DNA of 64,000 bases from Tsuneonella amylolytica. Lineage in GTDB: Bacteria; Pseudomonadota; Alphaproteobacteria; Sphingomonadales; Sphingomonadaceae. The notes beneath the pieces were generated by a model, which worked only from the letters and a program-made list of their open reading frames with translations, did no database searches and was not told the DNA's origin. Location: NCBI RefSeq assembly GCF_003626915.1, contig NZ_CP032570.1, positions 1,860,001 through 1,924,000 on the forward strand, written 5' to 3'. The position numbers and the translations under genes were made by a program. Below, piece by piece: positions 1 through 64,000 of the stretch. How positions within the stretch are numbered: position 1 is the first letter of the stretch; each line of letters starts with the position of its first letter.

Positions 1-14
1 CGCGGAGCGGTACG

Positions 15-1181
15 ATGAGGGCCTTGCGGCGCGCGAATAACATTGCCGACTTGCGCGCGCTGGCCCGCCGAAGACTGCCGCGTCCGATATTCGACTATAT
101 TGACGGCGGTGCCGACGACGAGGTGACGCTCAGGCGTAACGCAGCGGCATTCGCGCAGTACGAGCTGGTGCCGGACGTGTTGAACGACGTGTCGCGGATC
201 AGGACCGGGACGACGTTGTTCGGCGAGCGGATCGCATGGCCGTTGATGCTTGCGCCGACGGGGTTGACCCGCATGTTCCACGGCCACGCCGAGCTGGCAG
301 TGGCGCGCGCGGCGGCCAGGCATGACCTGCTCTACAGTCTGTCCACCCTGGGAACGACGCGGCTCGAAGCACTGGCGGAGACGTTTGGCGGTCCCAAGGT
401 GTTCCAGATCTACATCTTCAAGGATCGTGGGCTCACGACCGAGTTCGTGGCGCGATGTAAGGAAGCGGGGTTCCATGGGCTCGCGCTGACCGTCGACACT
501 CCGGTAGCAGGTAACCGCGAACGCGACCGGGTTAACGGCCTTTCGCTTCCGCCCCGCCTGACGCTGAAATCGATGCTGAGCTTCGCGCTTCACCCCCGAT
601 GGTCATTGCCTGCGCTCACCGGATCTCGGTTCGACCTCGCGAACGTCAGTCACAAGGTCGATGCGCTCGCGGCCGGGCCGATGAGCCTGTTCGACTATAT
701 CGGCGGTCAATTCGACCGCGCTGTAACTTGGCGCGACGTGGAATGGCTTGCTGCCGAGTGGGGCGGCCCGCTTGCAATCAAAGGCGTCATGACGCCCGAA
801 GATGCCAAACGGGCGATCGGTTCGGGCGCTACCGGCGTGATGATTTCCAACCATGGCGGCCGCCAGCTCGACGGAGCTCCTGCTCCGATCGATCAAATCG
901 GACTAGTTCGTGATGCAATCGGCGAAGGCCCCGATGTGATTTGTGATGGCGGTGTGCGGCGCGGCTCCGACGTGGTGAAGGCGCTGGCGCTTGGCGCGAC
1001 CGCTTGCTCGATCGGTCGTCCTTACCTTTACGGGTTGGCGGCCGCCGGCGAAGCAGGCGTGAACCGTGCGCTGTCCCTCCTCTTTGAAGAGTTCGAGCGA
1101 ACCCTGATCCTTGCCGGCGTCAATGACATTACACAGCTCGGTTGCAGACATATTAGACGATTGAACGAGCTTTGGTGCTGA
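15..1181 (+). CDS. FMN-dependent alpha-hydroxy acid dehydrogenase (LldD/glycolate oxidase family)
   Basis: 388 residues, full length for the FMN-dependent alpha-hydroxy acid dehydrogenase family, which oxidises L-lactate, glycolate, mandelate or similar 2-hydroxy acids to 2-oxo acids. The active-site signature SNHGGRQLDG is present with the catalytic base His280 and substrate-binding Arg283; the FMN phosphate-binding DGGVRRG follows near residue 312. The N-terminal IFDYIDGGADDE segment is also typical. A GGAG sits just upstream of the ATG. Family membership is clear; the substrate is not determined by the sequence. It reads as a chromosomal-type metabolic gene next to the mobile region, with no partner gene visible. 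Confidence 0.9.
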   Translation: MRALRRANNIADLRALARRRLPRPIFDYIDGGADDEVTLRRNAAAFAQYELVPDVLNDVSRIRTGTTLFGERIAWPLMLAPTGLTRMFHGHAELAVARAAARHDLLYSLSTLGTTRLEALAETFGGPKVFQIYIFKDRGLTTEFVARCKEAGFHGLALTVDTPVAGNRERDRVNGLSLPPRLTLKSMLSFALHPRWSLPALTGSRFDLANVSHKVDALAAGPMSLFDYIGGQFDRAVTWRDVEWLAAEWGGPLAIKGVMTPEDAKRAIGSGATGVMISNHGGRQLDGAPAPIDQIGLVRDAIGEGPDVICDGGVRRGSDVVKALALGATACSIGRPYLYGLAAAGEAGVNRALSLLFEEFERTLILAGVNDITQLGCRHIRRLNELWC

Positions 1182-1383
1182 TTTGACGCACTTAGAGCAC
1201 CCCGCAACTTACCGTGTAAGCGTATAACCCTTTGAATGTTAGCGATGAGGTAAATACCGAAGGTTATCTTCGTTCAGTTAGCCGTCTCAAAGCGTTCGAT
1301 CCGCTTCCGCCCCAGTAAGCGACGATCAATCCCGTCGCGAACCAACGCCGCTGTCCCCTGTGAAATAGAGCTATGTCTTCGTT

Positions 1384-1656
1384 ATGGACCTCGATGACCT
1401 GCTTCGACGCTACTTTTCATCCACCGATCTATCGGAGGTCAGTCCCGACGTGCTGGCCTCGGGTTTGGAGCGCTGTCAGGTAGATCTCGGCCTCGAAAAG
1501 GACCGCGGCAAGCGCTTTGCCCTGTGGGCGCTGCTTTACATGCTTGGCTCTGCGCCTGACCTTGAGGCGGCGCTCAAAGATGCTGACGATCGGGAGGCGG
1601 CCCGCAATTTCATGGACCTGCTGGCGGCTAGCGAGGGTGAGGGGCAGGGCGGATAG
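1384..1656 (+). CDS. Small hypothetical protein, 90 aa
   Basis: ATG start 203 nt after the preceding gene. The product is acidic and predicted largely helical (leucine-rich ALWALLYMLG segment, then charged helix), with no signal peptide or known motif. It has the composition of a real gene (balanced GC3-biased codons) and is followed by ssb 270 nt downstream on the same strand. I do not recognise the family. It could be a helical bundle protein or small regulator; function unknown. Confidence 0.55.
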   Translation: MDLDDLLRRYFSSTDLSEVSPDVLASGLERCQVDLGLEKDRGKRFALWALLYMLGSAPDLEAALKDADDREAARNFMDLLAASEGEGQGG

Positions 1657-1883
1657 GAGAGCGGCGCCGCGTGCGCCTTCGCCAGGCCACCCGAACCCAA
1701 TCCGGCTTTTTCGCGAACAGTCCTGAATCAGGTCAGCTGAGGCCGGCAACGCCTTTGCTTCGGGCCGTGTTGGCAGCTGCGCTGCCTGCCCGCACCACCC
1801 CTTGCAAACGGCGTTTCCCTTGGGCGCGGGCGCGCCCTGCGGTGCAGTCCTCCCATGCCCTGCTTCTTTCAGCTGTTCGCAAG

Positions 1884-1900
1884 CCGGAAATGGTTTCCGG
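1884..1900. promoter_or_regulatory. Inverted repeat upstream of ssb
   Basis: Perfect 7-bp arms CCGGAAA and TTTCCGG with a 3-nt centre, ending 25 nt before the ssb ATG. It could be an operator or a leader hairpin controlling ssb; there is no T-run, so it is not an intrinsic terminator. The role is inferred from position only. Confidence 0.4.
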
Positions 1901-1925
1901 TTTGGCACACCGAAGGACCAGTCAC

Positions 1926-2324
1926 ATGACCAATCTCGTAATCCTGACCGGCCGTCTCGCCCGCGATCCCGAATCCCGCGAGACCAAGGGCGGAACCTCC
2001 GTCACCGGCATCACCGTCGTCACCGACCGACCGCTGCGCGACAAGGACGGCAAGACCTACAAGGATGAAAACGGCTACACCGCCAAGGACAGCGAATTCC
2101 ACCGGGTGACCTGCTTCAACGGCCTCTCCAAGACCGTCGGGCAGTTCTGCACCAAGGGCCAGCTCGTCTCGGTCCAGGGCCGGCTTCACTACACCCAGTG
2201 GGAAGACCAGGATGGCGTCAAGCGCTACGGCTGCGAGATCCTCGCCGACAAGGTCGACTTCCTCTCGCGCGGCAACGCCAGGGATGGCGACGGAGACAAC
2301 CGCGACGCGCCCGAGATCGACTGA
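1926..2324 (+). CDS. ssb: Single-stranded DNA-binding protein
   Basis: 132-residue OB-fold protein beginning MTNLVILTGRLARDPE, the standard SSB opening, followed by a FHRVTCFNGLSKTVGQF segment and the GQLVSVQGRLHYTQWEDQDG strand pair. SSB coats single-stranded DNA in replication and repair and, when plasmid encoded, the strand entering a recipient. The frame stays open upstream to 1671, but the ATG at 1926 gives the family's N-terminus. The C-terminus lacks the classical DDDIPF tip and ends in an acidic tail (DGDGDNRDAPEID), as in several plasmid-borne SSBs. It lies near the transfer genes, consistent with a role in conjugation. Confidence 0.9.
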   Translation: MTNLVILTGRLARDPESRETKGGTSVTGITVVTDRPLRDKDGKTYKDENGYTAKDSEFHRVTCFNGLSKTVGQFCTKGQLVSVQGRLHYTQWEDQDGVKRYGCEILADKVDFLSRGNARDGDGDNRDAPEID

Positions 2325-2346
2325 CGTCATCGATTAACCGGCGACC

Positions 2347-2386
2347 GAGAAGGGGCTCTGCCGCAAGCGCGGCAGGGCTCCTTCTC
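2347..2386. terminator. Bidirectional hairpin terminator between convergent genes
   Basis: Long interrupted stem: outer arms GAGAAGG and CCTTCTC (2347-2353 and 2380-2386), inner arms CTGCCGC and GCGGCAG (2358-2364 and 2369-2375), loop aagc. It sits between ssb (plus) and the convergent 2394-2660 gene (minus). The U-tract is weak on both sides, so its efficiency is uncertain. Confidence 0.65.
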
Positions 2387-2393
2387 GTGTTGT

Positions 2394-2660
2394 TCAGGAA
2401 GCAGCGGGCGTACCGTTGCGACCGGATGCAGCCGGTTCGCTTCTCAGCCGCCGGAGCGCTTCGGCTTCACCGAGCTTGCCGAGCATCTCGCTGGCCTGTT
2501 TGAGGCCCTTCCTCGAGAACGCCTCGATACCTGATCCGAGGATCAGTTGCCCCAGCTCTAGAGCGGCTTTCTCTTCCAGTTCGCGTTGCCGCTCGTCGAG
2601 AGCTTGCCGGTCGGCTTCGAGCTTCCTGAGCGCATCGACCGCGCTTCGCTTCGTGGGCAT
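2394..2660 (-). CDS. Small coiled-coil protein, TraC/MobC-like accessory candidate, 88 aa
   Basis: Begins MPTKRSAVDALRKLEADRQ and continues as an uninterrupted charged heptad helix (EERQRELEEKAA-like) before a GQLILGSGIEAFSRKGL segment and a second short helix. The helix followed by a small Gly-containing hinge resembles small relaxosome or TraC-type accessory proteins of alphaproteobacterial plasmids, but I cannot confirm homology. Its promoter region carries the same 14-mer (CGGGGTGTAGGAAA, read on the plus strand) as the region upstream of traA, which suggests it belongs to the transfer regulon. Confidence 0.6.
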   Translation of the reverse strand: MPTKRSAVDALRKLEADRQALDERQRELEEKAALELGQLILGSGIEAFSRKGLKQASEMLGKLGEAEALRRLRSEPAASGRNGTPAAS

Positions 2661-2721
2661 TCGTGGGGTCCTTTCCTCGTCCCCTCTTTGATGCCTCCAC
2701 CATTCAGTCTGCCGGGCTCAT

Positions 2722-2735
2722 CGGGGTGTAGGAAA
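2722..2735 (-). promoter_or_regulatory. Shared transfer-regulon motif (TTTCCTACA type)
   Basis: On the minus strand this reads TTTCCTACACCCCG, about 62-75 nt upstream of the start at 2660. The identical 14-mer occurs at 41615-41628 upstream of traA, and its core TTTCCTACA also occurs upstream of the genes at 3912 and 41910. The constant distance to start codons suggests a promoter element or operator. Confidence 0.55.
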
Positions 2736-2971
2736 GAGTTTTTTTGCGCTTCTCATCGGCCCTCCCTTCATTCGAGAGGTGGGGAATGGTCCTGGCTCAC
2801 GGATCGTCCATGGTGATGGACTTGCGGCTCCCGCGTCAAGGACGGCGGGGCCCCACCATTTTGCCTCCCCTTCGCTTCGCTTCGGTCCGACAAAATCGTT
2901 GCCCCCACCGCCGCTGACGCGGTCGCCCGGAGGGCGATCCTGGACCCGGGATCCGCAAGACCATCGGCCGA

Positions 2972-3004
2972 CCTCCTGTCGTCTCAAGGACAGACAACAG
3001 GAGG
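2972..3004 (+). promoter_or_regulatory. Hairpin that would sequester the ribosome binding site of the 3010 gene
   Basis: CCTCCTGT (2972-2979) is perfectly complementary to ACAGGAGG (2997-3004). The second arm contains the strong AGGAGG Shine-Dalgarno just upstream of the ATG at 3010. Pairing across the 17-nt loop would hide the ribosome binding site. The complementarity is seen directly; translational control is inferred. Confidence 0.55.
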
Positions 3005-3009
3005 ATATC

Positions 3010-3231
3010 ATGGCTTCACTTGCTCCAATCGCGTCGAACGCGGATAGCTACTTCGAAGCACTGGCGGTTGCCGAACGGCGCGCGCTGCACAGCTACTTCG
3101 ATCAGCATATCGTCGAGGACGAGACCCTAGGCTACTTCGCGCTCGACGAGGGCGACTACAACGCCCTGCCGGCGCATCTGACAAACCGGGTGGTCCACAC
3201 CGTGCGCGGGGGAATGCTCGACGAGTTCTGA
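3010..3231 (+). CDS. Small hypothetical protein, 73 aa
   Basis: Starts at ATG 3010, 5 nt after a strong AGGAGG. The product (MASLAPIASNADSYFEALA...) is acidic in its second half with an IVEDETLGYFALDEGDYNALP segment and no membrane or signal sequence. I do not recognise a family. A rho-independent terminator follows 11 nt after the stop, so it is a complete monocistronic unit. Its leader can fold to mask the ribosome binding site, pointing to regulated translation. Confidence 0.6.
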   Translation: MASLAPIASNADSYFEALAVAERRALHSYFDQHIVEDETLGYFALDEGDYNALPAHLTNRVVHTVRGGMLDEF

Positions 3232-3242
3232 GGATGAAGAGA

Positions 3243-3277
3243 GGGCGGGAACCGGCGACGGTTCTTCGCCCTTTTTT
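3243..3277 (+). terminator. Rho-independent terminator
   Basis: Stem arms GGGCG (3243-3247) and CGCCC (3267-3271), continued by AACCG (3250-3254) and CGGTT (3259-3263), followed directly by six T residues (3272-3277). It terminates the 3010-3231 gene. Confidence 0.85.
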
Positions 3278-3653
3278 CATGCTCGCCGGACGATGGTTCG
3301 GGGATGCGGAGCGGGGCTGTGGACGCGCTCTGTCCCGCGCATCTGGCAATGCGCTCCTGAGGGCGCGATCTTCTTGTTCTGGGCCCCGCGCGCACTTGCG
3401 AACCGGCGGCGGGTCGGACCAGCGCGCGCGGGCCGAAACGACAGACCCCGTTCCGGCCGCTTCGCACATGATCCTTTGCCGCCGCCTCTTTCGCAGGTGC
3501 GATCTCTTGTCGGGCCGGGGCCGAACTCATTTCCTGCTGCCTGAAATCTCGCCGACGAGGGATTGCTCACGCTCCTTAGGCGAAAGGCGGCAAATGCCCT
3601 CAAAAACACAGCGTCTTCGGCAACTGGCACTGGCCGCGCAATGGGGAACAGTG

Positions 3654-3703
3654 GGCACACCGTACGCAGCGGTGCTGCCGGATGTTTCATTGTCTCTTCA
3701 ATG
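3654..3703 (+). other. oriT: Candidate origin of transfer (oriT) core
   Basis: An imperfect inverted repeat GGCACACCG (3654-3662) and CGGTGCTGCC (3670-3679) is followed 9 nt later by ATTGTCT (3689-3695), the heptamer found 5' of the nick in the R388 (TrwC, MobF) nic site. That heptamer lies in a second small hairpin, CATTG/CAATG (3688-3692 and 3699-3703). Hairpin-then-nic is the layout MobF relaxases recognise, and the downstream relaxase is TrwC-sized. Caveat: nicking this strand here would send the tra genes in first, which is unusual. No biochemical support. Confidence 0.4.
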
Positions 3704-3821
3704 GGATAAATCCTGATTTCGCGAGATGCAGCAACTGATTTGCCGGTGATGCATGAAGCGGATTCGCAAATTGCGGGTAAATCACTTTGTCATAAAGCCT
3801 TGAACAGATGGGCGAACTTTC

Positions 3822-3834
3822 CGTTTTCCTACAG
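3822..3834 (+). promoter_or_regulatory. Shared transfer-regulon motif upstream of the relaxosome operon
   Basis: CGTTTTCCTACAG, identical over 13 bases to 41842-41854 upstream of the regulator at 41910. It ends 77 nt before the GTG at 3912. Likely a promoter core or a binding site for a transfer regulator; the exact role is inferred. Confidence 0.55.
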
Positions 3835-3911
3835 GCTGCCCGTGATTTAGTCTGATCCTCGCCTTCCGCAGGGTGGACCAGGTTCCTTATCGTTCAAGGA
3901 GCTTGGAAAAA

Positions 3912-4241
3912 GTGCAACGTCATCAAAGTCTGCAAAGCTATGTTCCGCCACTGATCGCGGACTGGATTAGGGACCAGGCGCGCCTCAGGCAGGTCAGCGT
4001 CAGCATCGTCGTGCGCGACCTGCTGGTCGCAGCCTGGACCCGTGACAACGATGCGCTTCTGCGCCCCACCGGGGCCGATCCGGAGCGCCAGAGGGTGTTC
4101 GCCACAGTCGCGCTCGACGCGCTGCTGACCCACCATTCCGACGAGTCTCTGAGGGAGCGCACTCTCGCCGCCTATCACCGTCGCCTCGAGCGCCTCGGTC
4201 TCATTCCGGCTTCCGGCAAGGGAGGCGAGCATGAAGCATAA
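3912..4241 (+). CDS. Ribbon-helix-helix-like relaxosome accessory candidate, 109 aa
   Basis: The GTG at 3912 is preceded by AAGGAG (3896-3901), a better initiation site than the in-frame GTG at 3873. The product begins VQRHQSLQSYVPPLIADWIRD and has a strand-helix-helix pattern (SVSIVVRDLLVAAW) suggestive of ribbon-helix-helix DNA-binding proteins. Its place between a probable oriT and traD matches TraM/MobC-type accessory proteins that bind oriT and recruit the coupling protein. It overlaps traD by 11 nt. Homology is not established; the role comes mainly from context. Confidence 0.6.
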   Translation: MQRHQSLQSYVPPLIADWIRDQARLRQVSVSIVVRDLLVAAWTRDNDALLRPTGADPERQRVFATVALDALLTHHSDESLRERTLAAYHRRLERLGLIPASGKGGEHEA

Positions 4242-6564
4242 TCTCGTCAACTTCACCCGCGGCAGCCAGCTGCTGGGCCACTTCGGCTTCATGTTTGCGG
4301 CGGGCCTCAAGGGACCGCTGCTTGTCACCGTGCTCGTCATTCTCGGCCTTGGCTGGTGGGAGGTCCAATCCTCGCTCAGCGAGCAAGAGGCCTATCTCCT
4401 GTGGATGCATCTCTACGCCTCCGCCTACGGTTTCATGGAGTTCGATCCCGCCAAGCTCGTGCACCTCAAACTGGGCAACGGCGAGACCGCCGCCTTTCCC
4501 ATGTCGGTCGTCACCCAGTACCCGCCGATGCGCGCCGCGGTCGCCGCATTCGGGGAGGCCCTGCAAAGTACGTTCTTGGTTGCAAGCCTGGTCCTCGTCC
4601 CGCTGTTCATCGCCTTCTGGTGGATTGCCGAACGCTTCGGCGAGCGCTCGAAACAGAAGAAGCATGTGCGCGGCTCTTCGCTCGCAACGCTGCCCGAACT
4701 GGAGCGCGACATCGCCCGCCACAACGCCCGCGAGCGGGCGCGCGAATATGGCAGCGAAATGGGTTGGTCATGGCGTCTGGCCGGTCGCGCATCATTGCGC
4801 GAAGCGGGACTCTATACCCCCGCGCATCTCGCCGGCGTGAGCTGGCCGTGGCGACGCGAGCAGAGCCACGCGATGCTGGTCGGGACCACCGGAACCGGCA
4901 AGACCGTGGCGCTCACCGATCTCGTTGACGAAATCCGCGAGCGGGGCGAGCGCGCGGTGATATTCGACCTCACCGGGGCCTTTATCGAGACCTTTTACGA
5001 GGCGGATCGCGACGTCATTCTCAACCCACTCGACGCCCGCTGCCCGGCGTGGAGCGTGTTCAACGACTGCACGTCGCGCGCCGAATTCCATTCCGCCGCG
5101 GAATCGCTCGTGCCCCACGACGGGGGCGGCTCGGAACAGTTCTGGGTGCTTGCCGCGCGCACCATGTTCGTCGAGACCTGCATCAAACTCGCCGCGGAAG
5201 GACGGGGCAGCAACCAGGCGCTCGCCGACGAGTTGATGAACGCCGACCTGTCCGATCTGCACAAGCTGCTCGAGGACACGATGGCGGGACCGATCACTAC
5301 GCCGAGCGCAGCCAAGATGGCGGAATCGGTGCGGGCGGTGTTCAACGTCAACGCCAAGGCGATGCAAATGTTGCCCTCGGACGGAGAGCCGTTTTCGATC
5401 CGCAAGTGGGTCAGGGGGACATGCGGACCGGGCTCGCTGCTGTTCCTTTCGGCGCGCTATGTCGACATGAGCGTGCTCTCGCAGTTGCTCACGCTGTGGC
5501 TCGATACCGCGATCAACACGTTGATGACCGGGCGGCGCACGCGCGACCTCAAACTGTGGTTCCTGATCGACGAATTGGGGGCTCTGCACCGCCTGCCGTC
5601 GCTCGAAAAGGGCCTCCAGACCGCGCGCAACTTCGGCGGCGCAATCGTCACCGGCGTGCATGCCTTCGCCAAGCTCAAGGAGGTCTACGGCGAGAACATG
5701 GCGATGACCCTGTCCTCGCTCGCCAGAACCAAGCTGATTCTTGCCACGGCAGACCGTGAAACCGCGACCTGGTGCTCCGATGTCGTTGGGCACCGCGAGG
5801 TCCGCGAAATGGAAGAAGGCTACAGCTATGGCTATAACAACGCCCGCGACGCGGTCAGCCTGACACCCCGCCGACAGGTCGTTCCGCTGCTCCTTCCCGA
5901 CGAGTTCATGGAGCTTGCCAGCCTGTCGGGCTTCATCAAGTTTCCGGATGGATTCCCGGCAGCGCCGGTCACGCTGATCCCGCGCGATTGGCCCCGTTTT
6001 GCCGAAGGGTTCATCGCGCGTGAGATGCCATCGCGAACCGGCGCAGCCCACCGCAGCGACAGCGATCGTTCTGATACTCGGGGCAATGCGGAGCATCGCG
6101 CAGGGAGCGACGACGAGGGCGGCGAACCGCGCCGTCTGGCGCGCAAGGATCGCCCATCAGTTGAACCGCAGAAGGCACCGTCGCGGAGCAATCGCGCGGC
6201 GCAGTCGGACACTCCGAAATCGGGAAGAAGCGGCAAGCAAGCCTCGGCCAAGGCGTCCTTGCCCTCCGATCCGGCAATTGACGTGCGGCTTGCATCAAGG
6301 TCTAGCTCCAGGCCGGAAACCGGTGCTCACGCGCAATCCGAATTGCCGCTGGGCGAAGCCAGGGAGAGCCCAAGAGAACCCGCCGGCCTGACGGACAAGC
6401 CGTCGCGCCCGGATGTCCCTGATCCGCAAACCTCACAGGATGCGGCACGCGATCGTAACTGCGCCGACCACCGGCAACAGGAGGATCAGCAGCGCGCGCT
6501 GCTCGGAGGCGCCGCGCGCGAACAGCAGGACCGCGACCTGGGCGATATCGGGCCCGATATCTGA
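4231..6564 (+). CDS. traD: Type IV coupling protein TraD
   Basis: 777 residues. Two N-terminal membrane segments (about 25-45 and 110-135) are followed by a FtsK/VirD4-type ATPase with Walker A GTTGTGKT at 218-225 and a Walker B-like LWFLIDELG near 430. After about residue 600 the chain becomes a hydrophilic Ser/Arg/Asp-rich tail, as in F-type TraD. The coupling protein brings the relaxase-DNA complex to the secretion channel in the inner membrane and powers transfer. It is preceded by the accessory gene and followed 44 nt later by the relaxase gene, forming a relaxosome operon. Confidence 0.92.
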   Translation: MKHNLVNFTRGSQLLGHFGFMFAAGLKGPLLVTVLVILGLGWWEVQSSLSEQEAYLLWMHLYASAYGFMEFDPAKLVHLKLGNGETAAFPMSVVTQYPPMRAAVAAFGEALQSTFLVASLVLVPLFIAFWWIAERFGERSKQKKHVRGSSLATLPELERDIARHNARERAREYGSEMGWSWRLAGRASLREAGLYTPAHLAGVSWPWRREQSHAMLVGTTGTGKTVALTDLVDEIRERGERAVIFDLTGAFIETFYEADRDVILNPLDARCPAWSVFNDCTSRAEFHSAAESLVPHDGGGSEQFWVLAARTMFVETCIKLAAEGRGSNQALADELMNADLSDLHKLLEDTMAGPITTPSAAKMAESVRAVFNVNAKAMQMLPSDGEPFSIRKWVRGTCGPGSLLFLSARYVDMSVLSQLLTLWLDTAINTLMTGRRTRDLKLWFLIDELGALHRLPSLEKGLQTARNFGGAIVTGVHAFAKLKEVYGENMAMTLSSLARTKLILATADRETATWCSDVVGHREVREMEEGYSYGYNNARDAVSLTPRRQVVPLLLPDEFMELASLSGFIKFPDGFPAAPVTLIPRDWPRFAEGFIAREMPSRTGAAHRSDSDRSDTRGNAEHRAGSDDEGGEPRRLARKDRPSVEPQKAPSRSNRAAQSDTPKSGRSGKQASAKASLPSDPAIDVRLASRSSSRPETGAHAQSELPLGEARESPREPAGLTDKPSRPDVPDPQTSQDAARDRNCADHRQQEDQQRALLGGAAREQQDRDLGDIGPDI

Positions 6565-6608
6565 TCGCCTGGCGGGAGGCTTGAGGGGCCAAACGGGATC
6601 CGCCGCCA

Positions 6609-9518
6609 ATGCTCTCTGTCGCCAATGTCCGCTCGCCGTCGGCCGCCGCGAGCTACTTCGCCGCTGACAATTACTACGCCAGAGCCGATGCCGACCGGTC
6701 GGGCCAGTGGATCGGCAAAGGCGCCGATCTGCTGGGCCTGAAGGGCCGCGTCGAGACCAAAGCCTTCGATGCGCTGTTGCGCGGCGAGCTACCCGACGGA
6801 TCGAACGTCGGCAATCACGGCCAGTGGCATCGGCCCGGCACCGACCTCACCTTTTCGCTGCCCAAGAGCTGGTCGCTGCTGGCTCTCCTCGGCAAGGACG
6901 AGCGGATCGTCGAAGCCTACCGCGAAGCGGTCATCGAGACGCTCGCCTGGGCGGAAAAGAATGCTGCCGAAACCAGGCTAGTCGAGAAGGGGCAGGTGCG
7001 CACGGTCGCCACCGGCAACCTTGCCATCGGTCTGTTCCAGCACGACACCAACCGCAACCAGGAGCCCAATCTGCATTTTCATGCGGTCGTCGCCAACGTG
7101 ACTCGGGGCCCCGACGGCGTGTGGCGCACGCTCAAGAACGACCGGCTATGGTCCCTGAACACGCTCCTCAATTCGATCGCGATGGCGCGGTTTCGCACGA
7201 GCGTCGAGAAGCTCGGCTACGAGACCGGTCCGGCGCTCAAGCACGGCAATTTCGAGGCGCGGGGGATCGGCCGCGAACAGCTGATGGCATTCTCCACCCG
7301 GCGGCAGGAAGTGCTCGATGCGCGCCGTGGCTCGGGACTGGAGGCCGGGCGGATTGCCGCCTTGGCGACCCGTTCAGCGAAGGAGGCGATCGAGGATCGC
7401 GGCGCGCTCGCCGTTCGCTGGGATCAGGCGGCAAAGGAGATCGGTCTTGACCTCGAGCCGCTGGTCGAATCCGCGCATCTGCGGGCGGCGTCGCAGGAGA
7501 GGGAGGCCGCGCGGCCGGCCACACTGGTCGAGCGCGGTATCGCCCGCCTGCGGGAATTTGCCGCGCGCATTTCGGGCGAAGAGCGCGACCCGCTGGTGCC
7601 GAGCCATGTCTTGAAGAAAGGTCCCGAAGCCATCGCGGCGGCGCAGGCGGTCGCCTCTGGCGTGCGCCATCTCTCACAGCGCGAGGCAGGCTTCGAGCGC
7701 GAAGCGCTTTACAAGGCGGCGCTCGACTTCGGTCTGCCGACGACGATCTCCCACGTCGAAACCGCCGTCCGCTCACTGGTCCGCTCGGGCCATCTTCTGG
7801 AGGGGACGGGCAAGCACAGGGGCTGGGTCACGAGCCGTGAGGCGGTTGAAGTCGAGACGCGCATCCTTGCCTGGGCGGCCGAAGGCAAAGGCGCGATCGA
7901 GCCCGGTATCGCGGAAAGTGAGGCAACCAGCCGCGTCCAGGCGTCGGCCCAGGTCAACCACGGGTTCAAGCTCAACGAGGGACAACTCGGCGCCGCCCGG
8001 CTGATCCTGTCGTCGGCCGATCGCACCATCGCCATCCAAGGCGTCGCGGGTGCCGGCAAGTCGAGCGTGCTGAAGCCGGTGGCCGAAGTGCTGCGCGAAG
8101 AAGGGCATCCGGTGATCGGCCTCGCGGTGCAGAACACGCTGGTGCAGATGCTCGAGCGGGACACGGGCATTCGTTCGCAGACGCTCGCCCGCTTCCTCAA
8201 GGACTGGGACAAGCTGATCGACGAGCCGGGAAATGGCCCTAGTCACAATGAGGCGAAGGCAGCCTTGAGGGACTATATCCTGGTGCTCGATGAGGCCTCG
8301 ATGGTCTCGAACGCAGACAAGGAACAGCTGCTCCGCATCGCCAACCTGGCCGGCGTGCACCGCCTGGTCCTGATGGGCGATCGCAAGCAGCTCGGAGCGG
8401 TCGATGCCGGAAAGCCGTTCGCGCTGCTTCAGCAGGGCGGGATCGCCAAGGCAGAGATGAACACCAATCTGCGCGGCCGCGACCCCGTTCTCCGGCAGGC
8501 GCAGGCGGCCGCACAGGCAGGTCTTGTGCGATCGGCGCTCGACCATCTCAAGGAGCACACCGTCGAAACCGAGGGCGAGGGCGCGATCGTCGCGGCGGAA
8601 CACTGGCTCGCGCTTCCCCCCTCTGAGCGCAAGCACACAGCGATCTATGCCTCGGGCCGCAACATTCGCTCTGCGGTCAACGAGGCGGTCCAACGCGGCC
8701 TGCAGGCGAACGGAGAAATCGGCCCCGAGAAGATCGCACTCGACATGCTCGATCGCGTGAACTTCACCCGCGAGGAATTGCGTTACCTAGCTGCCTACCG
8801 GCCAGGCATGGTGCTTGAGGTCGCGAAGGCGGAGCGTACCTTGGGGCTCAAGCGCGGCGAGTATGCTGTCTGCGGCATCGATGAGGCGAAAGGCATCGTT
8901 CGGCTTGAGGACGAGCGCGGCCGGCAGCATGCGTTTAGGCCAGCCCGGATGCAGAAGGCCGACAAGGACGGCAATCTGGTGCTGTTCGAACGGCGCGAGC
9001 TCGAAATTCACCGTAGCGACCAGATCCGCTGGACGCGCAACGATCACCAGCGCGGACTGCTCAATGCCGACCGCGCCAAGGTCGTTTCAATCGAGCGGGG
9101 TCGGTTGACGGTCGAGACCTCGAAGGGCGAGCAGCTCCAGCTGAAGCAGGGAGACCCGATGCTGAAGCGGATCGATCTCGCCTATGCGCTCAACGCGCAC
9201 ATGGCGCAGGGGCTGACATCCGACCGGGGCATCGCCGTCATGGACAGCCGCGAGCGCAATCTCTCGAACCAGCAGACGTTTCTGGTGACCGCGACGCGTC
9301 TGCGCGATCATCTGACGCTGGTGGTAGACAGCGCGGCGAAGCTGGCAGGCGCGGTGGCACGCAACAAGGGCGAGAAAGCTTCGGCGCTGGAGGTGATCGA
9401 GCGCCTGCGAAATGCCGCTGCTATCGGAGTGTCGAAGGGCCTTGGCGAGCAGCCGGGGCGCGATACCGAGCGTGAACTGTCTCGCGAAAAGACCCGGGCA
9501 ATCGATATCGGGATTTAG
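6609..9518 (+). CDS. traI: MobF conjugative relaxase-helicase (TrwC/TraI family)
   Basis: 969 residues, close to TrwC of R388 (about 966) and much shorter than F TraI (1756). The N-terminal relaxase domain has candidate catalytic tyrosines Tyr16, Tyr22 and Tyr23 and the metal-binding histidine motif PNLHFHAVV (His156, His158). The C-terminal half is a superfamily 1 helicase with Walker A GVAGAGKSS at 478-486 and LDEASM. The enzyme nicks oriT, stays bound to the 5' end and unwinds the strand to be transferred. A TrwC-sized relaxase paired with an F-type pilus operon is a mosaic arrangement. Confidence 0.93.
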   Translation: MLSVANVRSPSAAASYFAADNYYARADADRSGQWIGKGADLLGLKGRVETKAFDALLRGELPDGSNVGNHGQWHRPGTDLTFSLPKSWSLLALLGKDERIVEAYREAVIETLAWAEKNAAETRLVEKGQVRTVATGNLAIGLFQHDTNRNQEPNLHFHAVVANVTRGPDGVWRTLKNDRLWSLNTLLNSIAMARFRTSVEKLGYETGPALKHGNFEARGIGREQLMAFSTRRQEVLDARRGSGLEAGRIAALATRSAKEAIEDRGALAVRWDQAAKEIGLDLEPLVESAHLRAASQEREAARPATLVERGIARLREFAARISGEERDPLVPSHVLKKGPEAIAAAQAVASGVRHLSQREAGFEREALYKAALDFGLPTTISHVETAVRSLVRSGHLLEGTGKHRGWVTSREAVEVETRILAWAAEGKGAIEPGIAESEATSRVQASAQVNHGFKLNEGQLGAARLILSSADRTIAIQGVAGAGKSSVLKPVAEVLREEGHPVIGLAVQNTLVQMLERDTGIRSQTLARFLKDWDKLIDEPGNGPSHNEAKAALRDYILVLDEASMVSNADKEQLLRIANLAGVHRLVLMGDRKQLGAVDAGKPFALLQQGGIAKAEMNTNLRGRDPVLRQAQAAAQAGLVRSALDHLKEHTVETEGEGAIVAAEHWLALPPSERKHTAIYASGRNIRSAVNEAVQRGLQANGEIGPEKIALDMLDRVNFTREELRYLAAYRPGMVLEVAKAERTLGLKRGEYAVCGIDEAKGIVRLEDERGRQHAFRPARMQKADKDGNLVLFERRELEIHRSDQIRWTRNDHQRGLLNADRAKVVSIERGRLTVETSKGEQLQLKQGDPMLKRIDLAYALNAHMAQGLTSDRGIAVMDSRERNLSNQQTFLVTATRLRDHLTLVVDSAAKLAGAVARNKGEKASALEVIERLRNAAAIGVSKGLGEQPGRDTERELSREKTRAIDIGI

Positions 9519-9524
9519 GCGCGG

Positions 9525-9811
9525 CTACTCGCAGTCTGTGCCATCATTGTCGCGATCGAGGTGGCTCCCGTAGCCGGGCTGCCCCCGCCGGACCGGGCGG
9601 CGTCGGCCTTCCGCGCGGCGGTGCAGTTCGGGTAGTACACCTCGCCGCCTGCGCGCTGAGGACTGGCCGGTTGCGCGGAGCTCTGCCCCAGATGACAATG
9701 CCGGCCGCCATTCTTGCGGTCGTTGTAGCAGCCATTGGCCGCAAGACCTCCGGAGTGCGCCACGACTTGCGCGCTCGGCGGTGTGCACCAAACGTCCGGA
9801 TTGCGCCCCAA
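9525..9811 (-). pseudogene. Frameshifted excalibur-domain protein
   Basis: One frame gives AANGCYNDRKNGGRHCH and then GEVYYPNCTAARKADA; the neighbouring frame then gives PVRRGQPGYGSHLDRDNDG and TDCE before a TAG. Joined, they form a good calcium-binding excalibur domain (YYPNC...DRDNDG.DCE). The break is at a C-run (G on the plus strand) near 9594-9601, where one extra base would restore the frame. No secretion signal is recognisable upstream. Either the gene is decayed or there is a homopolymer sequencing error. It lies convergent to and 6 nt from the relaxase stop. Confidence 0.7.
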
Positions 9812-10015
9812 TAGCGGCCATAAAGTCAGGCGAGGACACGCCTGAAAGCTGCCGTTCCAAAGTTTCGTCTGATTGAGGAAAATAAGCCTTCAATCGCAAT
9901 AGGTCGAAAAATTTTCTTCGCGATGCGTCTTGGTCGCTGAAGTGAGGCGCATGAAATCCTCGTTAAGTTCGGCTTTGCCGTATCGTGACCGTGCACGAAT
10001 TAAGTTGCTCCTTCA

Positions 10016-11602
10016 TTATGACTTTCGGATGAGCACCACCCCAGCAATCACAAGCGCGCCGCCAGCCAGAAGCCAGGATTGATCGACAAGCAACGCGCTA
10101 GCTATGATCAATGCGGCAGCTAGAGGGCCTTTCAAGGACTGACGCTCATTGCGAAGTCCAGTGAGCTGCTCGATACTGAGCGGATCGAGCTGAACCGGCA
10201 CATATCCTGACTTTGCGATCGAGTTCGCAGTGGCAAGTATGTCGGGCAAGGACGCCGACAAACCCAGCAGCTGACCGCGAAGTCTCTTCAAACCCGACCG
10301 AGCGCTGCCGAGCGAGAACCGCTCGGCGAGAAGCTCCGTCATGATCGGCCGGGTCTCTTCGGCGATGTTGTAGTCCGGTGCCAGCGATCGGACGAAGCCC
10401 TCTGCAGTCAACAAGGTACGCAGAAGAATGGCCAGATCAGGTGGCAGAACCAGTCGATAATCCCGCAACAGGTCGAAAACGCGGGAAAAAATCTGCGAGA
10501 ACTCGATGCCAGATAGCACGGTCCCCCTGAACTCTCCGATCAACTGATCCAGATCCACCGCGAGCGCATCGCGATCCACCTTCGGCTCCCCCGCCCATGC
10601 GAGCAGGACATTCGCGACATCGCTGGTTTCCTCACCAGCGATCGCAAGCACGAGGCGGACGATCTCGTCGCGCCTGGCCTTGGTGAGCGTCCCGACCGAT
10701 CCAAAGTCGATGAAGCCGACATCCTGCTCGCCGATCATGAAGACGTTACCGGGATGGGGGTCGCCGTGAAATTCGCCGTTCAGGATGATCATCCGCAGGA
10801 CAGCGTTGGCATAGCTTTTAGCGAAAGCCGCCACCCGCGGGTCGCCCGATGGGCTGCCCAGCGAAGACGCGGGCCTGCCGTACAGGCGTTCCTGAACGTT
10901 CACCCGCAGCCCGGTCAGTTCCCAATGGATGGCCGGGGTCCTGACGCCGATGGTATCGAGATATGCGCCGATCCGCTCGCAGGCTCGGGATTCCGCAGCG
11001 AGGTCCATCTCCCAGGCAAGATTGCGGCCGAAGGTCCGCAGAAACTCGACTGGCCGGTAACGCGCGATGTCCGGCGACCGTGCTTCCACGATCCCGGCAA
11101 GGCGTATAAGGAGGCGCACATCAGCCTCCATCCGAGCGGCAGTGCCTGGCCGCCGAACCTTCACGATGACCTCGCTTCCGTCCCGCAGTCTGGCGGAATA
11201 GGTTTGCGCTATGGAGGCAGAGGCCAAAGGCTTTTCGTCGAACTGCGCAAAGTCGCTCCGCCAGTCCTCACCCCAGCTTGAAGCAAGTACGGGCTCGATA
11301 TCTGCGAAGGGCACTGACGACACCTGATCGTGCAGGGTTGAGAATGCCGTGATCCAGTGTTCGGTAAACAGATCGCTTCGGGTGGCGAGGAGTTGCCCCA
11401 GCTTTATGCCGACTGGCCCGATGTCACGGAGGAACGCCACAACTGCAGCCGGACGAAATTCGCGAGGATCGATGACATTGCTCGAAGAGGGAATAAATCC
11501 GAGGGCTCCGGCGAGATTCTTCGCGCCGTGCCTCATTAGGATTTGGCCGATCTCCGCGGCGCGAGCGATGCTGCTGATAGGCTTTTCCGGGGGCGATGCC
11601 AT
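10016..11602 (-). CDS. ABC1/UbiB-family atypical kinase
   Basis: 528 residues from the ATG at 11602 (MASPPEKPISS), chosen because it follows the MarR stop by 4 nt; a longer frame would overlap that gene. The UbiB hallmarks are present: GIKLGQ (KxGQ motif), Ala-rich replacement of the P-loop (LASASIAQ), VIVKVRRPG lysine, FHGDPHPGN and DFGSVG. Two hydrophobic C-terminal segments (ALIIASALLV and AGGALVIAGVVLI) anchor it to membrane. UbiB/COQ8 proteins support ubiquinone biosynthesis or lipid handling. Here it is cotranscribed with a MarR regulator next to a drug efflux operon, so it may be an accessory rather than the housekeeping copy. Confidence 0.88.
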   Translation of the reverse strand: MASPPEKPISSIARAAEIGQILMRHGAKNLAGALGFIPSSSNVIDPREFRPAAVVAFLRDIGPVGIKLGQLLATRSDLFTEHWITAFSTLHDQVSSVPFADIEPVLASSWGEDWRSDFAQFDEKPLASASIAQTYSARLRDGSEVIVKVRRPGTAARMEADVRLLIRLAGIVEARSPDIARYRPVEFLRTFGRNLAWEMDLAAESRACERIGAYLDTIGVRTPAIHWELTGLRVNVQERLYGRPASSLGSPSGDPRVAAFAKSYANAVLRMIILNGEFHGDPHPGNVFMIGEQDVGFIDFGSVGTLTKARRDEIVRLVLAIAGEETSDVANVLLAWAGEPKVDRDALAVDLDQLIGEFRGTVLSGIEFSQIFSRVFDLLRDYRLVLPPDLAILLRTLLTAEGFVRSLAPDYNIAEETRPIMTELLAERFSLGSARSGLKRLRGQLLGLSASLPDILATANSIAKSGYVPVQLDPLSIEQLTGLRNERQSLKGPLAAALIIASALLVDQSWLLAGGALVIAGVVLIRKS

Positions 11603-11606
11603 GATT

Positions 11607-12098
11607 TTACTCAGCCTCGGCCCGGAGTTGGTCCAGATTTTCCGATACCCTTGCAAGAATCTGCTGCAACGTTTGCTTCTCGTCGGCGGCAATGTCGCGC
11701 CAAAGCAGACCATGAAGCCTATCCGCGGAGCCTCTCAGTTCGGGCAGCAGATCGTCAAGCCGCTCCGTGAGGATGAGCTGCCACGCTCGCCGATCCGTCT
11801 CAGCTCGAAGCCTTTTCATCAGCCCGCGTGCGCAAAGACCTGCAACCGCCTGGCCGATGGTCGCCGATTCCAGTTCCAGTTTCTTGGCGATTTCAGCCTG
11901 CGTAAGAGCAGGATCGCGAAGAAGTTGTCCGATGATCCTCCACTGTGTCTGATTGAGACCGATCCTGGCGACCCTCGCATCGTACACTCTGCGCGCGCCG
12001 CGACTGATCTCGTCCATAAGATAGAGAATGCGGTCATCATCGGTGATGACCTTCTGCCGACGCTGAGACCGTGACATGGTATCTGGTTTTTCATCCAC
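11607..12098 (-). CDS. MarR family transcriptional regulator
   Basis: 163 residues with the MarR winged helix: RIGLNQTQWRIIGQLLRDPALTQAEIAKKLELESATIGQAVAGL-type helix-turn-helix and the DRRAWQLILT wing. It is divergent from the emrA-emrB-nodT operon 126 nt away and cotranscribed with the UbiB-like gene. MarR proteins usually repress a divergent efflux operon and themselves and are released by phenolic or lipophilic ligands; that role is inferred from the arrangement. Alternative starts exist at the second Met. Confidence 0.9.
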   Translation of the reverse strand: MDEKPDTMSRSQRRQKVITDDDRILYLMDEISRGARRVYDARVARIGLNQTQWRIIGQLLRDPALTQAEIAKKLELESATIGQAVAGLCARGLMKRLRAETDRRAWQLILTERLDDLLPELRGSADRLHGLLWRDIAADEKQTLQQILARVSENLDQLRAEAE

Positions 12099-12157
12099 AG
12101 CGCTGTGTAGTCGGATAGCCTCGGATGCCCAAATGCAAACTGCTAAATGCCTTTACT

Positions 12158-12225
12158 ATCTGACTCACGGCTCATAGGGCGCGAGACGCGTTCACCTTTT
12201 ACTGAGGCTGCCGAAAGAGTCAGAT
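12158..12225. promoter_or_regulatory. Divergent promoter region with a 9-bp inverted repeat
   Basis: ATCTGACTC (12158-12166) and its perfect complement GAGTCAGAT (12217-12225) face each other across 50 nt, the second arm covering the emrA start codon. They lie in the only intergenic space shared by marR and emrA, so they are candidate MarR half-sites or could hold a DNA loop. An AAATGC direct repeat lies just to the left (12131 and 12145). Confidence 0.45.
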
Positions 12226-13351
12226 GACCGATAACTCCAACCAACCGGAGCAGGAGGGCACAACCCCAACGAAACCGCAATCGCGGCGTGGCTTGCGCAT
12301 CGTGCTAATCATCGTTGGTCTTGCCGTGCTGCTTGGCGGGATCTGGTGGTACTACCGGCACGTAACCTACGGACAGTACATGCAGTCGACCGATAACGCC
12401 TATGTCGCTGCCGACAGCGTCGTTATCTCTTCCAAGGTAGCGGGATACGTCGAAGAGGTCTTCGTGGGGGAGAACGAGCAGGTTGCTCGCGGCGGAGCCC
12501 TCGTACAGCTGGATCTGCGGGATTATCAGGCGCAAGCGCAACAGGCGCGCGCACAGATCGCTGCGACCCTGGCCGGTGCCGACACAATCCGTTCTCAGGT
12601 AGCCGAACAGGATGCAGCCATTCGCCAGGCGCGGGGCCAACTCGCCGCCGCGCGCGCAGCACTGGACCTCGCGAACGACCAGGTGGCGCGATATCGGCCC
12701 CTTGCCGCGACAGGAGCCGAACCGCGGGAAAAGCTAGACCAGTATGAGGCGCAGGCGCGGCAAGCGCGGGCCGAACTCGTCGCCGCGCAGGCGGCGGTGG
12801 CTGCCGCGACCGCGCGCCGAGGGACCCTGTTCGAGCAGATCAACCAGACCCAGGCGCAGGCAGACGCTGCTCGCGCTCAGCTGGAAACAGCCGACCTTAC
12901 GGTTGAATCGACCTTGCTGCGCGCCAGCAAGGCCGGCCGCGTCGGCGATCTCTCGGTGAGGGTGGGCCAGTTCGTGCAACCGGGTCAACGTTTGATGACG
13001 GTGGTTCCGGTGAGGGCGATCTACGTGACGGCAAACTTCAAGGAAACGCAGGTCGGCCTGATCCGGGCTGGCCAAAGCGTCAGGCTCGAAGTTGACGCCC
13101 TACCCGACCTTGAGATCGCGGGACAAGTGGACAGCATATCGCCGGGAACGGGCGCGGAATTTTCCATCCTCCCCCCCGAAAATGCCACCGGCAACTTTAC
13201 CAAGATCGTTCAACGGATACCCGTCCGCATCGCTATCGATGCTCCCCCTGAAGTGCGGCGTCTGCTCGTTCCCGGCATGTCGGTAGTGGCTACGGTCGAC
13301 ACCCGGAATGCTGCCGGCGAATTGGAAGAGATCTCGAGTCGGACTCAATGA
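12224..13351 (+). CDS. emrA: EmrA/HlyD-type membrane fusion protein
   Basis: 375 residues: cytoplasmic N-terminus, one membrane helix (about 26-46, IVLIIVGLAVLLGGIWWYY), then the HlyD barrel-sandwich and a long coiled-coil hairpin rich in Ala/Gln/Arg, with the family STDNAYVAADSVVISSKVAGYV motif. The adaptor links an inner-membrane MFS pump with an outer-membrane channel. It overlaps emrB by ATGA. Together with emrB and the NodT-type channel it forms a tripartite efflux system for hydrophobic drugs, probably controlled by the divergent MarR. Confidence 0.93.
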   Translation: MTDNSNQPEQEGTTPTKPQSRRGLRIVLIIVGLAVLLGGIWWYYRHVTYGQYMQSTDNAYVAADSVVISSKVAGYVEEVFVGENEQVARGGALVQLDLRDYQAQAQQARAQIAATLAGADTIRSQVAEQDAAIRQARGQLAAARAALDLANDQVARYRPLAATGAEPREKLDQYEAQARQARAELVAAQAAVAAATARRGTLFEQINQTQAQADAARAQLETADLTVESTLLRASKAGRVGDLSVRVGQFVQPGQRLMTVVPVRAIYVTANFKETQVGLIRAGQSVRLEVDALPDLEIAGQVDSISPGTGAEFSILPPENATGNFTKIVQRIPVRIAIDAPPEVRRLLVPGMSVVATVDTRNAAGELEEISSRTQ

Positions 13352-14919
13352 CCGAGATACTGGCAGCGCAGGACACTTCGATCGGGCCGGCCGGGGGCCG
13401 AAAGAACGCAGACGTGACTGCCTGGGTCGCTGTGGCCGCGGGCGCGCTTGGCGCCATGCTCGCGACGCTGGACATCTCGATCGTCAATTCGGCTCTTCCG
13501 GTCATTCAGGGCGAGATCGGGGCCAGCGGGACAGAAGGAACCTGGATCGCAACTTCGTTTCTTGTCGCTGAAATCGTCGTCATTCCGCTGAGCGCCTGGC
13601 TGGAACGGCTGTTCGGTCTGCGAACCCTTCTCATTATAGCGGTCAGCGCGTTCACCGCTTTTTCGGTGCTATGCGGGGTTGCCACCGACCTTACTACCAT
13701 GATCATCGGCCGCACGGGCCAGGGCTTCACGGGCGGTGTCCTCATTCCGACCGCAATGACTATTGTGGCTAAACGATTGCCGCCGCACCAACAGCCAATC
13801 GGAATGGCCCTGTTCGGCATGACTGTGGTTCTTGGCCCCGTGATGGGGCCATTGATCGGCGGCTGGCTGACCGAGAACCTGAGCTGGCACTATGCCTTTT
13901 TCGTCAATGTGCCAGTCTGCGCAATCCTGCTGCTCCTGCTGTTTATCGGGCTGCCTCACGAGAAGCCCAAGTGGGAATATCTCACGGACGCCGATTGGGC
14001 TGGCATTCTCGGGCTGATCCTCGGACTGGGCGGTCTGACTGTTGTACTCGAGGAAGGGCACCATGAGGAATGGTTCGAGTCCTCACTCATTCGCTGGCTA
14101 ACGGTGGTGACCATTATCGGCTTTGCCTGTTTGATTTACGGACAAGTGAAAGCAAGCAAGCCGGTCTTGAAACTTCGGCTTCTGCTCAATCGACAGTTCG
14201 CCAGCGTCGCGATCATGGCGCTCGCCCTGGGCATGGTGATGTATGGTTCGACCTATGTCATTCCGCAGTTTCTGGCGATCATCTCTGACTTTAATGCTTT
14301 TCAGACGGGACTGGTCATCTTCTGGATGGGTGTCCCGGCCTTTCTCCTCATGCCGGTTCTGCCCCTGATGATCCGCAAGGTGGACATCCGCATTGCCGTC
14401 GGCACCGGAATGCTGCTGATGGCGATCAGCTGCTTTGTCAGCACGAGTCTGACTGCCGAATCCGGCGGCGCTGTCTTCACTGAAAGTCAGCTTATCCGCG
14501 GGGCCGGAATGATACTTGCGATGATGTTCCTGAATCAGGCAACGGTTGCGTCGGTGGCCAAGGAAGACGCGGGCGATGCCTCGGGCATTTTCAACGCGGC
14601 CCGCAATCTTGGCGGATCATTCGCCCTTTCGGCCCTCGCTTCGTTCCAGGACCAGCGAATTTGGCACCATACGAGGCGCATGGAAGAAACGCTGAATGCG
14701 AACAGCGTTTCGCTGCAGACCTATCTCGACGGACTGGCGCGAAGCCTGGGCGATATGGAACGAGCGATGGCGGCACTCGGCGGCACTCTCCAGCGCGAAG
14801 CGTTCATCATGACCTACAATGACGTCTTTCTGGTGATGGGACTTCTCACACTCGCGACGGTCCCGCTTGCCCTGTTCCTCAAGCCGCTCCCGAAAAATGT
14901 CTCCCTTTCGATGCACTGA
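13348..14919 (+). CDS. emrB: EmrB-type MFS multidrug exporter (DHA2 family)
   Basis: 523 residues with about 14 membrane segments. The DHA2 signature appears as ATLDISIVNSALPVIQGEIG in TM1, and the motif C-like LGPVMGPLIGGWLTENLSWHYAF in TM5. Drug:H+ antiporters of this family work with an EmrA adaptor. The start overlaps the emrA stop (ATGA), implying translational coupling, and the outer-membrane component follows 10 nt after its stop. Confidence 0.93.
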   Translation: MTEILAAQDTSIGPAGGRKNADVTAWVAVAAGALGAMLATLDISIVNSALPVIQGEIGASGTEGTWIATSFLVAEIVVIPLSAWLERLFGLRTLLIIAVSAFTAFSVLCGVATDLTTMIIGRTGQGFTGGVLIPTAMTIVAKRLPPHQQPIGMALFGMTVVLGPVMGPLIGGWLTENLSWHYAFFVNVPVCAILLLLLFIGLPHEKPKWEYLTDADWAGILGLILGLGGLTVVLEEGHHEEWFESSLIRWLTVVTIIGFACLIYGQVKASKPVLKLRLLLNRQFASVAIMALALGMVMYGSTYVIPQFLAIISDFNAFQTGLVIFWMGVPAFLLMPVLPLMIRKVDIRIAVGTGMLLMAISCFVSTSLTAESGGAVFTESQLIRGAGMILAMMFLNQATVASVAKEDAGDASGIFNAARNLGGSFALSALASFQDQRIWHHTRRMEETLNANSVSLQTYLDGLARSLGDMERAMAALGGTLQREAFIMTYNDVFLVMGLLTLATVPLALFLKPLPKNVSLSMH

Positions 14920-14929
14920 GCCCGAGATT

Positions 14930-16390
14930 ATGCGCCACTTGCTACCTCCGCTTGTCACTATCGCCTTGCTAGCTGGATGCACGGCAGGGCCCGATTATGC
15001 AGGCCCCCCGGAAGTTGTGTCAGCAGACACGGGCGCTCGCTTTGTGCGCGCTGGCAGCGATGTGAGCGCATCTGATCCGGTTGTCGCTCAATGGTGGCTG
15101 CTGCTCGGCGATCCCGAGTTGACGCGGCTGGTGGAGGCTGCGCTGTCCGGCAACCCCTCGCTCGCCGCAGCGCAGGCGCGCATTGCTCAGGCACGGGCAT
15201 CCATCAGGCAAGACCGTGCGGGTCGAATGCCAACGCTTGGGGCACAGGCCACTACCGTGCAGGGCCGGCTTCCTGGTCTCGACCTTCAAGGCGGGGCGCC
15301 CCCCCCGTCAGAGCAAACCAATCCTGACGCAGAAACCGATGACTCGCTCAGCTTTTACAATGTGGGCCTTAACGCGAACTGGGAGCTGGAGTTTGCCGGT
15401 GGCTCGCGCAGGCGTATTGAGGCCGGCAATGCCCAAGCTGCTGCAACGGTAGCCAATGCAGAGGACGCAAAGGTCCAGTTGACTGCCCAAGTGGCCAGCA
15501 CCTACGTCAATTTGCGGGAGGCCCAATTCCGCGCAGAGCAATTTGAGGCGCAGATTTCGTTGCAGGAAGAGATCCTGGCGCTGACATACCAACGCTATCA
15601 GCGCGGTGCATTGCCGCTTTTCCCGGTAGGCACCGCGAATGCCGAACTGGAGGTGCTCAAGTCACAACTTGCCGAAGCTGAAGCGGATATCGCAGTCCTG
15701 TCTGATGCGCTCGCTATACTGACCGGACAGGTGCCGGGATCAGCTGATGCAGCGCTCACGACTGTGCGCTCCATTCCCATGCCGCCAGAGCAGGTCGCGA
15801 TTGGCGATCCGGCAAGCCTGGTGGCGCGTCGGCCTGACATAAGGGCGGCCGAACGGTCTCTTGCCGCGTCGACGGCGCGGATCGGGGTGGCCGAGGCGGC
15901 GCGGTTCCCGAAATTGTCCTTCACAGGGATCCTGGGCCTCGGCGGATCCTCGTTGGACGACGTTGTCGATGTCGGCGAATTCTCCGCACTCGCGATCCCG
16001 CGCCTCCAGTGGAATTTTCTGGATTTCGGCAGGGTAGACGCTGCGATCGACCAAGCCGGGGCGGCGCGCAACGAAGCAGTCGCCAATTACCAGCAGACGG
16101 TGCTTCTGGCACTGCAAGACGCCGAACGTGCCTTGGCTCGCTTCGGCCAGCAGCGTGTTGCGCTCGCTGCCAGTATGCAAATCAAGAAGCAGGCTGACGG
16201 CGCGGCGGACCTGAACCGCCAACGTTTTGCCGCAGGAGCGATCTCGAAGGCTGACCTCAACCGGGCCCTGCGAGAACAGCAGCAGGCCTCAGCAGACCTC
16301 GTCCGGGCAAAAGGTGCCCTTACGCTGGCGTGGATCGCGCTGCAGAAGTCGCTGGGCCTTGGGTGGCAAGAGCCTGTTCGAGATCAATAG
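14930..16390 (+). CDS. NodT-family outer membrane efflux lipoprotein
   Basis: 486 residues from the ATG at 14930 (MRHLLPPLVTIALLAGC), which gives a clean lipobox with Cys17; the longer frame would run into emrB. Two outer-membrane-factor repeats with long helices (AAQARIAQARASIRQDR, and later AEAARFPKLSFTG, ALQDAERALARFGQQR) match OprM/NodT channels. It completes the EmrAB tripartite pump. Its 3' end overlaps the convergent thioesterase frame by about 70 nt. Confidence 0.92.
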   Translation: MRHLLPPLVTIALLAGCTAGPDYAGPPEVVSADTGARFVRAGSDVSASDPVVAQWWLLLGDPELTRLVEAALSGNPSLAAAQARIAQARASIRQDRAGRMPTLGAQATTVQGRLPGLDLQGGAPPPSEQTNPDAETDDSLSFYNVGLNANWELEFAGGSRRRIEAGNAQAAATVANAEDAKVQLTAQVASTYVNLREAQFRAEQFEAQISLQEEILALTYQRYQRGALPLFPVGTANAELEVLKSQLAEAEADIAVLSDALAILTGQVPGSADAALTTVRSIPMPPEQVAIGDPASLVARRPDIRAAERSLAASTARIGVAEAARFPKLSFTGILGLGGSSLDDVVDVGEFSALAIPRLQWNFLDFGRVDAAIDQAGAARNEAVANYQQTVLLALQDAERALARFGQQRVALAASMQIKKQADGAADLNRQRFAAGAISKADLNRALREQQQASADLVRAKGALTLAWIALQKSLGLGWQEPVRDQ

Positions 16391-16814
16391 TCCCGCCGCG
16401 CTGATCAAGTGATCCGGTTGACGAGAAGTAGGCGCCCCTGCCGCTGGCGACCAACTTGTCGTCGGGCTCGAGAACCCGGGTTTCGGCCACCGAAATCTGT
16501 CGCCCGATCTTCACGATCTGTCCGTGAGCAGTGAGAGGTCCTGAGGTTGCAGGACGGTGGTAATCGACATGCAGATCGGCCGTCGCTCTCGCCGCGACGC
16601 CCCCGGCAAGCAGAGTATAAAGCCCGGTGAGGTCGACCAGTGAAGCCAGGATCCCTCCATGCGCCGACCCAATCATAGGGTTCGACACGATCTCTTCGCG
16701 CCATGGCATGGTGATCGCGATTGACTGGTCGGAGCATGTCGCAATCTCCAGCCCAAGCCATCGGTGAAACGGCGCGATATGCAGCATTTCCTGCAAGCGC
16801 TCTCGATCGATCAT
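16320..16814 (-). CDS. PaaI-type hotdog-fold thioesterase
   Basis: 164 residues from the ATG at 16814, whose ATGA overlaps the upstream hydrolase stop. The hotdog core is clear: PFHRWLGLEIATCSDQSIAITMPWREEIVSNPMIGSAHGG-type sequence with AHGGILASLVDLTG (active-site helix), followed by ADLHVDYHRPA and the ISVAETRVLE strand. These enzymes hydrolyse acyl-CoA or aryl-CoA esters. The C-terminal 20 residues overlap the convergent nodT-type gene, so the true stop region may have been extended. Confidence 0.85.
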   Translation of the reverse strand: MIDRERLQEMLHIAPFHRWLGLEIATCSDQSIAITMPWREEIVSNPMIGSAHGGILASLVDLTGLYTLLAGGVAARATADLHVDYHRPATSGPLTAHGQIVKIGRQISVAETRVLEPDDKLVASGRGAYFSSTGSLDQRGGTIDLEQALATQGPATSAARSTPA

Positions 16815-17716
16815 AGCTCCCTCGTCCCCTGTGGCTGAGCCGTATCGGATGAGTGATGGCACCCTAGGAAATCGACGATAGCGGCGGAGAAGGCATCGTT
16901 CGCATCGCCCACGACCATGTGCGTGGCATCGGCAATATCGGTGTATTCTGCATGGGGGGCGAGTTGTCGCAGATGCAAAACGGCCTCTTCGGAAACAAGA
17001 TCGCTAGAGCCGCCTCGGATGAGGTGAAGCGGAAGCGTGAGATTCGCCGCAGCTTGGCTCAGCATTGCCGATTGACGTTCTTGGCTGTCTGGGTCGCCTT
17101 GTCTGGCTGACATTATATTACGGATAAACACCGGGTCCCAGTGCCAATAGAAGCGCCCATCCGACTTCTGCCGCAGATAGTTTTTCAGACCATCGCTCGC
17201 GCCCCGCTTGGGACGATGCGGCATGTAGCGAGCGATCACGTCGGCCGCCTCCTCTGGTGAGGCGAAGCCGCTATCGACATGCTCTTCCATGAAACCAACC
17301 ACGCGCATCACACCGCTGGGCTCCATGCGCGGGGCAATGTCGACCAATGTGAGTGAAGCAAAGCTACCTGGAGCAAGCTCCCCTGCGGCAATCAGTCCAG
17401 CGAGCCCGCCCAGTGAAGCGCCGACCAGCGCTGGCTTCTGGTCCAGGCGCGACGCTGCAGCGACCAGATCCGCCGCGAAGTCGCGCATTTCATAAGCTCC
17501 GCATGGCGACCAATCGCTGTCTCCGTGACCGCGCATGTCGAAGGCGATTGCGCGAAAGCCGGCTTGAGCCAGCTCGCTGACCACCCTTCTCCACGCGCGC
17601 CGTGTCTGCCCGCCGCCGTGCGCAAGAAGGACGGGTTTAGCGTAGGCATCCCCCTCAGCCTCGGCTGTAAGAGAAATCGCGCCTGCGCCCTCAATCGTAA
17701 AGGTTTCTCTCGCCAT
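16811..17716 (-). CDS. Alpha/beta hydrolase
   Basis: 301 residues from the ATG at 17716 (MARETFTIEGAGAISL). The oxyanion HGGG(Q), the GHGDSDWS motif and the nucleophile elbow GASLGG (Ser) are present, and DATHM near the C-terminus supplies the catalytic His. The fold covers esterases, epoxide hydrolases and lactonases, so the substrate is open. It is translationally coupled to the thioesterase (ATGA), suggesting a two-step acyl or ester catabolic function. Confidence 0.88.
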   Translation of the reverse strand: MARETFTIEGAGAISLTAEAEGDAYAKPVLLAHGGGQTRRAWRRVVSELAQAGFRAIAFDMRGHGDSDWSPCGAYEMRDFAADLVAAASRLDQKPALVGASLGGLAGLIAAGELAPGSFASLTLVDIAPRMEPSGVMRVVGFMEEHVDSGFASPEEAADVIARYMPHRPKRGASDGLKNYLRQKSDGRFYWHWDPVFIRNIMSARQGDPDSQERQSAMLSQAAANLTLPLHLIRGGSSDLVSEEAVLHLRQLAPHAEYTDIADATHMVVGDANDAFSAAIVDFLGCHHSSDTAQPQGTREL

Positions 17717-18028
17717 CTCTGGATGGTAGGAAAGGCGCGCTAAATAGTAAACCGATTTAGTTTGTGGCTCTCGGCTCCGTGTTGGCTGTCCTGCAGGGCG
17801 TTTCAACGACGGCAAAAGTCTATGCCAAGAGGGGTTTCTCCAGACCATTCTCTAATGCACCGGCTTGCGATTCGGTCAGCAGTCGCTGTCCGCTTAATCC
17901 GCTCAAAGATATAAAAGCTGCCTTTCCGCTTCCGGCCCAAATCCAGCCGCGACGCTCTACGCCGATCGCCGTCGGTGGCAGCCCTTTTCTTTTCCGACGC
18001 TTACCCCCAATATGCTCACGGAGGGCAC
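17717..18028. other. Divergent intergenic region
   Basis: About 310 nt between the hydrolase (minus) and the restriction-modification gene (plus). It should hold both promoters; an AT-rich AGTAAACCGATTTAG lies at about 17745 and AAAGATATAAAAG at about 17905. No gene and no strong repeat was recognised. The GGAGG at 18020-18024 serves the downstream GTG. Confidence 0.45.
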
Positions 18029-21000
18029 GTGGACGCTGACGAATTCATCGCAAAGTGGCAGGTATCAGGGGGCAATGAGCGCGCGAACACGCAGCTGTTC
18101 GTGACCGACCTGTGTGCGCTGCTCGGCGTCGACCAGCCGCAGCCGACGCAGAGCGATACCGTGCGCAACGACTACGTGTTCGAGCGCCACGTGGTAAAAG
18201 CCGAGATCGACGGTACTACCTCCAATGGCTGGATCGACCTCTACAAGCGTGACTGCTTCATCCTCGAAGCTAAGCAGGGCAGCGCTGCAGACGCCAACGC
18301 AGTGGACGAGGGCCGGGGCGATGCCTTGCGCGACCTCTTCGGCCAAACCGCCGCTGAGCGCTTCAAGCGCGGCATGGCGAAGCGCGGCACTGAGCAATGG
18401 ACTGGCGCCATGTTGCGCGCTGCCGGCCAGGCCGATGGTTATGCCCGTGCCCTTCCCGAAGGTCACGGCTGGCCACCGTTCCTGCTGGTGAGTGATATCG
18501 GCTATTGCATCGACGTCTATGCCAACTTCGCCTGCGACGGGCGGCCCTACGTCCCGTTCCCGGACCGCCGGCGGTTCCGCATCACGCTGGAGGACTTGCG
18601 CGACGAAGACGTACGCACGCGACTGGCGGCGATCTGGACCGCCCCCATGTCGCTCGACCCTTCAGCCGAGGCGGCGCGCGTCACGCGCGAGGTGGCCAAC
18701 CATCTCGCCGCTTTGGCCAAGAATATCGAGGCGCGCGAGCAGAACCCCGACCGCGTTGCCGCCTTCCTGATGCGCCTGCTGTTCACGATGTTCGCCGAGG
18801 ACACGCGCCTTATTCCGAAGAAGAGCTTCAGTGCGCTGCTGGCGAAGGTGCGCGACCGGCCCGAGAACCTGCCGCCGCAACTCACCGATCTTTGGAAGGC
18901 GATGGACAAAGGTCGCTTTACCGGCGCGCTAGGCGAAGCGGGCGAGACCGTGCGCCGGTTCAACGGCTACCTGTTCAAGGATACCACGGCGATTGCGCTG
19001 ACCACGGGTGAGATCGACGTGCTGCTCGGGGCGGCCAAGGCTGACTGGCGGCAGGTCGAGCCGGCGATCTTCGGGACTCTACTGGAGCGCGCGCTCAACC
19101 CAAAGGAGCGGGCGAAGCTTGGCGCGCATTACACCCCGCGCGCCTACGTCGAGCGGCTGGTCGGGCCGACGATCATGGAGCCGCTGCGCGAGGACTGGCT
19201 TGGCGCCCGCACGGCAGCGATGGAAGCGGCCGAGGCGGGCGACCGGGAGAAGGCGCGGCGGCTCGTCGAGGCGTTCCACGGGCAGCTGGCGCAGACCAAG
19301 GTGCTCGATCCCGCCTGCGGCACGGGCAATTTCCTCTACGTCGCATTGGCGCGGATGAAGGAGCTCGAAGGTGAAGTGCTCGAGCTACTCGAGGAACTAG
19401 GCGACGAGCGCTACCTTGCCGAGCTGTCCGGCCACACGATCACCCCGGAGAACTTCCTCGGTATCGAGATCAACCCGCGCGCGGCGGAGATCGCCCAGCT
19501 GGTGCTGTGGATCGGCTATCTCCAATGGCACTTCCGGGTGAACGGCGAGGATCGAATGCCGGAGCCGCCGGTGCTGCGCGACGTGAAGACCATCGAGTGC
19601 AGGGATGCGCTGATTGAGTGGGATAGGCGCGAGCTAGTTCGCGACGATCAAAATCGGCCCGTTACGCGTTGGGACGGCACTACAATGAAGCGCCAAGCGT
19701 CGACAAATCGGCTGATCCCAGACGAGTCGGCGCGCGCGGAGATCTATAGATACATCGAGCCAAGACAGGCGCGATGGCCGGACGCCAATTTCATAATCGG
19801 CAATCCTCCTTTCATCGGGTGCCGTCGGATGCGTAAGCGACTTAGTTCGCCTTACGTGGACGCCTTGCGGTTGGCCTACAACGATCTCTCCGGCGAAATC
19901 GACTTTGTGACCTATTGGTGGGCACGGTCCGCGATGCTTGTCGGCATAGGGAAGGTGCGGCGCTTCGGACTAATAACGACCAAGACGATCGCGCAGCCTA
20001 GCAACCGTTCGGTCTTACGTGAGCACCTTGAGAAGGATCGTGGACGTCTGATCCACCTTAAATTCGCAATCCCCAATCATCCCTGGCACGATCAAGAGAC
20101 GACTGCCTCGGTGCGAATTGCGATGACCGTTGGCGCAGCCGGCGACAGCGCAGGCTGTTTGTGGACAATAAAAACCGAGAGCCGGCGGAGTGGCACAACT
20201 TATCTAGATTTTGACACTCGGATGGGACGGATCAATGTTGACCTAACTATCGGCCCGCAAGTGGCTTCAGCAACAGCGCTTAAGTCCAACTCCAAGATCT
20301 GTTGGATGGGCGTAAAAATGTCCGGCGAAGGCTTCAAAATAAGTTCAGCTCGTCGCGACGCTTTCGAGCGAGAGGGCGTCCCCTTGGACCGGATGCCCCG
20401 GGTCTTCGCGGGAACCGACGTGAGTGAACTTCGCGCCTGGATTTTTGCTCTGGATTTCTTTGATTTTTCTGAGGACGAGGTGAAGCGGAACTATCCGACA
20501 GTCTATGATCACCTTTTGACCTACGTAAAGCCCGAGCGCGATCACAACGATCGTGAAGCGTACAGTGAAGAGTGGTGGCGTTTCGTAGAACCCAGGCCGC
20601 GCCTGCGGGCCTCGACCCGAGACCTGCAGCGCTACATTGTTACCTCCGAGACTCACACGCACCCCATCTTCACGTTCGTAGAGAGTCGCCAACTCATCAT
20701 CGATGGGTCTGTAATTGCAGTGGCGTCAGACGACGCTTGGATTCTGGCAGTCCTCTCCAGCCGCATTCACGAATTCTGGGCGTTACGCGCCGGCGGGAGA
20801 CAAGGCGCGGGTGATGATCCTCGTTACCAGAATGAAATGTGCTTCGATCCCTTTCCTTTCCCGGACCCCTCCGACGAAACGCTCAAGTTCCGCATCCGCG
20901 ACGCCGCCGAAAAGCTCGACGCCTTGCGCAAGGACGTGCTCGCGCGGCACGAGGACCTCACGCTGACCAAGCTCTACAACGCGCTCGAAGCGCTGCGCGC

Positions 21001-21508
21001 TGCCGAGGCGGCGGCGAAGGTGTTGTCCGACAAGGATCGCGACGTGGTGGGGCGCGGCTGCGTCTCGCTGATCCGGCAATACCACGAAGAGATCGATGCG
21101 GGGGTGGCCGAGGCCTATCGCTGGCCGGCCGACCTGAGCGAGGAGGAAATCCTAGACCGGCTCGTCGCGCTCAACAAGGAGCGGGCGGCGGAGGAAGCAA
21201 AGGGCAAGGTGCGCTGGCTTCGCCCTGAATTCCAGGCACCCACATATGTCGCGCCAGTCGAGCAGGCGGCGCTGGCGCTGCCCCAAGCGGAAAAGCCAGG
21301 CATCGAGATCCTCGAATGGCCCAGGGCATTGCCCGAGCAGGTGGTAGTGGTGGCGAGCGTGGTCGCGCGCGCTGAGAAACCCCTCGGTGCGGGAGAAATC
21401 GCGCGGGCTTTCAGAGGCAAGCGTGCGGCCACGGTGGTGCCGGTGCTCGATGCGTTGGCGGGCATGGGCCGGGTGCGCAAACTGCAGGATGGCCGCTACG
21501 CGGCGTGA
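18029..21508 (+). CDS. MmeI-like type IIL restriction-modification fusion enzyme
   Basis: 1159 residues from the GTG at 18029, chosen for the GGAGG at 18020-18024 and because the product then begins [10 protein letters not shown] like MmeI relatives. With this start the nuclease motif D-X9-E-x-K falls at Asp70, Glu80 and Lys82, as in MmeI. A helical spacer is followed by the gamma-class adenine methyltransferase: DPACGTGNF at 427-435 and NPPF at 592-595, then a target recognition domain. The enzyme is about 240 residues longer than MmeI; the end ([23 protein letters not shown]...) resembles a winged helix. Roughly 19.62-20.87 kb, the recognition region, is less GC-rich than its flanks. A single protein would cut and protect DNA. 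Confidence 0.9.
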
Positions 21509-21648
21509 GCCGTCCCTACCCACATAGCGGCTAACCGATCAGGAGAGCCGAAGTGGGCAATCTTTCAAGCGGAGGCTGCGAAGGGCTGGCTTTCCGGATC
21601 GTGAGCCAACGTCAGACCGGCCGGTTCCGGCCCATCCTGCCGTACAAG

Positions 21649-22284
21649 CTAGAGCGCCCGCCCAAACCAGATCACCCGCCCCACCACGTGTACCTCTGAG
21701 CGGTCCATGTCGCTCCAGGTCGGGTATGCGGGATTGTCGCTAGCGATCGTAATCTGCTTGCCTCCCGGCTTGATGGCGACGCGTTTCACCACAAGTGCAT
21801 CATCGGCGCGAAGGACGTAAATTCCGTCGCGGAGCCGCGAGGCATGATCGGACGCATCGACGAGCACTTCATCGCCGTCGCTGAGCGTGGGCTCCATAGA
21901 GTCGCCCATCACGCGCACGATCGACAGGCTGGCGCTTTTTGCCGACGTCAGACTACGGAGCCAGCGCTCATCGAACCCGAAGCGCGTTTGTGCAGTCTCA
22001 CTCGCCGCCACTGCGCCAAAACCCGCGGATGCCTCGACGTCGAGCACGGGGATTTCCACGAGGCCGTCCCAAACGACGTTGGCCGGGCCACCGAAAACCT
22101 GTTCATCGACGCCGAAGAAGCTCGCCAGGATCTTGCGGTCTTCATCGTCGAGCTTGCGGGGCGAGCCTCGCTTGATGAACTGCTGGATGTAGCTGGCATT
22201 GCGCCCCAGCAGCCTCGAGATCGATGCATAACCGTATTTGTGCTTCTGGATCAGCCGGTCAAGCTCTTCCCTGACATTCTCCAT
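21649..22284 (-). CDS. S24-family (LexA/CI-like) repressor-protease
   Basis: 211 residues. N-terminal helix-turn-helix (ASISRLLGRNASYIQQFIKRG), then an Ala87-Gly88 bond suitable for self-cleavage (EASAGFG), and the S24 peptidase with Ser129 (VMGDSMEPTLSDGDEVLVD) and Lys167 (DALVVKRVA). Such proteins repress element genes and are inactivated by RecA-stimulated self-cleavage. A palindrome and repeated TTCTTCCTAG blocks lie just upstream, together with a LexA-type box, in the region divergent from the gene at 22395. Confidence 0.9.
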   Translation of the reverse strand: MENVREELDRLIQKHKYGYASISRLLGRNASYIQQFIKRGSPRKLDDEDRKILASFFGVDEQVFGGPANVVWDGLVEIPVLDVEASAGFGAVAASETAQTRFGFDERWLRSLTSAKSASLSIVRVMGDSMEPTLSDGDEVLVDASDHASRLRDGIYVLRADDALVVKRVAIKPGGKQITIASDNPAYPTWSDMDRSEVHVVGRVIWFGRAL

Positions 22285-22317
22285 GGTCAGTCCTCTACGT
22301 TTCTCGTCGGGTATAGG

Positions 22318-22354
22318 ATTCTTCCTAGACTCGCAAAATTCTTCCTAGTAGGAA
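22318..22354. promoter_or_regulatory. Operator region of the S24 repressor
   Basis: ATTCTTCCTAG occurs twice with a 20-bp period (22318-22328 and 22338-22348), and the second copy is part of a perfect palindrome TTCCTA-G-TAGGAA (22342-22354). The position between the divergent repressor and the 22395 gene suggests autoregulation and control of both. The two sites on one helical face (about two turns apart) fit a cooperative repressor. Confidence 0.6.
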
Positions 22355-22366
22355 CATAACAGGAAC
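22352..22366. promoter_or_regulatory. LexA-type SOS box (GAAC-N7-GAAC)
   Basis: GAACATAACAGGAAC matches the alphaproteobacterial LexA consensus GTTC-N7-GTTC read on the minus strand. It abuts the S24 operator palindrome and lies 29 nt upstream of the ATG at 22395. Host LexA or the S24 protein itself might bind here. Confidence 0.5.
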
Positions 22367-22394
22367 GCAAGGAAGATGTGAGTCGAGGCTAGGA

Positions 22395-22715
22395 GTGATG
22401 ACGTTGTTGGACCGGATCGAGATACACCTCATCAAGCACCGCATTTCCGCGACACGCTTCGGCCGCCGCGCAGTCGGTGACCCGAGGTTCGTGCTCGACC
22501 TGAGAATGGGGAGGCGCCCCAGACGACGCACTCTCGAACGGTTGAATGCCTATCTCGATCGGATCGAACGCGGCAGTGAAGGCAAAGGGCTTACGAGGAC
22601 GGATCGTCTTTCTGCCGGTCCGCGAGACTGTCAAAGCGGCGAGCAACCTCCTGCCACAGGCGAGCCCCGTCCTTTTCACCGGATCGAGAAAGCGCGTCTA
22701 TTCTCTCGGCAATGA
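22395..22715 (+). CDS. Small basic protein, probable DNA-binding, 106 aa
   Basis: The first 60 residues (MMTLLDRIEIHLIKHRISATRFGRRAVGDPRFVLDLRMGRRP) look conserved-type: a helix, a short Arg-rich turn region and a closing helix (TLERLNAYLDRIE), the layout of a small helix-turn-helix protein. The last 45 residues are compositionally different and lie antisense to the 22591-22794 gene, so the natural C-terminus may once have ended near residue 62. It is divergent from the S24 repressor and shares its operator, suggesting a Cro-like or regulatory partner. Function not established. Confidence 0.6.
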   Translation: MMTLLDRIEIHLIKHRISATRFGRRAVGDPRFVLDLRMGRRPRRRTLERLNAYLDRIERGSEGKGLTRTDRLSAGPRDCQSGEQPPATGEPRPFHRIEKARLFSRQ

Positions 22716-22794
22716 AAGAGGGCCCGCGATTGCCGTGTGCCTTCTCAACCCAAAGCGCCATGCCCCACAATTCCTGTTCTCGGGTAAGCGTCAC
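22591..22794 (-). CDS. DUF6961-like small protein, 67 aa
   Basis: Starts at a GTG (22794) that overlaps the stop of the upstream 43-residue gene as GTGA. The product VTLTREQELWGMALWVEKAHG continues with FIAERIDALSRSGEKDGARLWQEVARRFD, a pattern I associate with DUF6961 proteins of Sphingomonadales (T.EQELW...GD..G...W..I..R...L). Function unknown. A longer frame to 22914 exists but would overlap the membrane peptide gene entirely. Confidence 0.6.
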   Translation of the reverse strand: MTLTREQELWGMALWVEKAHGNRGPSFIAERIDALSRSGEKDGARLWQEVARRFDSLADRQKDDPSS

Positions 22795-22922
22795 ATTAGC
22801 CAACCGATAGCGCCTGCGATCGCCAACAGCATCGCGGCCCCGATTATCCACGCTTCGAGATGGAGTTTCCAGGCGTTCGCTTCGTCCTCGGCGCGCTCTT
22901 CGTCGGTCCGCCAATCGCGCAT
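22791..22922 (-). CDS. 43-residue single-pass membrane peptide
   Basis: A short gene too small for routine calling. It encodes an acidic N-terminus (MRDWRTDEERAEDEANAWKL), then one hydrophobic helix (AWIIGAAMLLAIAGAIGWLM). Its ATG overlaps the SNase-like gene stop by one base (TGATG) and its stop overlaps the next gene's GTG (GTGA), so all three are translationally coupled. The charge distribution and tight overlaps argue that it is real. It has no recognised family. Confidence 0.65.
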   Translation of the reverse strand: MRDWRTDEERAEDEANAWKLHLEAWIIGAAMLLAIAGAIGWLM

Positions 22923-23542
22923 CAGCACCACGACTCCCGCCGACCGGTCCAGGTGCGGGCCAGGTTTTCCGATACGAGCTGATCGCCTAATGACCGGCCG
23001 CTTCGCATTATGACGCGAAGCTTGCGTCCGTACTGGTCCTCATCGCGGTTTCCGATCGGGCGCAGTTCGAACTCGCCTCCGTTGAGCAGCACGACAAGCC
23101 GATCCCGTGCACGAATTCCTCTCTCGTATTCGGCGCTGCATTTCGGCGAGGAAATCTCCGGCGTGTCTATATCGGCAATGCGGATTTTCACGCCCTCGAG
23201 CCAGATCGTGTCGCCATCGACCACGCACGTCTTTCGGATCGTGCCGCACACGGCAAAGGTATGCGCCCCTGTGGCTTGCGCGCTAGCTATACTCGCCGGC
23301 CAATTGGTTCCGACGAGCCCGCCAATAGCTCCCGCCAGCAGACCACCTCCAACAAGCATCGCGAGCGAGCGGCGCTTCGTCCGCTTCTGCCGACGTAACT
23401 CCTGGCGGAAGTCGAAGATCAGCGCACTCGGTTTGCTGTCGCACTGCTTGTTTGATCTGCGCCGGAACATCATGCCCAGGCCAGGCAGGTCGCGATGAGG
23501 AGCGCGCATTTCATTCTGATTGTCTGCCATCACCGCTGACAC
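22922..23542 (-). CDS. Membrane-anchored staphylococcal nuclease-like protein
   Basis: 206 residues. A cytoplasmic basic stretch (RRQKRTKRR) precedes a membrane helix (about 62-82), then an SNase (thermonuclease) domain: TCVVDGDTIWLEGVKIRIADIDTPE with the Asp/Arg triad start, the ERGIRARDRL segment, and the family ending ARTWTGRRESWC. SNase-like domains hydrolyse DNA or RNA with Ca2+. It heads a three-gene overlapping operon with the membrane peptide and the DUF6961-like protein. Conjugative elements often carry such nucleases, but the job here is unknown. Confidence 0.85.
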   Translation of the reverse strand: MSAVMADNQNEMRAPHRDLPGLGMMFRRRSNKQCDSKPSALIFDFRQELRRQKRTKRRSLAMLVGGGLLAGAIGGLVGTNWPASIASAQATGAHTFAVCGTIRKTCVVDGDTIWLEGVKIRIADIDTPEISSPKCSAEYERGIRARDRLVVLLNGGEFELRPIGNRDEDQYGRKLRVIMRSGRSLGDQLVSENLARTWTGRRESWC

Positions 23543-23661
23543 GAGCCAAGTCCTGCATATCGTAGTTCCGAAGCTTTTGTGCTAAGATGCGGGCACCTCC
23601 TCTCCCAATTTCTTTCAGGAGAGCGGAGATGGGCGGCGCTGGTTTGTGAAGGAGATGGTCG

Positions 23662-23871
23662 ATGAGCGATCCAGACAAATCCCGGAACGCCGGTGGGCAG
23701 GATTGGCAGGGCTTTGCCGAGGTCGATCGAGCCATCGCCGAGAACCGATTGACGGCTTACACCTGGAAGAAGACCTGGGCCGACCCTTGGGGGCGTCTCA
23801 AGCTAATCATGATCTTCCTAGCCCTTGTAGCATTCGCAGCCTTTGTGATCGTGCAGGACGTAATTCTCTAG
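23662..23871 (+). CDS. Small single-pass membrane protein, 69 aa
   Basis: ATG at 23662 with GAAGGAGA 8-15 nt upstream. The N-terminal half is hydrophilic (MSDPDKSRNAGGQDWQGF...), with a C-terminal hydrophobic helix (LIMIFLALVAFAAFVIVQDVIL). It is convergent with traG, whose stop is 3 nt away. Unknown family; possibly an entry-exclusion or transfer accessory protein by position, but that is speculation. Confidence 0.6.
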   Translation: MSDPDKSRNAGGQDWQGFAEVDRAIAENRLTAYTWKKTWADPWGRLKLIMIFLALVAFAAFVIVQDVIL

Positions 23872-23874
23872 TGA

Positions 23875-26577
23875 TCACCATTTCTTGACCTGGTCAGCCG
23901 CTTCTTCTGAGGCCCCCCGAGCATCACGGGTGCGACCGTCTAGATAGTCAGTAACACGATCCAGTCGCTGAGAACCGCGAGTTTGTGCTCGCTCGACTTC
24001 ACGTTCAATCTCCTCGCCCTCTCCGGACAAGTCTGACAGCGTACTTGGAGACACTCCGAGCATTACCGAACCGCGGACATCGCCTTGTGAACTCACATCT
24101 GGGCGTGAGACCGGCGAATAAGGAGGCAGGACAAGCTCGTCGGCGATTTCGCCATGCAGCTGATCCGCATAGCTTTCGACGAAGCGCGCCTGCAACTGCT
24201 GCCCTTGCGCGCTCATCTGGAACTCGATGTCATCGAAGTGCACCGGGCCGTAATAGTCTCGATTGGCCTCAATCTCGGCCATGCCCCATTCGCGGTAGGC
24301 CTGGCTGAGATTGAGCGATCCCGCCGCAGTGGCGCTTTCGTACCAGCTCGCCTGATTCTCCAGACGGCTGGCAAGCTCTTCGGCGCGGCGTGCTTCGACG
24401 GTGTAGCTCTGCGCCTCGGTGAGCGAGGTGGTGAGGCCCGAGGCACTGCTCGAGACCAGCGCTTCCGAGCTCGAATTTGTCTCGCGCAGGAAGCCCTCGC
24501 GCGTGGTCGACCAGCTCTGGCTCTCGGAGATCTGCCTGAGCGCGCCGAGCAGCCGTGACCGGTCCTCCGACGCGATCCCGATGTCGCTGTCGGTCCAGCT
24601 CTGGTTGCGCCCACCTCTCACTCCCAGTGTTGCGGATCCCGCACCGCGTTCACCCTTCAGGCCAAGCCCCGCATCGCCATTGAGGAACCACGAGACACTG
24701 ATGTCATCTGCGGCGCGGCGCGACAGACCGAATTGCTGCTGAAGCGTCCGCGATGCGTTGTCGACCTCGCTGAATGCGCTGCCGATGCTGTCGCTGTTGG
24801 AGGTACCGCTGACGCTCTCGTTCGAGCGCGAGCGCGTGTACGCATCGCGGATCTCGTTAAACCGTGTGACAGCCGAGCTGGTCGATTGCTGGGCGAGGTT
24901 GGAGAAGGTCTCGCTCTGCCCGCGGCTCTGGCTCGCCATGGTCGAGAGCCTGCCGCTGAAATCCTGTCCCAGCGTCGGGCTGAACGGATAGCTCGAGGTT
25001 GGCACATGCGCGAACTCGGCACCGGGGAAGCTGGTGGTCTGTGTGCCGCTGTCACCGAAGCTGCGCGTCTGGCCCGCGCCATAGGCGATGTTGGGCGCAA
25101 GGCTGCCTTGCGCGAACTGGCGCGAGAACACGCTCGAATTGTCGATGTTCGAATTGCCGAGCGAGACATTGCCCGTGCTCGCCTCGCGTGCGGCTTCCTC
25201 GGCCGCGTTCTGGCTCGGATTGAGGTAGGAGGTCGCCTGGGTGGAGATGGCCATAGCGCCCTTGGCTACGCCGCCGGCGAGGAACGGCACCGAGGCGATG
25301 AGATATCCGGCGAGCACGCCGATATCGCTGTTGACGTCGCTCATTCCGCCAAAGGTCGCCAGGCTGAGCCCGGTGCTGCCGCTCGCTGCGGCGACGTCGC
25401 TCGCGCCCTTGAACATCAGGATCATGTGCAGGATGACGAACAGCGGTCCCCAGGCGGCAAGATAGAAGAAGCCGGTGACGTAGCCTCTGAGGGCCAACGG
25501 GCCGCTCCTGGGCATCAGGAACAGCGGGAAGAGCACCGGGAACAGCGCGTAGAAAACCACGGTCAGCACGATGTTGAGGATCGGCACCCATTTCATGGCA
25601 TTGTGCGCGATCGAGGAATAGGTCCGCTCGGTCTGGATGTCGGCGCGGGTCTGGGCGAAGACATCGACGCTGGTCGTGCCGCTGGCGCCGGCAAAGCCGT
25701 GCATCGCCTGATTCATCGCATTGATGGTGAGGACCTGGCGGAAGATCGCGCTCGCGCTTTGCGTGACGCCGCTCAGATATTGATAGGCGACCGGCAGATC
25801 GGCCAGCAGCTTGGCCCTGGCGAGCGCCTCGGTCTGGCGGGGGTAGAGCTGGCGGCCCGCGACCCGCGTCATCTCGTCGATGAGACCCGCCCACTGGTTC
25901 GAGAGCGCCGTATAGGCTTCGCGGCAGGTGACGATCGAGGCGGTGACGCTGTCGTCGCTTTGTCGGGTTACGAACTTCTGCGCGCGCGCCGCGCTGCCCG
26001 GCGCGATGGTCGCCCAGATGTCACTGCTCTGCGACAACTCCTTCATCGAATAGCGGCCGAGCAGGATGTCATAGAACACGCATTGCCGGACATGCTCGTC
26101 AAAATTGGCGGCGAACTCGGGATCGTTGATGCGCAGGGAGCGCGTCGCCTCGAGCAGCCGCGCGCCGTAGATCATGCCGTTCTTCGAATAGTTGAGATCG
26201 TCCGGCAGGCCGAAGACGAGCTCGGCCGAACGGGTGAGATAGTCGCCGGCCTGGCTGGTGAAGCTCGCCATAAGCGCCAAGCCGAGCGGGACGTTGGCGA
26301 CCGCGGCCGGAGCGAGGCTTGGGTTGACGCGGTCGGTGACGTGCACGTCCATCCGCGGCACCATCAGGCACATGTAGATGAGCGTCGCGCCAAGGAACCA
26401 GTTGAGCCAGGCGCGCCAGTCTTGATTGAAGGCAAGCACGACAACCGCCAGCGCCATGCCCATGACCAGCGCGACCTGGATCAGGCTCTTGTAGCCGCCG
26501 GCACCGGTCCAGGCCGCGACTGCGTTCAGGACGTTGACGATGTATTCGCCGCCGCCGACCGTGAATATCTCGACCAC
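23875..26577 (-). CDS. traG: TraG, mating-pair stabilisation and entry-exclusion protein
   Basis: 900 residues (F TraG 938). Several membrane segments lie in the N-terminal 450 residues (for example AGGYKSLIQVALVMGMALAV, NWFLGATLIYMCLMVP, ILTVVFYALFPVLFPLFLM). The C-terminal half is a periplasmic, Ser/Gln-rich helical region (TQTTSFPGAEF, SSAVTRFNEIRDAY). TraG acts in pilus assembly and stabilises mating pairs, and it recognises the entry-exclusion protein of the recipient. It is the last gene of the transfer operon, 12 nt after traH. Confidence 0.9.
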   Translation of the reverse strand: MVEIFTVGGGEYIVNVLNAVAAWTGAGGYKSLIQVALVMGMALAVVVLAFNQDWRAWLNWFLGATLIYMCLMVPRMDVHVTDRVNPSLAPAAVANVPLGLALMASFTSQAGDYLTRSAELVFGLPDDLNYSKNGMIYGARLLEATRSLRINDPEFAANFDEHVRQCVFYDILLGRYSMKELSQSSDIWATIAPGSAARAQKFVTRQSDDSVTASIVTCREAYTALSNQWAGLIDEMTRVAGRQLYPRQTEALARAKLLADLPVAYQYLSGVTQSASAIFRQVLTINAMNQAMHGFAGASGTTSVDVFAQTRADIQTERTYSSIAHNAMKWVPILNIVLTVVFYALFPVLFPLFLMPRSGPLALRGYVTGFFYLAAWGPLFVILHMILMFKGASDVAAASGSTGLSLATFGGMSDVNSDIGVLAGYLIASVPFLAGGVAKGAMAISTQATSYLNPSQNAAEEAAREASTGNVSLGNSNIDNSSVFSRQFAQGSLAPNIAYGAGQTRSFGDSGTQTTSFPGAEFAHVPTSSYPFSPTLGQDFSGRLSTMASQSRGQSETFSNLAQQSTSSAVTRFNEIRDAYTRSRSNESVSGTSNSDSIGSAFSEVDNASRTLQQQFGLSRRAADDISVSWFLNGDAGLGLKGERGAGSATLGVRGGRNQSWTDSDIGIASEDRSRLLGALRQISESQSWSTTREGFLRETNSSSEALVSSSASGLTTSLTEAQSYTVEARRAEELASRLENQASWYESATAAGSLNLSQAYREWGMAEIEANRDYYGPVHFDDIEFQMSAQGQQLQARFVESYADQLHGEIADELVLPPYSPVSRPDVSSQGDVRGSVMLGVSPSTLSDLSGEGEEIEREVERAQTRGSQRLDRVTDYLDGRTRDARGASEEAADQVKKW

Positions 26578-26589
26578 TTGCTTGATCCC

Positions 26590-28038
26590 TTACGGTACGA
26601 TCGAGCGCGACTGCAGCCCGCGCGACCAGTCGAGCGCCGCAGCCATCGAGGGTGACATTGAGGCGGCGAGCATGTTCTCGATCATCGCGGTCTTCTCGAT
26701 GATCTGGACGATCGCGGTGATGCGTGCCTGTCCGTTGGCCTGCCGGTGCGCAAGCTGGCTGCGGACCTCCGCCACTTGTGCGCGCCACAGGGCGAGCTTG
26801 GCTTCGTCGGCGGCAATGAAACTGGCCATTGAGCGGCCGGCTTCGGAGACGATCCGCTCGAGGATCGCATGGAGCAGATCGATGCTGGCGACTTCGGCGA
26901 GGGTTGCGCGGTCATCGGTCGCCATGCCGCGTCCAAACGCCGCCTGCACGGTGAGGATCTTGTAGAGCGGCAGCGACGCGACCTGGAGCAGTTCCTTTTC
27001 GGCCTCGCCGATCGCGGTGTCGGTGCGGATCGCCTCCACCATGTTGCCGATCATCAGAGCGACGCGCGGGCGGATCGCCTTCGCGCTGGCAAGGCTCAAT
27101 TGCTGGAAGCTCGGATTGAGACACTGGTCGGTCTCGTCGCACTGGAAGACGCGCACGCTCTGGCCCTGCGTCCCGTCGAGCAGCGCTGTCACCAGCGTCG
27201 AGGAGGCGTCGCCCGCAAAGGGCACGAACCTGCCGGGCTCGTCGTCCTTGGGCGGCACGTAGATGACCGTTCCGATCAAGGTCATCGCGTATTCGGCAAG
27301 CTCGCGGTCGAAGGTGCCGCCGGGGTTGAAGAAGGCGCTCTGCTTGAGGACATGCCAGGTGTAGTTGCGCGGCACCCCGGGATTGACGTCGGCGAAGTCC
27401 TCGCCGCCGTTCTCGTTGGTCGAAGCGCGCTGCCCTCGGGTACCGCAGCCATGCTTGGCCGCGGCATAATCGGTGAAGATGCCTTCGGAATTGCCGATCG
27501 CTTCGCAGATCGCCTTGTCGGCAAGATCGCCCTTGGGCCACACGCCACCGACGAGCCCTTGCGCCATTTCGCAGGAGTTGATCGACAGCTCGTTCATGAG
27601 CTGCGCCTTCTGGCTGAACTCCTGCATGATCTTGTTGCACTCGGGGCAGATCGTGTCGATCGCGAGGCTGAAGGCGAAGCCAACCGCGTTGTTGGCGACC
27701 GCCTTCAGCAGCGCGACCATCTCGCTGGCATTGATGAACGAAAAGGAGCCGGCGAAGATGTCGATCCCGCCGCAGCCGGCCCGCGCGCGCGGCAGTTGAA
27801 GATTGGCGATGTTGGTCGTCTTCTGCGGGAAGCGGGTCCAGACATTGCCCATGCTGTAATAGCCCGCCGACTGGCCTTCGAAGGCGGTCGGCCCGGTGAC
27901 GTTCGCCGCCCCGCCCATGTCATCCATGAACCGGTCCATGCTGTCGCCGACGTTCGCCGATGCTGGTCCCGAGATCGGGGCGGCGACCATGCTCGTGGCG
28001 GCCAGTGCAAGCGCAACGGTTCTAAGCCTAGTAGTCAT
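26590..28038 (-). CDS. traH: TraH, F-type pilus assembly protein
   Basis: 482 residues (F TraH 458) with a signal peptide (MTTRLRTVALALAATSMVAAP...ASA) and the family sequence MGGAANVTGPTAFEGQSAGYYSMGN, GGIDIFAGSFSFIN, and CPECNKIMQ. TraH is an outer-membrane-associated periplasmic protein that interacts with TraF, TraU and TrbI in pilus extension and retraction. Its start overlaps the traF stop by 11 nt. Confidence 0.93.
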   Translation of the reverse strand: MTTRLRTVALALAATSMVAAPISGPASANVGDSMDRFMDDMGGAANVTGPTAFEGQSAGYYSMGNVWTRFPQKTTNIANLQLPRARAGCGGIDIFAGSFSFINASEMVALLKAVANNAVGFAFSLAIDTICPECNKIMQEFSQKAQLMNELSINSCEMAQGLVGGVWPKGDLADKAICEAIGNSEGIFTDYAAAKHGCGTRGQRASTNENGGEDFADVNPGVPRNYTWHVLKQSAFFNPGGTFDRELAEYAMTLIGTVIYVPPKDDEPGRFVPFAGDASSTLVTALLDGTQGQSVRVFQCDETDQCLNPSFQQLSLASAKAIRPRVALMIGNMVEAIRTDTAIGEAEKELLQVASLPLYKILTVQAAFGRGMATDDRATLAEVASIDLLHAILERIVSEAGRSMASFIAADEAKLALWRAQVAEVRSQLAHRQANGQARITAIVQIIEKTAMIENMLAASMSPSMAAALDWSRGLQSRSIVP

Positions 28039-28837
28039 GTCCGGCTTCCTTCGAGGTGAGGAGATAGATGCGGTCCTGCAGCTCGTCGGCCGAGAGCACG
28101 CCGTAGCCGATCGGGATCGGGCGCTTCCCGACGCTGTCCCACAGCACCACCGCCGGGGTTATCCCGGGCTCGAGCCCCATGCGCGGCCGCTGGCCCTTCT
28201 CGACACTGTAGTCCGGGAAGTGCCGCGACGGCCCGCCATCGGTCGAGATCGCGCGCACGGTGATGCGCCAGCGTGACGCGACCGCCTTGACGATCGGGCT
28301 CATGACCTCGCAGGCGCCGCAGGTCTGGGCGAAGAAGTAGAACAGGCCGTAGCGCTCAGAGAGCCGGGCCATGGCGACGTCGCGCTCGGCCGCGCGGGTA
28401 TCCTGCCACTGCTTCTTGGCGAGCGCGCCGACGGGACGTTCGAGCGTGTAGTCGAGCGCCGGGTCCTGCCACAGCGCGCGCTGCCAGACGTCGGAGAACA
28501 GCGAGGCACGGTCGAGCTGTTCGCGCTGGAAGCGGATGTAGGCGGCGACATTGTCCGGCGTGGGATGGAGGATCGCTTGCGCCTTCAGTTCGCGTAAGGT
28601 GCCCGTGATCGCGTCGAGCTCTTCCGCGACACTTGTCGAGGCCTGCGGCTGCGGCTCTGTCTCACGAGGCGCGGGCGCAGGCCTCACGCAGTAGAACCAG
28701 TAGCCGAGCTTGCGCTCCGCGCAGTAGAGCGCGTCGGCCGCACCGGTTGGGGGACCTGCGTCCTGCGCGGCCAGCGGGCCAGCCATGTACAAGCCTGCCG
28801 CCGCGCAGAGCGCGAGTTTGGTGGCGCTCCGCATCAC
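28028..28837 (-). CDS. traF: TraF, periplasmic thioredoxin-fold pilus assembly protein
   Basis: 269 residues with a signal peptide (LALCAAAGLYMAGPLAAQ) and a C-terminal thioredoxin-like domain. Here a C-G-A-C pair is present (FFAQTCGACEVMSPIV), unlike F TraF, which lacks the redox pair, so this protein may be redox active. It lies between traN and traH, overlapping both. The N-terminal WFYC region is also family-like. It probably helps fold the Cys-rich TraN, TraU and TraH. Confidence 0.9.
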   Translation of the reverse strand: MMRSATKLALCAAAGLYMAGPLAAQDAGPPTGAADALYCAERKLGYWFYCVRPAPAPRETEPQPQASTSVAEELDAITGTLRELKAQAILHPTPDNVAAYIRFQREQLDRASLFSDVWQRALWQDPALDYTLERPVGALAKKQWQDTRAAERDVAMARLSERYGLFYFFAQTCGACEVMSPIVKAVASRWRITVRAISTDGGPSRHFPDYSVEKGQRPRMGLEPGITPAVVLWDSVGKRPIPIGYGVLSADELQDRIYLLTSKEAGHDY

Positions 28838-30561
28838 TGTGCTTCCCTTGCGTAATAGTCCTGGATCTTCTGCTGGATGATGGTGCTGGTCTCGAGCTCG
28901 TCCGGCAGCCGCGCGGCGTCGGTGAACTCGGCATAGACTTCGGAGAAATCCATCTGGCTGAGGTCGAGCCGCGCGAACTCGTCGAGCGTGAAACCCGTGC
29001 AGGTCTCGGTCTTCGGCTTGCCCCAGGGCTTGGGCAGCTGTCGCCGGCCCTGCTCCTGCAGGATCCGCGAGAGCTTGGACTCAAAGCAGCAGTAGACCTT
29101 CTTCTTGGTCAGACACACGCCGAGGAAGCTGTCGGAGCAATAGGTGCCGACATAGGCGCAGAGGCCCTGCGCATCGCGCTCGTGCAGCAGGACTTCCTCG
29201 CGATCGCAGCCGAGCGCCACCAGCAGGCTGATCCCGGGGATGAGCGGGAATCCCTTGCCCTTGCAGCAGTTGAGCACGCCGAAGACCTTCGACGAGCAGG
29301 TGTCGCGGGTTCCGCGAAACAGCGTCAGCGTTTGCGAGTCGAACTGCCCGCGCGCCTCGTTCATCGCGTGAAGCGCGGTCACCGCATCCTTGAACTCGTC
29401 ATTCGCTTTGCGCTCGATCGTCTCGCAAGAGCCGTCGATGCAGTAGACGTCGCCGTCGCAGACATATTGGGTGCCACCCGTTTCACCGGCCGGAAGCGGG
29501 CATTCGTAGACGCGCTCCCAGGTTTCGCATGCTTCGTCGCCGCTCAGACACTCCTCGCGCACGAAGCGGCAGCTTCCCTCATCCTCGAGCGCAGAGCAGT
29601 CGCTGGCGGCGCTTCGGGTGACGCAGCTGTAGCTGCGCTGCCAGGCCCAGCAGGGCCGGGTGACCGCGATGCCGTCCACTATCCGGGTCTGCGGCGCGCT
29701 GTCGGTGCAGATTTCCGCGTCGAGCGTGCAATTGCCGTTGCTCGCGAAACCGGCGCACTGACTCTCGTCGGGGGTGGCAGACACGTCCGTGGCGCTTGTG
29801 ACCGCATAAGGCGTCCGGCCCGATACCGGAGCATCGCAGGTAATTTCGGTCAGGGGTTCGCCCGGTTCCGAGCAGAACCGTGTGTGTCCGTTGTCGAACC
29901 ATTGCAAGCAGCGGCCCTCGCGCTGGCCGGTCGCGCGGCAGCTCGCGTCGGCAAAGCCTTCGCAGATTGGCTCGCCCAAGCTGTTGAAGTCGCCGAACCT
30001 GCTGCAAAGGTAGTGATACTGCGGCCGCCGGGTGACGCTCGCGACAAGCGGGACCGCGCATTGGCCGGCGCTCTGGTCGATCCTTGTGCCGGTATTGCAG
30101 GTCGCGAAGTACGTTCCCGCCGATCCCGCGCCGGGAGGAAGCGGCACGCAGGAACCCTGCGCACCCCCTACCGCCATCCCGCTGGTGTAGTCGAGCGGGG
30201 TCTCGCTGATCGTCCGGCTCCGCGCGAGCATGTCGGAGATGTCCTGCGGGTCGAACTTGGCGCGGCTGGTCATGCTGTCGCGGATCGTGCGCAGCGCCGG
30301 GTTCGTTGTTGCAGCGGCGCGTGCGCGGGCCTCGATCTGCTCGGGGCTCTGCGCAAGATTCTGTAAGCCGCGCGACGCCTGCGGATCGTAATTGGGCAGG
30401 CGGTTCGCATCGACCGGCGCCGAAGCCGCGTCGCGCGCGGTGTCTAGCAGGTCGCTTGCTGTCTGCTTGCCGTCGGCCCTGGCCGCCTCGGTGGTCTGGG
30501 CGGTGCTCGCGCCCGGCACAGCAAGGATCAGCGCGAGCACAGCGGCAACCATCCGCGTCAT
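28834..30561 (-). CDS. traN: TraN, outer membrane mating-pair stabilisation adhesin
   Basis: 575 residues (F TraN 602), with a signal peptide and extreme cysteine content in the central and C-terminal parts (CSSKVFGVLNCCKGKG, CFESKLSRILQEQGR, WGKPKTETCTGFT). The KVYCCFESKLSRI-type C-terminal motif is a TraN hallmark. TraN is an outer-membrane protein that contacts recipient receptors such as OmpA and stabilises mating pairs. The start overlaps the trbC stop (ATGA), and the stop overlaps traF by 4 nt. Confidence 0.92.
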   Translation of the reverse strand: MTRMVAAVLALILAVPGASTAQTTEAARADGKQTASDLLDTARDAASAPVDANRLPNYDPQASRGLQNLAQSPEQIEARARAAATTNPALRTIRDSMTSRAKFDPQDISDMLARSRTISETPLDYTSGMAVGGAQGSCVPLPPGAGSAGTYFATCNTGTRIDQSAGQCAVPLVASVTRRPQYHYLCSRFGDFNSLGEPICEGFADASCRATGQREGRCLQWFDNGHTRFCSEPGEPLTEITCDAPVSGRTPYAVTSATDVSATPDESQCAGFASNGNCTLDAEICTDSAPQTRIVDGIAVTRPCWAWQRSYSCVTRSAASDCSALEDEGSCRFVREECLSGDEACETWERVYECPLPAGETGGTQYVCDGDVYCIDGSCETIERKANDEFKDAVTALHAMNEARGQFDSQTLTLFRGTRDTCSSKVFGVLNCCKGKGFPLIPGISLLVALGCDREEVLLHERDAQGLCAYVGTYCSDSFLGVCLTKKKVYCCFESKLSRILQEQGRRQLPKPWGKPKTETCTGFTLDEFARLDLSQMDFSEVYAEFTDAARLPDELETSTIIQQKIQDYYAREAQ

Positions 30562-31307
30562 GGCCGGTCTCCTTCGAGGCGGGCGAGGTGGAGCCGTGCA
30601 AGCGCCGCGCCGGGGCCGCCGCCTCCGGCGAAGGTTTCGAGAACATGGGCGACGCTGACATTACCGGCGATGCGGTCATGCGGCGGGACCGCGCTCGTGC
30701 AATCGAACCCGTCGCACGGGCTGAAATCGGTGCTGAGCATGACGAAGCTCGGCGCGGCCTTTATGTCGAAGGCGCGAAAGAGCCGAGGATCGATGCCGAG
30801 CGAGCCCGCTTCGCTGCCATCGCTCCAGATCGCCGCGAGGCGCTTCTTGAAGCCTTCGCTGTCGCCCTGCGGAAAGCCGCGCAGCACCGTGACCCCGCCC
30901 GCGCGGCGCATGTCGCGCACCAACGCTTTCAGGGATTCCGGCGGCATCGACAGCGAGACAAAGGCAATGAAGCGTGGGCCTTCGCTCAGCGATGCCGCCT
31001 CGGCCTGCGCCTGGGCACGGACCATGGCGTCGAAGTTGAGTGGGTCAGCAGTGAGATCGGTGCCGACGCTTTGGGCATAGGCCGCGCGCTTGGCCTGCGC
31101 GGCGTCCTGCGTGCTTCGTGCATCCTCGGCGAGCACGTCTGCCCGCTCGCGCACCGCGGTGGCCAGCGCCTCCGCATCGCCGGCGTGCTCGGAGGCGCGC
31201 GCACGGATCGCAGCGAGATCGAGGTGGTCCGATTCGCTCTGCGCGAGCGCCAGGCCGCCAAGCGAAAGGGCGAAGACAAACGGGACAAGGAGGAGGGGCT
31301 TGTTCAT
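30558..31307 (-). CDS. trbC: TrbC, F-type periplasmic pilus assembly protein
   Basis: 249 residues from the ATG at 31307 (MNKPLLLVPFVFALSLGGLALAQ, a signal peptide), which overlaps the traU stop as ATGA; the frame continues upstream only as a shadow of traU. The TrbC-family core GPRFIAFVSLSMPPESLKALVRDMRRAGGVTVLRG... is present in the second half, with the closing FDCTSAVPPHDRIAGNVSV. TrbC acts with TraW in pilus assembly. Confidence 0.92.
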   Translation of the reverse strand: MNKPLLLVPFVFALSLGGLALAQSESDHLDLAAIRARASEHAGDAEALATAVRERADVLAEDARSTQDAAQAKRAAYAQSVGTDLTADPLNFDAMVRAQAQAEAASLSEGPRFIAFVSLSMPPESLKALVRDMRRAGGVTVLRGFPQGDSEGFKKRLAAIWSDGSEAGSLGIDPRLFRAFDIKAAPSFVMLSTDFSPCDGFDCTSAVPPHDRIAGNVSVAHVLETFAGGGGPGAALARLHLARLEGDRP

Positions 31308-32317
31308 AGCGCGCAGCAGTTCCTCTTGCGCCAGACGAGGTAACCCATGTCCTCGCCGATGGCGGGGACGACCTGTCCGGGCTCCTGGAGGGTGGTGGAG
31401 GTGCCGATCGGCGGGCAGGCGTAGCGCCCGCTCGTCGCCGGGTTGGGATTGGTGGCCTGGAAGCGGTATTGCTGCTTGCGCATCACCGGCATCAGATATT
31501 TGCCGCAAAGACCCTTGGAGCCCATCGTGCCCCACGAGACGAGCTCGCGGTGGAGCTTGTAGGCGAACCGCGAGAGCACGAGCCGCGAGGCCTGCACGTG
31601 CCCGATCGAGGCCGAGACATTGCCGTTCATCGGGTACATCGAGCCTTGGCAGCCCGCGCACCAGAACATCTCGTCGATCGGGAGTTTCGCGGTCGCCGCG
31701 GCGCAGTCGGCGGCGCAGGCCGCCAGCGCTAGCGGATTGGCGAACAGGACCGCTTCGGGATTGATGATCGCGGTGAGCTCGCTGTCCTGCCACAGCGGAT
31801 CGATCTCGGAGATGTAGAGGATGTCGATCGAGCCGGGCTCGAGGCAGAGGAAATCGGCCACGATCTCCATCCAGTAGATCAGCGGATAGGCGTACCAGTG
31901 GACGTGCCAGCTCGAGTAATACTGGCTCGCCCCGCCCACCGCCGAGGGTCCGGAAATCGAACGGAAGCCGATATCGAAGCCGGGATCGAGCTTCATTCCG
32001 CCCAGATTGACGAAGCACCAGGGCTTCATGCTGACATCGGCGAGCCGTACCGGCTCCCAGAAACCCATCGCGATGCCGGGCCTTACGCCGCACAGGCACA
32101 GCGGCAAGTCGGGATTGTCGGGATCGGGTCGGTTCGAGGGCCAGATCTCCAGCCCACCGACCGAGATCGGGAACAGGCACGACCAGCAGATGTCGGTGAT
32201 CGGGTTGACGAAGCTGCCGGTGCACTTGCCCGGCCCGGCATCGGCCGCGGCGGGCGTTGCCAGTGCCAGCGACACGGCAGCGAGGAGGGCCGCTGCGAGC
32301 TTGTGGAAGAGCCTCAT
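31304..32317 (-). CDS. traU: TraU, pilus assembly protein
   Basis: 337 residues from the ATG at 32317 (F TraU 330). Signal peptide (LAAALLAAVSLALATPAAADA), then the Cys-rich family sequence GKCTGSFVNPITDICWSCLFPISVGG, SSWHVHWYAYPLIYWMEI and FWCAGCQGSMYPMNG. TraU is a periplasmic protein needed for DNA transfer and pilus assembly, rich in disulphides. It overlaps trbC and traW by ATGA at either end. Confidence 0.94.
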   Translation of the reverse strand: MRLFHKLAAALLAAVSLALATPAAADAGPGKCTGSFVNPITDICWSCLFPISVGGLEIWPSNRPDPDNPDLPLCLCGVRPGIAMGFWEPVRLADVSMKPWCFVNLGGMKLDPGFDIGFRSISGPSAVGGASQYYSSWHVHWYAYPLIYWMEIVADFLCLEPGSIDILYISEIDPLWQDSELTAIINPEAVLFANPLALAACAADCAAATAKLPIDEMFWCAGCQGSMYPMNGNVSASIGHVQASRLVLSRFAYKLHRELVSWGTMGSKGLCGKYLMPVMRKQQYRFQATNPNPATSGRYACPPIGTSTTLQEPGQVVPAIGEDMGYLVWRKRNCCAL

Positions 32318-32946
32318 CGCGCCGTCTCCTTCTTCGCGGGAAGCGCGACCTCGCTCACCGCGAGCAGTCGGCCTTGCTGGCGCACGCGCGCGGGCACGGC
32401 CCTGATTCCGAAGCGCTCGGTGAGCTTGCCGCCCTGGTCGAAATAGAAGCGGCGCTGGCGGGCTTTCATCAGCTCGAGCGGTGCGCCCCTGACCAGGATC
32501 AGCTTGGCCTGGCGATCCTTTTTGAGCGCCCAGGCGACCTGCGCCGGGTCGTCGCCGTCGAGAAACAGGAGGTCGGCGCGCAAGCTCACGCTGTCGAGTG
32601 GGTTGACCCTGGTTCCCGCGGCATGGATCAGCTCGCCCTTCGCGCCCCTGATATCGGCGGCGAGCGTGATCGTCGGATCGAACGACCAGCTGCGATCGTC
32701 GATCGCCCGCGCGATCCCCGCAACCGGGTCCGGGCGATTGACGCGCGCCACGGTACGGCGCTTCAACCGGTCGTTGAGCTTCGCGGTTTCGCCCGACTTT
32801 TCCATCGCGATCAGGCGCGACTGGATCTGGTCGAGCAGATCGCGCTCGATCACCGGAAAGACCGCGCCTTGCTGGCCGAAGTCGCGCGCCTGCGCGGCGG
32901 CCGGCAGGGCAAGAGCGATTGTCAGGACAAGCGCGAGCCGGATCAC
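32314..32946 (-). CDS. traW: TraW, pilus assembly protein
   Basis: 210 residues (F TraW 210) from a GTG at 32946, overlapping the upstream S26 peptidase stop as GTGA. Signal peptide (IRLALVLTIALALPAAAQA) and TraW core FGQQGAVFPVIERDLLDQIQSRL, then AGTRVNPLDSV and FYFDQGGKLTERFGIRAVPA. TraW works with TrbC in the periplasm. The start codon choice rests on the overlap and the signal peptide. Confidence 0.92.
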   Translation of the reverse strand: MIRLALVLTIALALPAAAQARDFGQQGAVFPVIERDLLDQIQSRLIAMEKSGETAKLNDRLKRRTVARVNRPDPVAGIARAIDDRSWSFDPTITLAADIRGAKGELIHAAGTRVNPLDSVSLRADLLFLDGDDPAQVAWALKKDRQAKLILVRGAPLELMKARQRRFYFDQGGKLTERFGIRAVPARVRQQGRLLAVSEVALPAKKETAR

Positions 32947-33452
32947 AGGATCGCCCCCCCGCTGCCGAGGATCTGCCCCGCACAGACGAAGCCGATCGCG
33001 CCGTAGCGGCTGTCGAGCCCGCGCGGATGATCCGTGCCGGTGTAGTAGCAGTTTGCCGGGATCGTTCCTGCGGGACCGCGCGTCAGCGGAATGCCGAGGC
33101 GGGTCACGGCGAGGCGCGTCGCGATCTTCTCGCCGTTGACGAACACGTCCATGCCTTCGTGGCTCACGACATCGCCGGGCAGACCGAGCACGCGTTTGCC
33201 GAACATCTGCGGGTCGGGTCCGAAATGGGTCTCGACCAGCGTGCTCGGCGGCGGCTCGAAGAAGATCAGGCTGCCGCGCTCGATCGGTGCGCGCTTGTCC
33301 AGCCAGAACGCCCAGTTGGGCAGGCTCGGGCTCGCGTTGAGCAGCAGAGCGTGGTCCTTGCTCAAGGCGTCGAGCGGCGCCCAGGCCAACGGCAAGGCGC
33401 ACAGCGCGCAGAGGATCAGCGGACGGCGCCAGTGAATGAAGGGACGCTTCAT
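32943..33452 (-). CDS. TraF-type S26 signal peptidase of the transfer operon
   Basis: 169 residues from the ATG at 33452. One N-terminal membrane segment (PLILCALCALPLAWAP) is followed by a serine region LNASPSLPNWAFWLDKR (Ser nucleophile) and GKRVLGLPGDVVSHEG with the catalytic Lys. This is the S26C group represented by TraF of RP4, which matures or cyclises pilin. In canonical F, pilin processing uses host LepB, so a dedicated peptidase inside an F-type operon is a distinguishing feature of this system. Its likely substrate is TraA. Confidence 0.85.
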   Translation of the reverse strand: MKRPFIHWRRPLILCALCALPLAWAPLDALSKDHALLLNASPSLPNWAFWLDKRAPIERGSLIFFEPPPSTLVETHFGPDPQMFGKRVLGLPGDVVSHEGMDVFVNGEKIATRLAVTRLGIPLTRGPAGTIPANCYYTGTDHPRGLDSRYGAIGFVCAGQILGSGGAIL

Positions 33453-33829
33453 CGGCGCGGCTCCTGCTGGAGCTTGTCGGCAATCCGCCGCTCGAGCTCG
33501 GGCGTCGCATCCTCGGCCGCGCCCGCGAGCACCGCCTCGGCCACCAACACGACCCGACCGTCGCCGCCCATTTCGGCGACCGACGCTTCGGCGGCCTTCA
33601 GATAGGCAAGGCTCGCCGCCTGCACGGCCTCCGGTCCGGCATCGGCGCGCGCGGCTTCGTCGACGAACTTGCCGATGGTCTCGGCGAGCCGGACGGTAAC
33701 GATCCGGGGCGGTGGGTTCTCGGTCACCGCGCGCGTGATCCACGCGGCCCAGAGCAGCGCAGCGGCAAGGCCGAGCGTCGCGAGAATGCCGAGGGCCAGC
33801 CTGGGGTGGGGGAGCCGCAGTCTAGTCAT
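33449..33829 (-). CDS. trbI: TrbI, F-type inner membrane protein
   Basis: 126 residues (F TrbI 128) from the ATG at 33829; a longer frame exists but this start overlaps the orf130 stop by 8 nt. One N-terminal membrane helix (LALGILATLGLAAALLWAAWI), then IVTVRLAETIGKFVDEAAR and a helical periplasmic part. TrbI affects pilus retraction and outgrowth. The overlap with the S26 peptidase gene is 4 nt. Confidence 0.82.
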   Translation of the reverse strand: MTRLRLPHPRLALGILATLGLAAALLWAAWITRAVTENPPPRIVTVRLAETIGKFVDEAARADAGPEAVQAASLAYLKAAEASVAEMGGDGRVVLVAEAVLAGAAEDATPELERRIADKLQQEPRR

Positions 33830-34214
33830 GACGCCTGTCTCCTTCGGCAAGGCGGCGCTCGAGCCGCCGGAGGAAGGCCGGCAGGCGCAGCAGCGCGTAA
33901 CCGCCTCCGGCAAACAGGAACGCGACCTTGAGGTCCTGGCTGAACAGGTGCCGGGCGACCGGCTCGGCGAGCCGGTAGTGATCGGCGAGGTTGCCGAGCT
34001 GCGCGAACAGCAGTCCCAGATCCCACCCTGCGAGGAACAGGAACGCGAACAGCGGCAGGCCGAGCACGACGAGCACGATGTTCATCGCAAATCCCGCCGC
34101 CTCGATCAGAACGAGGCAGGTGCCCTGCGCCAGCGACCTCGTGTCGATCTGCCTCGCCCGGCTTTGCCCGCTTGCAATGCGATCGACCGGCGTTTCGTAG
34201 TCGAGGGCCATCAT
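33822..34214 (-). CDS. Conserved-position membrane protein of the transfer operon, 130 aa
   Basis: Located between traC and trbI, overlapping both by 4 and 8 nt, so clearly part of the operon. It has two hydrophobic segments (AGFAMNIVLVVLGLPLFAFLFLAG and VAFLFAGGGYALLRLP) and a basic C-terminal tail. No F-plasmid counterpart is recognised. It may be an inner-membrane scaffold of this F-type subfamily or an assembly factor for TraC; unknown. Confidence 0.75.
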   Translation of the reverse strand: MMALDYETPVDRIASGQSRARQIDTRSLAQGTCLVLIEAAGFAMNIVLVVLGLPLFAFLFLAGWDLGLLFAQLGNLADHYRLAEPVARHLFSQDLKVAFLFAGGGYALLRLPAFLRRLERRLAEGDRRHD

Positions 34215-36772
34215 GCGGCTCCTCGGGCCGAGCCGGCGATGCCCGCGACATGGCCGATCGCCCTGTCGAGCGGCATGCCGTCGGCGACATGCTTGTGGAT
34301 CGCGGCATAGGTGTCGGGATCGGACGAGAAGATTGTCGCCGAGAACGGGTCGAGCACGAGCCGGCCGACCGCCTCTATCTCTGGCCCCTTGATGTAGACT
34401 TCGCTGTATTCGGTGCCCGAGCGCTTGAGACTGCGGATCAGCGTCTCGGTGCGGTCGTCCATGTCGAGCCGCGCTTCCTTGCGGAAATCGGCGATGGTCT
34501 CGGCCTTCTGCTGGAGCACCAGCATCCAGTCGCTGTTCTCGAGCGCGGCGCGGGCGCCGTCCGACTTGTAGTAGTCGTTGAGGGATTGCGTGGCGGTGGC
34601 AAGCGCGCCGCCGTACTTGCGCGCGGTGCGGGCATAGGTCTCGACGAACTCGCCCATCGAGCCGCCCTTGAGCATGGCCCAGGCTTCATCGATCAGCAGC
34701 AGCTTCTTCGTGGAGCGCGAGGAGCGGGTCATCGCCTGGCCTGTCATGAACATGATCGCCGAAAGGACCACGCTCCGCAGCTCCTCGCGCGAGGCAAGAT
34801 CGCTCATCTCGAAGACGGTGAAATCGTCCTCGAAGGCGAAGCTCGCCTTGCCGGAGAAGAAACCGGCATAGCTGCCGCCGCGGCAGAACGGACCAATCGC
34901 GGTCGCCAGTTCCTTGCCGGCCTCACTTTCGGCGGAATGCAGCGCATGCGCGACATCGTCGATGCTGCCGCCGCTGCCGAGGCTGTCCCAGACCTGCGTG
35001 ATCGCGCGGTCGATCAGGCCTCGCTCGGTATCGCTGGGCGCCGTGCTCGGGCGCGCCATCTGCCCGACGATCGCCTTGATCATCGCGAAGCAGTCGAGCC
35101 GGTAATCCTCGTCGCTTTCGGCGCGGGCATCGTCGACCATCGAGAACGGGTTCAGCGAGAAGCCCGAAGCGAGCGTGAACTCGACAAAGCGCCCCCCCTG
35201 CAGCTTGACCGAGTGCTCGAAGCTGCGCCCGTCGTCGATCACCACGACCTTGGCGCCCGCGCCCCTCAGCGCCGCGCAGAGCTCCTGCAGCAGCACCGAC
35301 TTGCCCGAGCCCGACTTGCCGCAGATCGCGATGTTGTGGTTGCCCGCGCGATTCTCGAAGGGCGACCAGAAGAAGGGCTGGCCGCGCCGTCCGACGAGCA
35401 GCAGATGCGGGATGTCGCTGCCGAGATACTCGCCCTGCATCGGCGCGATGTTCGCCGCGGTCGTCGAGAGCATGGTCTTGAGGCGCTTGAGCCTCGCCAT
35501 GTCGCTTGCGAGACCGTCGGCAAGGCTCAGCGGGAAGGCGGCGATCAGCCCCTGGAGCTGGAGGAAGCGCTCGTCGGCGAGGTCCCAGCCCGCCGCCTTG
35601 TAGATCGCCTTGACCACGCGCTCGTGCGTGTCGCCCTGGCCGAGCGGCGAGATCGTGGTCAGGCCGTAGAACAGCTTGACCAGCTTCTTGCCCGCCTGGA
35701 GCTCGGCCTGGACATGGCGCCATTCGGCCGATTGCTCGCCGAGCCTCGGCAGGAAGCGCGCGCTCTTCGTATCCGAGAGGCTGGTCGTGCGCATGAACTT
35801 GTAGCCCGCGCGCGCGGCGGCGGCTTCCTGGTCGGGATAGACGAGGCACAGCATTGTCGCCGTGGGGCACGGGAAACGCAGCTTGTCGGTGAACATGTCG
35901 CCGATGAGGCGCGCGCATTCCCACGGCGCCCAGCGCTCGGGCGTCGAGCGCACGGCATAGTGGCGCAGATCGAAGCGGTCGGGATAGCATTCGCCGACCT
36001 GCGGCACGCCGTCGCGGTCGCGGCCGATCTCGCGGAAGCGCTCGGTGCGCAGGATCAACCGGTCGTCCTCGACCTCGAGTTCGATGTCGCGGCGGATCGC
36101 CTGGACATCGAGCGTCTCGTGGCGATTCCAGTCTATCCGGTCGGGCTCGCGCGCCGTGGTCGGCGAGGTCAGCTCGTCGATCAGCGCGAGCAGGCCGTGC
36201 GGTTCGAGACTGGCTGCGTGCAGTCCCAGCGAATGGAGCATGCCGAGAAGACCTTCGCGGCATTCGGTGAGTTCGGCATCGCTCGCATTGCCTGGCACGG
36301 GAACGCCCAGCGACAGGATCAGCCGGGTGGCGCGCGCGTGGAACGGCGCATGCGCCGAGCCCGATTGCCAGACCAGATCGTACAGACGCTGCGTGCGTGC
36401 CCGCGCGATCGCCTCGTAGATCCCGCCCTGCTCGTAGCGCGGTGCGAACCATGGTCCGACCACCGAGCCGATCCTGGGCGAAGCGAAATTGAGCACCTGC
36501 AGGCAGGCGCCCGCCGGCATCCCTTCGGAGAAGAACTGCCCGAGGATCTCGCCGGTGCGCTCGTCCGCGCCCACCAGCGGGGTCACTTCGAGCACGAAAC
36601 CCTTCGACGCGCGGTTGCGGTAGAGGCCGGTACGCTCGTCATAGACCCGGTAGGGCAGCCAGTCCGACAGCATGTCGAGCATCAGCGGCGCGCGAGCATG
36701 CTCCGCGCGGTCGGTGTCGGCGAACAGGCCGGAGAGCACCGCGTCGCGCGCGGCGCCAAGCGAAAAGCTCAC
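34211..36772 (-). CDS. traC: TraC, VirB4-type ATPase
   Basis: 853 residues (F TraC 875). The N-terminal TraC domain (DWLPYRVYDERTGLYRNRASKGFVLEV) is followed by an AAA-like ATPase with Walker A CGKSGSGKS around residues 480-490 and Walker B KKLLLIDEAWAMLKGG around 695. TraC is the essential pilus assembly ATPase at the inner membrane. It overlaps traV (ATGA) upstream and orf130 (ATGA) downstream. An 11-bp hairpin in the 3' part of traV lies just before its start. Confidence 0.95.
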   Translation of the reverse strand: MSFSLGAARDAVLSGLFADTDRAEHARAPLMLDMLSDWLPYRVYDERTGLYRNRASKGFVLEVTPLVGADERTGEILGQFFSEGMPAGACLQVLNFASPRIGSVVGPWFAPRYEQGGIYEAIARARTQRLYDLVWQSGSAHAPFHARATRLILSLGVPVPGNASDAELTECREGLLGMLHSLGLHAASLEPHGLLALIDELTSPTTAREPDRIDWNRHETLDVQAIRRDIELEVEDDRLILRTERFREIGRDRDGVPQVGECYPDRFDLRHYAVRSTPERWAPWECARLIGDMFTDKLRFPCPTATMLCLVYPDQEAAAARAGYKFMRTTSLSDTKSARFLPRLGEQSAEWRHVQAELQAGKKLVKLFYGLTTISPLGQGDTHERVVKAIYKAAGWDLADERFLQLQGLIAAFPLSLADGLASDMARLKRLKTMLSTTAANIAPMQGEYLGSDIPHLLLVGRRGQPFFWSPFENRAGNHNIAICGKSGSGKSVLLQELCAALRGAGAKVVVIDDGRSFEHSVKLQGGRFVEFTLASGFSLNPFSMVDDARAESDEDYRLDCFAMIKAIVGQMARPSTAPSDTERGLIDRAITQVWDSLGSGGSIDDVAHALHSAESEAGKELATAIGPFCRGGSYAGFFSGKASFAFEDDFTVFEMSDLASREELRSVVLSAIMFMTGQAMTRSSRSTKKLLLIDEAWAMLKGGSMGEFVETYARTARKYGGALATATQSLNDYYKSDGARAALENSDWMLVLQQKAETIADFRKEARLDMDDRTETLIRSLKRSGTEYSEVYIKGPEIEAVGRLVLDPFSATIFSSDPDTYAAIHKHVADGMPLDRAIGHVAGIAGSARGAA

Positions 36773-37344
36773 TTCTGGTCTCCTTGTTCTGGGGCTGTTT
36801 CGGAAAGCGAAAGGGGCACCCGGCCGGGGGAGGCGTTACGACCGGGTGCCCCAGGTTCCGGCGCGTCTGCGCCGGGTATCGCCGGACCGGGCTGCGAGGG
36901 GAGGAACAGCTGGTCCGGCAATTCGGGGAGGTTGGGATTCTTGGAATTCTCGGGCTCGGGCGCGCGGGCGACCGACTGGCCGATCGCGCGCAGCAGTTCG
37001 CCGGTCCCACTCGGCTGCCGCCAGCCCGCGCCGACTGGCTCGGGCAGCACGACCTGGACCACGCGGGCCTCATGCTCGCGCCCGGCTTCGTCGCGGTGCG
37101 CGGCGAGCACGATGCGCAGACTGCGACCCACGGACGTCCGACCCTGTGCGGAAGAGACGGGCAGCGTCTCCTGACCGGCAGCCGCGCCGGTCGCCTGCGC
37201 GTCGATCAGCGAGGTCGGTGCGCAGGTGCCCTCGGGCGCGCGGCAGGCGAAATTGCCCTCGACGTTGCCGCCGAGCGTGGCGCAGCCGGCGAGAAGCGAT
37301 GCCGCGAAGATCCCGCAGGCGAGGTTGCGGATGCACGCGCTCAT
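36769..37344 (-). CDS. traV: TraV, outer membrane lipoprotein of the core complex
   Basis: 191 residues (F TraV 171) with lipobox SLLAGC (Cys21) and a short Cys-containing mature N-terminus (GNFACRAPEGTCAPTSLIDAQ), then a Pro/Glu-rich C-terminus. TraV is a VirB7-like lipoprotein that anchors TraB-TraK in the outer membrane. It overlaps the DsbC-like gene and traC by ATGA. Confidence 0.88.
   Translation of the reverse strand: MSACIRNLACGIFAASLLAGCATLGGNVEGNFACRAPEGTCAPTSLIDAQATGAAAGQETLPVSSAQGRTSVGRSLRIVLAAHRDEAGREHEARVVQVVLPEPVGAGWRQPSGTGELLRAIGQSVARAPEPENSKNPNLPELPDQLFLPSQPGPAIPGADAPEPGAPGRNASPGRVPLSLSETAPEQGDQK
36813..36852 (-). promoter_or_regulatory. Strong hairpin inside the 3' end of traV, before traC
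   Basis: Perfect 11-bp inverted repeat, GGGGCACCCGG (36813-36823) and CCGGGTGCCCC (36842-36852), with an 18-nt loop. On the operon transcript it lies about 40-80 nt upstream of the traC start. It could be an mRNA processing or stability element that sets the ratio of upstream to downstream Tra proteins, or a pause site. Confidence 0.5.
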
Positions 37345-38201
37345 GACCGCGGCCCCTTTTCTCCCGCGGCGAACGCGCGCAGCGTCTGGGCATCGCGGAA
37401 GCCTTGGAGCACCGCGCCGTCGCTGGCCCGAACGATGACCGGCGTACCGGCAAATCCGTTCGCTTTCGCGAACGCTTCGTTAGCGTCGAGCGCTTTGGCA
37501 TTGGCGCAGGATTTGCCGGTGCCCTGCAATTCTCCGGCATAGGCGGCGTGAAGCGCCTTTTCCGGGTCCTTCGCGCAGAGCACCGTCTCGGAAAGCTGCC
37601 GACTCGCCGCGCCGAAGATCGAGATCGGGCGCTCCTCGACCTGGAGCTTCGCCTTGACGAGTTCGGCCGCGAGACGCTGGCAATAGCCGCACTGGAAATC
37701 GGAGAAGACCACCAGCCTCGCACCCTTCGGGTTGCCCCAGCGGATTGCGCCCTCGGCGGGCAGGCTCGCAAGATCGACCGTCTTTGCCGCTTCCGACGGG
37801 ATGGTCTCGTTTTGTTCCGAACGTGCCCGGGCGCCGCCCGCGGCGAGCAGATCGGGATTGAGTTCAAGCAGCCGCGCGGCGGTAACATCGCGCCGCTCTT
37901 CCATGTCGTAGAGTCGGCCCACGAAGAGGTAGCGGGCGGTCTCGTCGATATAGAACAGCGTGTCGCCCGAGACGACCTCGCACCACGGACCGAGCGTATC
38001 GCAGGTCAGCGCATCGACCGGTGTTTTCGGGAGGCGCAGCTTGAGCGCGGCGGCGACATCGCTTGCGAGACTCGCCGCATTGGCGGGAAGCGCGGTGACG
38101 GCGGCGACCCCGAGGCTCAGCACCGTGGCGGCGCCGGTCATCGCGAGCGCGACATGGGTGGCGCGGGCTTTCAGGCCTGGGCGGGTGTGCGTGAAATTCA
38201 T
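37341..38201 (-). CDS. DsbC-like disulphide isomerase of the transfer operon
   Basis: 286 residues from the ATG at 38201. A signal peptide (VALAMTGAATVLSLGVAAVTALPANA) precedes a DsbC-type dimerisation region (LKLRLPKTPVDALTCDTLGPWCEVVSGDTLFYIDETARYLFVGRLYD) and a thioredoxin domain with C-G-Y-C (FSDFQCGYCQRL) and cis-Pro (GFAGTPVIV). It sits between traB and traV, and would fold the Cys-rich TraN, TraU, TraH and TraV in the periplasm, a job done by TrbB in F. It overlaps traV by 4 nt. Confidence 0.88.
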   Translation of the reverse strand: MNFTHTRPGLKARATHVALAMTGAATVLSLGVAAVTALPANAASLASDVAAALKLRLPKTPVDALTCDTLGPWCEVVSGDTLFYIDETARYLFVGRLYDMEERRDVTAARLLELNPDLLAAGGARARSEQNETIPSEAAKTVDLASLPAEGAIRWGNPKGARLVVFSDFQCGYCQRLAAELVKAKLQVEERPISIFGAASRQLSETVLCAKDPEKALHAAYAGELQGTGKSCANAKALDANEAFAKANGFAGTPVIVRASDGAVLQGFRDAQTLRAFAAGEKGPRS

Positions 38202-38202
38202 G

Positions 38203-39510
38203 TTACTTGGTGCTCCTGACATGGACGCCGTCGAGAAAGACGATCTCGACCTCGATGCCGGTCGGCATCTCGACGACGGGTTGGTATTGTTCTGCGCGTT
38301 CGATGAGGTACCGGCTGACCGTATCGGCGGCGTCGCCCGCGCCCTGGCCGAAACCGCCGGCAAGAATGTCGGTCGGCGAGAGCGCCTCGCGCTGGCCATT
38401 GGCGCCGACCTGTCCGGTGAAGATGCCGTTGGCATTGGCGGAGAAGCCGCGCCCGAACCCGCCGACGATCCCGGCGAGCAGCGCCTGGCCGACGAGACTG
38501 CCTTCGCGGCTGACCACGCGGCCGCGCACCCCCGACTTGCCTGCAAAGGCGATGAACCCCTTGACCTCGCTCACCGCGTAGCGGCCGCCGGGCTGCGCGC
38601 AGGTCATCCGCGCGAGCTTGACGTAAACCTTCTCGGCCGAGAGGTCGCCGCGCGCCGCGCCGTTGACGAGGCACCCGGTAAGGTCGGTGGTAAGCAGCCG
38701 CTTGCCGCTGACGACCGAGCGAGCGGGACCGGTGATCCTCAGCACCACCGGCAGCGGATCGGTCTGGCTGGCAACGCCGGTCGAGGCGTCGACCCCGACG
38801 ATCACCCGCGCCGGGGCATAGGAATTGGGCGGCAGGTAATCGCGGCTCGCCTCGAGCATCAGTGCAGGCGTGCGTTCGACCGCCGGGCGGCTCTTTGCCT
38901 CGCCCGCCTCGCCGAAGCTGAGCGTGCTGAGGCCTCCGCTCTGCGAACCGGGCGCGAGCGCGTCGCGCTGTTGCGGCCCCTGTCGCGGCTGCGGCGGCGT
39001 GACCCCCGGCCCATAGGTCGGCGGCGGCGCGGCCGGTGCCGGTGGCTCGGCCTGGCGAACCTGCTGCAGCTCTCCGCGCAAGGCGGCGTTCTCGGCCGAG
39101 ATCGCGTCGATCGCCGTCTGACCGTCGCTGCGCATCTGCGCGTTCTCGGAGCGCAGCGCTTCAAGTTCCTGCTCGATCGCGGGCCGCGGCACTTGCGTTT
39201 CCTGGAGATCCTTGATCGCGCGGCCCTGCGCATCGAGCCGATTGCCGTAGGTGGCCACGAACTCGCGCTGCGAGAGGTTGCGGTTGACCAGACCGCCGGT
39301 GTCGATGGTTGTCGCGCCCTCGGTCGCGGCGCCGTCTTCGTCCTCGCCGCCGAAGACGATCCACGACCCGCCGATCAGGACCAGCGCGCCCAGCCCTGCG
39401 AGCAGCAGCTTCTGCCGCCTGGCGATCTGCGTGTTGAGGGTCCGTCGGCCTTCGGCATGACCGTTGTCGTGCGGCGCGCGTTCGGGCGCGGCCTCGGATG
39501 CGTTGGCCAT
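38203..39510 (-). CDS. traB: TraB, core complex scaffold (VirB10-like)
   Basis: 435 residues (F TraB 475) from the ATG at 39510. Short cytoplasmic N-terminus, one membrane helix (KLLLAGLGALVLIGGSWIVF), a coiled coil (IEQELEALRSENAQMRSDGQ), a Pro/Gln-rich linker, and the VirB10-like barrel domain (AVERTPALMLEASRDYLPPNSYAPARVIVGVDA...). TraB spans the envelope, linking inner membrane to TraK and TraV. The stop is 1 nt from the DsbC-like start. Confidence 0.93.
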   Translation of the reverse strand: MANASEAAPERAPHDNGHAEGRRTLNTQIARRQKLLLAGLGALVLIGGSWIVFGGEDEDGAATEGATTIDTGGLVNRNLSQREFVATYGNRLDAQGRAIKDLQETQVPRPAIEQELEALRSENAQMRSDGQTAIDAISAENAALRGELQQVRQAEPPAPAAPPPTYGPGVTPPQPRQGPQQRDALAPGSQSGGLSTLSFGEAGEAKSRPAVERTPALMLEASRDYLPPNSYAPARVIVGVDASTGVASQTDPLPVVLRITGPARSVVSGKRLLTTDLTGCLVNGAARGDLSAEKVYVKLARMTCAQPGGRYAVSEVKGFIAFAGKSGVRGRVVSREGSLVGQALLAGIVGGFGRGFSANANGIFTGQVGANGQREALSPTDILAGGFGQGAGDAADTVSRYLIERAEQYQPVVEMPTGIEVEIVFLDGVHVRSTK

Positions 39511-40331
39511 CACTCGACCCCTCCGGTGCTGAAGACAAGGAAAGCGCTGGTTGCTTCGCCGGGCGGCAGCGTGTCGCGGCCATATGCGAAGGCGAGCGCG
39601 CCTGCGGGCGCCTCTCGCTCCTCGCCGAGCGCGAGCGGCTCCTTTCCCATGTTGCGAATGAGAAAGCGCTGACCGGTCAGCGTCGCCCCGTCGTACTGCG
39701 CGACCTGCTGGACCTCGATGGCGCCGGTGCGGCGCGGCCGCGACAGTTCGGCGCGCGCCGAGAAGCCTGGCAGTACCCCATCGCTCGCCATAGCCTCGAT
39801 CAGGCGGATGGCGGCTTCGTTCTGGCCGCTTTCCTGCTCCCATTCGGCCGCCTCGCTACGGACGAGCGCCGGATTGGTGATGAACAGCTGGCCCGCCTCC
39901 ACGCCGCCGAGGCGGCAGGCGAACTTGTAGACGTAGCCGGCCTTGCTGGTGGCGAAGAAGCTGACCTTGTCCGAGGCGAACTGCGGCGGCACCGAGATGT
40001 AGATGTCGCCGCGGACAGGCTCGTGGGTCACCTGAAAGTCGTTGTAGGGAAAGCCGCTCCCGATCTTCGAGACATTGGCGAACCCGTCCTCGACCAATGC
40101 GATGCGGGTCAGCTCGCCGCGCGCGAGCTCGCAGTCGATCGTCGCATTGTCCGCCGCCTCGACGAGCTGGTCGGCGTGCGCGGGGACCGCGAAGAGCGCG
40201 AACGATGCCGCCACGAAGGCCGCGCCGATCGCGCGCAGGCCGCTGTCGGGAACCCTGCTCGCCCCGATGCAGAAGCAGGCAAGGCCGGTCCCCGCGAGCG
40301 CCGCGCTCAGCGGCGTGGAAAAGAGGCTCAT
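39510..40331 (-). CDS. traK: TraK, core complex secretin-like protein (VirB9-like)
   Basis: 273 residues. The N-terminus has an extended hydrophobic region and a signal peptide ending AVPAHA before DQLVEAADNATIDCELARGELTRI. The C-terminal domain carries TRSQRF-like beta strands (ATLTGQRFLIRNMGKEPLALGE). TraK pairs with TraB and TraV in the outer-membrane core. It overlaps traE (ATGA) and shares one base with traB. Confidence 0.9.
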   Translation of the reverse strand: MSLFSTPLSAALAGTGLACFCIGASRVPDSGLRAIGAAFVAASFALFAVPAHADQLVEAADNATIDCELARGELTRIALVEDGFANVSKIGSGFPYNDFQVTHEPVRGDIYISVPPQFASDKVSFFATSKAGYVYKFACRLGGVEAGQLFITNPALVRSEAAEWEQESGQNEAAIRLIEAMASDGVLPGFSARAELSRPRRTGAIEVQQVAQYDGATLTGQRFLIRNMGKEPLALGEEREAPAGALAFAYGRDTLPPGEATSAFLVFSTGGVE

Positions 40332-40894
40332 GATGGCTGCTCCTCGTTTGTGGTAATTTGCTCGAAGCCGGTGAGGCCAAGCGAAAGCCCGCGCTTCGCC
40401 CAGGCAAAGCGGAAGGTCCGTTCCTGACTCGCGATCACCTGCGCTCCGACGAACGTCTTGAGCGTGCCGGTGACGGACGCGGTGAGGCTCTTGGTGTCGA
40501 CCAGCATCGAGCGGATTACGAAGGCCTGGCTGACGTCGGAGCCGCGCTGCTCGTCGACGATCTTGACCAGATCGGCCTTGAGGCGGCCGTGCGCTGCCGG
40601 ATCGGCCACCTTGAGTATCTGCTCCATCCAGTAGTCGAGGCTCTCGGGCGAACGGTTCAGGAGCATCAGCGCGGTGTCGCGGGTGACGAGCTCGAGGTAA
40701 TGCGTATCGATCCCGCCGCTCGAGACCGTGAGGTTCTCGGCGGTGACCGGCACGAGAACAACCTGCTCGTCGCGGGTGATCGCGGCGCCGATACCCAGCA
40801 CGCTGGTCGCTGCCAGGATGGCGCTCAGCCCTGCGAAGCGGTTGCGCTGGGCGAGATATCGCTGGGCCTGCGCATGCGCGAATTCGGTTTGCAT
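40328..40894 (-). CDS. traE: TraE, pilus assembly protein (VirB5/VirB8-like)
   Basis: 188 residues, the same as F TraE. A single membrane segment (AGLSAILAATSVLGIGAAI) near the N-terminus, then a periplasmic domain with the family VSSGGIDTHYLELVTRDTALMLLNRSPES and DVSQAFVIRSMLVDTKSL. It belongs to the inner-membrane part of the transfer apparatus. The start is 13 nt from the traL stop. Confidence 0.93.
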   Translation of the reverse strand: MQTEFAHAQAQRYLAQRNRFAGLSAILAATSVLGIGAAITRDEQVVLVPVTAENLTVSSGGIDTHYLELVTRDTALMLLNRSPESLDYWMEQILKVADPAAHGRLKADLVKIVDEQRGSDVSQAFVIRSMLVDTKSLTASVTGTLKTFVGAQVIASQERTFRFAWAKRGLSLGLTGFEQITTNEEQPS

Positions 40895-40907
40895 GTCGGT
40901 CCTCCTC

Positions 40908-41195
40908 TCAGCCGGCCAGCAGGCGGCAATGGGAGGGCGGCGTGGCTTTCAATCCCAGGAAGCTCCCGGGCAGATACCAGTAGGCAGCATGCACCAGTTT
41001 CGACCCAGCATTGCCTGCCTTCGCCTTCCGCAGGGCGAACCAGGTCACGACCGATAGGCCCGTGCCGATGATGATGTGCTGCGCGAGAATGCCCCAAGCG
41101 AACGGGACGAGAAGTCCCGCGAACTCGTCGATGGTCCAGAAGCCGATGAGCTCCGGATCGTCGAGCCGCCGTGGAACAAGGTATCTGTCGGCCAT
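40908..41195 (-). CDS. traL: TraL, pilus assembly protein (VirB3-like)
   Basis: 95 residues (F TraL 91): DRYLVPRRLDDPELIGFWTIDEF at the N-terminus, two hydrophobic stretches (LVPFAWGILAQHIIIGTGLSVVTWF), and a C-terminal AAYWYLPGSFLGL segment near the end. TraL is a small inner-membrane component. It is the second gene after the pilin. Confidence 0.92.
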   Translation of the reverse strand: MADRYLVPRRLDDPELIGFWTIDEFAGLLVPFAWGILAQHIIIGTGLSVVTWFALRKAKAGNAGSKLVHAAYWYLPGSFLGLKATPPSHCRLLAG

Positions 41196-41216
41196 GATGC
41201 CGCCCTCCTGCCGTTA

Positions 41217-41240
41217 GACCGCTGTCAGATGACCGCGGTC
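41217..41240 (-). promoter_or_regulatory. Small hairpin at the traA-traL junction
   Basis: Arms GACCGC (41217-41222) and GCGGTC (41235-41240), with a 12-nt loop, straddle the traA stop. A post-pilin hairpin could favour higher pilin mRNA stability relative to the assembly genes. Short stem, so weak support. Confidence 0.3.
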
Positions 41241-41539
41241 ACGACCGAGGTGACGATCGGCACGCCGGTGCCGACGCCGATCCCGACACCCACCGGCACC
41301 GCCACCTGGCCAAGCGCAAAGCGTCCCGAGGCCAGTGCGATGAGGCCGCCGGCGAGCGACATGACGGTGATGATTTTGCCGCCCGAACCTTCGAGGAAGT
41401 CGGTGAACTTCTGCAGCGCCGGATCGAACGTGGTGTCGGCGCCGGCATAGGCGGCACCGGCGCAGGCGATCGCTACAATGGCGGGAAGGATATAGTCGCG
41501 GCCCCGGGGGCGGGCGGCGCTGAGCGGCTTGGTGATCAT
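41225..41539 (-). CDS. traA: TraA, conjugative pilin precursor
   Basis: 104 residues from the ATG at 41539. A long basic leader and hydrophobic signal (ITKPLSAARPRGRDYILPAIVAIACAGAAYA) should be cleaved after Ala32, leaving about 72 residues (F mature pilin 70): GADTTFDPALQKFTDFLEG and two hydrophobic helices (IITVMSLAGGLIALASG, VAVPVGVGIGVGTGVPIV). First gene of the transfer operon. Its promoter region contains a LexA-type box (41583-41597) and the TTTCCTACA motif (41615-41628). Confidence 0.93.
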   Translation of the reverse strand: MITKPLSAARPRGRDYILPAIVAIACAGAAYAGADTTFDPALQKFTDFLEGSGGKIITVMSLAGGLIALASGRFALGQVAVPVGVGIGVGTGVPIVTSVVTAVI

Positions 41540-41582
41540 CGGGAGGAACTCCGGGAAGGTTGAACATCGAACCAGCGAGCAT

Positions 41583-41597
41583 GTTCGCTGTATGTTC
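41583..41597. promoter_or_regulatory. LexA-type SOS box upstream of traA
   Basis: GTTCGCTGTATGTTC is a perfect alphaproteobacterial GTTC-N7-GTTC box, 44 nt upstream of the traA start and downstream of the TTTCCTACA element, where a repressor would block the promoter. Binding is inferred from the consensus. Confidence 0.55.
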
Positions 41598-41614
41598 ATT
41601 CCTCGCCCTGGAGC

Positions 41615-41628
41615 CGGGGTGTAGGAAA
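41615..41628 (-). promoter_or_regulatory. TTTCCTACA transfer-regulon motif upstream of traA
   Basis: CGGGGTGTAGGAAA on the plus strand; identical over 14 bases to 2722-2735. On the minus strand it reads toward traA, 76-89 nt from its start. See the matching features at 2722, 3822 and 41842. Confidence 0.55.
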
Positions 41629-41822
41629 TCGCGAAGTGCGTTGGGCGCTGTCTCACCAAGCAAAAAGCGACATCGACATGGGTCCGGGCCGGGTTCCGCG
41701 CTGGTCGGGCGGCGAATCGCGCAAACTTGGCTGCATTCTGCGCGGGGCGTGCCGCGAATCGCGATCCGGCAGCCGGAATTCGCGCGAATCATCATAGGAA
41801 GCTGATTCGATCCTTCCTCTAT

Positions 41823-41837
41823 GTTCTCTTCTTGTTC
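41823..41837. promoter_or_regulatory. LexA-type SOS box upstream of the 41910 regulator
   Basis: GTTCTCTTCTTGTTC, a perfect GTTC-N7-GTTC match, 72 nt upstream of the start at 41910 and immediately 5' of the TTTTCCTACAG motif. It mirrors the box in front of traA. Confidence 0.55.
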
Positions 41838-41841
41838 TTTT

Positions 41842-41854
41842 CGTTTTCCTACAG
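41842..41854 (+). promoter_or_regulatory. TTTTCCTACAG transfer-regulon motif upstream of the regulator
   Basis: CGTTTTCCTACAG, identical over 13 bases to 3822-3834. It ends 55 nt upstream of the ATG at 41910. Promoter core or operator; role inferred. Confidence 0.55.
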
Positions 41855-41909
41855 CCTTCCTTCGCGGCTAGCCCTCGAGTCGATCACCAACTCGCGAAAG
41901 GATTCGTCG

Positions 41910-42401
41910 ATGACCAACATGGCGCTCTTTGCCGAACAGCAGGTTCGCGCAGACCTCGCCCAGTTGCTGCTCGCAGCAGTCGAAACCAGCGGCCGGACGC
42001 GCTGCGACATTGCGCGCGTCGCGCAGATTCATAAGGATGCCCTGCGCCGTGTTCTGGCAGGCGAGCGCTCCGCCAGCCTGGGCGAGGCCCTGCGCATTCT
42101 TGCCGCGAGCGGCGTTACCCCCCAGGCCCACATCCTGCTGTTCCTCGTCAGCAGCGGCGATCATGCTATTGCCTGGCTGCAATCGGATCTCGCGCAGTTC
42201 TTCGAGGACTTCACCGGCGAGCTGCCATCTGCGCTCGAACGCGTCCTGGGCAACCAGGTCCACAATGTGAGGCCGCGTTGGGCCAAGGGCACGGCGCACC
42301 GCGTCGCCCGGCTCCTGTCCGACCATATCGAGGAACTCGAACGCAGGGATGCGCTGCTTGGTGACGGTTTCCCCTCGACCCAGGGAGGCCATCATGGGTG
42401 A
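41910..42401 (+). CDS. Putative transfer-region regulator with helix-turn-helix, 163 aa
   Basis: Starts at ATG 41910 with GAAAGGA upstream; the frame runs further 5' without coding character. Residues about 25-70 (GRTRCDIARVAQIHKDALRRVLAGERSASLGEALRILAASGV) form an XRE-like helix-turn-helix. The C-terminal half is helical (LAQFFEDFTGELPSALERVLGNQ...) with no known domain. It is divergent from traA and shares its double LexA-box control region, so it probably controls the transfer operon. It overlaps the AlpA-like gene by 8 nt. Confidence 0.7.
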   Translation: MTNMALFAEQQVRADLAQLLLAAVETSGRTRCDIARVAQIHKDALRRVLAGERSASLGEALRILAASGVTPQAHILLFLVSSGDHAIAWLQSDLAQFFEDFTGELPSALERVLGNQVHNVRPRWAKGTAHRVARLLSDHIEELERRDALLGDGFPSTQGGHHG

Positions 42402-42609
42402 GGCGATCGATCCTGCAGCGCCTGAGCCGCGCAAGGTCCCGCGCCTTATCCGTCTCCCTGAAGTCAAGCACCGGGTCGGACTGGGCAGGTCGACGATCTA
42501 CCGCTGGATGGCCGAGGGCAGGTTTCCGAAACCGGTCCAGCTTGGGGGCTATGTGGTGGCGTGGCCAGAAGATGAAATCGAGCACTGGATTTCCGCGAGA
42601 CTAGAATGA
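42394..42609 (+). CDS. alpA: AlpA family phage/element regulator, 71 aa
   Basis: From the ATG at 42394 with GGGAGG upstream. The AlpA pattern is clear: RLIRLPEVKHRVGLGRSTIYRWMAEGRFPKPVQLG followed by VAWPEDEIEHWI. AlpA proteins are MerR-like small DNA-binding activators, often controlling integrase or excision genes on mobile elements. No integrase is seen here, so it may act on the transfer genes or on an excision gene outside the window. It is translationally coupled to the upstream regulator. Confidence 0.9.
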   Translation: MGEAIDPAAPEPRKVPRLIRLPEVKHRVGLGRSTIYRWMAEGRFPKPVQLGGYVVAWPEDEIEHWISARLE

Positions 42610-42732
42610 TCATCCATAACGTCGACTGGGACAGCGGGCTCAGCTTAATGAGTCGGCTTTTCCGCTCCTGCTTGCCCCGCGGCGGCGGTCATCTCCGTGT
42701 GTACGCAGGCAATCTGGATGGCGGGCGGGCTG

Positions 42733-43131
42733 CTAGGCGCCAAGGCTATCCATGATCCGGCATTCTGAAACCGATCCGCCCGCGCAGGAACGAGCGATTT
42801 GTTCGAGTTCATCGCGCAGAAGCGCGAGCCTGGCGATTTTTTCGTTCACATCGTCGAGGTGCCGCACCGCGATTTGCGTCACTTCGTCGCATGGTCTTTC
42901 AGGATCGTCACTCAGCGCGAGCAGCGACCGGATCTCCTGGGTTTCAAACCCTAGCTTCCTTGCGTGCCGGATGAAGCGCAGTCGTTCCAGATCACCCGCA
43001 CCGTAAGTCCGCCGGCCTGATTGGGTCCGCGCTGCGCGGCGCATCAGCCCGATCTCTTCATAGAAGCGGATCGTGTTGACCTTCGTTCCGGTTGCGGCGG
43101 CAAGATCGCCTATCATCAACATCTTCGACAT
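42733..43131 (-). CDS. MerR-family heavy-metal regulator (PbrR/CadR/ZntR type)
   Basis: 132 residues from the ATG at 43131 (MSKMLMIGDLAAATGTKVNTIRFYEEIGL). The metal-binding cysteines Cys81, Cys116 and Cys124 match the PbrR/CadR pattern (78, 113, 122 with a small offset), ending SCAGGSVSECRIMDSL. Such regulators sense Pb, Cd or Zn and activate promoters with 19-bp spacers by DNA distortion. Two matching operators lie at 43137 and 43897. It is divergent from the methyltransferase gene. Confidence 0.9.
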   Translation of the reverse strand: MSKMLMIGDLAAATGTKVNTIRFYEEIGLMRRAARTQSGRRTYGAGDLERLRFIRHARKLGFETQEIRSLLALSDDPERPCDEVTQIAVRHLDDVNEKIARLALLRDELEQIARSCAGGSVSECRIMDSLGA

Positions 43132-43136
43132 TCCGC

Positions 43137-43167
43137 TTGATCCTCCAGTCACTGGAGGATGTAGGAG
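43137..43167 (+). promoter_or_regulatory. MerR-type promoter/operator for the methyltransferase unit
   Basis: -35 TTGATC (43137-43142), a 19-bp spacer and a -10-like TAGGAG (43162-43167). The spacer contains a perfect inverted repeat: ATCCTCCAGT (43140-43149) and ACTGGAGGAT (43151-43160), one base apart. The long spacer with a central dyad is diagnostic of MerR-family control. It lies 6 nt from the regulator start. Confidence 0.85.
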
Positions 43168-43210
43168 AACGAAGAGCCGCCGCCAAGGCCGGAGTGGAGA
43201 CGCCCGCAAG

Positions 43211-43900
43211 ATGCATAGCAACCACTTCACTCCCGCACTGGGAAGACCGGGGCTAACGCGTGCCTATGACCTGGCGATCCGACTCTTGACGCGTGAGACC
43301 GTCTGGCGGAGCGAACTTCTTCGACAGGTCGCGCCGCACAACAACGAGACGATCATCGATGTCGGCTGCGGTACCGGTACATTCGCGCTGATGTTGAAGC
43401 GAGCGGCGCCGGGAGCACGGATTACGGCGATCGATCCGGACCCACACGTGCTCGCACTAGCTCGGAAGAAGGCCGAGGCCGCTGGCATCGAGATCGCCTG
43501 GCGGCAAGGGTTTGCTCGGGACGTCGCCGGTCTTGGCGGAAGCTACGACAAGGCCGTGTCGAGCCTGGTCTTCCATCAGGTGCCGCTCGCGGGCAAACGA
43601 GAGGGTGTGGCGGCGATGTTCGCTAGCATCAGGCCGGGTGGCGAAGTCCACATCGCGGATTACGCTCACCAAAGCGGCGCGTTGATGCGTGCGCTGTTCC
43701 GCCTGACGGTCCAGGCGATCGACGGCCTGGCAGACACCCAGCCAAACGCAGACGGCGCGTTGGAGAGCATCCTTTCCGACTATGATGAGGCCGCCGTCGC
43801 ACCTCAAGCCGTCGTGCCGACCGCCACCGGTGCGATCAGCCTCTTCAAGGCGATAAGGCCAATCCAAAACAATTGCGACACGTTCGCAGAAAGGGCTTGA
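43211..43900 (+). CDS. Class I SAM-dependent methyltransferase of the metal regulon
   Basis: 229 residues from the ATG at 43211. SAM-binding motif I is VGCGTGTFAL, with DPDPHVLALARKKA (acidic residue binding the ribose) and RPGGEVHIADY. It is of the UbiE/ArsM-like class, but there is no Cys triad typical of ArsM, so the methyl acceptor is open. It is driven by the PbrR-type promoter at 43137, so it is probably induced by a metal. The stop codon overlaps the second operator, which drives the next gene. Confidence 0.85.
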   Translation: MHSNHFTPALGRPGLTRAYDLAIRLLTRETVWRSELLRQVAPHNNETIIDVGCGTGTFALMLKRAAPGARITAIDPDPHVLALARKKAEAAGIEIAWRQGFARDVAGLGGSYDKAVSSLVFHQVPLAGKREGVAAMFASIRPGGEVHIADYAHQSGALMRALFRLTVQAIDGLADTQPNADGALESILSDYDEAAVAPQAVVPTATGAISLFKAIRPIQNNCDTFAERA

Positions 43901-43927
43901 TCCTCCAGCGGCTGGAGGTTGTAGGGA
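43897..43927 (+). promoter_or_regulatory. Second MerR-type promoter/operator for the CDF-FTR1 unit
   Basis: TTGATC (43897-43902), a 19-bp spacer with dyad CCTCCAGC (43902-43909) and GCTGGAGG (43911-43918), and TAGGGA (43922-43927). It has the same architecture as the copy at 43137. Its -10 is so close to the ATG at 43934 that the mRNA would start at or within a base or two of that codon. Confidence 0.8.
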
Positions 43928-43933
43928 CCGGCA

Positions 43934-44569
43934 ATGGAAGCGAACGAATCAGACGGCTGCGGCTGCACCGGCGACACCAAGCGGGCCCAAACCGATCCCG
44001 CGTACCGCCGCGCGCTGTGGTGGGTGGTCATCCTCAATGTGGGCTTTGGCCTCGTCGAGATCGTCGGCGGATTCATCGCCAACAGCCAGGCGCTGAAAGC
44101 TGACGCGCTCGATTTTCTCGGTGACGGCTCGATCACTTTCGTCGGTCTGCTCGCTCTCGGATGGGCGGCATCCACCCGGGCGCGAATAGCGATGACACAG
44201 GGGCTCTTTCTCGGCGCGCTCGGCCTCGCCGTCATCGCCATGGCCATTTGGCGCGCTCTGAACGCCATTCCGCCGGAGCCCGAGCTGATGGGGGGCATCG
44301 GCATCGCAGCGCTGATCGTGAACGTGACCGCGGCCCTGATCCTCGCTCGTTTCCGGGACGGTGGCGACGCACAAGCCCGAGCGATCTGGCTGTTCTCGCG
44401 CAACGACGCGATCAACAACGTGGCGGTAATCGCGGCAGCTGCGCTCGTCTTCTTCCTCGACAGCGCGTGGCCCGACATCATCGTGGCTGCCGTAATTGCC
44501 GTAATTTTCCTGCAGTCGGCGTGGGAGATCATCCGAGACGCTGGCGGCGAGTTGCGTGCGAAGGCATGA
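43934..44569 (+). CDS. CDF-type cation transporter (divergent metal site)
   Basis: 211 residues, six membrane segments. The cation diffusion facilitator core is seen as IANSQALKADALDFLGDGS in TM2 and SRNDAINNVAV in TM5. The usual HxxxD is replaced by D-x(3)-L-G-D and N-D-x(3)-N, as in the short cation-transporter group found with MerR regulators. The N-terminus has a CGC motif (DGCGCTGDT). No cytoplasmic C-terminal domain. It should export a heavy metal under the second PbrR-type promoter. The following gene overlaps its stop (ATGA). Confidence 0.85.
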   Translation: MEANESDGCGCTGDTKRAQTDPAYRRALWWVVILNVGFGLVEIVGGFIANSQALKADALDFLGDGSITFVGLLALGWAASTRARIAMTQGLFLGALGLAVIAMAIWRALNAIPPEPELMGGIGIAALIVNVTAALILARFRDGGDAQARAIWLFSRNDAINNVAVIAAAALVFFLDSAWPDIIVAAVIAVIFLQSAWEIIRDAGGELRAKA

Positions 44570-46521
44570 CGACTTTCCGCTACCTCAGGGCGTTGGCCCT
44601 CGCGCTTCTGCTCGGCTGCGTCCTCGCCGCTCCGGCCCGTGCGCAGACGGCGCCGGCTCAGACCATATGGCGTCTTCTGGACTATATCGCAGTCGATTAC
44701 GCAGGTGCGGTCTCTGACGGCCGAGTGGTGAACGAGGCCGAATACGTCGAGATGGTGGAGTTCTCCGCGAGCGTGCGCCAGCGCCTCGGCGAGCTAGCGC
44801 CAACCGAAGCGCGGGCAAACCTGCTGCAAGGAGCAAAGCGACTTGAGGCCGATATCGCTGCGAAGGCGGCCCCGGAAAGCATCGCCACGTCGGCCCGGCA
44901 GCTGGGAAGAGTCCTCTTGGCTGCTTACCCGGTGCCGCTCGCCCCGTCGAACCTGCCCGATCTCAGCCGAGGCGCAACGCTCTATGCTCAGAACTGCGCC
45001 AGCTGCCATGGATCGATGGGCGACGGGCGAGGTTCGGCGGCGGGCGGCATGGACCCGCCTCCGATCGACTTCACCGACGAGGCTAGAGCGCGTGAACGGA
45101 GCCTCTTCGGCCTCTATCAGGTCATCGAGCAGGGCCTCGAAGGCACGGCCATGCCCTCCTTTGCACAGCTCAGCCCTGATGACCGATGGGCGCTCGCATT
45201 CCACGTTGGCCGCTACGCGTATCCAAACAAGCTTGCTCGCTCTGGAGACATGGCCTGGTCGAATGACGATGCGCTGCGCCGCCTGATCCCGAACATGACT
45301 GTCTTGGCCGGTATGACCCCGGCGCACCTTGAAGAGAAGCTGGGAGCCGAGAAGGCGCGGGCCGTCACCGCCTACTTGCGCGGCAATCCAGAGGCTCTTT
45401 CCGGAGCGGAGGGCTCACTCAGCCTGGCCAAGGAGCGATTGCAGGAGGCGCTCGACGCCTACGAAGCTGGCCAGCGGGCCAGAGCAACCGATCTGGCGCT
45501 TTCTGCCTACCTCGATGGTTTCGAGCCCGTTGAGCCGCTCCTGACCGCGCGTGATGCTTCGCTGATGAGGCGGATCGAAGGGGCGATGGCAGAGCTGCGC
45601 GCCCGCATCGGCCGCGGCGCGCCGGTGGACGAGGTGCGAGCGCAAGTCGCGGTAGTACAGACGCTTTTCACAGACGCCGAAGTCCAGCTTAGCCCCGATA
45701 AGGCCAGCGCTGCATCCAGCTTCTTGGGTGCCTTCACCATTCTCCTTCGGGAAGGGCTGGAGGCGCTCCTCCTCGTTATCGCGATGATCGCGTTCCTCAG
45801 GAAGGCCGATCGCCAGGATGTGCTGGGCTACGTTCATGGCGGGTGGGTGGCAGCCCTGGTGGCTGGCGTAGCCACCTGGGCGGCAGCGACGTATCTGATC
45901 AGCGTAAGCGGGGCGAGCCGCGAGCTGACCGAAGGCTTCGGTTCGATCTTGGCTGCGGTAATTCTCCTGTCGGTCGGGATCTGGATGCACGGGAAAGCCC
46001 AGGCCGGGGCATGGCAGCGCTACATCAACGAGCGGCTCAGCAAGGCGCTCTCGAAGCGGTCTGCCTGGTTTCTGTTTGGGCTTACCTTTCTCGTCGTCTA
46101 CCGCGAAGTGTTCGAAACGGTCCTCTTCTATGCAACGCTTTGGAACCAGGGCAATTCTGGCGCTGTCGCCGCGGGAGCGCTCGCGGCCATTGTTCTGCTT
46201 GCAGTAATCGCCGTCGGAATGCTCCGGTACAGCCGGAAAATTCCGATCGCGAGGTTCTTCGCATACAGCTCCGCCCTTATCGCCATCCTGGCCGTCGTCC
46301 TCGCCGGCAAAGGCGTAGCGGCCCTTCAGGAGGCGGGGTTGATCGACGTGCAGCCCCTCGCACTCGTGCCGCGGATCGACCTGCTCGGCCTCACCCCCAC
46401 GGTGCAGTCAGTGCTCGCCCAGTTGGTCATGCTGGCCGCGGTGCTGTTCGGCTTCTGGTACAATCGGCGAGTGGCCCGAAAGAGCATCCCGCCCGGCGTC
46501 CGCCCCGCCAATTCAATATAA
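44566..46521 (+). CDS. Cytochrome c-FTR1 fusion permease (PbrT-like)
   Basis: 651 residues. A signal peptide (YLRALALALLLGCVLAAPARA) leads to a cytochrome c domain with C144-A-S-C147-H148 and a downstream Met (TAMPSF), then an FTR1 iron permease with REGLE at 395-399 and REVFE at 513-517 in two of about seven membrane helices. FTR1 transports Fe3+ with a partner oxidase; the fused heme domain may supply the oxidation. This is also the layout of PbrT, a lead uptake protein in pbr operons. Located with a PbrR-type regulator and a CDF, it is probably a metal-regulated permease. Confidence 0.88.
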   Translation: MTTFRYLRALALALLLGCVLAAPARAQTAPAQTIWRLLDYIAVDYAGAVSDGRVVNEAEYVEMVEFSASVRQRLGELAPTEARANLLQGAKRLEADIAAKAAPESIATSARQLGRVLLAAYPVPLAPSNLPDLSRGATLYAQNCASCHGSMGDGRGSAAGGMDPPPIDFTDEARARERSLFGLYQVIEQGLEGTAMPSFAQLSPDDRWALAFHVGRYAYPNKLARSGDMAWSNDDALRRLIPNMTVLAGMTPAHLEEKLGAEKARAVTAYLRGNPEALSGAEGSLSLAKERLQEALDAYEAGQRARATDLALSAYLDGFEPVEPLLTARDASLMRRIEGAMAELRARIGRGAPVDEVRAQVAVVQTLFTDAEVQLSPDKASAASSFLGAFTILLREGLEALLLVIAMIAFLRKADRQDVLGYVHGGWVAALVAGVATWAAATYLISVSGASRELTEGFGSILAAVILLSVGIWMHGKAQAGAWQRYINERLSKALSKRSAWFLFGLTFLVVYREVFETVLFYATLWNQGNSGAVAAGALAAIVLLAVIAVGMLRYSRKIPIARFFAYSSALIAILAVVLAGKGVAALQEAGLIDVQPLALVPRIDLLGLTPTVQSVLAQLVMLAAVLFGFWYNRRVARKSIPPGVRPANSI

Positions 46522-46623
46522 TCGCGATGTGGCATTGGGCAAAGCAGCGCGCGTCGGCTGCTGCGGACCGGTTCGCCATGAGCGGCGTTCACTTCAAAAG
46601 ATGTGGCTACCAAGGATCCACGG

Positions 46624-48033
46624 ATGAGCGACGACTTCGATATCATCGTAATCGGCGGTGGCACCGCGGGCTACCCAGCAGCCATCCGCGCAGCTCAGCT
46701 CGGGATGAGCGTCGCCTGCATTGAACGTCGGCCCACGCTGGGCGGCACCTGTCTTAATGTCGGCTGCATTCCCTCCAAGGCTCTTCTCCATTCCACGGAA
46801 CTGTTCGCCGAAGTGAGCGAGGGGCTGGAGGAGCACGGTATCGGTATCGGCGGCGTTGCCTTGAACCTGGGCCAATTGATCAGCCGCAAGGACGAGGTCG
46901 TCGCCGGGCTTACCAAGGGCGTCGAGCACCTGTTGAAGAAAAACGGCGTCGAATGGGTGAGAGGAAGCGCCCGGTTCGAGGCTGCCGACCGGCTCACCGT
47001 TGACTTGGTCGAAGGCGGTGCCCGATCGCTGACCGCGAGCAAAGGCATACTCGTCGCGACTGGGTCCGACGTGGCGCGCCTGCCAGGGATCGATATCGAC
47101 GAGATGAGCATCGTCTCCAACACCGGCGCACTCTCCTTGACGAGGGTGCCAGAGCATCTGGTCGTGATCGGCGGCGGCTATATCGGCCTCGAGCTTGGCT
47201 GCGTCTGGCGGCGTCTGGGGGCCAAGGTCACGGTGATCGAGTTCCTCGACGGCATTGTCCCCAGCATGGATCGTGAAATCGCGCGGCATCTGCTCAAGGC
47301 ACTGAAGCAGCAGGGCCTGGAATTTCATTTCGAAACCAAGGTAACCGGTGTCGAGAAGCGCCCTGACGACCTGCTCGTATCGGTCGAACCGGCTCAAGGC
47401 GGCGAAACCGGGACGCTCACCGCCGATGTCGTACTCGTCGCGGTGGGGCGCAGGCCGTACACCGACGGCCTGGAACTGGAGCGGGTGGGAATCACGCTGG
47501 ATCCCAAGGGGCGCATTCCGGTCGAGCTTGGTTTCAAGACTCAGGTTTCAGGGATTTACGCGATTGGCGATGTGATTGCCGGACCGATGCTCGCGCATAA
47601 GACGACCTTGGATGGGGTGAGGTGCGTGGAAGGGATCGCCGGACGTTACGCTGGGGTAGACTACAACACCGTGCCGGCCGTCATCTACACCTCGCCCGAA
47701 GTCGCGAGCGTTGGACAAACCGAGGAGCAATTGAAGGCTGCTGGTGTCGAATACAAGTCTGGCACATTTCCATTTTTGGCGAACAGCCGCGCGCGCTGCA
47801 ACGGCGACACCCGTGGAATTACCAAGCTGCTGGCGGATGCGAATACCGATCGTCTGCTCGGCGCCCACATCATTGGCCCAGACGCCGGCACAATGATCCC
47901 GGAAGCGGTGCTGTTGATGGAATATGGCGGAACGACCGAAGACCTCGCGCTGACGACCCATGCACATCCCACCTTGCCGGAGTCGCTGAAGGAGGCGGCT
48001 CTCGTCTTGCTTGGGCAAGGTATGCACATATGA
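46624..48033 (+). CDS. Dihydrolipoamide dehydrogenase-like flavoprotein
   Basis: 469 residues from ATG 46624 with AAGGA upstream. FAD-binding GGGTAGYPAAIRAAQLG, redox pair Cys43-x4-Cys48 (TCLNVGCIPSK), NAD-binding GGGYIGLELG, and the HPTLPE His-Glu pair in the C-terminal interface domain. It is a complete Lpd-type NAD-flavoprotein and not a MerA (no N-terminal HMA, no terminal Cys pair). It lies 102 nt after the FTR1 gene. A spare Lpd in a metal island may reduce metals or thiols, or be a housekeeping copy; the sequence does not tell. Confidence 0.88.
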   Translation: MSDDFDIIVIGGGTAGYPAAIRAAQLGMSVACIERRPTLGGTCLNVGCIPSKALLHSTELFAEVSEGLEEHGIGIGGVALNLGQLISRKDEVVAGLTKGVEHLLKKNGVEWVRGSARFEAADRLTVDLVEGGARSLTASKGILVATGSDVARLPGIDIDEMSIVSNTGALSLTRVPEHLVVIGGGYIGLELGCVWRRLGAKVTVIEFLDGIVPSMDREIARHLLKALKQQGLEFHFETKVTGVEKRPDDLLVSVEPAQGGETGTLTADVVLVAVGRRPYTDGLELERVGITLDPKGRIPVELGFKTQVSGIYAIGDVIAGPMLAHKTTLDGVRCVEGIAGRYAGVDYNTVPAVIYTSPEVASVGQTEEQLKAAGVEYKSGTFPFLANSRARCNGDTRGITKLLADANTDRLLGAHIIGPDAGTMIPEAVLLMEYGGTTEDLALTTHAHPTLPESLKEAALVLLGQGMHI

Positions 48034-48146
48034 CCCGGCGCGGGATTGGTCTTTAACGACGCGATCGAAACCTCTCGAACGCTCCAATTTGTCCTGACGC
48101 CGGGGGGGATGGCCCAGTTTTTCTGTACGAGCAGAGCGGTTGAGAA

Positions 48147-48740
48147 TTACTGATGGGTGTCCTTGTGAGCATCACGCAAGATCTCGATCCCACCATAAAC
48201 CGCGATGCAGGCGACAGCGATGCCAACAATCAAATCAGGCCAGTTCGCCCCTGTCAGCATGACCGCGATTCCCGCAAAGACGATGCCGCCGTTCGAGACG
48301 AAGTCATTGAAGCTGAACGTCGTTGCCGCGCGCAAATTGACATCCTTGTTCTTCAGTTTGTTCAGCAGGCGCAGGCACCACAGATTTACGACAGCAGCCA
48401 CGATCGCCATGCCGATCATGAGCGCGCCGCCGGGAGTCGAGCCGTTGAGATAACGCTGCACAGCATCGGCCATCACACCGACGGCGAAGATCAGAAGCAT
48501 CACGCCTGAGAATCGCGCGGCGCCTCGTTTCCAGCGACGTGACCGCGTCAGCGCCAACAGGCTCAAAGCATAGACAACTGCGTCCGAGGAGTTGTCGACA
48601 CCGTTGGCCAGGAGTGCATTCGAATCCCCCAGAAAAGCCGTCACGAAAAAGCCTGCGGCGATGGCGACGTTGAGCGCCAGGACCAGCCACAGGGTCTTTC
48701 GTTTGTCGGCCGAGCCGAGATCGAAATTGGCTTCGCTCAT
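48147..48740 (-). CDS. Second CDF-type cation transporter
   Basis: 197 residues with six membrane segments, related to the 43934 gene: SNALLANGVDNSSDAVVYALSL in TM2 and FNDFVSNGGIVFAG in TM5, again lacking the HxxxD zinc site. It has a basic loop (SRRWKRGAARF). It is the last gene of the czc operon, overlapping the P-type ATPase stop by 4 nt. It probably exports a divalent metal from the cytoplasm. Confidence 0.83.
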   Translation of the reverse strand: MSEANFDLGSADKRKTLWLVLALNVAIAAGFFVTAFLGDSNALLANGVDNSSDAVVYALSLLALTRSRRWKRGAARFSGVMLLIFAVGVMADAVQRYLNGSTPGGALMIGMAIVAAVVNLWCLRLLNKLKNKDVNLRAATTFSFNDFVSNGGIVFAGIAVMLTGANWPDLIVGIAVACIAVYGGIEILRDAHKDTHQ

Positions 48741-51304
48741 CCCTTGCGCTCCTTTGTGGCCGGTTTCCCGGCGAAAGGCACCTCTCGAAACGCCAGAAGC
48801 CGCAGCGCGTTGAAGACCACGATCAACGTCGATCCCTCGTGGGCAATGACGGCAGGCCCGATCCCAAGCCCGAGTATCGTGGCAGGCAGCAACACTGCCA
48901 CCACACCCATGCTCACGAACACGTTCTGGCGGATGATCCGCCGCGTGCGCCGGCTAAGATCGACCGCGAACGGCAGTTTGGACAGGTCGTCGGCCATCAG
49001 CGCGACATCGGCGGTTTCGAGCGCCACGTCGGACCCGGCCGCTCCCATCGCAATTCCGACCGTGGCCGTGGCAAGTGCGGGCGCATCGTTGACGCCGTCA
49101 CCGACCATCGCGACTTTGCTCTCCGCTGCACGGAGCTTCTTGATCGCCTCGACCTTGTCTTCGGGCATGAGATCGCCCCAGGCGTCCTCAATGCCGACGC
49201 TCGCGGCGACGGCCTTGGCGACAGGTGTCGCATCGCCCGACAGCATGATCATTCGCGTGATGCCGAGTTCGCGCAGGCGGGCAGTCGTTGCGGGAGCCGC
49301 CGACCGAGGAGTATCCATCAGCCCGATTACGCCAAGGTACCGCGCACCCTGGCGAACGATCATAATGGTCCGCCCCTGGGAACGCAGTTCATCCGCCGAG
49401 GCCTTCACTGCATCGGGAAGCGGTTCGCCGCCCGCCTCGGCAAAGAGTTCGTCGCGTCCGATGTGAACGGTCTGGCCGTCGACGACGGCTTCGACACCGC
49501 GTCCCGTGATCGATTTAAGGTCGGTCGCCTTCGCGGCCGGGCCCTTGAGCCGCTCCGTCCCATCGCGGACGATCGCCGCGGCGAGCGGATGGTCGCTGAG
49601 CGCTTCCACCGCGACCGCCGTCTGCAACAATTCTTGCTCCGTTGCATCGGCCGCCGCAACGACATCCGTCACGCGCGGCCGCCCTTCGGTCAGGGTTCCC
49701 GTCTTGTCGAACGCAATAGCGCTCAGTGCGCCCAGGTTCTCGAGCGGCCCGCCGCCCTTCACGAGCACCCCGCCGCGCGCCGCCCGTGCCACGCCCGACA
49801 AGACCGCGCTCGGTGTTGCGATCGCGAGAGCACAGGGGCTGGCCGCGACCAGAACAGCCATCGCCCGATAGAAGCTGGCACTGAAGGGTTCGTCGATCAC
49901 GACCCATGCGAACAGCAGCAGCACCACCAGTCCGAGAACGACCGGCACGAAAATGCGCTCGAACCGGTCGGTGAAGCGTTGAGTGGGAGACTTCTGCGTC
50001 TCCGCTTCGCTGACGAGCTTCACGACTTTGGCTAATGTCGTGTCGGAGGCGAGACGGGTGACCTGGATTGCCAGTGCGCCAGAGCCGTTGATCGTGCCCG
50101 CGAATATTCTGGACGTGGCCGCGACGCTGTCCGCTGCGGCCGCAGCGGCTGCCGGATCCTCTACCGGCTGCTTGTCGACCGCAACGCTTTCGCCAGTCAC
50201 CGGCGCCTGGTTGACGCTGCTGGTGCCTTCGATCACGAACCCGTCAGCCGGCAAGCGCTCGTTGGGTTTGACGACGACAATGTCGCCGACGACCAGCGCC
50301 TCGACAGGCACTTCCTCGGTGGCGCTGCCGCGCCGCACGACCGCCGTCTGCGGCGCTAGCTCTGCCAGCGCTTCGATCGCCTTCTTGGCGCGCCCCATGG
50401 CATAATGCTCGAGCGCGTGGCCAAGGCTGAACAAAAACAGGAGCAAGGCCCCTTCGGCGAATTCCCCCAACAGGGCCGCGCCGGCGGCCGCGACGAGCAT
50501 CAGCGTATCGATCTCGAAGCGGCGCAGTTTGAGGGAATCGATAGCTTCGCGGACAGTGAAGAACCCGCCGAAGAAGTAGGCGGCAAGGTAGAGCGCAGTG
50601 GAGACAACCTCCGGCGCGGCGTCGGCCCAGGACAGTGCAAATCCGATAGCGAGCGCGACGCCGGAGATGAGCGCAAAATACAATTCGGTGTTCGACCCAA
50701 ATACGCCGCCGTGAGCGTGGCCCCCGCCCTCGGTATGATCATGGGAGTGCTCGGCATCTTTGGCGTGGTCGTGCGGGTGCTTGCCGGCGGGAGTAGCAGT
50801 CGGGGTCGTAACCGGATCGGGAGAAGCGCCCGAAGCCTCTGTAGCGCGCGTGTTCGAGCCTCGGCAACTTACGCCGAGCGAGGCAAGCGCCGACGTTATC
50901 TCTGCTTCGTCGACGAGGCTCCGGTCGAACTCCACTCTCAGAGCTCCGCTACCCGTTGCTTGCGCCTCGAACACGCCCTCGATGCGGCACAGCGTTTCCC
51001 CAACGGTCCGCGCCCGCCGCTCCTGCTCGATCCCCTCGACCTGCCACACGAGGTGCCCAAAGCGAGCGGTCAGCGCGGCCCCGGCCGCGCGCGCCGCCTT
51101 GCGTATCTGTTCCAGCCCGACCTTCTCCGGATCGTAATGGACACACAGCTTTGCCGGCTCGTCCCCCATCGCAGCGATCACATGCGCGTCACGCACGCCG
51201 TCACGCTCGGTCAGCTCGTCAAGCAGCCTCGCGACACAGCGATCCGCTTCATCGGGAACTGTCGGGAGAAGGAGCGGAAGGTCGAGGCGTGTGCGTGTCG
51301 TCAC
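48737..51304 (-). CDS. P1B-type heavy-metal ATPase (ZntA/CadA-like)
   Basis: 855 residues. Two degenerate N-terminal metal-binding-like folds lacking the CxxC pair, then a His-rich linker (HPHDHAKDAEHSHDH and GGGHAHGG, near residues 176-200), the TGES actuator, the membrane SPC metal site (489-491) and the phosphorylation Asp533 in DKTGT, then GDGVNDAPAL. SPC with a His-rich segment fits Zn/Cd/Pb export. Lying in the czc operon it would move metal from cytoplasm to periplasm for CzcCBA. Overlaps the CDF by ATGA. Confidence 0.93.
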   Translation of the reverse strand: MTTRTRLDLPLLLPTVPDEADRCVARLLDELTERDGVRDAHVIAAMGDEPAKLCVHYDPEKVGLEQIRKAARAAGAALTARFGHLVWQVEGIEQERRARTVGETLCRIEGVFEAQATGSGALRVEFDRSLVDEAEITSALASLGVSCRGSNTRATEASGASPDPVTTPTATPAGKHPHDHAKDAEHSHDHTEGGGHAHGGVFGSNTELYFALISGVALAIGFALSWADAAPEVVSTALYLAAYFFGGFFTVREAIDSLKLRRFEIDTLMLVAAAGAALLGEFAEGALLLFLFSLGHALEHYAMGRAKKAIEALAELAPQTAVVRRGSATEEVPVEALVVGDIVVVKPNERLPADGFVIEGTSSVNQAPVTGESVAVDKQPVEDPAAAAAAADSVAATSRIFAGTINGSGALAIQVTRLASDTTLAKVVKLVSEAETQKSPTQRFTDRFERIFVPVVLGLVVLLLFAWVVIDEPFSASFYRAMAVLVAASPCALAIATPSAVLSGVARAARGGVLVKGGGPLENLGALSAIAFDKTGTLTEGRPRVTDVVAAADATEQELLQTAVAVEALSDHPLAAAIVRDGTERLKGPAAKATDLKSITGRGVEAVVDGQTVHIGRDELFAEAGGEPLPDAVKASADELRSQGRTIMIVRQGARYLGVIGLMDTPRSAAPATTARLRELGITRMIMLSGDATPVAKAVAASVGIEDAWGDLMPEDKVEAIKKLRAAESKVAMVGDGVNDAPALATATVGIAMGAAGSDVALETADVALMADDLSKLPFAVDLSRRTRRIIRQNVFVSMGVVAVLLPATILGLGIGPAVIAHEGSTLIVVFNALRLLAFREVPFAGKPATKERKG

Positions 51305-51338
51305 AAAGTGTTCTCCTCGAAGACAGGTCTTGGACGGA

Positions 51339-54300
51339 TCATGCTGGCAGCGGTTCCGACCCAGGTATTCCGTCCTCGAAATCGCCCGGCTGATGGGGCT
51401 CCCCGCGCTTCCTCAGGATGAGATGGCTGATCGCGGGAAGGACGTAGAGGGTCATGATGGTGGCGACGATCAGGCCGCCGATGACCACGATCGCGAGCGG
51501 CTTCTGGACCTCTGCCCCTCGCCCGGTGGCCAGCGCCATGGGCACGAAGCCTATCGCCGGCACGATGCCGGTCATCAGCACCGCGCGGACCCGCTCCAGA
51601 GTGCCTTCGACGATCGCTTCGTCCACCGGTCGTCCAGCATCGATCCGCTGACGGACGCTGGTCATCACCACGAGACCGTTGAGCACGGTCACCCCCGATA
51701 GCACGATGAAACCGACCGCCGCCGAGATCGAGAACGGCAAGCCCGCCAGCGCCAATCCAAACGCGCCACCGGCGAGCCCCAGCGGAACCGCCGAATAGAC
51801 GGCCAGCGAAGAGCGCAAATTGCGCACCGCCAGGAACAGGATGCCAAAGATGAGCAGGAATACCACTGGCACGATCAGGGTGATGCGCTGCGAGGCTGCC
51901 TGCAAATTCTCGAACTGCCCTCCCCAGGTGATGGTGACACCGGGTGGAAGCTTAACCTGCGCGACCCGCTCCTGCGCCTCGTCGACATAGGAGCCGAGAT
52001 CGCGGCCCCTCACATTGGACTGCACGACGACTCGGCGCTGTCCGTTCTCACGGCTGACCTGGTTCAGGCCTTCGGACGTTCGGAAGGCGACCAGCTCGCG
52101 CAGCGGGACGGACGTTCCGGCACCGGAAGCACCTTCGGGGAGCTGCACGGGAAGCGAGCCGACCACGTCGAGGTCGTCACGGTTGAGATTGTCGAGCCGG
52201 ACGATGATGTCGAAGCGGCGGTCACCCTCGAACACCAATCCGGCTTCGCGTCCGCCCAGGGCCGCCGCGACCGTGTCGGTCACGTCCTCCATGGCCAGAC
52301 CGTAGCGAGCGATCGCTTCGCGATCGAACTGCACCTCAAGCGTGGGAAAGCCCTCGGTCTGTTCGACCTTCAGATCCGCAGTTCCCTCGACACCGCTCAT
52401 CGCGGCTGCGACTTCGCCCGCGACGCGATTGAGAACGTCCATGTCGTCGCCAAAGACCTTAACCGCGATGTCGCCGCGGACACCGGCGATAAGCTCGTTG
52501 AAGCGCAGCTCGATCGGCTGGCTTGTTTCATAGGCGTTGCCGACGAGGCCCCCCAGCTTGTCATCGATCCGGGCGAGAACGTCCTCGCGGCTGTCGACTC
52601 CGTCCGGCCACTCGTCGCGCGGCTTCAGGATGATGAAGGCATCGGATGCGTTCTGCGGCATGGGATCGGAAGCGACTTCGGCCGTACCCGTCTTCGAGTA
52701 CACATAGGCCACCTCCGGGAGGCTGGACACCGCGCGCTCGACCGCCAGCTGCATCTTGGTCGACTGCTCGAGCGAGGTCGAAGGTACGCGCAGCGACTGC
52801 ATGGCAAGATCGCCCTCGTCGAGGGTGGGAATGAATTCGCGCCCCAGACTTGTGAAGACAAGAAAGGCTGCCGCCATGGTGGCCAAGCCGCCACCAATCC
52901 ACGGCCAAGGCCGCTGGACCACTCGGCGCAGCACGGGTTCGTACCGCTCCTTGTACCAGGCAACCGCCTTGACCTCTTTCTCCGCGACCTTGCCGCGTAT
53001 GAGGACGGCGACCATCGCCGGCACGAAGGTCAGCGACAGGATGAAAGCACCCACCAGCGCCAGCATGACCGTGATCGCCATCGGCGAGAACGTCTTGCCC
53101 TCGACTCCGGTGAAGGTGAGCAGCGGCGCAAAGGTGAGCAGGATGATTGCCTGGCCGTAGATGGTGGGCCGGAGCATCTCCTTGGAGGCTTCGAACACTT
53201 CGTGAAGGCGCTCCGGCAGGCTCAGCAGGCGGCCCTCATGATGCTGGCGCTCCGCCAGCCTGCGCAGGCAATTCTCGATGATGATGATCGATCCATCGAC
53301 AATGAGGCCGAAATCGAGTGCGCCGAGGCTCATCAGATTGCCCGACACGCCGAAGCGATTCATTCCGATCGCCATGAACAGGAAGGAAAGCGGGATCACG
53401 AGCGTCGCGATGATTGCCGCGCGGATATTGCCAAGCAGCCAGAACAGCACCGCTGCCACGAGCAGGGCTCCTTCGAGCAGGTTCTTCTCGACGGTTCCGA
53501 TCGTTGCTTCGACCAGGGCGGCGCGATCGTAGACCACGTTCACCGCGATGCCCGGAGGCATCGACTTCGCGACCTCCTCCAGCCGCTCGCGCACGTCTTC
53601 GGCAACGATGCGGCTGTTCCCGCCCAGCAGCATCAGGGCCGTCCCCACGACCACTTCGCGCCCGTTCATGGAAGCCGAACCGGTCCTGAGATCGCCGCCG
53701 CTTTGCACGGTCGCAACGTCGCGGACGAGCACGGGCACCCCTCCACGGGTTCCTATGGCCGTTCGGCCGATCTCGTCTTCGGTGCGAATGCGGGCGTCCG
53801 CTCGCACCAGAAAGGCTTCGCCGGCGCGCTGCACGAAGTTGGCGCCGATCGAGATGTTTCCGCGCTCGAGGGCCTCGGCGAGCTCAGTGAACGAGACGCC
53901 GTAAGCCGCCATGCGGCTTGGGTCGGGCTGGACCACCAGCTGTTTTTCGTAGCCGCCGATGGAATCGATCCCAGCAACCCCTTCGACACTGCGGAGCTGC
54001 GGCCGGACCACCCAATCCTGGATCGTCCTCAGATAGGCTGCCTTCTGCACATCCGTCGTTAGCCGTTCCCCATCGGGTGTGAGGAAGTCGCCGTCGGGCT
54101 GAAAACCGGGTTGCCCGGCGATCATCCTCGACTCTTTGGACAACGGCCGTTTGTAATCGACCGTCCACATCAGGATTTCGCCGAGGCCGGTCGACAGCGG
54201 GCCCATCTGCGGCTCGACCGCTTCGGGAAGGCTCTCGCGTGCCTGGTTAAGGCGTTCGGCAACTTGCTGCCGCGCGAAGAAGATATCGACGCTGTCCTCG

Positions 54301-54590
54301 AAGATCACCGTGACCTGGCTGAAGCCATTGCGCGAGATCGAGCGCGTGCTTTCTAGGCCGGGAATCCCGGCCATCGCCGTCTCAACCGGAAACGTGACCA
54401 GCCGCTCCATGTCGAGTGGACCCAAGGCCGGCGCCTGGGTGTTGATCTGCACCTGCTTGTTGGTGATGTCCGGCACTGCGTCGATCGGCAGGCGGAATAG
54501 CTGGTAGGCGCCATACGCCGCAACGAGCAGGGTAAGGGCGATGACCACCCAGCGAAATCGGACCGAAGCGTCGAGAAGACGATCTAACAT
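51339..54590 (-). CDS. czcA: CzcA-type heavy-metal RND pump
   Basis: 1083 residues, twelve membrane segments and two large periplasmic loops. The fourth helix shows DFGLIVDGSIIIIEN, matching the HME1 signature (DFGx3DGx3xEN), which goes with Zn, Co, Cd and Ni export rather than CusA-type Cu/Ag. It is a proton-driven exporter spanning the envelope with CzcB and CzcC. It starts 91 nt after czcB and is followed 34 nt later by the ATPase. Confidence 0.94.
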   Translation of the reverse strand: MLDRLLDASVRFRWVVIALTLLVAAYGAYQLFRLPIDAVPDITNKQVQINTQAPALGPLDMERLVTFPVETAMAGIPGLESTRSISRNGFSQVTVIFEDSVDIFFARQQVAERLNQARESLPEAVEPQMGPLSTGLGEILMWTVDYKRPLSKESRMIAGQPGFQPDGDFLTPDGERLTTDVQKAAYLRTIQDWVVRPQLRSVEGVAGIDSIGGYEKQLVVQPDPSRMAAYGVSFTELAEALERGNISIGANFVQRAGEAFLVRADARIRTEDEIGRTAIGTRGGVPVLVRDVATVQSGGDLRTGSASMNGREVVVGTALMLLGGNSRIVAEDVRERLEEVAKSMPPGIAVNVVYDRAALVEATIGTVEKNLLEGALLVAAVLFWLLGNIRAAIIATLVIPLSFLFMAIGMNRFGVSGNLMSLGALDFGLIVDGSIIIIENCLRRLAERQHHEGRLLSLPERLHEVFEASKEMLRPTIYGQAIILLTFAPLLTFTGVEGKTFSPMAITVMLALVGAFILSLTFVPAMVAVLIRGKVAEKEVKAVAWYKERYEPVLRRVVQRPWPWIGGGLATMAAAFLVFTSLGREFIPTLDEGDLAMQSLRVPSTSLEQSTKMQLAVERAVSSLPEVAYVYSKTGTAEVASDPMPQNASDAFIILKPRDEWPDGVDSREDVLARIDDKLGGLVGNAYETSQPIELRFNELIAGVRGDIAVKVFGDDMDVLNRVAGEVAAAMSGVEGTADLKVEQTEGFPTLEVQFDREAIARYGLAMEDVTDTVAAALGGREAGLVFEGDRRFDIIVRLDNLNRDDLDVVGSLPVQLPEGASGAGTSVPLRELVAFRTSEGLNQVSRENGQRRVVVQSNVRGRDLGSYVDEAQERVAQVKLPPGVTITWGGQFENLQAASQRITLIVPVVFLLIFGILFLAVRNLRSSLAVYSAVPLGLAGGAFGLALAGLPFSISAAVGFIVLSGVTVLNGLVVMTSVRQRIDAGRPVDEAIVEGTLERVRAVLMTGIVPAIGFVPMALATGRGAEVQKPLAIVVIGGLIVATIMTLYVLPAISHLILRKRGEPHQPGDFEDGIPGSEPLPA

Positions 54591-54681
54591 AAATACGTTC
54601 CTGGGAGGCGTAAGCGGTCGGCAATGCCGAGATCAGCATCGCGGGCGCGGCCGAAGCCTCGAAAATGGGGAGGTGCCTGTA

Positions 54682-55878
54682 TCAATGCTCGGCTTCGCTG
54701 GCGCCAAGCTGCGACTTGAGAACGAATGCGCCTTCAGTGGCGATCACGGCGCCCGGCTTGATGCCTCCGAGAATCTCGATGCGGCCACCGCTGCGTTGGC
54801 CCGCAGACACGGGGGTTGCCTGGAAGCCGCCGTTCACCTGAACGAACACGACATCGCGGCCTTCCACCGATTGGACGGCACCCTCCGGGATGACGATGCG
54901 ATTTCCAGTCGCGCCACCACGCGGCGTGATCCGGACCCGAAATGCCTGGCCCTGGGTCAGCCCGGCAGGAATGCCCGACGGAGACAGCACCACGGTTGCG
55001 GCGCGGCTCTCGGTGTCGAGCGAGGGTGTGGTCGATCGGACCACCGCATCCAGGGTCGCCCCATCGCCCAGCTCGATCACGGCCCGATCGCCTGGGCGGA
55101 TGCGCTGAGCGTCTGACCACGGCACCGCCGCTTCGATCTGGACGCTGCGCGGGTTGGCGACCTCGAACAGCTCGGTCCCGGCCGATACAAAGGCGCCAAG
55201 CTCCGCATCCATCTTGGTAATCCGGCCGCTGATCAGGCTGCGGACGGCAATGTGCCGTCCGTCTGAGGTCACCCCGGCCGCGGTCACCGCCGCCTGGGTG
55301 CGGCGCAGCTCCGCCTGAGCCTGCGCAGCCTCGGCCTGGGCAGCCTCGAGATCCTGCCGAGCGGTGATCTTGGCATCGAACAGACGCCGCTCACGATTGA
55401 GCGCGGCGGCCGTCGCCTGCGCGCGGGCTGTGGCCGAAGCGCGCTCGGCGATGATCGCGGCCGCTTCGCGACTCTCGAGCAAGGCGACGGTCTCACCGGC
55501 ACCGACTCCATCGCCGAGGCGCTTGTAGATGCTCGTGATCGCACCGTCCGCCCGAGCGGTCAGGGACGAGCGACCGGTCGGGGGAGCGGTCGCGGTCGCC
55601 TGGGCAAGGATTTCGGATCCAAGCGAGCCCGCAGTAATACGCTCGGTCCGAATTCCGACCGCTTCCAGATTTGCAAGCGGCACGGCCACAAACCCTTCGG
55701 GTCCGTGATCCTCCTCGCCCTCTTCTTCGCCCGCCTCGGCTTCTTCGGCAGTTGCACCGGCTGCGGTCGGCTCGTCCGTAGCACGGCCGATAATTATTCC
55801 ACCAACGCCCGCCAGCAAGGCGATGCCTCCGGCGATGGCGATGAGCCTTTTGCGATCATCAGCTGGATTGAGGTCCAT
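54682..55878 (-). CDS. czcB: CzcB-type periplasmic adaptor
   Basis: 398 residues. N-terminal anchor (LIAIAGGIALLAGVGGIIIG), a Glu-rich segment (EEAEAGEEEGEEDHGPEGF), then the HlyD-type barrel-sandwich (AQATATAPPTGRSSLTARADGAITSIYKRLGDGV) and a coiled-coil hairpin (ARAQATAAALNRERRLFDAK). It joins CzcA to CzcC. It is 10 nt from the czcC stop, so it is in one operon. The acidic segment may pre-bind metal. Confidence 0.92.
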   Translation of the reverse strand: MDLNPADDRKRLIAIAGGIALLAGVGGIIIGRATDEPTAAGATAEEAEAGEEEGEEDHGPEGFVAVPLANLEAVGIRTERITAGSLGSEILAQATATAPPTGRSSLTARADGAITSIYKRLGDGVGAGETVALLESREAAAIIAERASATARAQATAAALNRERRLFDAKITARQDLEAAQAEAAQAQAELRRTQAAVTAAGVTSDGRHIAVRSLISGRITKMDAELGAFVSAGTELFEVANPRSVQIEAAVPWSDAQRIRPGDRAVIELGDGATLDAVVRSTTPSLDTESRAATVVLSPSGIPAGLTQGQAFRVRITPRGGATGNRIVIPEGAVQSVEGRDVVFVQVNGGFQATPVSAGQRSGGRIEILGGIKPGAVIATEGAFVLKSQLGASEAEH

Positions 55879-55888
55879 GGTCGTGTCC

Positions 55889-57316
55889 TTACTGCGCCGT
55901 AGCGCGCGCGAGTTCCGCGGTGGCTTCGGCCTGCGCCAGGCGAGCTTCGATCAGTTGGGTTTCGGCACTTGTCAGCGCGGCCTGGGCATCGAGCAGCTCG
56001 ATCAGTTCGATCTTGCCAGCCTCGTACGATAGCTGCGCCAGCCGCAGTGCTTCACGACCTTCGGGGATGGCGCCGCGTTCGAGCGCTTCGACACGAGCGT
56101 CGGCTGCGCTGAGATTGGCTGTCGCATTGGCGATACGCGTGCTGGCACCAACACGCGCACTGGTCCGCTCAGCCTCCGCAGCGCGGATTTCGGCTCGAGC
56201 GGCCTCGATATTGCCGCTGTTGCGATTCCTGATCGGCAGCGGCATCGAAAAGCCCGCGACGAGCGCCTGATCGCCAAGCTCCTGGACATGGCGGATGCCA
56301 AGTCCAACCGCGGGATCGAGCCGCCGCTCCGCAAGCTGTTGCTGGAGACTCGCCTCGGCCAAAGCGAGCTGGGCACTGGCGAGCCGCACATCCAGCGATT
56401 CGACCGGCAAACTTGCGGCTGTCAGTGGCTCGCGGAGATCGCCCGCAATCGAGCTTGGTGCGGTGTCCGCACCGAACAGGGCTGCTAGCGTGCGGCGTGA
56501 CGCGGCTTCTTCGGCTTGCGCGCCGCGAAGCTCTGCCGCGGCTTGGCTGGCTGCGGCCTGCGCGCGCAGCGCACGCAGCGGCGGCTCCCGGCCAACTTCG
56601 ACCAGAATGTTGGCGATCCGTGCGAGCTCGCGCGATCTCTGCTCGTTCTCGGCCGCGATTCGCAGCCTGTCGCGTGCCGCGACCGCTGTCGCAAACTGTT
56701 GCCTTACAGATCGAGCCAGTTCCGCGCGCGTGATGAGCAAGCGGAGCTCGCTCACCGCGAGCTCGGCGCGTCCCACGGCCTGGCGCGCGGATCTCCGGCC
56801 TCCCAAGTCGAGCCTTTGATTGACCGCTACGGTCACTTCAGTGCTTTGCAGCCCGCTCAATTCTCCAGTGCCCAGAAAGTTCTCAACCTCGACGCTGAGT
56901 TCGGGGTTGTCTCTGAATCCCGCCTGGCGGAGCCTCCCCTGTGCCGCCGCTACAGATGCCCGGGCGGCTACGATCGCCGGTGATCGCGCCTCGGCCGCCC
57001 CCAACGCACCTTCAAGGGTAAGGTTGTCAGGCAGCGGCTCGTTGCTCGGCACCAGCAGCGGCAAGGGTGCATCGCTTGTAGTGCGCTCGATTGGCGCAGG
57101 CGGACCGATCGTCGGCGAGCCGACCTGCGGCGTTGCCGGCGAACTTACCTGCGCGCTTGCTGCCGTGAGGCTGAGGGAAAGAACCGCAGTCGCAACGGCA
57201 AGCCGAGCATATCCGCTCGCATGACCGATCGCGCTCGATCGCGGGCCAGGAATCCGGCGCCAAGAGGCGCGGACTCGCATTTGGAAAGGCATTTTTGAGA
57301 GTTCCTCTGCTGACAC
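55889..57316 (-). CDS. czcC: CzcC-type outer membrane channel
   Basis: 475 residues, TolC/CzcC family (signal region LAVATAVLSLSLTAASAQ, then NLTLEGALGAAEARSPAIVAARASVAAAQGRL and RQAGFRDNPELSVEVENFLGTG). The double helical repeats are typical of outer-membrane factors. Alternative starts at Met9 or Met13 are possible. It follows the small His-rich gene by 33 nt and precedes czcB by 10 nt. Confidence 0.9.
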   Translation of the reverse strand: MSAEELSKMPFQMRVRASWRRIPGPRSSAIGHASGYARLAVATAVLSLSLTAASAQVSSPATPQVGSPTIGPPAPIERTTSDAPLPLLVPSNEPLPDNLTLEGALGAAEARSPAIVAARASVAAAQGRLRQAGFRDNPELSVEVENFLGTGELSGLQSTEVTVAVNQRLDLGGRRSARQAVGRAELAVSELRLLITRAELARSVRQQFATAVAARDRLRIAAENEQRSRELARIANILVEVGREPPLRALRAQAAASQAAAELRGAQAEEAASRRTLAALFGADTAPSSIAGDLREPLTAASLPVESLDVRLASAQLALAEASLQQQLAERRLDPAVGLGIRHVQELGDQALVAGFSMPLPIRNRNSGNIEAARAEIRAAEAERTSARVGASTRIANATANLSAADARVEALERGAIPEGREALRLAQLSYEAGKIELIELLDAQAALTSAETQLIEARLAQAEATAELARATAQ

Positions 57317-57349
57317 TAAACACGCGCTGCGACTGCAGCACGGCTGGTG

Positions 57350-57700
57350 TCAGGCCCGAGGCGGCTCTTTGTCTAAGGTGATTTCAGCTCCGTTTAGCGC
57401 GACCGTACGCAGGGCAAAGTGCAGCGGATCCGGCGCCAATTGCTCGGCCTCCAGCGCGACTCCACTATCCACCTGCGCTACGTTGTGACAATGGCCATGC
57501 GCGCACAGCGCGTCTTGCTGCGCGTCATCGCTGCTCTTTTTTTCGGGTGCCGGCGAAGTATCGACGGATTGAGTCGCCTGCTCCACCGACGCTCCCACGT
57601 CACCGCACGCGACCGCATCGGACGCGCCCCCGAAAACCACGGCGAATAAAAGCAGCAGAGCCGCGAGTGTCCGGAAGGGCGAGGTTGAGCGAAGTGTCAT
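57350..57700 (-). CDS. Small secreted His/Cys protein (CzcI-like position), 116 aa
   Basis: Starts at ATG 57700 (MTLRSTSPFRTLAALLLLFAVVFGGASDAVACG); the longer frame upstream is not coding in style. The signal peptide is followed by a Ser/Asp-rich stretch with ALCAHGHCHN, a plausible metal-binding Cys-His cluster. It heads the czc operon, in the place where CzcI-type regulatory proteins sit. No sequence family recognised; the role is inferred. Confidence 0.65.
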   Translation of the reverse strand: MTLRSTSPFRTLAALLLLFAVVFGGASDAVACGDVGASVEQATQSVDTSPAPEKKSSDDAQQDALCAHGHCHNVAQVDSGVALEAEQLAPDPLHFALRTVALNGAEITLDKEPPRA

Positions 57701-57895
57701 CGACCGCGCGCCAATGCCACGGCAATTGCAGCTAGACAACCTCAAGATATGCCGTCGTTCCGACGATGAGGTATGAACGGGGCGAAAGAAGCCCATGGGA
57801 TCTCTCGCTGAAAGGAACGTCGGAGCCCCGCGCTGCGTTGGACGACTGAGCGCGCGATTGGCGCGCGGCCACTTCAAGAGCTTAGGAGAGACGAT
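57701..57895. promoter_or_regulatory. Divergent promoter region of czc and the CBS gene
   Basis: 195 nt between the czc leader gene (minus) and the CBS-domain gene (plus). No metal-regulator operator was recognised here, and no czcR/S or MerR gene is adjacent, so the signal that controls czc lies elsewhere or is unrecognised. Confidence 0.35.
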
Positions 57896-58315
57896 GTGGA
57901 AATTCGCGAACTGATGACGAAGGATCCGGCATGCTGCAGCCCGTCGGACAGTGTGAAGGAAGCCGCCTCGCTGATGGCAAGCAACGACTGCGGCCAAATT
58001 CCAGTGATCGACGCAGATGGTGGGTTGGTCGGCGTCATTACCGATCGCGACATCGCTTGCCGCTGCGTTGCCCAAGGCAAATCTGCCGAAACGAAGGTGG
58101 AGGAGATCATGTCATCTTCTCCCGTCACCGTGACCATCGATGCGAGCGTTGCTGAGTGCTGCAAAAAGATGGAAGAGAACCAAGTCCGTCGTCTCCCCGT
58201 CGTCGATGACGCCGGTAAGTGCTGTGGGATCGTGTCCCAAGCTGATATTGCGCGCCATGCTAGTGAGCATGAGACTGGCGATCTAGTACGTGAGGTGTCG
58301 GAGCCGACGCGTTAG
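57896..58315 (+). CDS. CBS-domain pair protein
   Basis: 139 residues from a GTG with TAGGAGAG upstream. It is two tandem CBS motifs: EIRELMTKDPACCSPSDSVKEAASLM...DCGQIPVIDADGGLVGVITDRDIACR, then VEEIMSSSPVTVTIDASVAECCKKMEENQVRRLPVVDDAGKCCGIVSQADIAR. CBS pairs bind adenosine nucleotides or, in some cases, metals. The Cys pairs (CC at three places) are unusual and may matter in this metal island. Confidence 0.85.
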   Translation: MEIRELMTKDPACCSPSDSVKEAASLMASNDCGQIPVIDADGGLVGVITDRDIACRCVAQGKSAETKVEEIMSSSPVTVTIDASVAECCKKMEENQVRRLPVVDDAGKCCGIVSQADIARHASEHETGDLVREVSEPTR

Positions 58316-58587
58316 GCTTCAGCTCATCGTCCCTTTTCCCATCAGTCGCTCATGGACACGGGCGGCCAGTGCGTAATGCGGTGCAAAGCGGGGGTACCCC
58401 GAATCTAGCGGCGACAGCGACCGGCAGATGAACGGCCAATAATCTTCAGGCCTATCCAGCGCGAGGCTGCTAGTTCGGGTGCAGGCTTGTTGCAGCCAGA
58501 TTCTGATCGAACACGCGGGTGAAAAATTCGCCGAACAGTCTGGTCTTGGCCACGCAAGGTTGTGCTGAGCGCGAAGATTGCTGCATC
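58316..58587. other. Intergenic region, possible gene remnant
   Basis: 272 nt between the CBS gene and the convergent PepSY gene. A minus-strand frame at 58470-58553 gives KTRLFGEFFTRVFDQNLAAT, which looks protein-like but is only 27 residues, and another frame at its left gives PEDYWPFICRSLSP. They may be remnants of a decayed gene. No reliable call. Confidence 0.35.
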
Positions 58588-59313
58588 TCACCGAGATATG
58601 CGCTCCCGGCGCGCGCGGACCCAAGCGAGATCATGCTTCCACATCGTCCGGAACAGCAGCCAAAAGCCCGTCACCGCCAGCCACGCCATCGCGACGCCGG
58701 CGGTGATGATCAGCGGATGGTTGAAGCTTGTCCTGTCGGCGTAATCCATGTTGTGAAGCATCCAGAAGAAATCCCACCAGCGCCAGGTGTCATTCCGCCG
58801 CTCGAGCACGGCGCCCGTGGTGGCCGACACGTAATATGTGCTCGCGTCGTCGTCGGCGAAATCGACCTGCCAGATCGGCGGCTCGTGGTCCCTGACCGGC
58901 AGCGATCGCTCGGTAAGAAGCTTCGCCGCGCCGGGCCTCGCCCCGTTGGGATGGTTCGACTGCGCAATGGCGCGGGCGGCGGGCGCATCGATCGTCACTG
59001 GAATTCCCGTTCGGGCATCGAACATCCGGGTCGATCGCGCGGTCCGCACTTCGACCACCGGCCGATCAAGCAGAGTCTTCAGCCGCAGACCCTCGATTTC
59101 TGCGCTGCCCAACTCGCGGACGATCCCTGGCCACGCGGTCGCTTCGCCAGCGACTGCCGCTTGGGTCGCTTGAGGCCGGGGGCCTCCGGCAACCGCCTCC
59201 ATGTCTAGCAGCGCCATCGCGGCGCCACTGATTGCCCAGATCACGAACTGCAGGCCGATCGCCAGCCCGACCCACTTGTGGATTTTCCGCAGCCAGGTCG
59301 ACTTGATTGTCAT
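58588..59313 (-). CDS. PepSY-associated membrane protein
   Basis: 241 residues from the ATG at 59313, overlapping the upstream PepSY gene as ATGA. N-terminal IHKWVGLAIGLQFVIWAISGAAM and C-terminal WWDFFWMLHNMDYADRTSFNHPL and AWLAVTGFWLLFRTMW membrane segments; between them a periplasmic PepSY-like domain (PIWQVDFADDDASTYYVSATTGAVLERR). Such proteins occur with iron- or copper-handling operons. Last gene of the copper operon. Confidence 0.82.
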   Translation of the reverse strand: MTIKSTWLRKIHKWVGLAIGLQFVIWAISGAAMALLDMEAVAGGPRPQATQAAVAGEATAWPGIVRELGSAEIEGLRLKTLLDRPVVEVRTARSTRMFDARTGIPVTIDAPAARAIAQSNHPNGARPGAAKLLTERSLPVRDHEPPIWQVDFADDDASTYYVSATTGAVLERRNDTWRWWDFFWMLHNMDYADRTSFNHPLIITAGVAMAWLAVTGFWLLFRTMWKHDLAWVRARRERISR

Positions 59314-60014
59314 AGGGTGCTGCGCCCCTTCTTCTTGCGCTTGGGAAAGGCATGGAAAAGCAACCAGATGCCCGAAAGCGCCATCAGTACCGCGCCCCAC
59401 GTGAAGACGCGAAGAAGGGAGTTGTTGACGTTCTCGCGCTCGTCATAATCCATGATGTGGAGCATCCACACGAAGTCGAACACGCGCCACAGTTCGTGCC
59501 GGCGCGACAGCAGTTCGCCGGTAACCGGTGAGAGATAGAAGGTCGGACTGTTCCAATGATCGAACTCCACCCGCCAGAGCGGAGGCGTTCGTCCGCGGAT
59601 TTCCCCGGGCACATCCGTAAAGAGTTCGACCGATGCGATGGACTCGGACCCGGTGTAGTACGACGAAGCCAGGGCTCTGATTGCCTGCTCGTTCGGCGGG
59701 TCCAACCGCGTAGCCGAGGTTGCCCCGAAGGCGCGCTCTCCCGAGGGCCCTTCGGTGACATAAATCGGGCGCTCATCAACCCAGGCCAGCCTGATGCTGG
59801 AAGCTTTCTCCCGCGCGGCAAGCGCGAGCGGATCCCGCAAGGCGTTCGCATGGACGCCCGGAATGGACGCCACGCGAATGAGATGGTCGCCGTGGATCGT
59901 ATCGATATGGACGATGGTCATGTAAAGGCCGCTAAGCGACCAGACGACCACCTGCAGGCCGACGAACAGCCCGATCCATTTATGCGTCTTGCGGGCGATT
60001 ACGTGGGTTCGCAT
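59310..60014 (-). CDS. PepSY-associated membrane protein
   Basis: 234 residues, closely similar in layout to the next gene: KTHKWIGLFVGLQVVVWSLSGLYM, WRVEFDHWNSPTFYLSPVTGELLSRR, WRVFDFVWMLHIMDYDERENVNN and a final membrane helix with basic tail (KRKKKGRS). Tandem duplicates suggest a heteromeric pair. They may form a redox or metal relay in the inner membrane with the DUF305 proteins. Confidence 0.82.
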   Translation of the reverse strand: MRTHVIARKTHKWIGLFVGLQVVVWSLSGLYMTIVHIDTIHGDHLIRVASIPGVHANALRDPLALAAREKASSIRLAWVDERPIYVTEGPSGERAFGATSATRLDPPNEQAIRALASSYYTGSESIASVELFTDVPGEIRGRTPPLWRVEFDHWNSPTFYLSPVTGELLSRRHELWRVFDFVWMLHIMDYDERENVNNSLLRVFTWGAVLMALSGIWLLFHAFPKRKKKGRSTL

Positions 60015-60086
60015 CTGCGGGCGAAAGCTCCGGCCTTGGATGAGAGTGGCCCCGGCGAAGTTCTCGCCGGGGCCATCAAGGGGCGA

Positions 60087-60887
60087 TCAGCAGTGGCCCG
60101 CTTCCCGATGTTCGGGAGCGCAGGTAGGCGACGCGTCGGGCTCCGCTGCAGGTTCCGCCGAGGGCTTGGGCGCAGCCGCTTTGGCCGGGGCCGGCTTTGC
60201 ATCGGCAGCCTTCGGAGCAGCAGGTTTCGCGGTAGCCGCCGGCGCAGAGGTTTCGCTCTTGGCTTGCGCCTGCATGGCCATCGGCTTGCCGCGCAGCATG
60301 GCTTCGACCATCCCCACTTCCTTGAGCTGCTCTGACCGGGTCTCCACGATCTGCGCGCGCACGGCCCCGCTCGCGCCGTTCGCGAGTGCGATGTCCGACA
60401 TCGCGACGGCCCCGCGGTGGTGGGCGAGCATCTTGGCGAGATAGGTCTCCGAAGGGGTCGCGCCCGATGCCCCCATCATTTCGCTGTGCATCTCGGTCAT
60501 TGCCGCTTCGTAGAGCCTGGCGCTTTCCGGATCGGCGGTGCCGTTGCGGGCGAGCGCCTTGAGCGCTTCGATCTCGGCGCCCTGGTTGTCGATCGTCATC
60601 TGCGCCATCTTCGCGACATCGGCGGTGGGTTGGAGGCCGAGCACAATCCGCGACATGTCGATCGCGCCGTCGTGGTGCGCGATCATCTTCTTGACCCAGG
60701 TGTCGGCGGCATTGACGCCGACCGCGGCCTTCATCGCCTTGTCCATCGCCATCTCGGGTTTGGCATAGGGGCCGTCCATGGTCATTTCGTTGGCGGGCGC
60801 GGTGTCGTCGGCAGGCTGTTCAGGGCTTCCGCAGGCGCCGAGTGAAGCAAGGAGCGCTAGCGCGCCAATTCCGGTCATTCGGATCAC
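60087..60887 (-). CDS. DUF305 lipoprotein with CopB-like metal tail
   Basis: 266 residues. Lipobox SLGAC (Cys19). Two DUF305 helical repeats each with the paired His motif (KKMIAHHDGAIDMSRIV and AKMLAHHRGAVAMSDIA), followed by an Ala/Pro/Lys-rich linker and a terminal C-A-P-E-H-R-E-A-G-H-C (256-266) that resembles the repeat in CopB. DUF305 proteins bind metals through the HHxxA(I/V)xM site. It is predicted periplasmic or membrane-tethered, likely a copper-binding buffer. Confidence 0.85.
   Translation of the reverse strand: MIRMTGIGALALLASLGACGSPEQPADDTAPANEMTMDGPYAKPEMAMDKAMKAAVGVNAADTWVKKMIAHHDGAIDMSRIVLGLQPTADVAKMAQMTIDNQGAEIEALKALARNGTADPESARLYEAAMTEMHSEMMGASGATPSETYLAKMLAHHRGAVAMSDIALANGASGAVRAQIVETRSEQLKEVGMVEAMLRGKPMAMQAQAKSETSAPAATAKPAAPKAADAKPAPAKAAAPKPSAEPAAEPDASPTCAPEHREAGHC
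60090..60122 (-). repeat. C-x-P-E-H-x3-G-H-C motif copy in the DUF305 lipoprotein
   Basis: Encodes the final CAPEHREAGHC of the lipoprotein. It is the same Cys/His frame as the five copies in CopB, but without the Met. Shared motif in two genes of the same operon. Confidence 0.8.
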
Positions 60888-60919
60888 TGAATATCTCCAT
60901 GGTTGCAGATCGTGTTGGG

Positions 60920-61399
60920 TCAGAGGCGGTCCATGATGCGCTTCATCTGGGAAATCTCATCTTTCTGGGCCTGGATGATCTCGCCGCAGAGCTGGCGTAT
61001 CTCGGGGTCGGTGAGCTTGGCTTCCTCGCACATCAGGATAGCACCTGAGTGGTGTGGAATCATCGAGCGCAGGAACTGGTCATCGCCGACGAGGCTCTGT
61101 TGCCGGATGCCGACAAGCGACAGGACGAAGATCGCCGCAAAGGCTACATAGAGCGCGGCGTTGAGCTTCCGGTTGCGATACATACCTCCCATTGTCGCAA
61201 GCATGATCGCGCCCATTGGCGCCCACATGACCAGCGCCATGTAAAAGAAGTTCACGTTTTGGATGAACTCGCCCCAGCTCCAGATCATGGCGAACATGGC
61301 GACATACATCACCAGCAGGCTCAGGCCGAGATTGACGGCCAGCATCATGTAGGGCTTCGAGCCCACCTCGTGATGCGCGCACTTTGCGTGGTCTTCCAT
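60920..61399 (-). CDS. DUF305 membrane protein
   Basis: 159 residues with an N-terminal CAHH (MEDHAKCAHHEVG), four hydrophobic segments (MMLAVNLGLSLLVMYVAMFAMIW and others) and one DUF305 helix with RSMIPHHSGAILMCEEAKL. This is the membrane variant of DUF305. It lies 32 nt before the DUF305 lipoprotein and 12 nt after DUF2231 in the copper operon. Confidence 0.87.
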   Translation of the reverse strand: MEDHAKCAHHEVGSKPYMMLAVNLGLSLLVMYVAMFAMIWSWGEFIQNVNFFYMALVMWAPMGAIMLATMGGMYRNRKLNAALYVAFAAIFVLSLVGIRQQSLVGDDQFLRSMIPHHSGAILMCEEAKLTDPEIRQLCGEIIQAQKDEISQMKRIMDRL

Positions 61400-61411
61400 C
61401 GGTCGTTCTCC

Positions 61412-62101
61412 TTACCAGTTCAGGTGATCGACGCCGTGCACTAGCGCACCGCCGAACCACCCCTGCACAAGGATCGCCGCTGTCAGGATCGACAGGCCGA
61501 CGATCATGCCGGAGCCGCGGTCTTGCTCGGGGCGCCTGAGCGCGAACACACCCAAGGCGAACGCCCCGATCCCGATGCCGGTCCCGAGCCAGCGGTGGCT
61601 CTGCATCATCCAGTCGTCGAGGCCGAGTTCGAACCCGCCGCTCAGCCAGCCCGACAGCATGGCGAACGGAGCGGTCACTCCTGCGGTCACCACCAGGAAC
61701 TGGACGGGCTTCGCGAAGCCGGGCCGCTTGCGCCCGACGATGGCGGTGAAGAGCGCCGCCGGAATGAAGGCTATTGGAAAATGCACCAGCATGGGATGGA
61801 AGCGGCCGAGCCAGTCGAGCAGCCGCGCCGCGACGCTCTTCGGCGGATCGTCTATCTCGTTCATGGCGGCCATGGCCGTGGCATGACCCGGCATCGCCAT
61901 GTCGTGCGCCATGGGAGCACTTTGCGCCGATCCACCCGCAGCCGCGCGCTGTGCCTCGAGTTGCGCTGCCTCCTGCTTCGCCTTGTGATCCTTGTGCGCC
62001 GAGACGGGCGCAGCTGGCATCGACAGCACGGCAATGGCTGCCAGTATCGCCAGCACCGACCGCGCCAGCAAGCGATGCGATCGTCGGATGAACATGCTCA
62101 T
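61412..62101 (-). CDS. DUF2231 family membrane protein
   Basis: 229 residues from the ATG at 62101. Signal peptide (VLAILAAIAVLSMPAAPVSA) and a Met/His-rich segment (MAHDMAMPGHATAMAAM), then a DUF2231 domain of four helices (RFHPMLVHFPIAFIPAALFTAIV, WLGTGIGIGAFALGVFALR). The HxMxxHFP site is characteristic, and the Met/His stretch may bind Cu. It follows the SnoaL-like gene after 1 nt. Confidence 0.85.
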   Translation of the reverse strand: MSMFIRRSHRLLARSVLAILAAIAVLSMPAAPVSAHKDHKAKQEAAQLEAQRAAAGGSAQSAPMAHDMAMPGHATAMAAMNEIDDPPKSVAARLLDWLGRFHPMLVHFPIAFIPAALFTAIVGRKRPGFAKPVQFLVVTAGVTAPFAMLSGWLSGGFELGLDDWMMQSHRWLGTGIGIGAFALGVFALRRPEQDRGSGMIVGLSILTAAILVQGWFGGALVHGVDHLNW

Positions 62102-62102
62102 C

Positions 62103-62597
62103 TCAGGTCCCCTTCGGCTTGCGCGCCGAATTGTGCATGACCAGGATCTTCCAGCCATCCGCCGTTCTCGTGAGCACGCTCGTGGCGACGCCCCTGCGCA
62201 TCGCGATCTCACCGCTCTCCGTCTCGATCCGGTAATTGTAGGTCTCGGTTGCGAGCGCGAGATCGCCTTCGATGCGCACCGCGACCGCGTAGTCGGAGAA
62301 CGCGAACGCGCGGAAAGCCGCGAGCTCGGGCCCCAGATGATGCGCGAGATACTCCTTGTAGGTGCCTTCGACCCCGCCGGTTTCGAACACCGCGGAATCC
62401 TCGGTGAAGAGCGCTTCGGTGCCGCTCGCGTCCAGCCGCTCTATCGCGGACTTGTAGCGCGCCAGCACGTCGCGAACGGCGCTCTCGTCGGCGCCGAGCG
62501 GCGCGGTTTGCGGTGCCGTCGGCCCCGCTTTTGAAGGATGGTGCCCTGGTGCCGCCTGGAGCGCCAGCAAGGCTGCGATCATGGTCGTTATCAACAT
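62103..62597 (-). CDS. SnoaL/NTF2-like protein of the copper operon
   Basis: 164 residues from ATG 62597, with a short signal (LITTMIAALLALQAAPG), then an NTF2-like fold: ESAVRDVLARYKSAIERLDASGTEALFTEDSAVFETGGVEGTYKEYLAHHLGPEL and GWKILVMHNSARKPKG. DUF4440/SnoaL members are ligand-binding or isomerase-like. It starts 13 nt after the copB stop and is coupled with DUF2231. Function in copper resistance is unknown. Confidence 0.82.
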   Translation of the reverse strand: MLITTMIAALLALQAAPGHHPSKAGPTAPQTAPLGADESAVRDVLARYKSAIERLDASGTEALFTEDSAVFETGGVEGTYKEYLAHHLGPELAAFRAFAFSDYAVAVRIEGDLALATETYNYRIETESGEIAMRRGVATSVLTRTADGWKILVMHNSARKPKGT

Positions 62598-62610
62598 TGC
62601 TCTTCTCCCC

Positions 62611-63897
62611 TCAGAACCAGAAGCGAATGCCCGCCAGGAAGCTAAAGCCTCCGGCAGATTCGCCTTCATCACGCAGGAAATCGCGCGTCCTGCCGAACGC
62701 CCGCTCGTATTGGACGCCCACGTAAGGAGCGAATTCGCGGGCGATGTCGTAGCGCAGCCGGACGCCGATCTCTGCATCGGTCAGACCCGCGCCGACACCA
62801 ATGTCCTCGCTGCTCTGAGCCGCGAAATTGAGCTCGGCACGCGGCTGCAGGATCAGCTTTTGGGTGATGCGCTGGTCGTAGTAGCCTTCGAGCCGGCCCA
62901 ACAGTTCGCCCCGATCCGACAGGAACAGCGCGCCCTCGACATCGAAGAAACCCGGCGCCAGCCCCTCGAATCCGATCGTGGCGTAGACGCGCGATGGGTC
63001 TGGCTCGAAATCGTACCGGACACCGGCCTGAAGATCGAAGTAAGGGCCAATGGCGCGGCTATAGAGCGCCTGGACCTCAGCCGATTCCACCCCGGCGCCG
63101 AACTCGCCTTCACCTTCGGTTTTGACCACCAGCCGATTGATGTCTCCGCCATACCAGGCCTCGCCGCCCCATTCGTAGGCGTCCCGCCCGCTCTTGATCT
63201 TCACCTCGGCGATGTTGAGCATAACCATCGAAAAGTTCTGGCCGCCGTGATGCAGCGACAGATGGTGACGCCCCATGGCCATCGCGGATGGGCCATAGAT
63301 CGCGTCCGCGGCGTAGTCCGTGGGCACGGGCGGAGCCGTGCCCGAGCCGGCAGGGAGGTTCGTCCCCTCTGCCGTGATCGTTTCGGCCGGGGTGCAATGT
63401 CCCATCGCCGCGTGTTCCGGCGCGCACGTCACCTGAGCCACAGGTTGCGCTGCGGGGAGTGTGCAATGCCCCATCGCCGCATGCTCCGGCGAGCAAGTGG
63501 TTTGGGCCGGGGACGCGGTCTGTGGCGTCGCTGTGGGAGCGGCAGCGGGACGCGTGCAATGGCCCATTGCAGCATGTTCGGGCAGGCAAGTGCTCGGCGC
63601 TTGCGGTACCGGAAGTGGCTGAGCGGCAGCCGGTTGGTTTTCCGTTAACGTACAATGTCCCATCGCGGCGTGCTCGGGCAGGCAGGTAGGCGGCGCTTTG
63701 GGCCCGGGCTGCGGCTGAGCGACCGCCGATCGATTTGCCGGCAGCGTGCAATGCCCCATGGCAGCATGCTCGGGAGTGCAACTCGTGGCTGCGGTAGGGA
63801 CCGATGTCTGGTCCGGCGAAGCCTGTTCTTGCGCGACTGCTGGCACGCTGGCGAAAGCCGCCACGGCAAGCAGGGGAAGTCTGTGAAGCCAGATCAT
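62611..63897 (-). CDS. copB: CopB, outer membrane copper resistance protein with five Cys-His repeats
   Basis: 428 residues from the ATG at 63897, one nt from the copA stop. Signal peptide ending SVPAVAQ. Residues 40-168 carry five copies of C-x-P-E-H-A-A-M-G-H-C at 40-50, 72-82, 104-114, 135-145 and 158-168, with Pro/Ala/Gln linkers. The C-terminal two thirds is the CopB outer-membrane barrel (DAIYGPSAMAMGRHHLSLHHGG, then ending AGIRFWF). CopB with CopA sequesters or exports Cu in the periplasm. The repeat is a likely Cu-binding array. Confidence 0.93.
   Translation of the reverse strand: MIWLHRLPLLAVAAFASVPAVAQEQASPDQTSVPTAATSCTPEHAAMGHCTLPANRSAVAQPQPGPKAPPTCLPEHAAMGHCTLTENQPAAAQPLPVPQAPSTCLPEHAAMGHCTRPAAAPTATPQTASPAQTTCSPEHAAMGHCTLPAAQPVAQVTCAPEHAAMGHCTPAETITAEGTNLPAGSGTAPPVPTDYAADAIYGPSAMAMGRHHLSLHHGGQNFSMVMLNIAEVKIKSGRDAYEWGGEAWYGGDINRLVVKTEGEGEFGAGVESAEVQALYSRAIGPYFDLQAGVRYDFEPDPSRVYATIGFEGLAPGFFDVEGALFLSDRGELLGRLEGYYDQRITQKLILQPRAELNFAAQSSEDIGVGAGLTDAEIGVRLRYDIAREFAPYVGVQYERAFGRTRDFLRDEGESAGGFSFLAGIRFWF
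63394..63780 (-). repeat. Five-copy C-x-P-E-H-A-A-M-G-H-C repeat array in copB
   Basis: Repeat starts at residues 40, 72, 104, 135 and 158 of CopB; periods of 32, 32, 31 and 23 residues. The 11-residue core is fixed except for position 2 (T, L, L, S, A). The DNA also repeats, so array length could change by recombination. Confidence 0.95.
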
Positions 63898-63898
63898 C

Positions 63899-64000
63899 TT
63901 ACGCGTCTCCCTTGTCGGGACGCACGGTGACGACACGCATCATCCCGGCGGTCATGTGGTAGAGGTTGTGACAGTGGAACGCCCAGTCGCCCTGCGCATC
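63899..64000 (-). CDS. copA: CopA multicopper oxidase, C-terminal end (runs off the window)
   Basis: Partial: 33 codons then TAA at 63899-63901. The visible WAFHCHNLYHMTAGMMRVV contains the type 1 copper His-Cys-His-Met ligands of multicopper oxidases (HCHxxxHxxxGM). It is directly upstream of copB (one nt), as in the standard copAB operon; CopA would be a Tat-secreted periplasmic copper oxidase. The frame is complete up to the window edge. Confidence 0.9.
   Translation of the reverse strand, partial: DAQGDWAFHCHNLYHMTAGMMRVVTVRPDKGDA

Follow-up and report, generated by a model that had tools for sequence, protein, structure and literature searches.

The window analyzed here, a 64-kb stretch at positions 1860001-1924000 of a single 2.79-Mb contig of Tsuneonella amylolytica, probably lies entirely within a chromosomal integrative and conjugative element (ICE) at tRNA-Leu(CAG). 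The tRNA-Leu(cag) gene occupies genome positions 1837672-1837758 and is adjoined by a tyrosine integrase at 1837906, annotated through Pfam. An imperfect copy of the tRNA end, exact over 14 letters (GGCACCATTTGTTC), is found at 1932166; a search for a second copy of the 20-nt tRNA end allowing up to one mismatch returned none. Taken together, the tRNA gene, the integrase alongside it and the imperfect end repeat point to an element of ~94 kb that has an integrase at a tRNA gene and flanking attachment repeats, the repeat being imperfect. Just past the right attachment repeat, an interrupted integrase relative (genome 1932352-1933200, about 8352-9200 of locus L047) is likely what is left of another element that occupied this site and has decayed.

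The element carries a relaxase, a coupling protein and a mating-pair apparatus, with conjugation genes of the F type. On the plus strand, a traD-type (TrwB-type) coupling protein (4231-6564, PF10412) is followed by a traI-type (TrwC/MobF) relaxase-helicase (6609-9518, PF08751). The F-type transfer operon runs on the minus strand and opens with a traA-like pilin gene (41225-41539, 104 aa), identified by its position before traL and by a match to the NCBIfam model TraA_gammapb (E 1e-6) that falls below the cut-off. It continues through traL (40908-41195, PF07178), traE (40328-40894, PF05309), the traC ATPase gene (34211-36772, PF11130), traH (26590-28038, PF06122) and traG (23875-26577, PF07916). 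An S24 (LexA/CI-like) repressor gene of the ICE (21649-22284, minus strand, PF00717) adjoins an MmeI-like restriction-modification gene at 17975-21508. Cargo includes metal-efflux genes at 48147-55878, encoding a cation-efflux protein, a P-type ATPase, an ACR_tran pump and an HlyD-type adaptor, and an efflux pair at 12224-14919, where an HlyD-type membrane-fusion protein precedes an MFS transporter.

Divergent from traA, a regulator gene (41910-42401, plus strand, 163 aa) encodes an XRE-like helix-turn-helix (HTH) and a helical C-terminal part; its HTH_31 match is weak and below the cut-off. An AlphaFold2 model built from 23 sequences (mean pLDDT 84.9) places long helices after an N-terminal part similar to members of the XRE family, C.AhdI among them (best Foldseek E 0.024, TM by target 0.78), and no Foldseek match to the model reaches E 0.001 or better. 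The regulator gene is overlapped by a gene for an AlpA-family regulator (42394-42609, plus strand; PF05930, E 3e-20, above the cut-off). AlpA proteins are excision-linked activators in other elements.

Boxes in the window and their conservation

A pattern search of the window returns exactly three perfect GTTC-N7-GTTC matches, the form of a LexA-type box. One precedes the regulator-alpA genes (GTTCTCTTCTTGTTC, 41823-41837, plus strand), a second precedes traA (GTTCGCTGTATGTTC, 41583-41597, plus strand) and doubles as one arm of an inverted repeat, and the third lies ~68 bp 5' of the S24 start codon at 22284 (GTTCCTGTTATGTTC, 22352-22366, minus strand). The sequence-only reading had reported perfect boxes before traA and the regulator and a third beside the S24 repressor, and all three stand exactly where it placed them. 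The boxes are direct repeats, and the palindromic form GAAC-N7-GTTC is absent from the window. As a count, three boxes are unremarkable and not significant: shuffled windows contain a mean of 1.6 matches, in keeping with an earlier chance estimate of 1-2, and 19 of 100 shuffles hold at least three, so that the notability first claimed for the number is lost. Nor do three boxes fall within a few hundred bases of promoter DNA, as had been stated, since only two share the 370-bp traA/regulator gap and the third is 19 kb away.

Conservation of the regulator box is extensive. Of 396 genomes taken from the order, 54 have a match to the regulator protein, as do 35 loci of the genome collection, with no match in the plasmid record collection. 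The regulator regions of G369, a genome of the same genus, and of Tsuneonella troitsensis are identical over 600 nt (L049 and L079). Ninety-four loci were considered, two of which were dropped for short upstream sequence; the remaining 92 were reduced to 44 that share <90% identity across 150 nt. Of these 44, 40 have a perfect box, whose spacer takes 33 different forms, and in all but one of the 40 a T still stands ahead of the second GTTC (39 loci). Three others (L072, L232 and L241) carry one GTTC mismatch each, and the single locus with no regulator box, L075, has a regulator match containing an in-frame stop. The homologues examined reach down to 37% identity: of a further 29 at 37-61% identity, 27 carry one or more perfect boxes, compared with 0 or 1 for eleven other letter arrangements. 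Across the whole traA/regulator gap, a box is present in 41 of 42 loci after 95% de-replication, with controls that are not clean here (TTCG-N7-TTCG in 8/42, GTTC-N10-GTTC in 13/42). A failure of the boxes to persist in homologous regions had been named beforehand as grounds for giving up the proposal of LexA control; the comparison instead supports it strongly.

Seven regulator loci (L058, L092, L098, L101, L102, L108 and L112) have no traL in the stretch examined; their box near -312 lies on the opposite strand instead. In the five inspected (L058, L098, L101, L102 and L092), a protein reading as a lytic transglycosylase (SLT) homologue is encoded divergently from the regulator, an identity backed in L058 by a search match (G162). 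These loci are perhaps shorter elements or deletion derivatives.

Boxes also recur at other promoters of the element. S24, SLT and integrase genes were searched in 30 of the 54 regulator-matching genomes. An S24 box accompanies 29 of 30 matches, and in the 27 closest it always lies at -77 to -90. The SLT box, which sits in a 130-bp gap (genome 1839930-1840059) between the SLT gene and a Toprim-type gene adjoining the integrase, is found in 28 of 30 matches. Removing near-identical sequences at 95% reduces the closest 27 S24, 28 SLT and 21 integrase matches to 17, 19 and 7; boxes remain at 17/17 S24 and 19/19 SLT promoters, counts that leave out the unboxed matches (one S24, two SLT) and nine distant integrase matches. 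Controls for S24 and SLT give 0 to 2 with other words and 0 to 3 with other spacer lengths. The integrase box, at -144/-145 in 18 of 30 matches and in 5/7 after de-replication, is ambiguous, because its controls are nearly equal (4/7 with another word, TTGC; 5/7 with a 15-nt spacer) and its first GTTC is also part of the attachment core. Besides the box, the S24 promoter (22285-22400) contains conserved TAGGAAG and GAGTCTAGGA letters, a candidate self-operator of S24, in a comparison that set aside L058 or L075, homologues of <49% identity and two SLT loci.

Five ICE stretches of 60-91 kb each, not always complete, were scanned (that of T. amylolytica, G391, G174, G364 and G035). In all five the integrase is followed by SLT, the relaxase operon, S24, the transfer operon and the regulator, in that order. 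Boxes stand at the SLT/Toprim, S24, traA and regulator-alpA promoters in 5/5 and at the integrase in 4/5, and the ~379 kb hold only four further boxes, none of them at the relaxase operon. Rather than to a plasmid with two boxes, the evidence points to an ICE whose boxed promoters number at least four.

A second short element, TTTCCTACA, recurs near several of these boxes. Pattern searches place it before regulator-alpA (41845-41853, plus strand) and traA (41620-41628, minus strand), and also before the operon of a small gene, traD and traI (3825-3833, plus strand) and before a DUF6437 gene (2727-2735, minus strand), both of which have no perfect LexA-type box. The window thus holds four copies against 0.04 expected, a further copy precedes SLT, and each of them points toward its gene. 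Genome-wide there are 25 copies versus 3 for the reversed pattern. An ICE-only operator was considered and rejected, as 20 of the 25 genomic copies lie outside the ICE. We tentatively regard TTTCCTACA as a core promoter element, possibly of sphingomonads. CTAGC follows 14 nt after it at the regulator copy and at 4 of 20 chromosomal copies (L254, L255, L256 and L264); the assignment is kept tentative because CTAGC is missing at traA, SLT, DUF6437 and traD and because some chromosomal copies fall inside ORFs. The regulator box ends 7 bp upstream of TTTCCTACA, the SLT box begins 7 bp downstream of it, and the traA box lies 22 bp downstream, placements from which a repressor could act.

The host SOS motif and probable LexA control

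The same motif marks SOS genes of the host. GTTC-N7-GTTC occurs 80 times genome-wide, versus 36 for the reversed pattern, and is located upstream of host recA, radA and a PA0069-type rSAM gene (NCBIfam, above the cut-off). It also precedes matches to imuA, rmuC, dinG-type and uvrD-type genes that fall below the NCBIfam cut-off, and a gene without an NCBIfam match that is presumably mmcB. A host gene with an S24 domain (above the cut-off), which we take from its sequence to be lexA, has the box GTTCCGCGTTCGTTC, 29 bp upstream of the ATG. The T before the second GTTC is common to the regulator boxes and the host recA-class sites, and the lexA site has C. The motif stands in the ICE promoters and also in the promoters of host lexA and recA. 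GTTC-N7-GTTC is stated to be the LexA site of alphaproteobacteria (PMC3323433) and of Caulobacter (PMC12907096).

Scores from a host-derived matrix vary widely. The matrix was built from nine host sites only and used with a reporting threshold of 9.5; it scores the S24 box at 19.5, the integrase box at 19.2, the SLT box at 18.2 and the regulator box at 12.4, with the traA box under 9.5 and not listed. Two matches inside ORFs (at 51098 and 37803, scores 13.1 and 12.5) outscore the regulator box. Leave-one-out scores of the nine host sites themselves span 6.5 to 21.3, and the matrix is therefore judged poor.

A chromosomal S24 paralogue (genome 319450-320061, L015) is 45% identical to the ICE S24; a box, GTTCATGAAATGTTC, lies 271 bp ahead of its start. 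An extra S24 match, besides the ICE-type copy, is present in most of the 30 genomes searched.

Because the boxes fit the alphaproteobacterial motif, recur at host SOS genes and are conserved, direct control by LexA is the best reading. We estimate a probability of about 0.82 that host LexA directly represses the activation and transfer promoters of the ICE, and DNA damage would then probably switch ICE transfer on directly. Direct LexA control of the transfer region had been proposed from the window's letters, and the motif match, the host SOS genes and the conservation support it, although the proposal was incomplete: more promoters are boxed, and the traA box on which it partly relied is the weakest case.

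The sequences show where the boxes lie, that they are conserved and that host SOS genes share the motif; LexA binding, induction and the parts played by the regulator, AlpA and S24 are inferred. In an undamaged cell, LexA would sit on the boxes of the promoter of the XRE-like regulator and AlpA, of the traA/transfer operon promoter, of the divergent SLT/Toprim pair adjoining the integrase and of the ICE's own S24 repressor gene, and possibly on the integrase box also. Upon DNA damage, RecA would trigger LexA self-cleavage and all boxed promoters would be freed together. The regulator and AlpA would then be made, AlpA probably assisting excision, as would the pilus and the cell-wall enzyme. The S24 repressor, made at the same time, would serve as a brake restoring silence.

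A more ambitious version of LexA control, to which we give somewhat less than even odds, holds that this ICE family hands induction to its host. LexA would be the family-wide master repressor at no fewer than four promoters, those of the excision module, the cell-wall/primase-like genes, the pilus operon and the element's own repressor, and S24, behind a box itself, would be a second sensor or a reset brake. Such an arrangement would amount to a two-tier SOS switch with the transfer operon inside the host SOS regulon.

Alternative readings of the boxes

The traA promoter is the weakest case for a LexA box. Its box is perfect at its place in 38 of the 44 de-replicated loci, but the spacer, free at the conserved regulator, S24 and SLT sites, is nearly invariant here, with GCTGT nearly fixed and a G at spacer position 1. 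The near-fixed spacer is accounted for by an inverted repeat that overlaps the box, GAACAT-N5-CAGCGA-N6-TCGCTG-N1-ATGTTC (41562-41597), which is possibly an RNA hairpin or a second operator. Its inner-arm pattern (CAGC or CGGC with GCTG) is present in 39 of 42 sequences with a loop of variable length, and the outer arms GAACAT/ATGTTC are present in many close relatives. Most single sequences upstream of traA fold into a hairpin, and RNAalifold returns no consensus structure for 39 automatically aligned traA-upstream sequences. The match could instead form one arm of a conserved hairpin, or of a palindromic operator, and be no LexA box at all, which we consider unlikely, if the most serious of the alternatives. 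The conserved inner arms, the nearly fixed GCTGT and the low matrix score speak for it, as do L232, L239 and L241, where the inner arms persist although the second GTTC is no longer intact. Conversely, L236, L240 and L244 retain the second GTTC although it is essentially unpaired in single-sequence folds, and retention of both GTTC halves in 38/44 loci also speaks for a box. We think that both constraints, box and inverted repeat, act at traA.

A second alternative gives the switch to the ICE's S24 repressor, which, as in SXT, would be cleaved on damage, leaving the LexA boxes to tune S24 or play some secondary part. An Ala-Gly region, the serine motif GDSM and the lysine motif VVKRV can be read in the S24 sequence; we take them to be the cleavage and catalytic motifs of an autoprotease, apparently intact. 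A copy 62-100% identical is found in 27 of the 30 genomes searched, a count that may include copies outside the ICE of the regulator, and the additional conserved letters of the S24 promoter would suit a self-regulating repressor. An S24-only model does not, however, predict boxes at the regulator, traA and SLT promoters or their match to host SOS genes, and inspection by eye identified no shared S24 operator at the transfer promoters. As the real switch, S24 is improbable. Its apparently intact cleavage motifs nevertheless mean that S24 cleavage may add to LexA release or replace it, and since S24 itself stands behind a box, both routes may operate.

Less probable still, by about half, is that the boxes are bound by a protein of the ICE, either the XRE-like regulator or S24, with a convergent LexA-like motif. 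Boxes do accompany the regulator down to 37% identity, and the 10 plasmid traA promoters examined are unboxed in a collection where the regulator is unmatched. Against such a binder, the boxes agree with host recA-class sites in half-site, in spacing and in the common T ahead of the second half, and the S24 and SLT promoters, far from the regulator, are boxed too. Random matching, with which three boxes against 1.6 expected and the 19 shuffles reaching three would agree, is rejected despite that ordinary count and has next to no probability left, ruled out by the retention of boxes across the 44 loci, in distant homologues and in all five ICEs.

Relation to known systems

The closest precedent in mechanism is the LexA-repressed sgaDC of SGI1 (PMC9927553). 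Host LexA binds and represses the promoter of this master activator, and SOS induction raises its expression and speeds transfer; binding is shown there at one promoter, sgaDC, with sgiAT negative (PMC9927553). SGI1 is mobilized by IncC plasmids and has a box of the CTG-N10-CAG type (PMC9927553), whereas the element described here is a complete ICE with predicted LexA binding at four or more boxed promoters, the transfer operon among them.

SXT/R391 elements are ICEs that encode an S24 repressor and whose transfer is linked to SOS (PMC4542580); an S24 gene is present here as well, and an SOS link is predicted. In SXT, the element's own SetR undergoes cleavage, freeing the activators SetCD (PMC4542580), whereas here boxes stand at the ICE promoters themselves; according to PMC4790341, LexA does not control the SXT integrase. 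The genes beside traA encode an XRE-like regulator and AlpA. The sequence-only reading had contrasted its proposal with the SXT pattern; that contrast is too sharp, in that the ICE has an S24 of its own, itself boxed and with an apparently intact cleavage motif. In a study of an IncI1 plasmid, direct LexA control of its tra genes was judged unlikely (PMC12211044).

A look for the same boxes in related plasmids had been suggested. They are found beyond the window at homologous ICE regulator loci, but not in the plasmids examined: 84 plasmid records have DNA similar to traA-traL, and the traA upstream gap is boxed in 0 of the 10 sphingomonad plasmids examined. These plasmids, which share similar traA-traL genes yet are without boxes, offer a natural contrast to the ICE.

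For the alphaproteobacterial LexA regulon, the targets named in the available text of PMC3323433 and PMC12907096 are DNA-damage genes; here, the boxes are at mobile-element promoters. Our literature search, outside which most subscription journals fall, turned up nothing on LexA boxes in this family of ICEs or on the transfer operon of any ICE being controlled directly by LexA. What is new, at the level of predicted sites, is that several promoters of a complete ICE are boxed, transfer operon included, across many sphingomonad genomes. If LexA control holds, agents that damage DNA would induce the spread of a sphingomonad ICE family directly, through a host sensor, and the LexA regulon of these bacteria would include conjugation, in this case of an ICE carrying metal-efflux genes. 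It would also make a case for asking why some mobile elements use host LexA and not only a cleavable repressor of their own.

ICEs of Erythrobacter at tRNA-Leu-CAG share the tRNA and the integrase position of the present element (PMC4919336). That paper covers gene content and phylogeny, the word 'LexA' occurring 0 times in its main text, and two of its ICE-carrying strains, SD-21 and AP23, appear among the loci compared here (L089 and L094).
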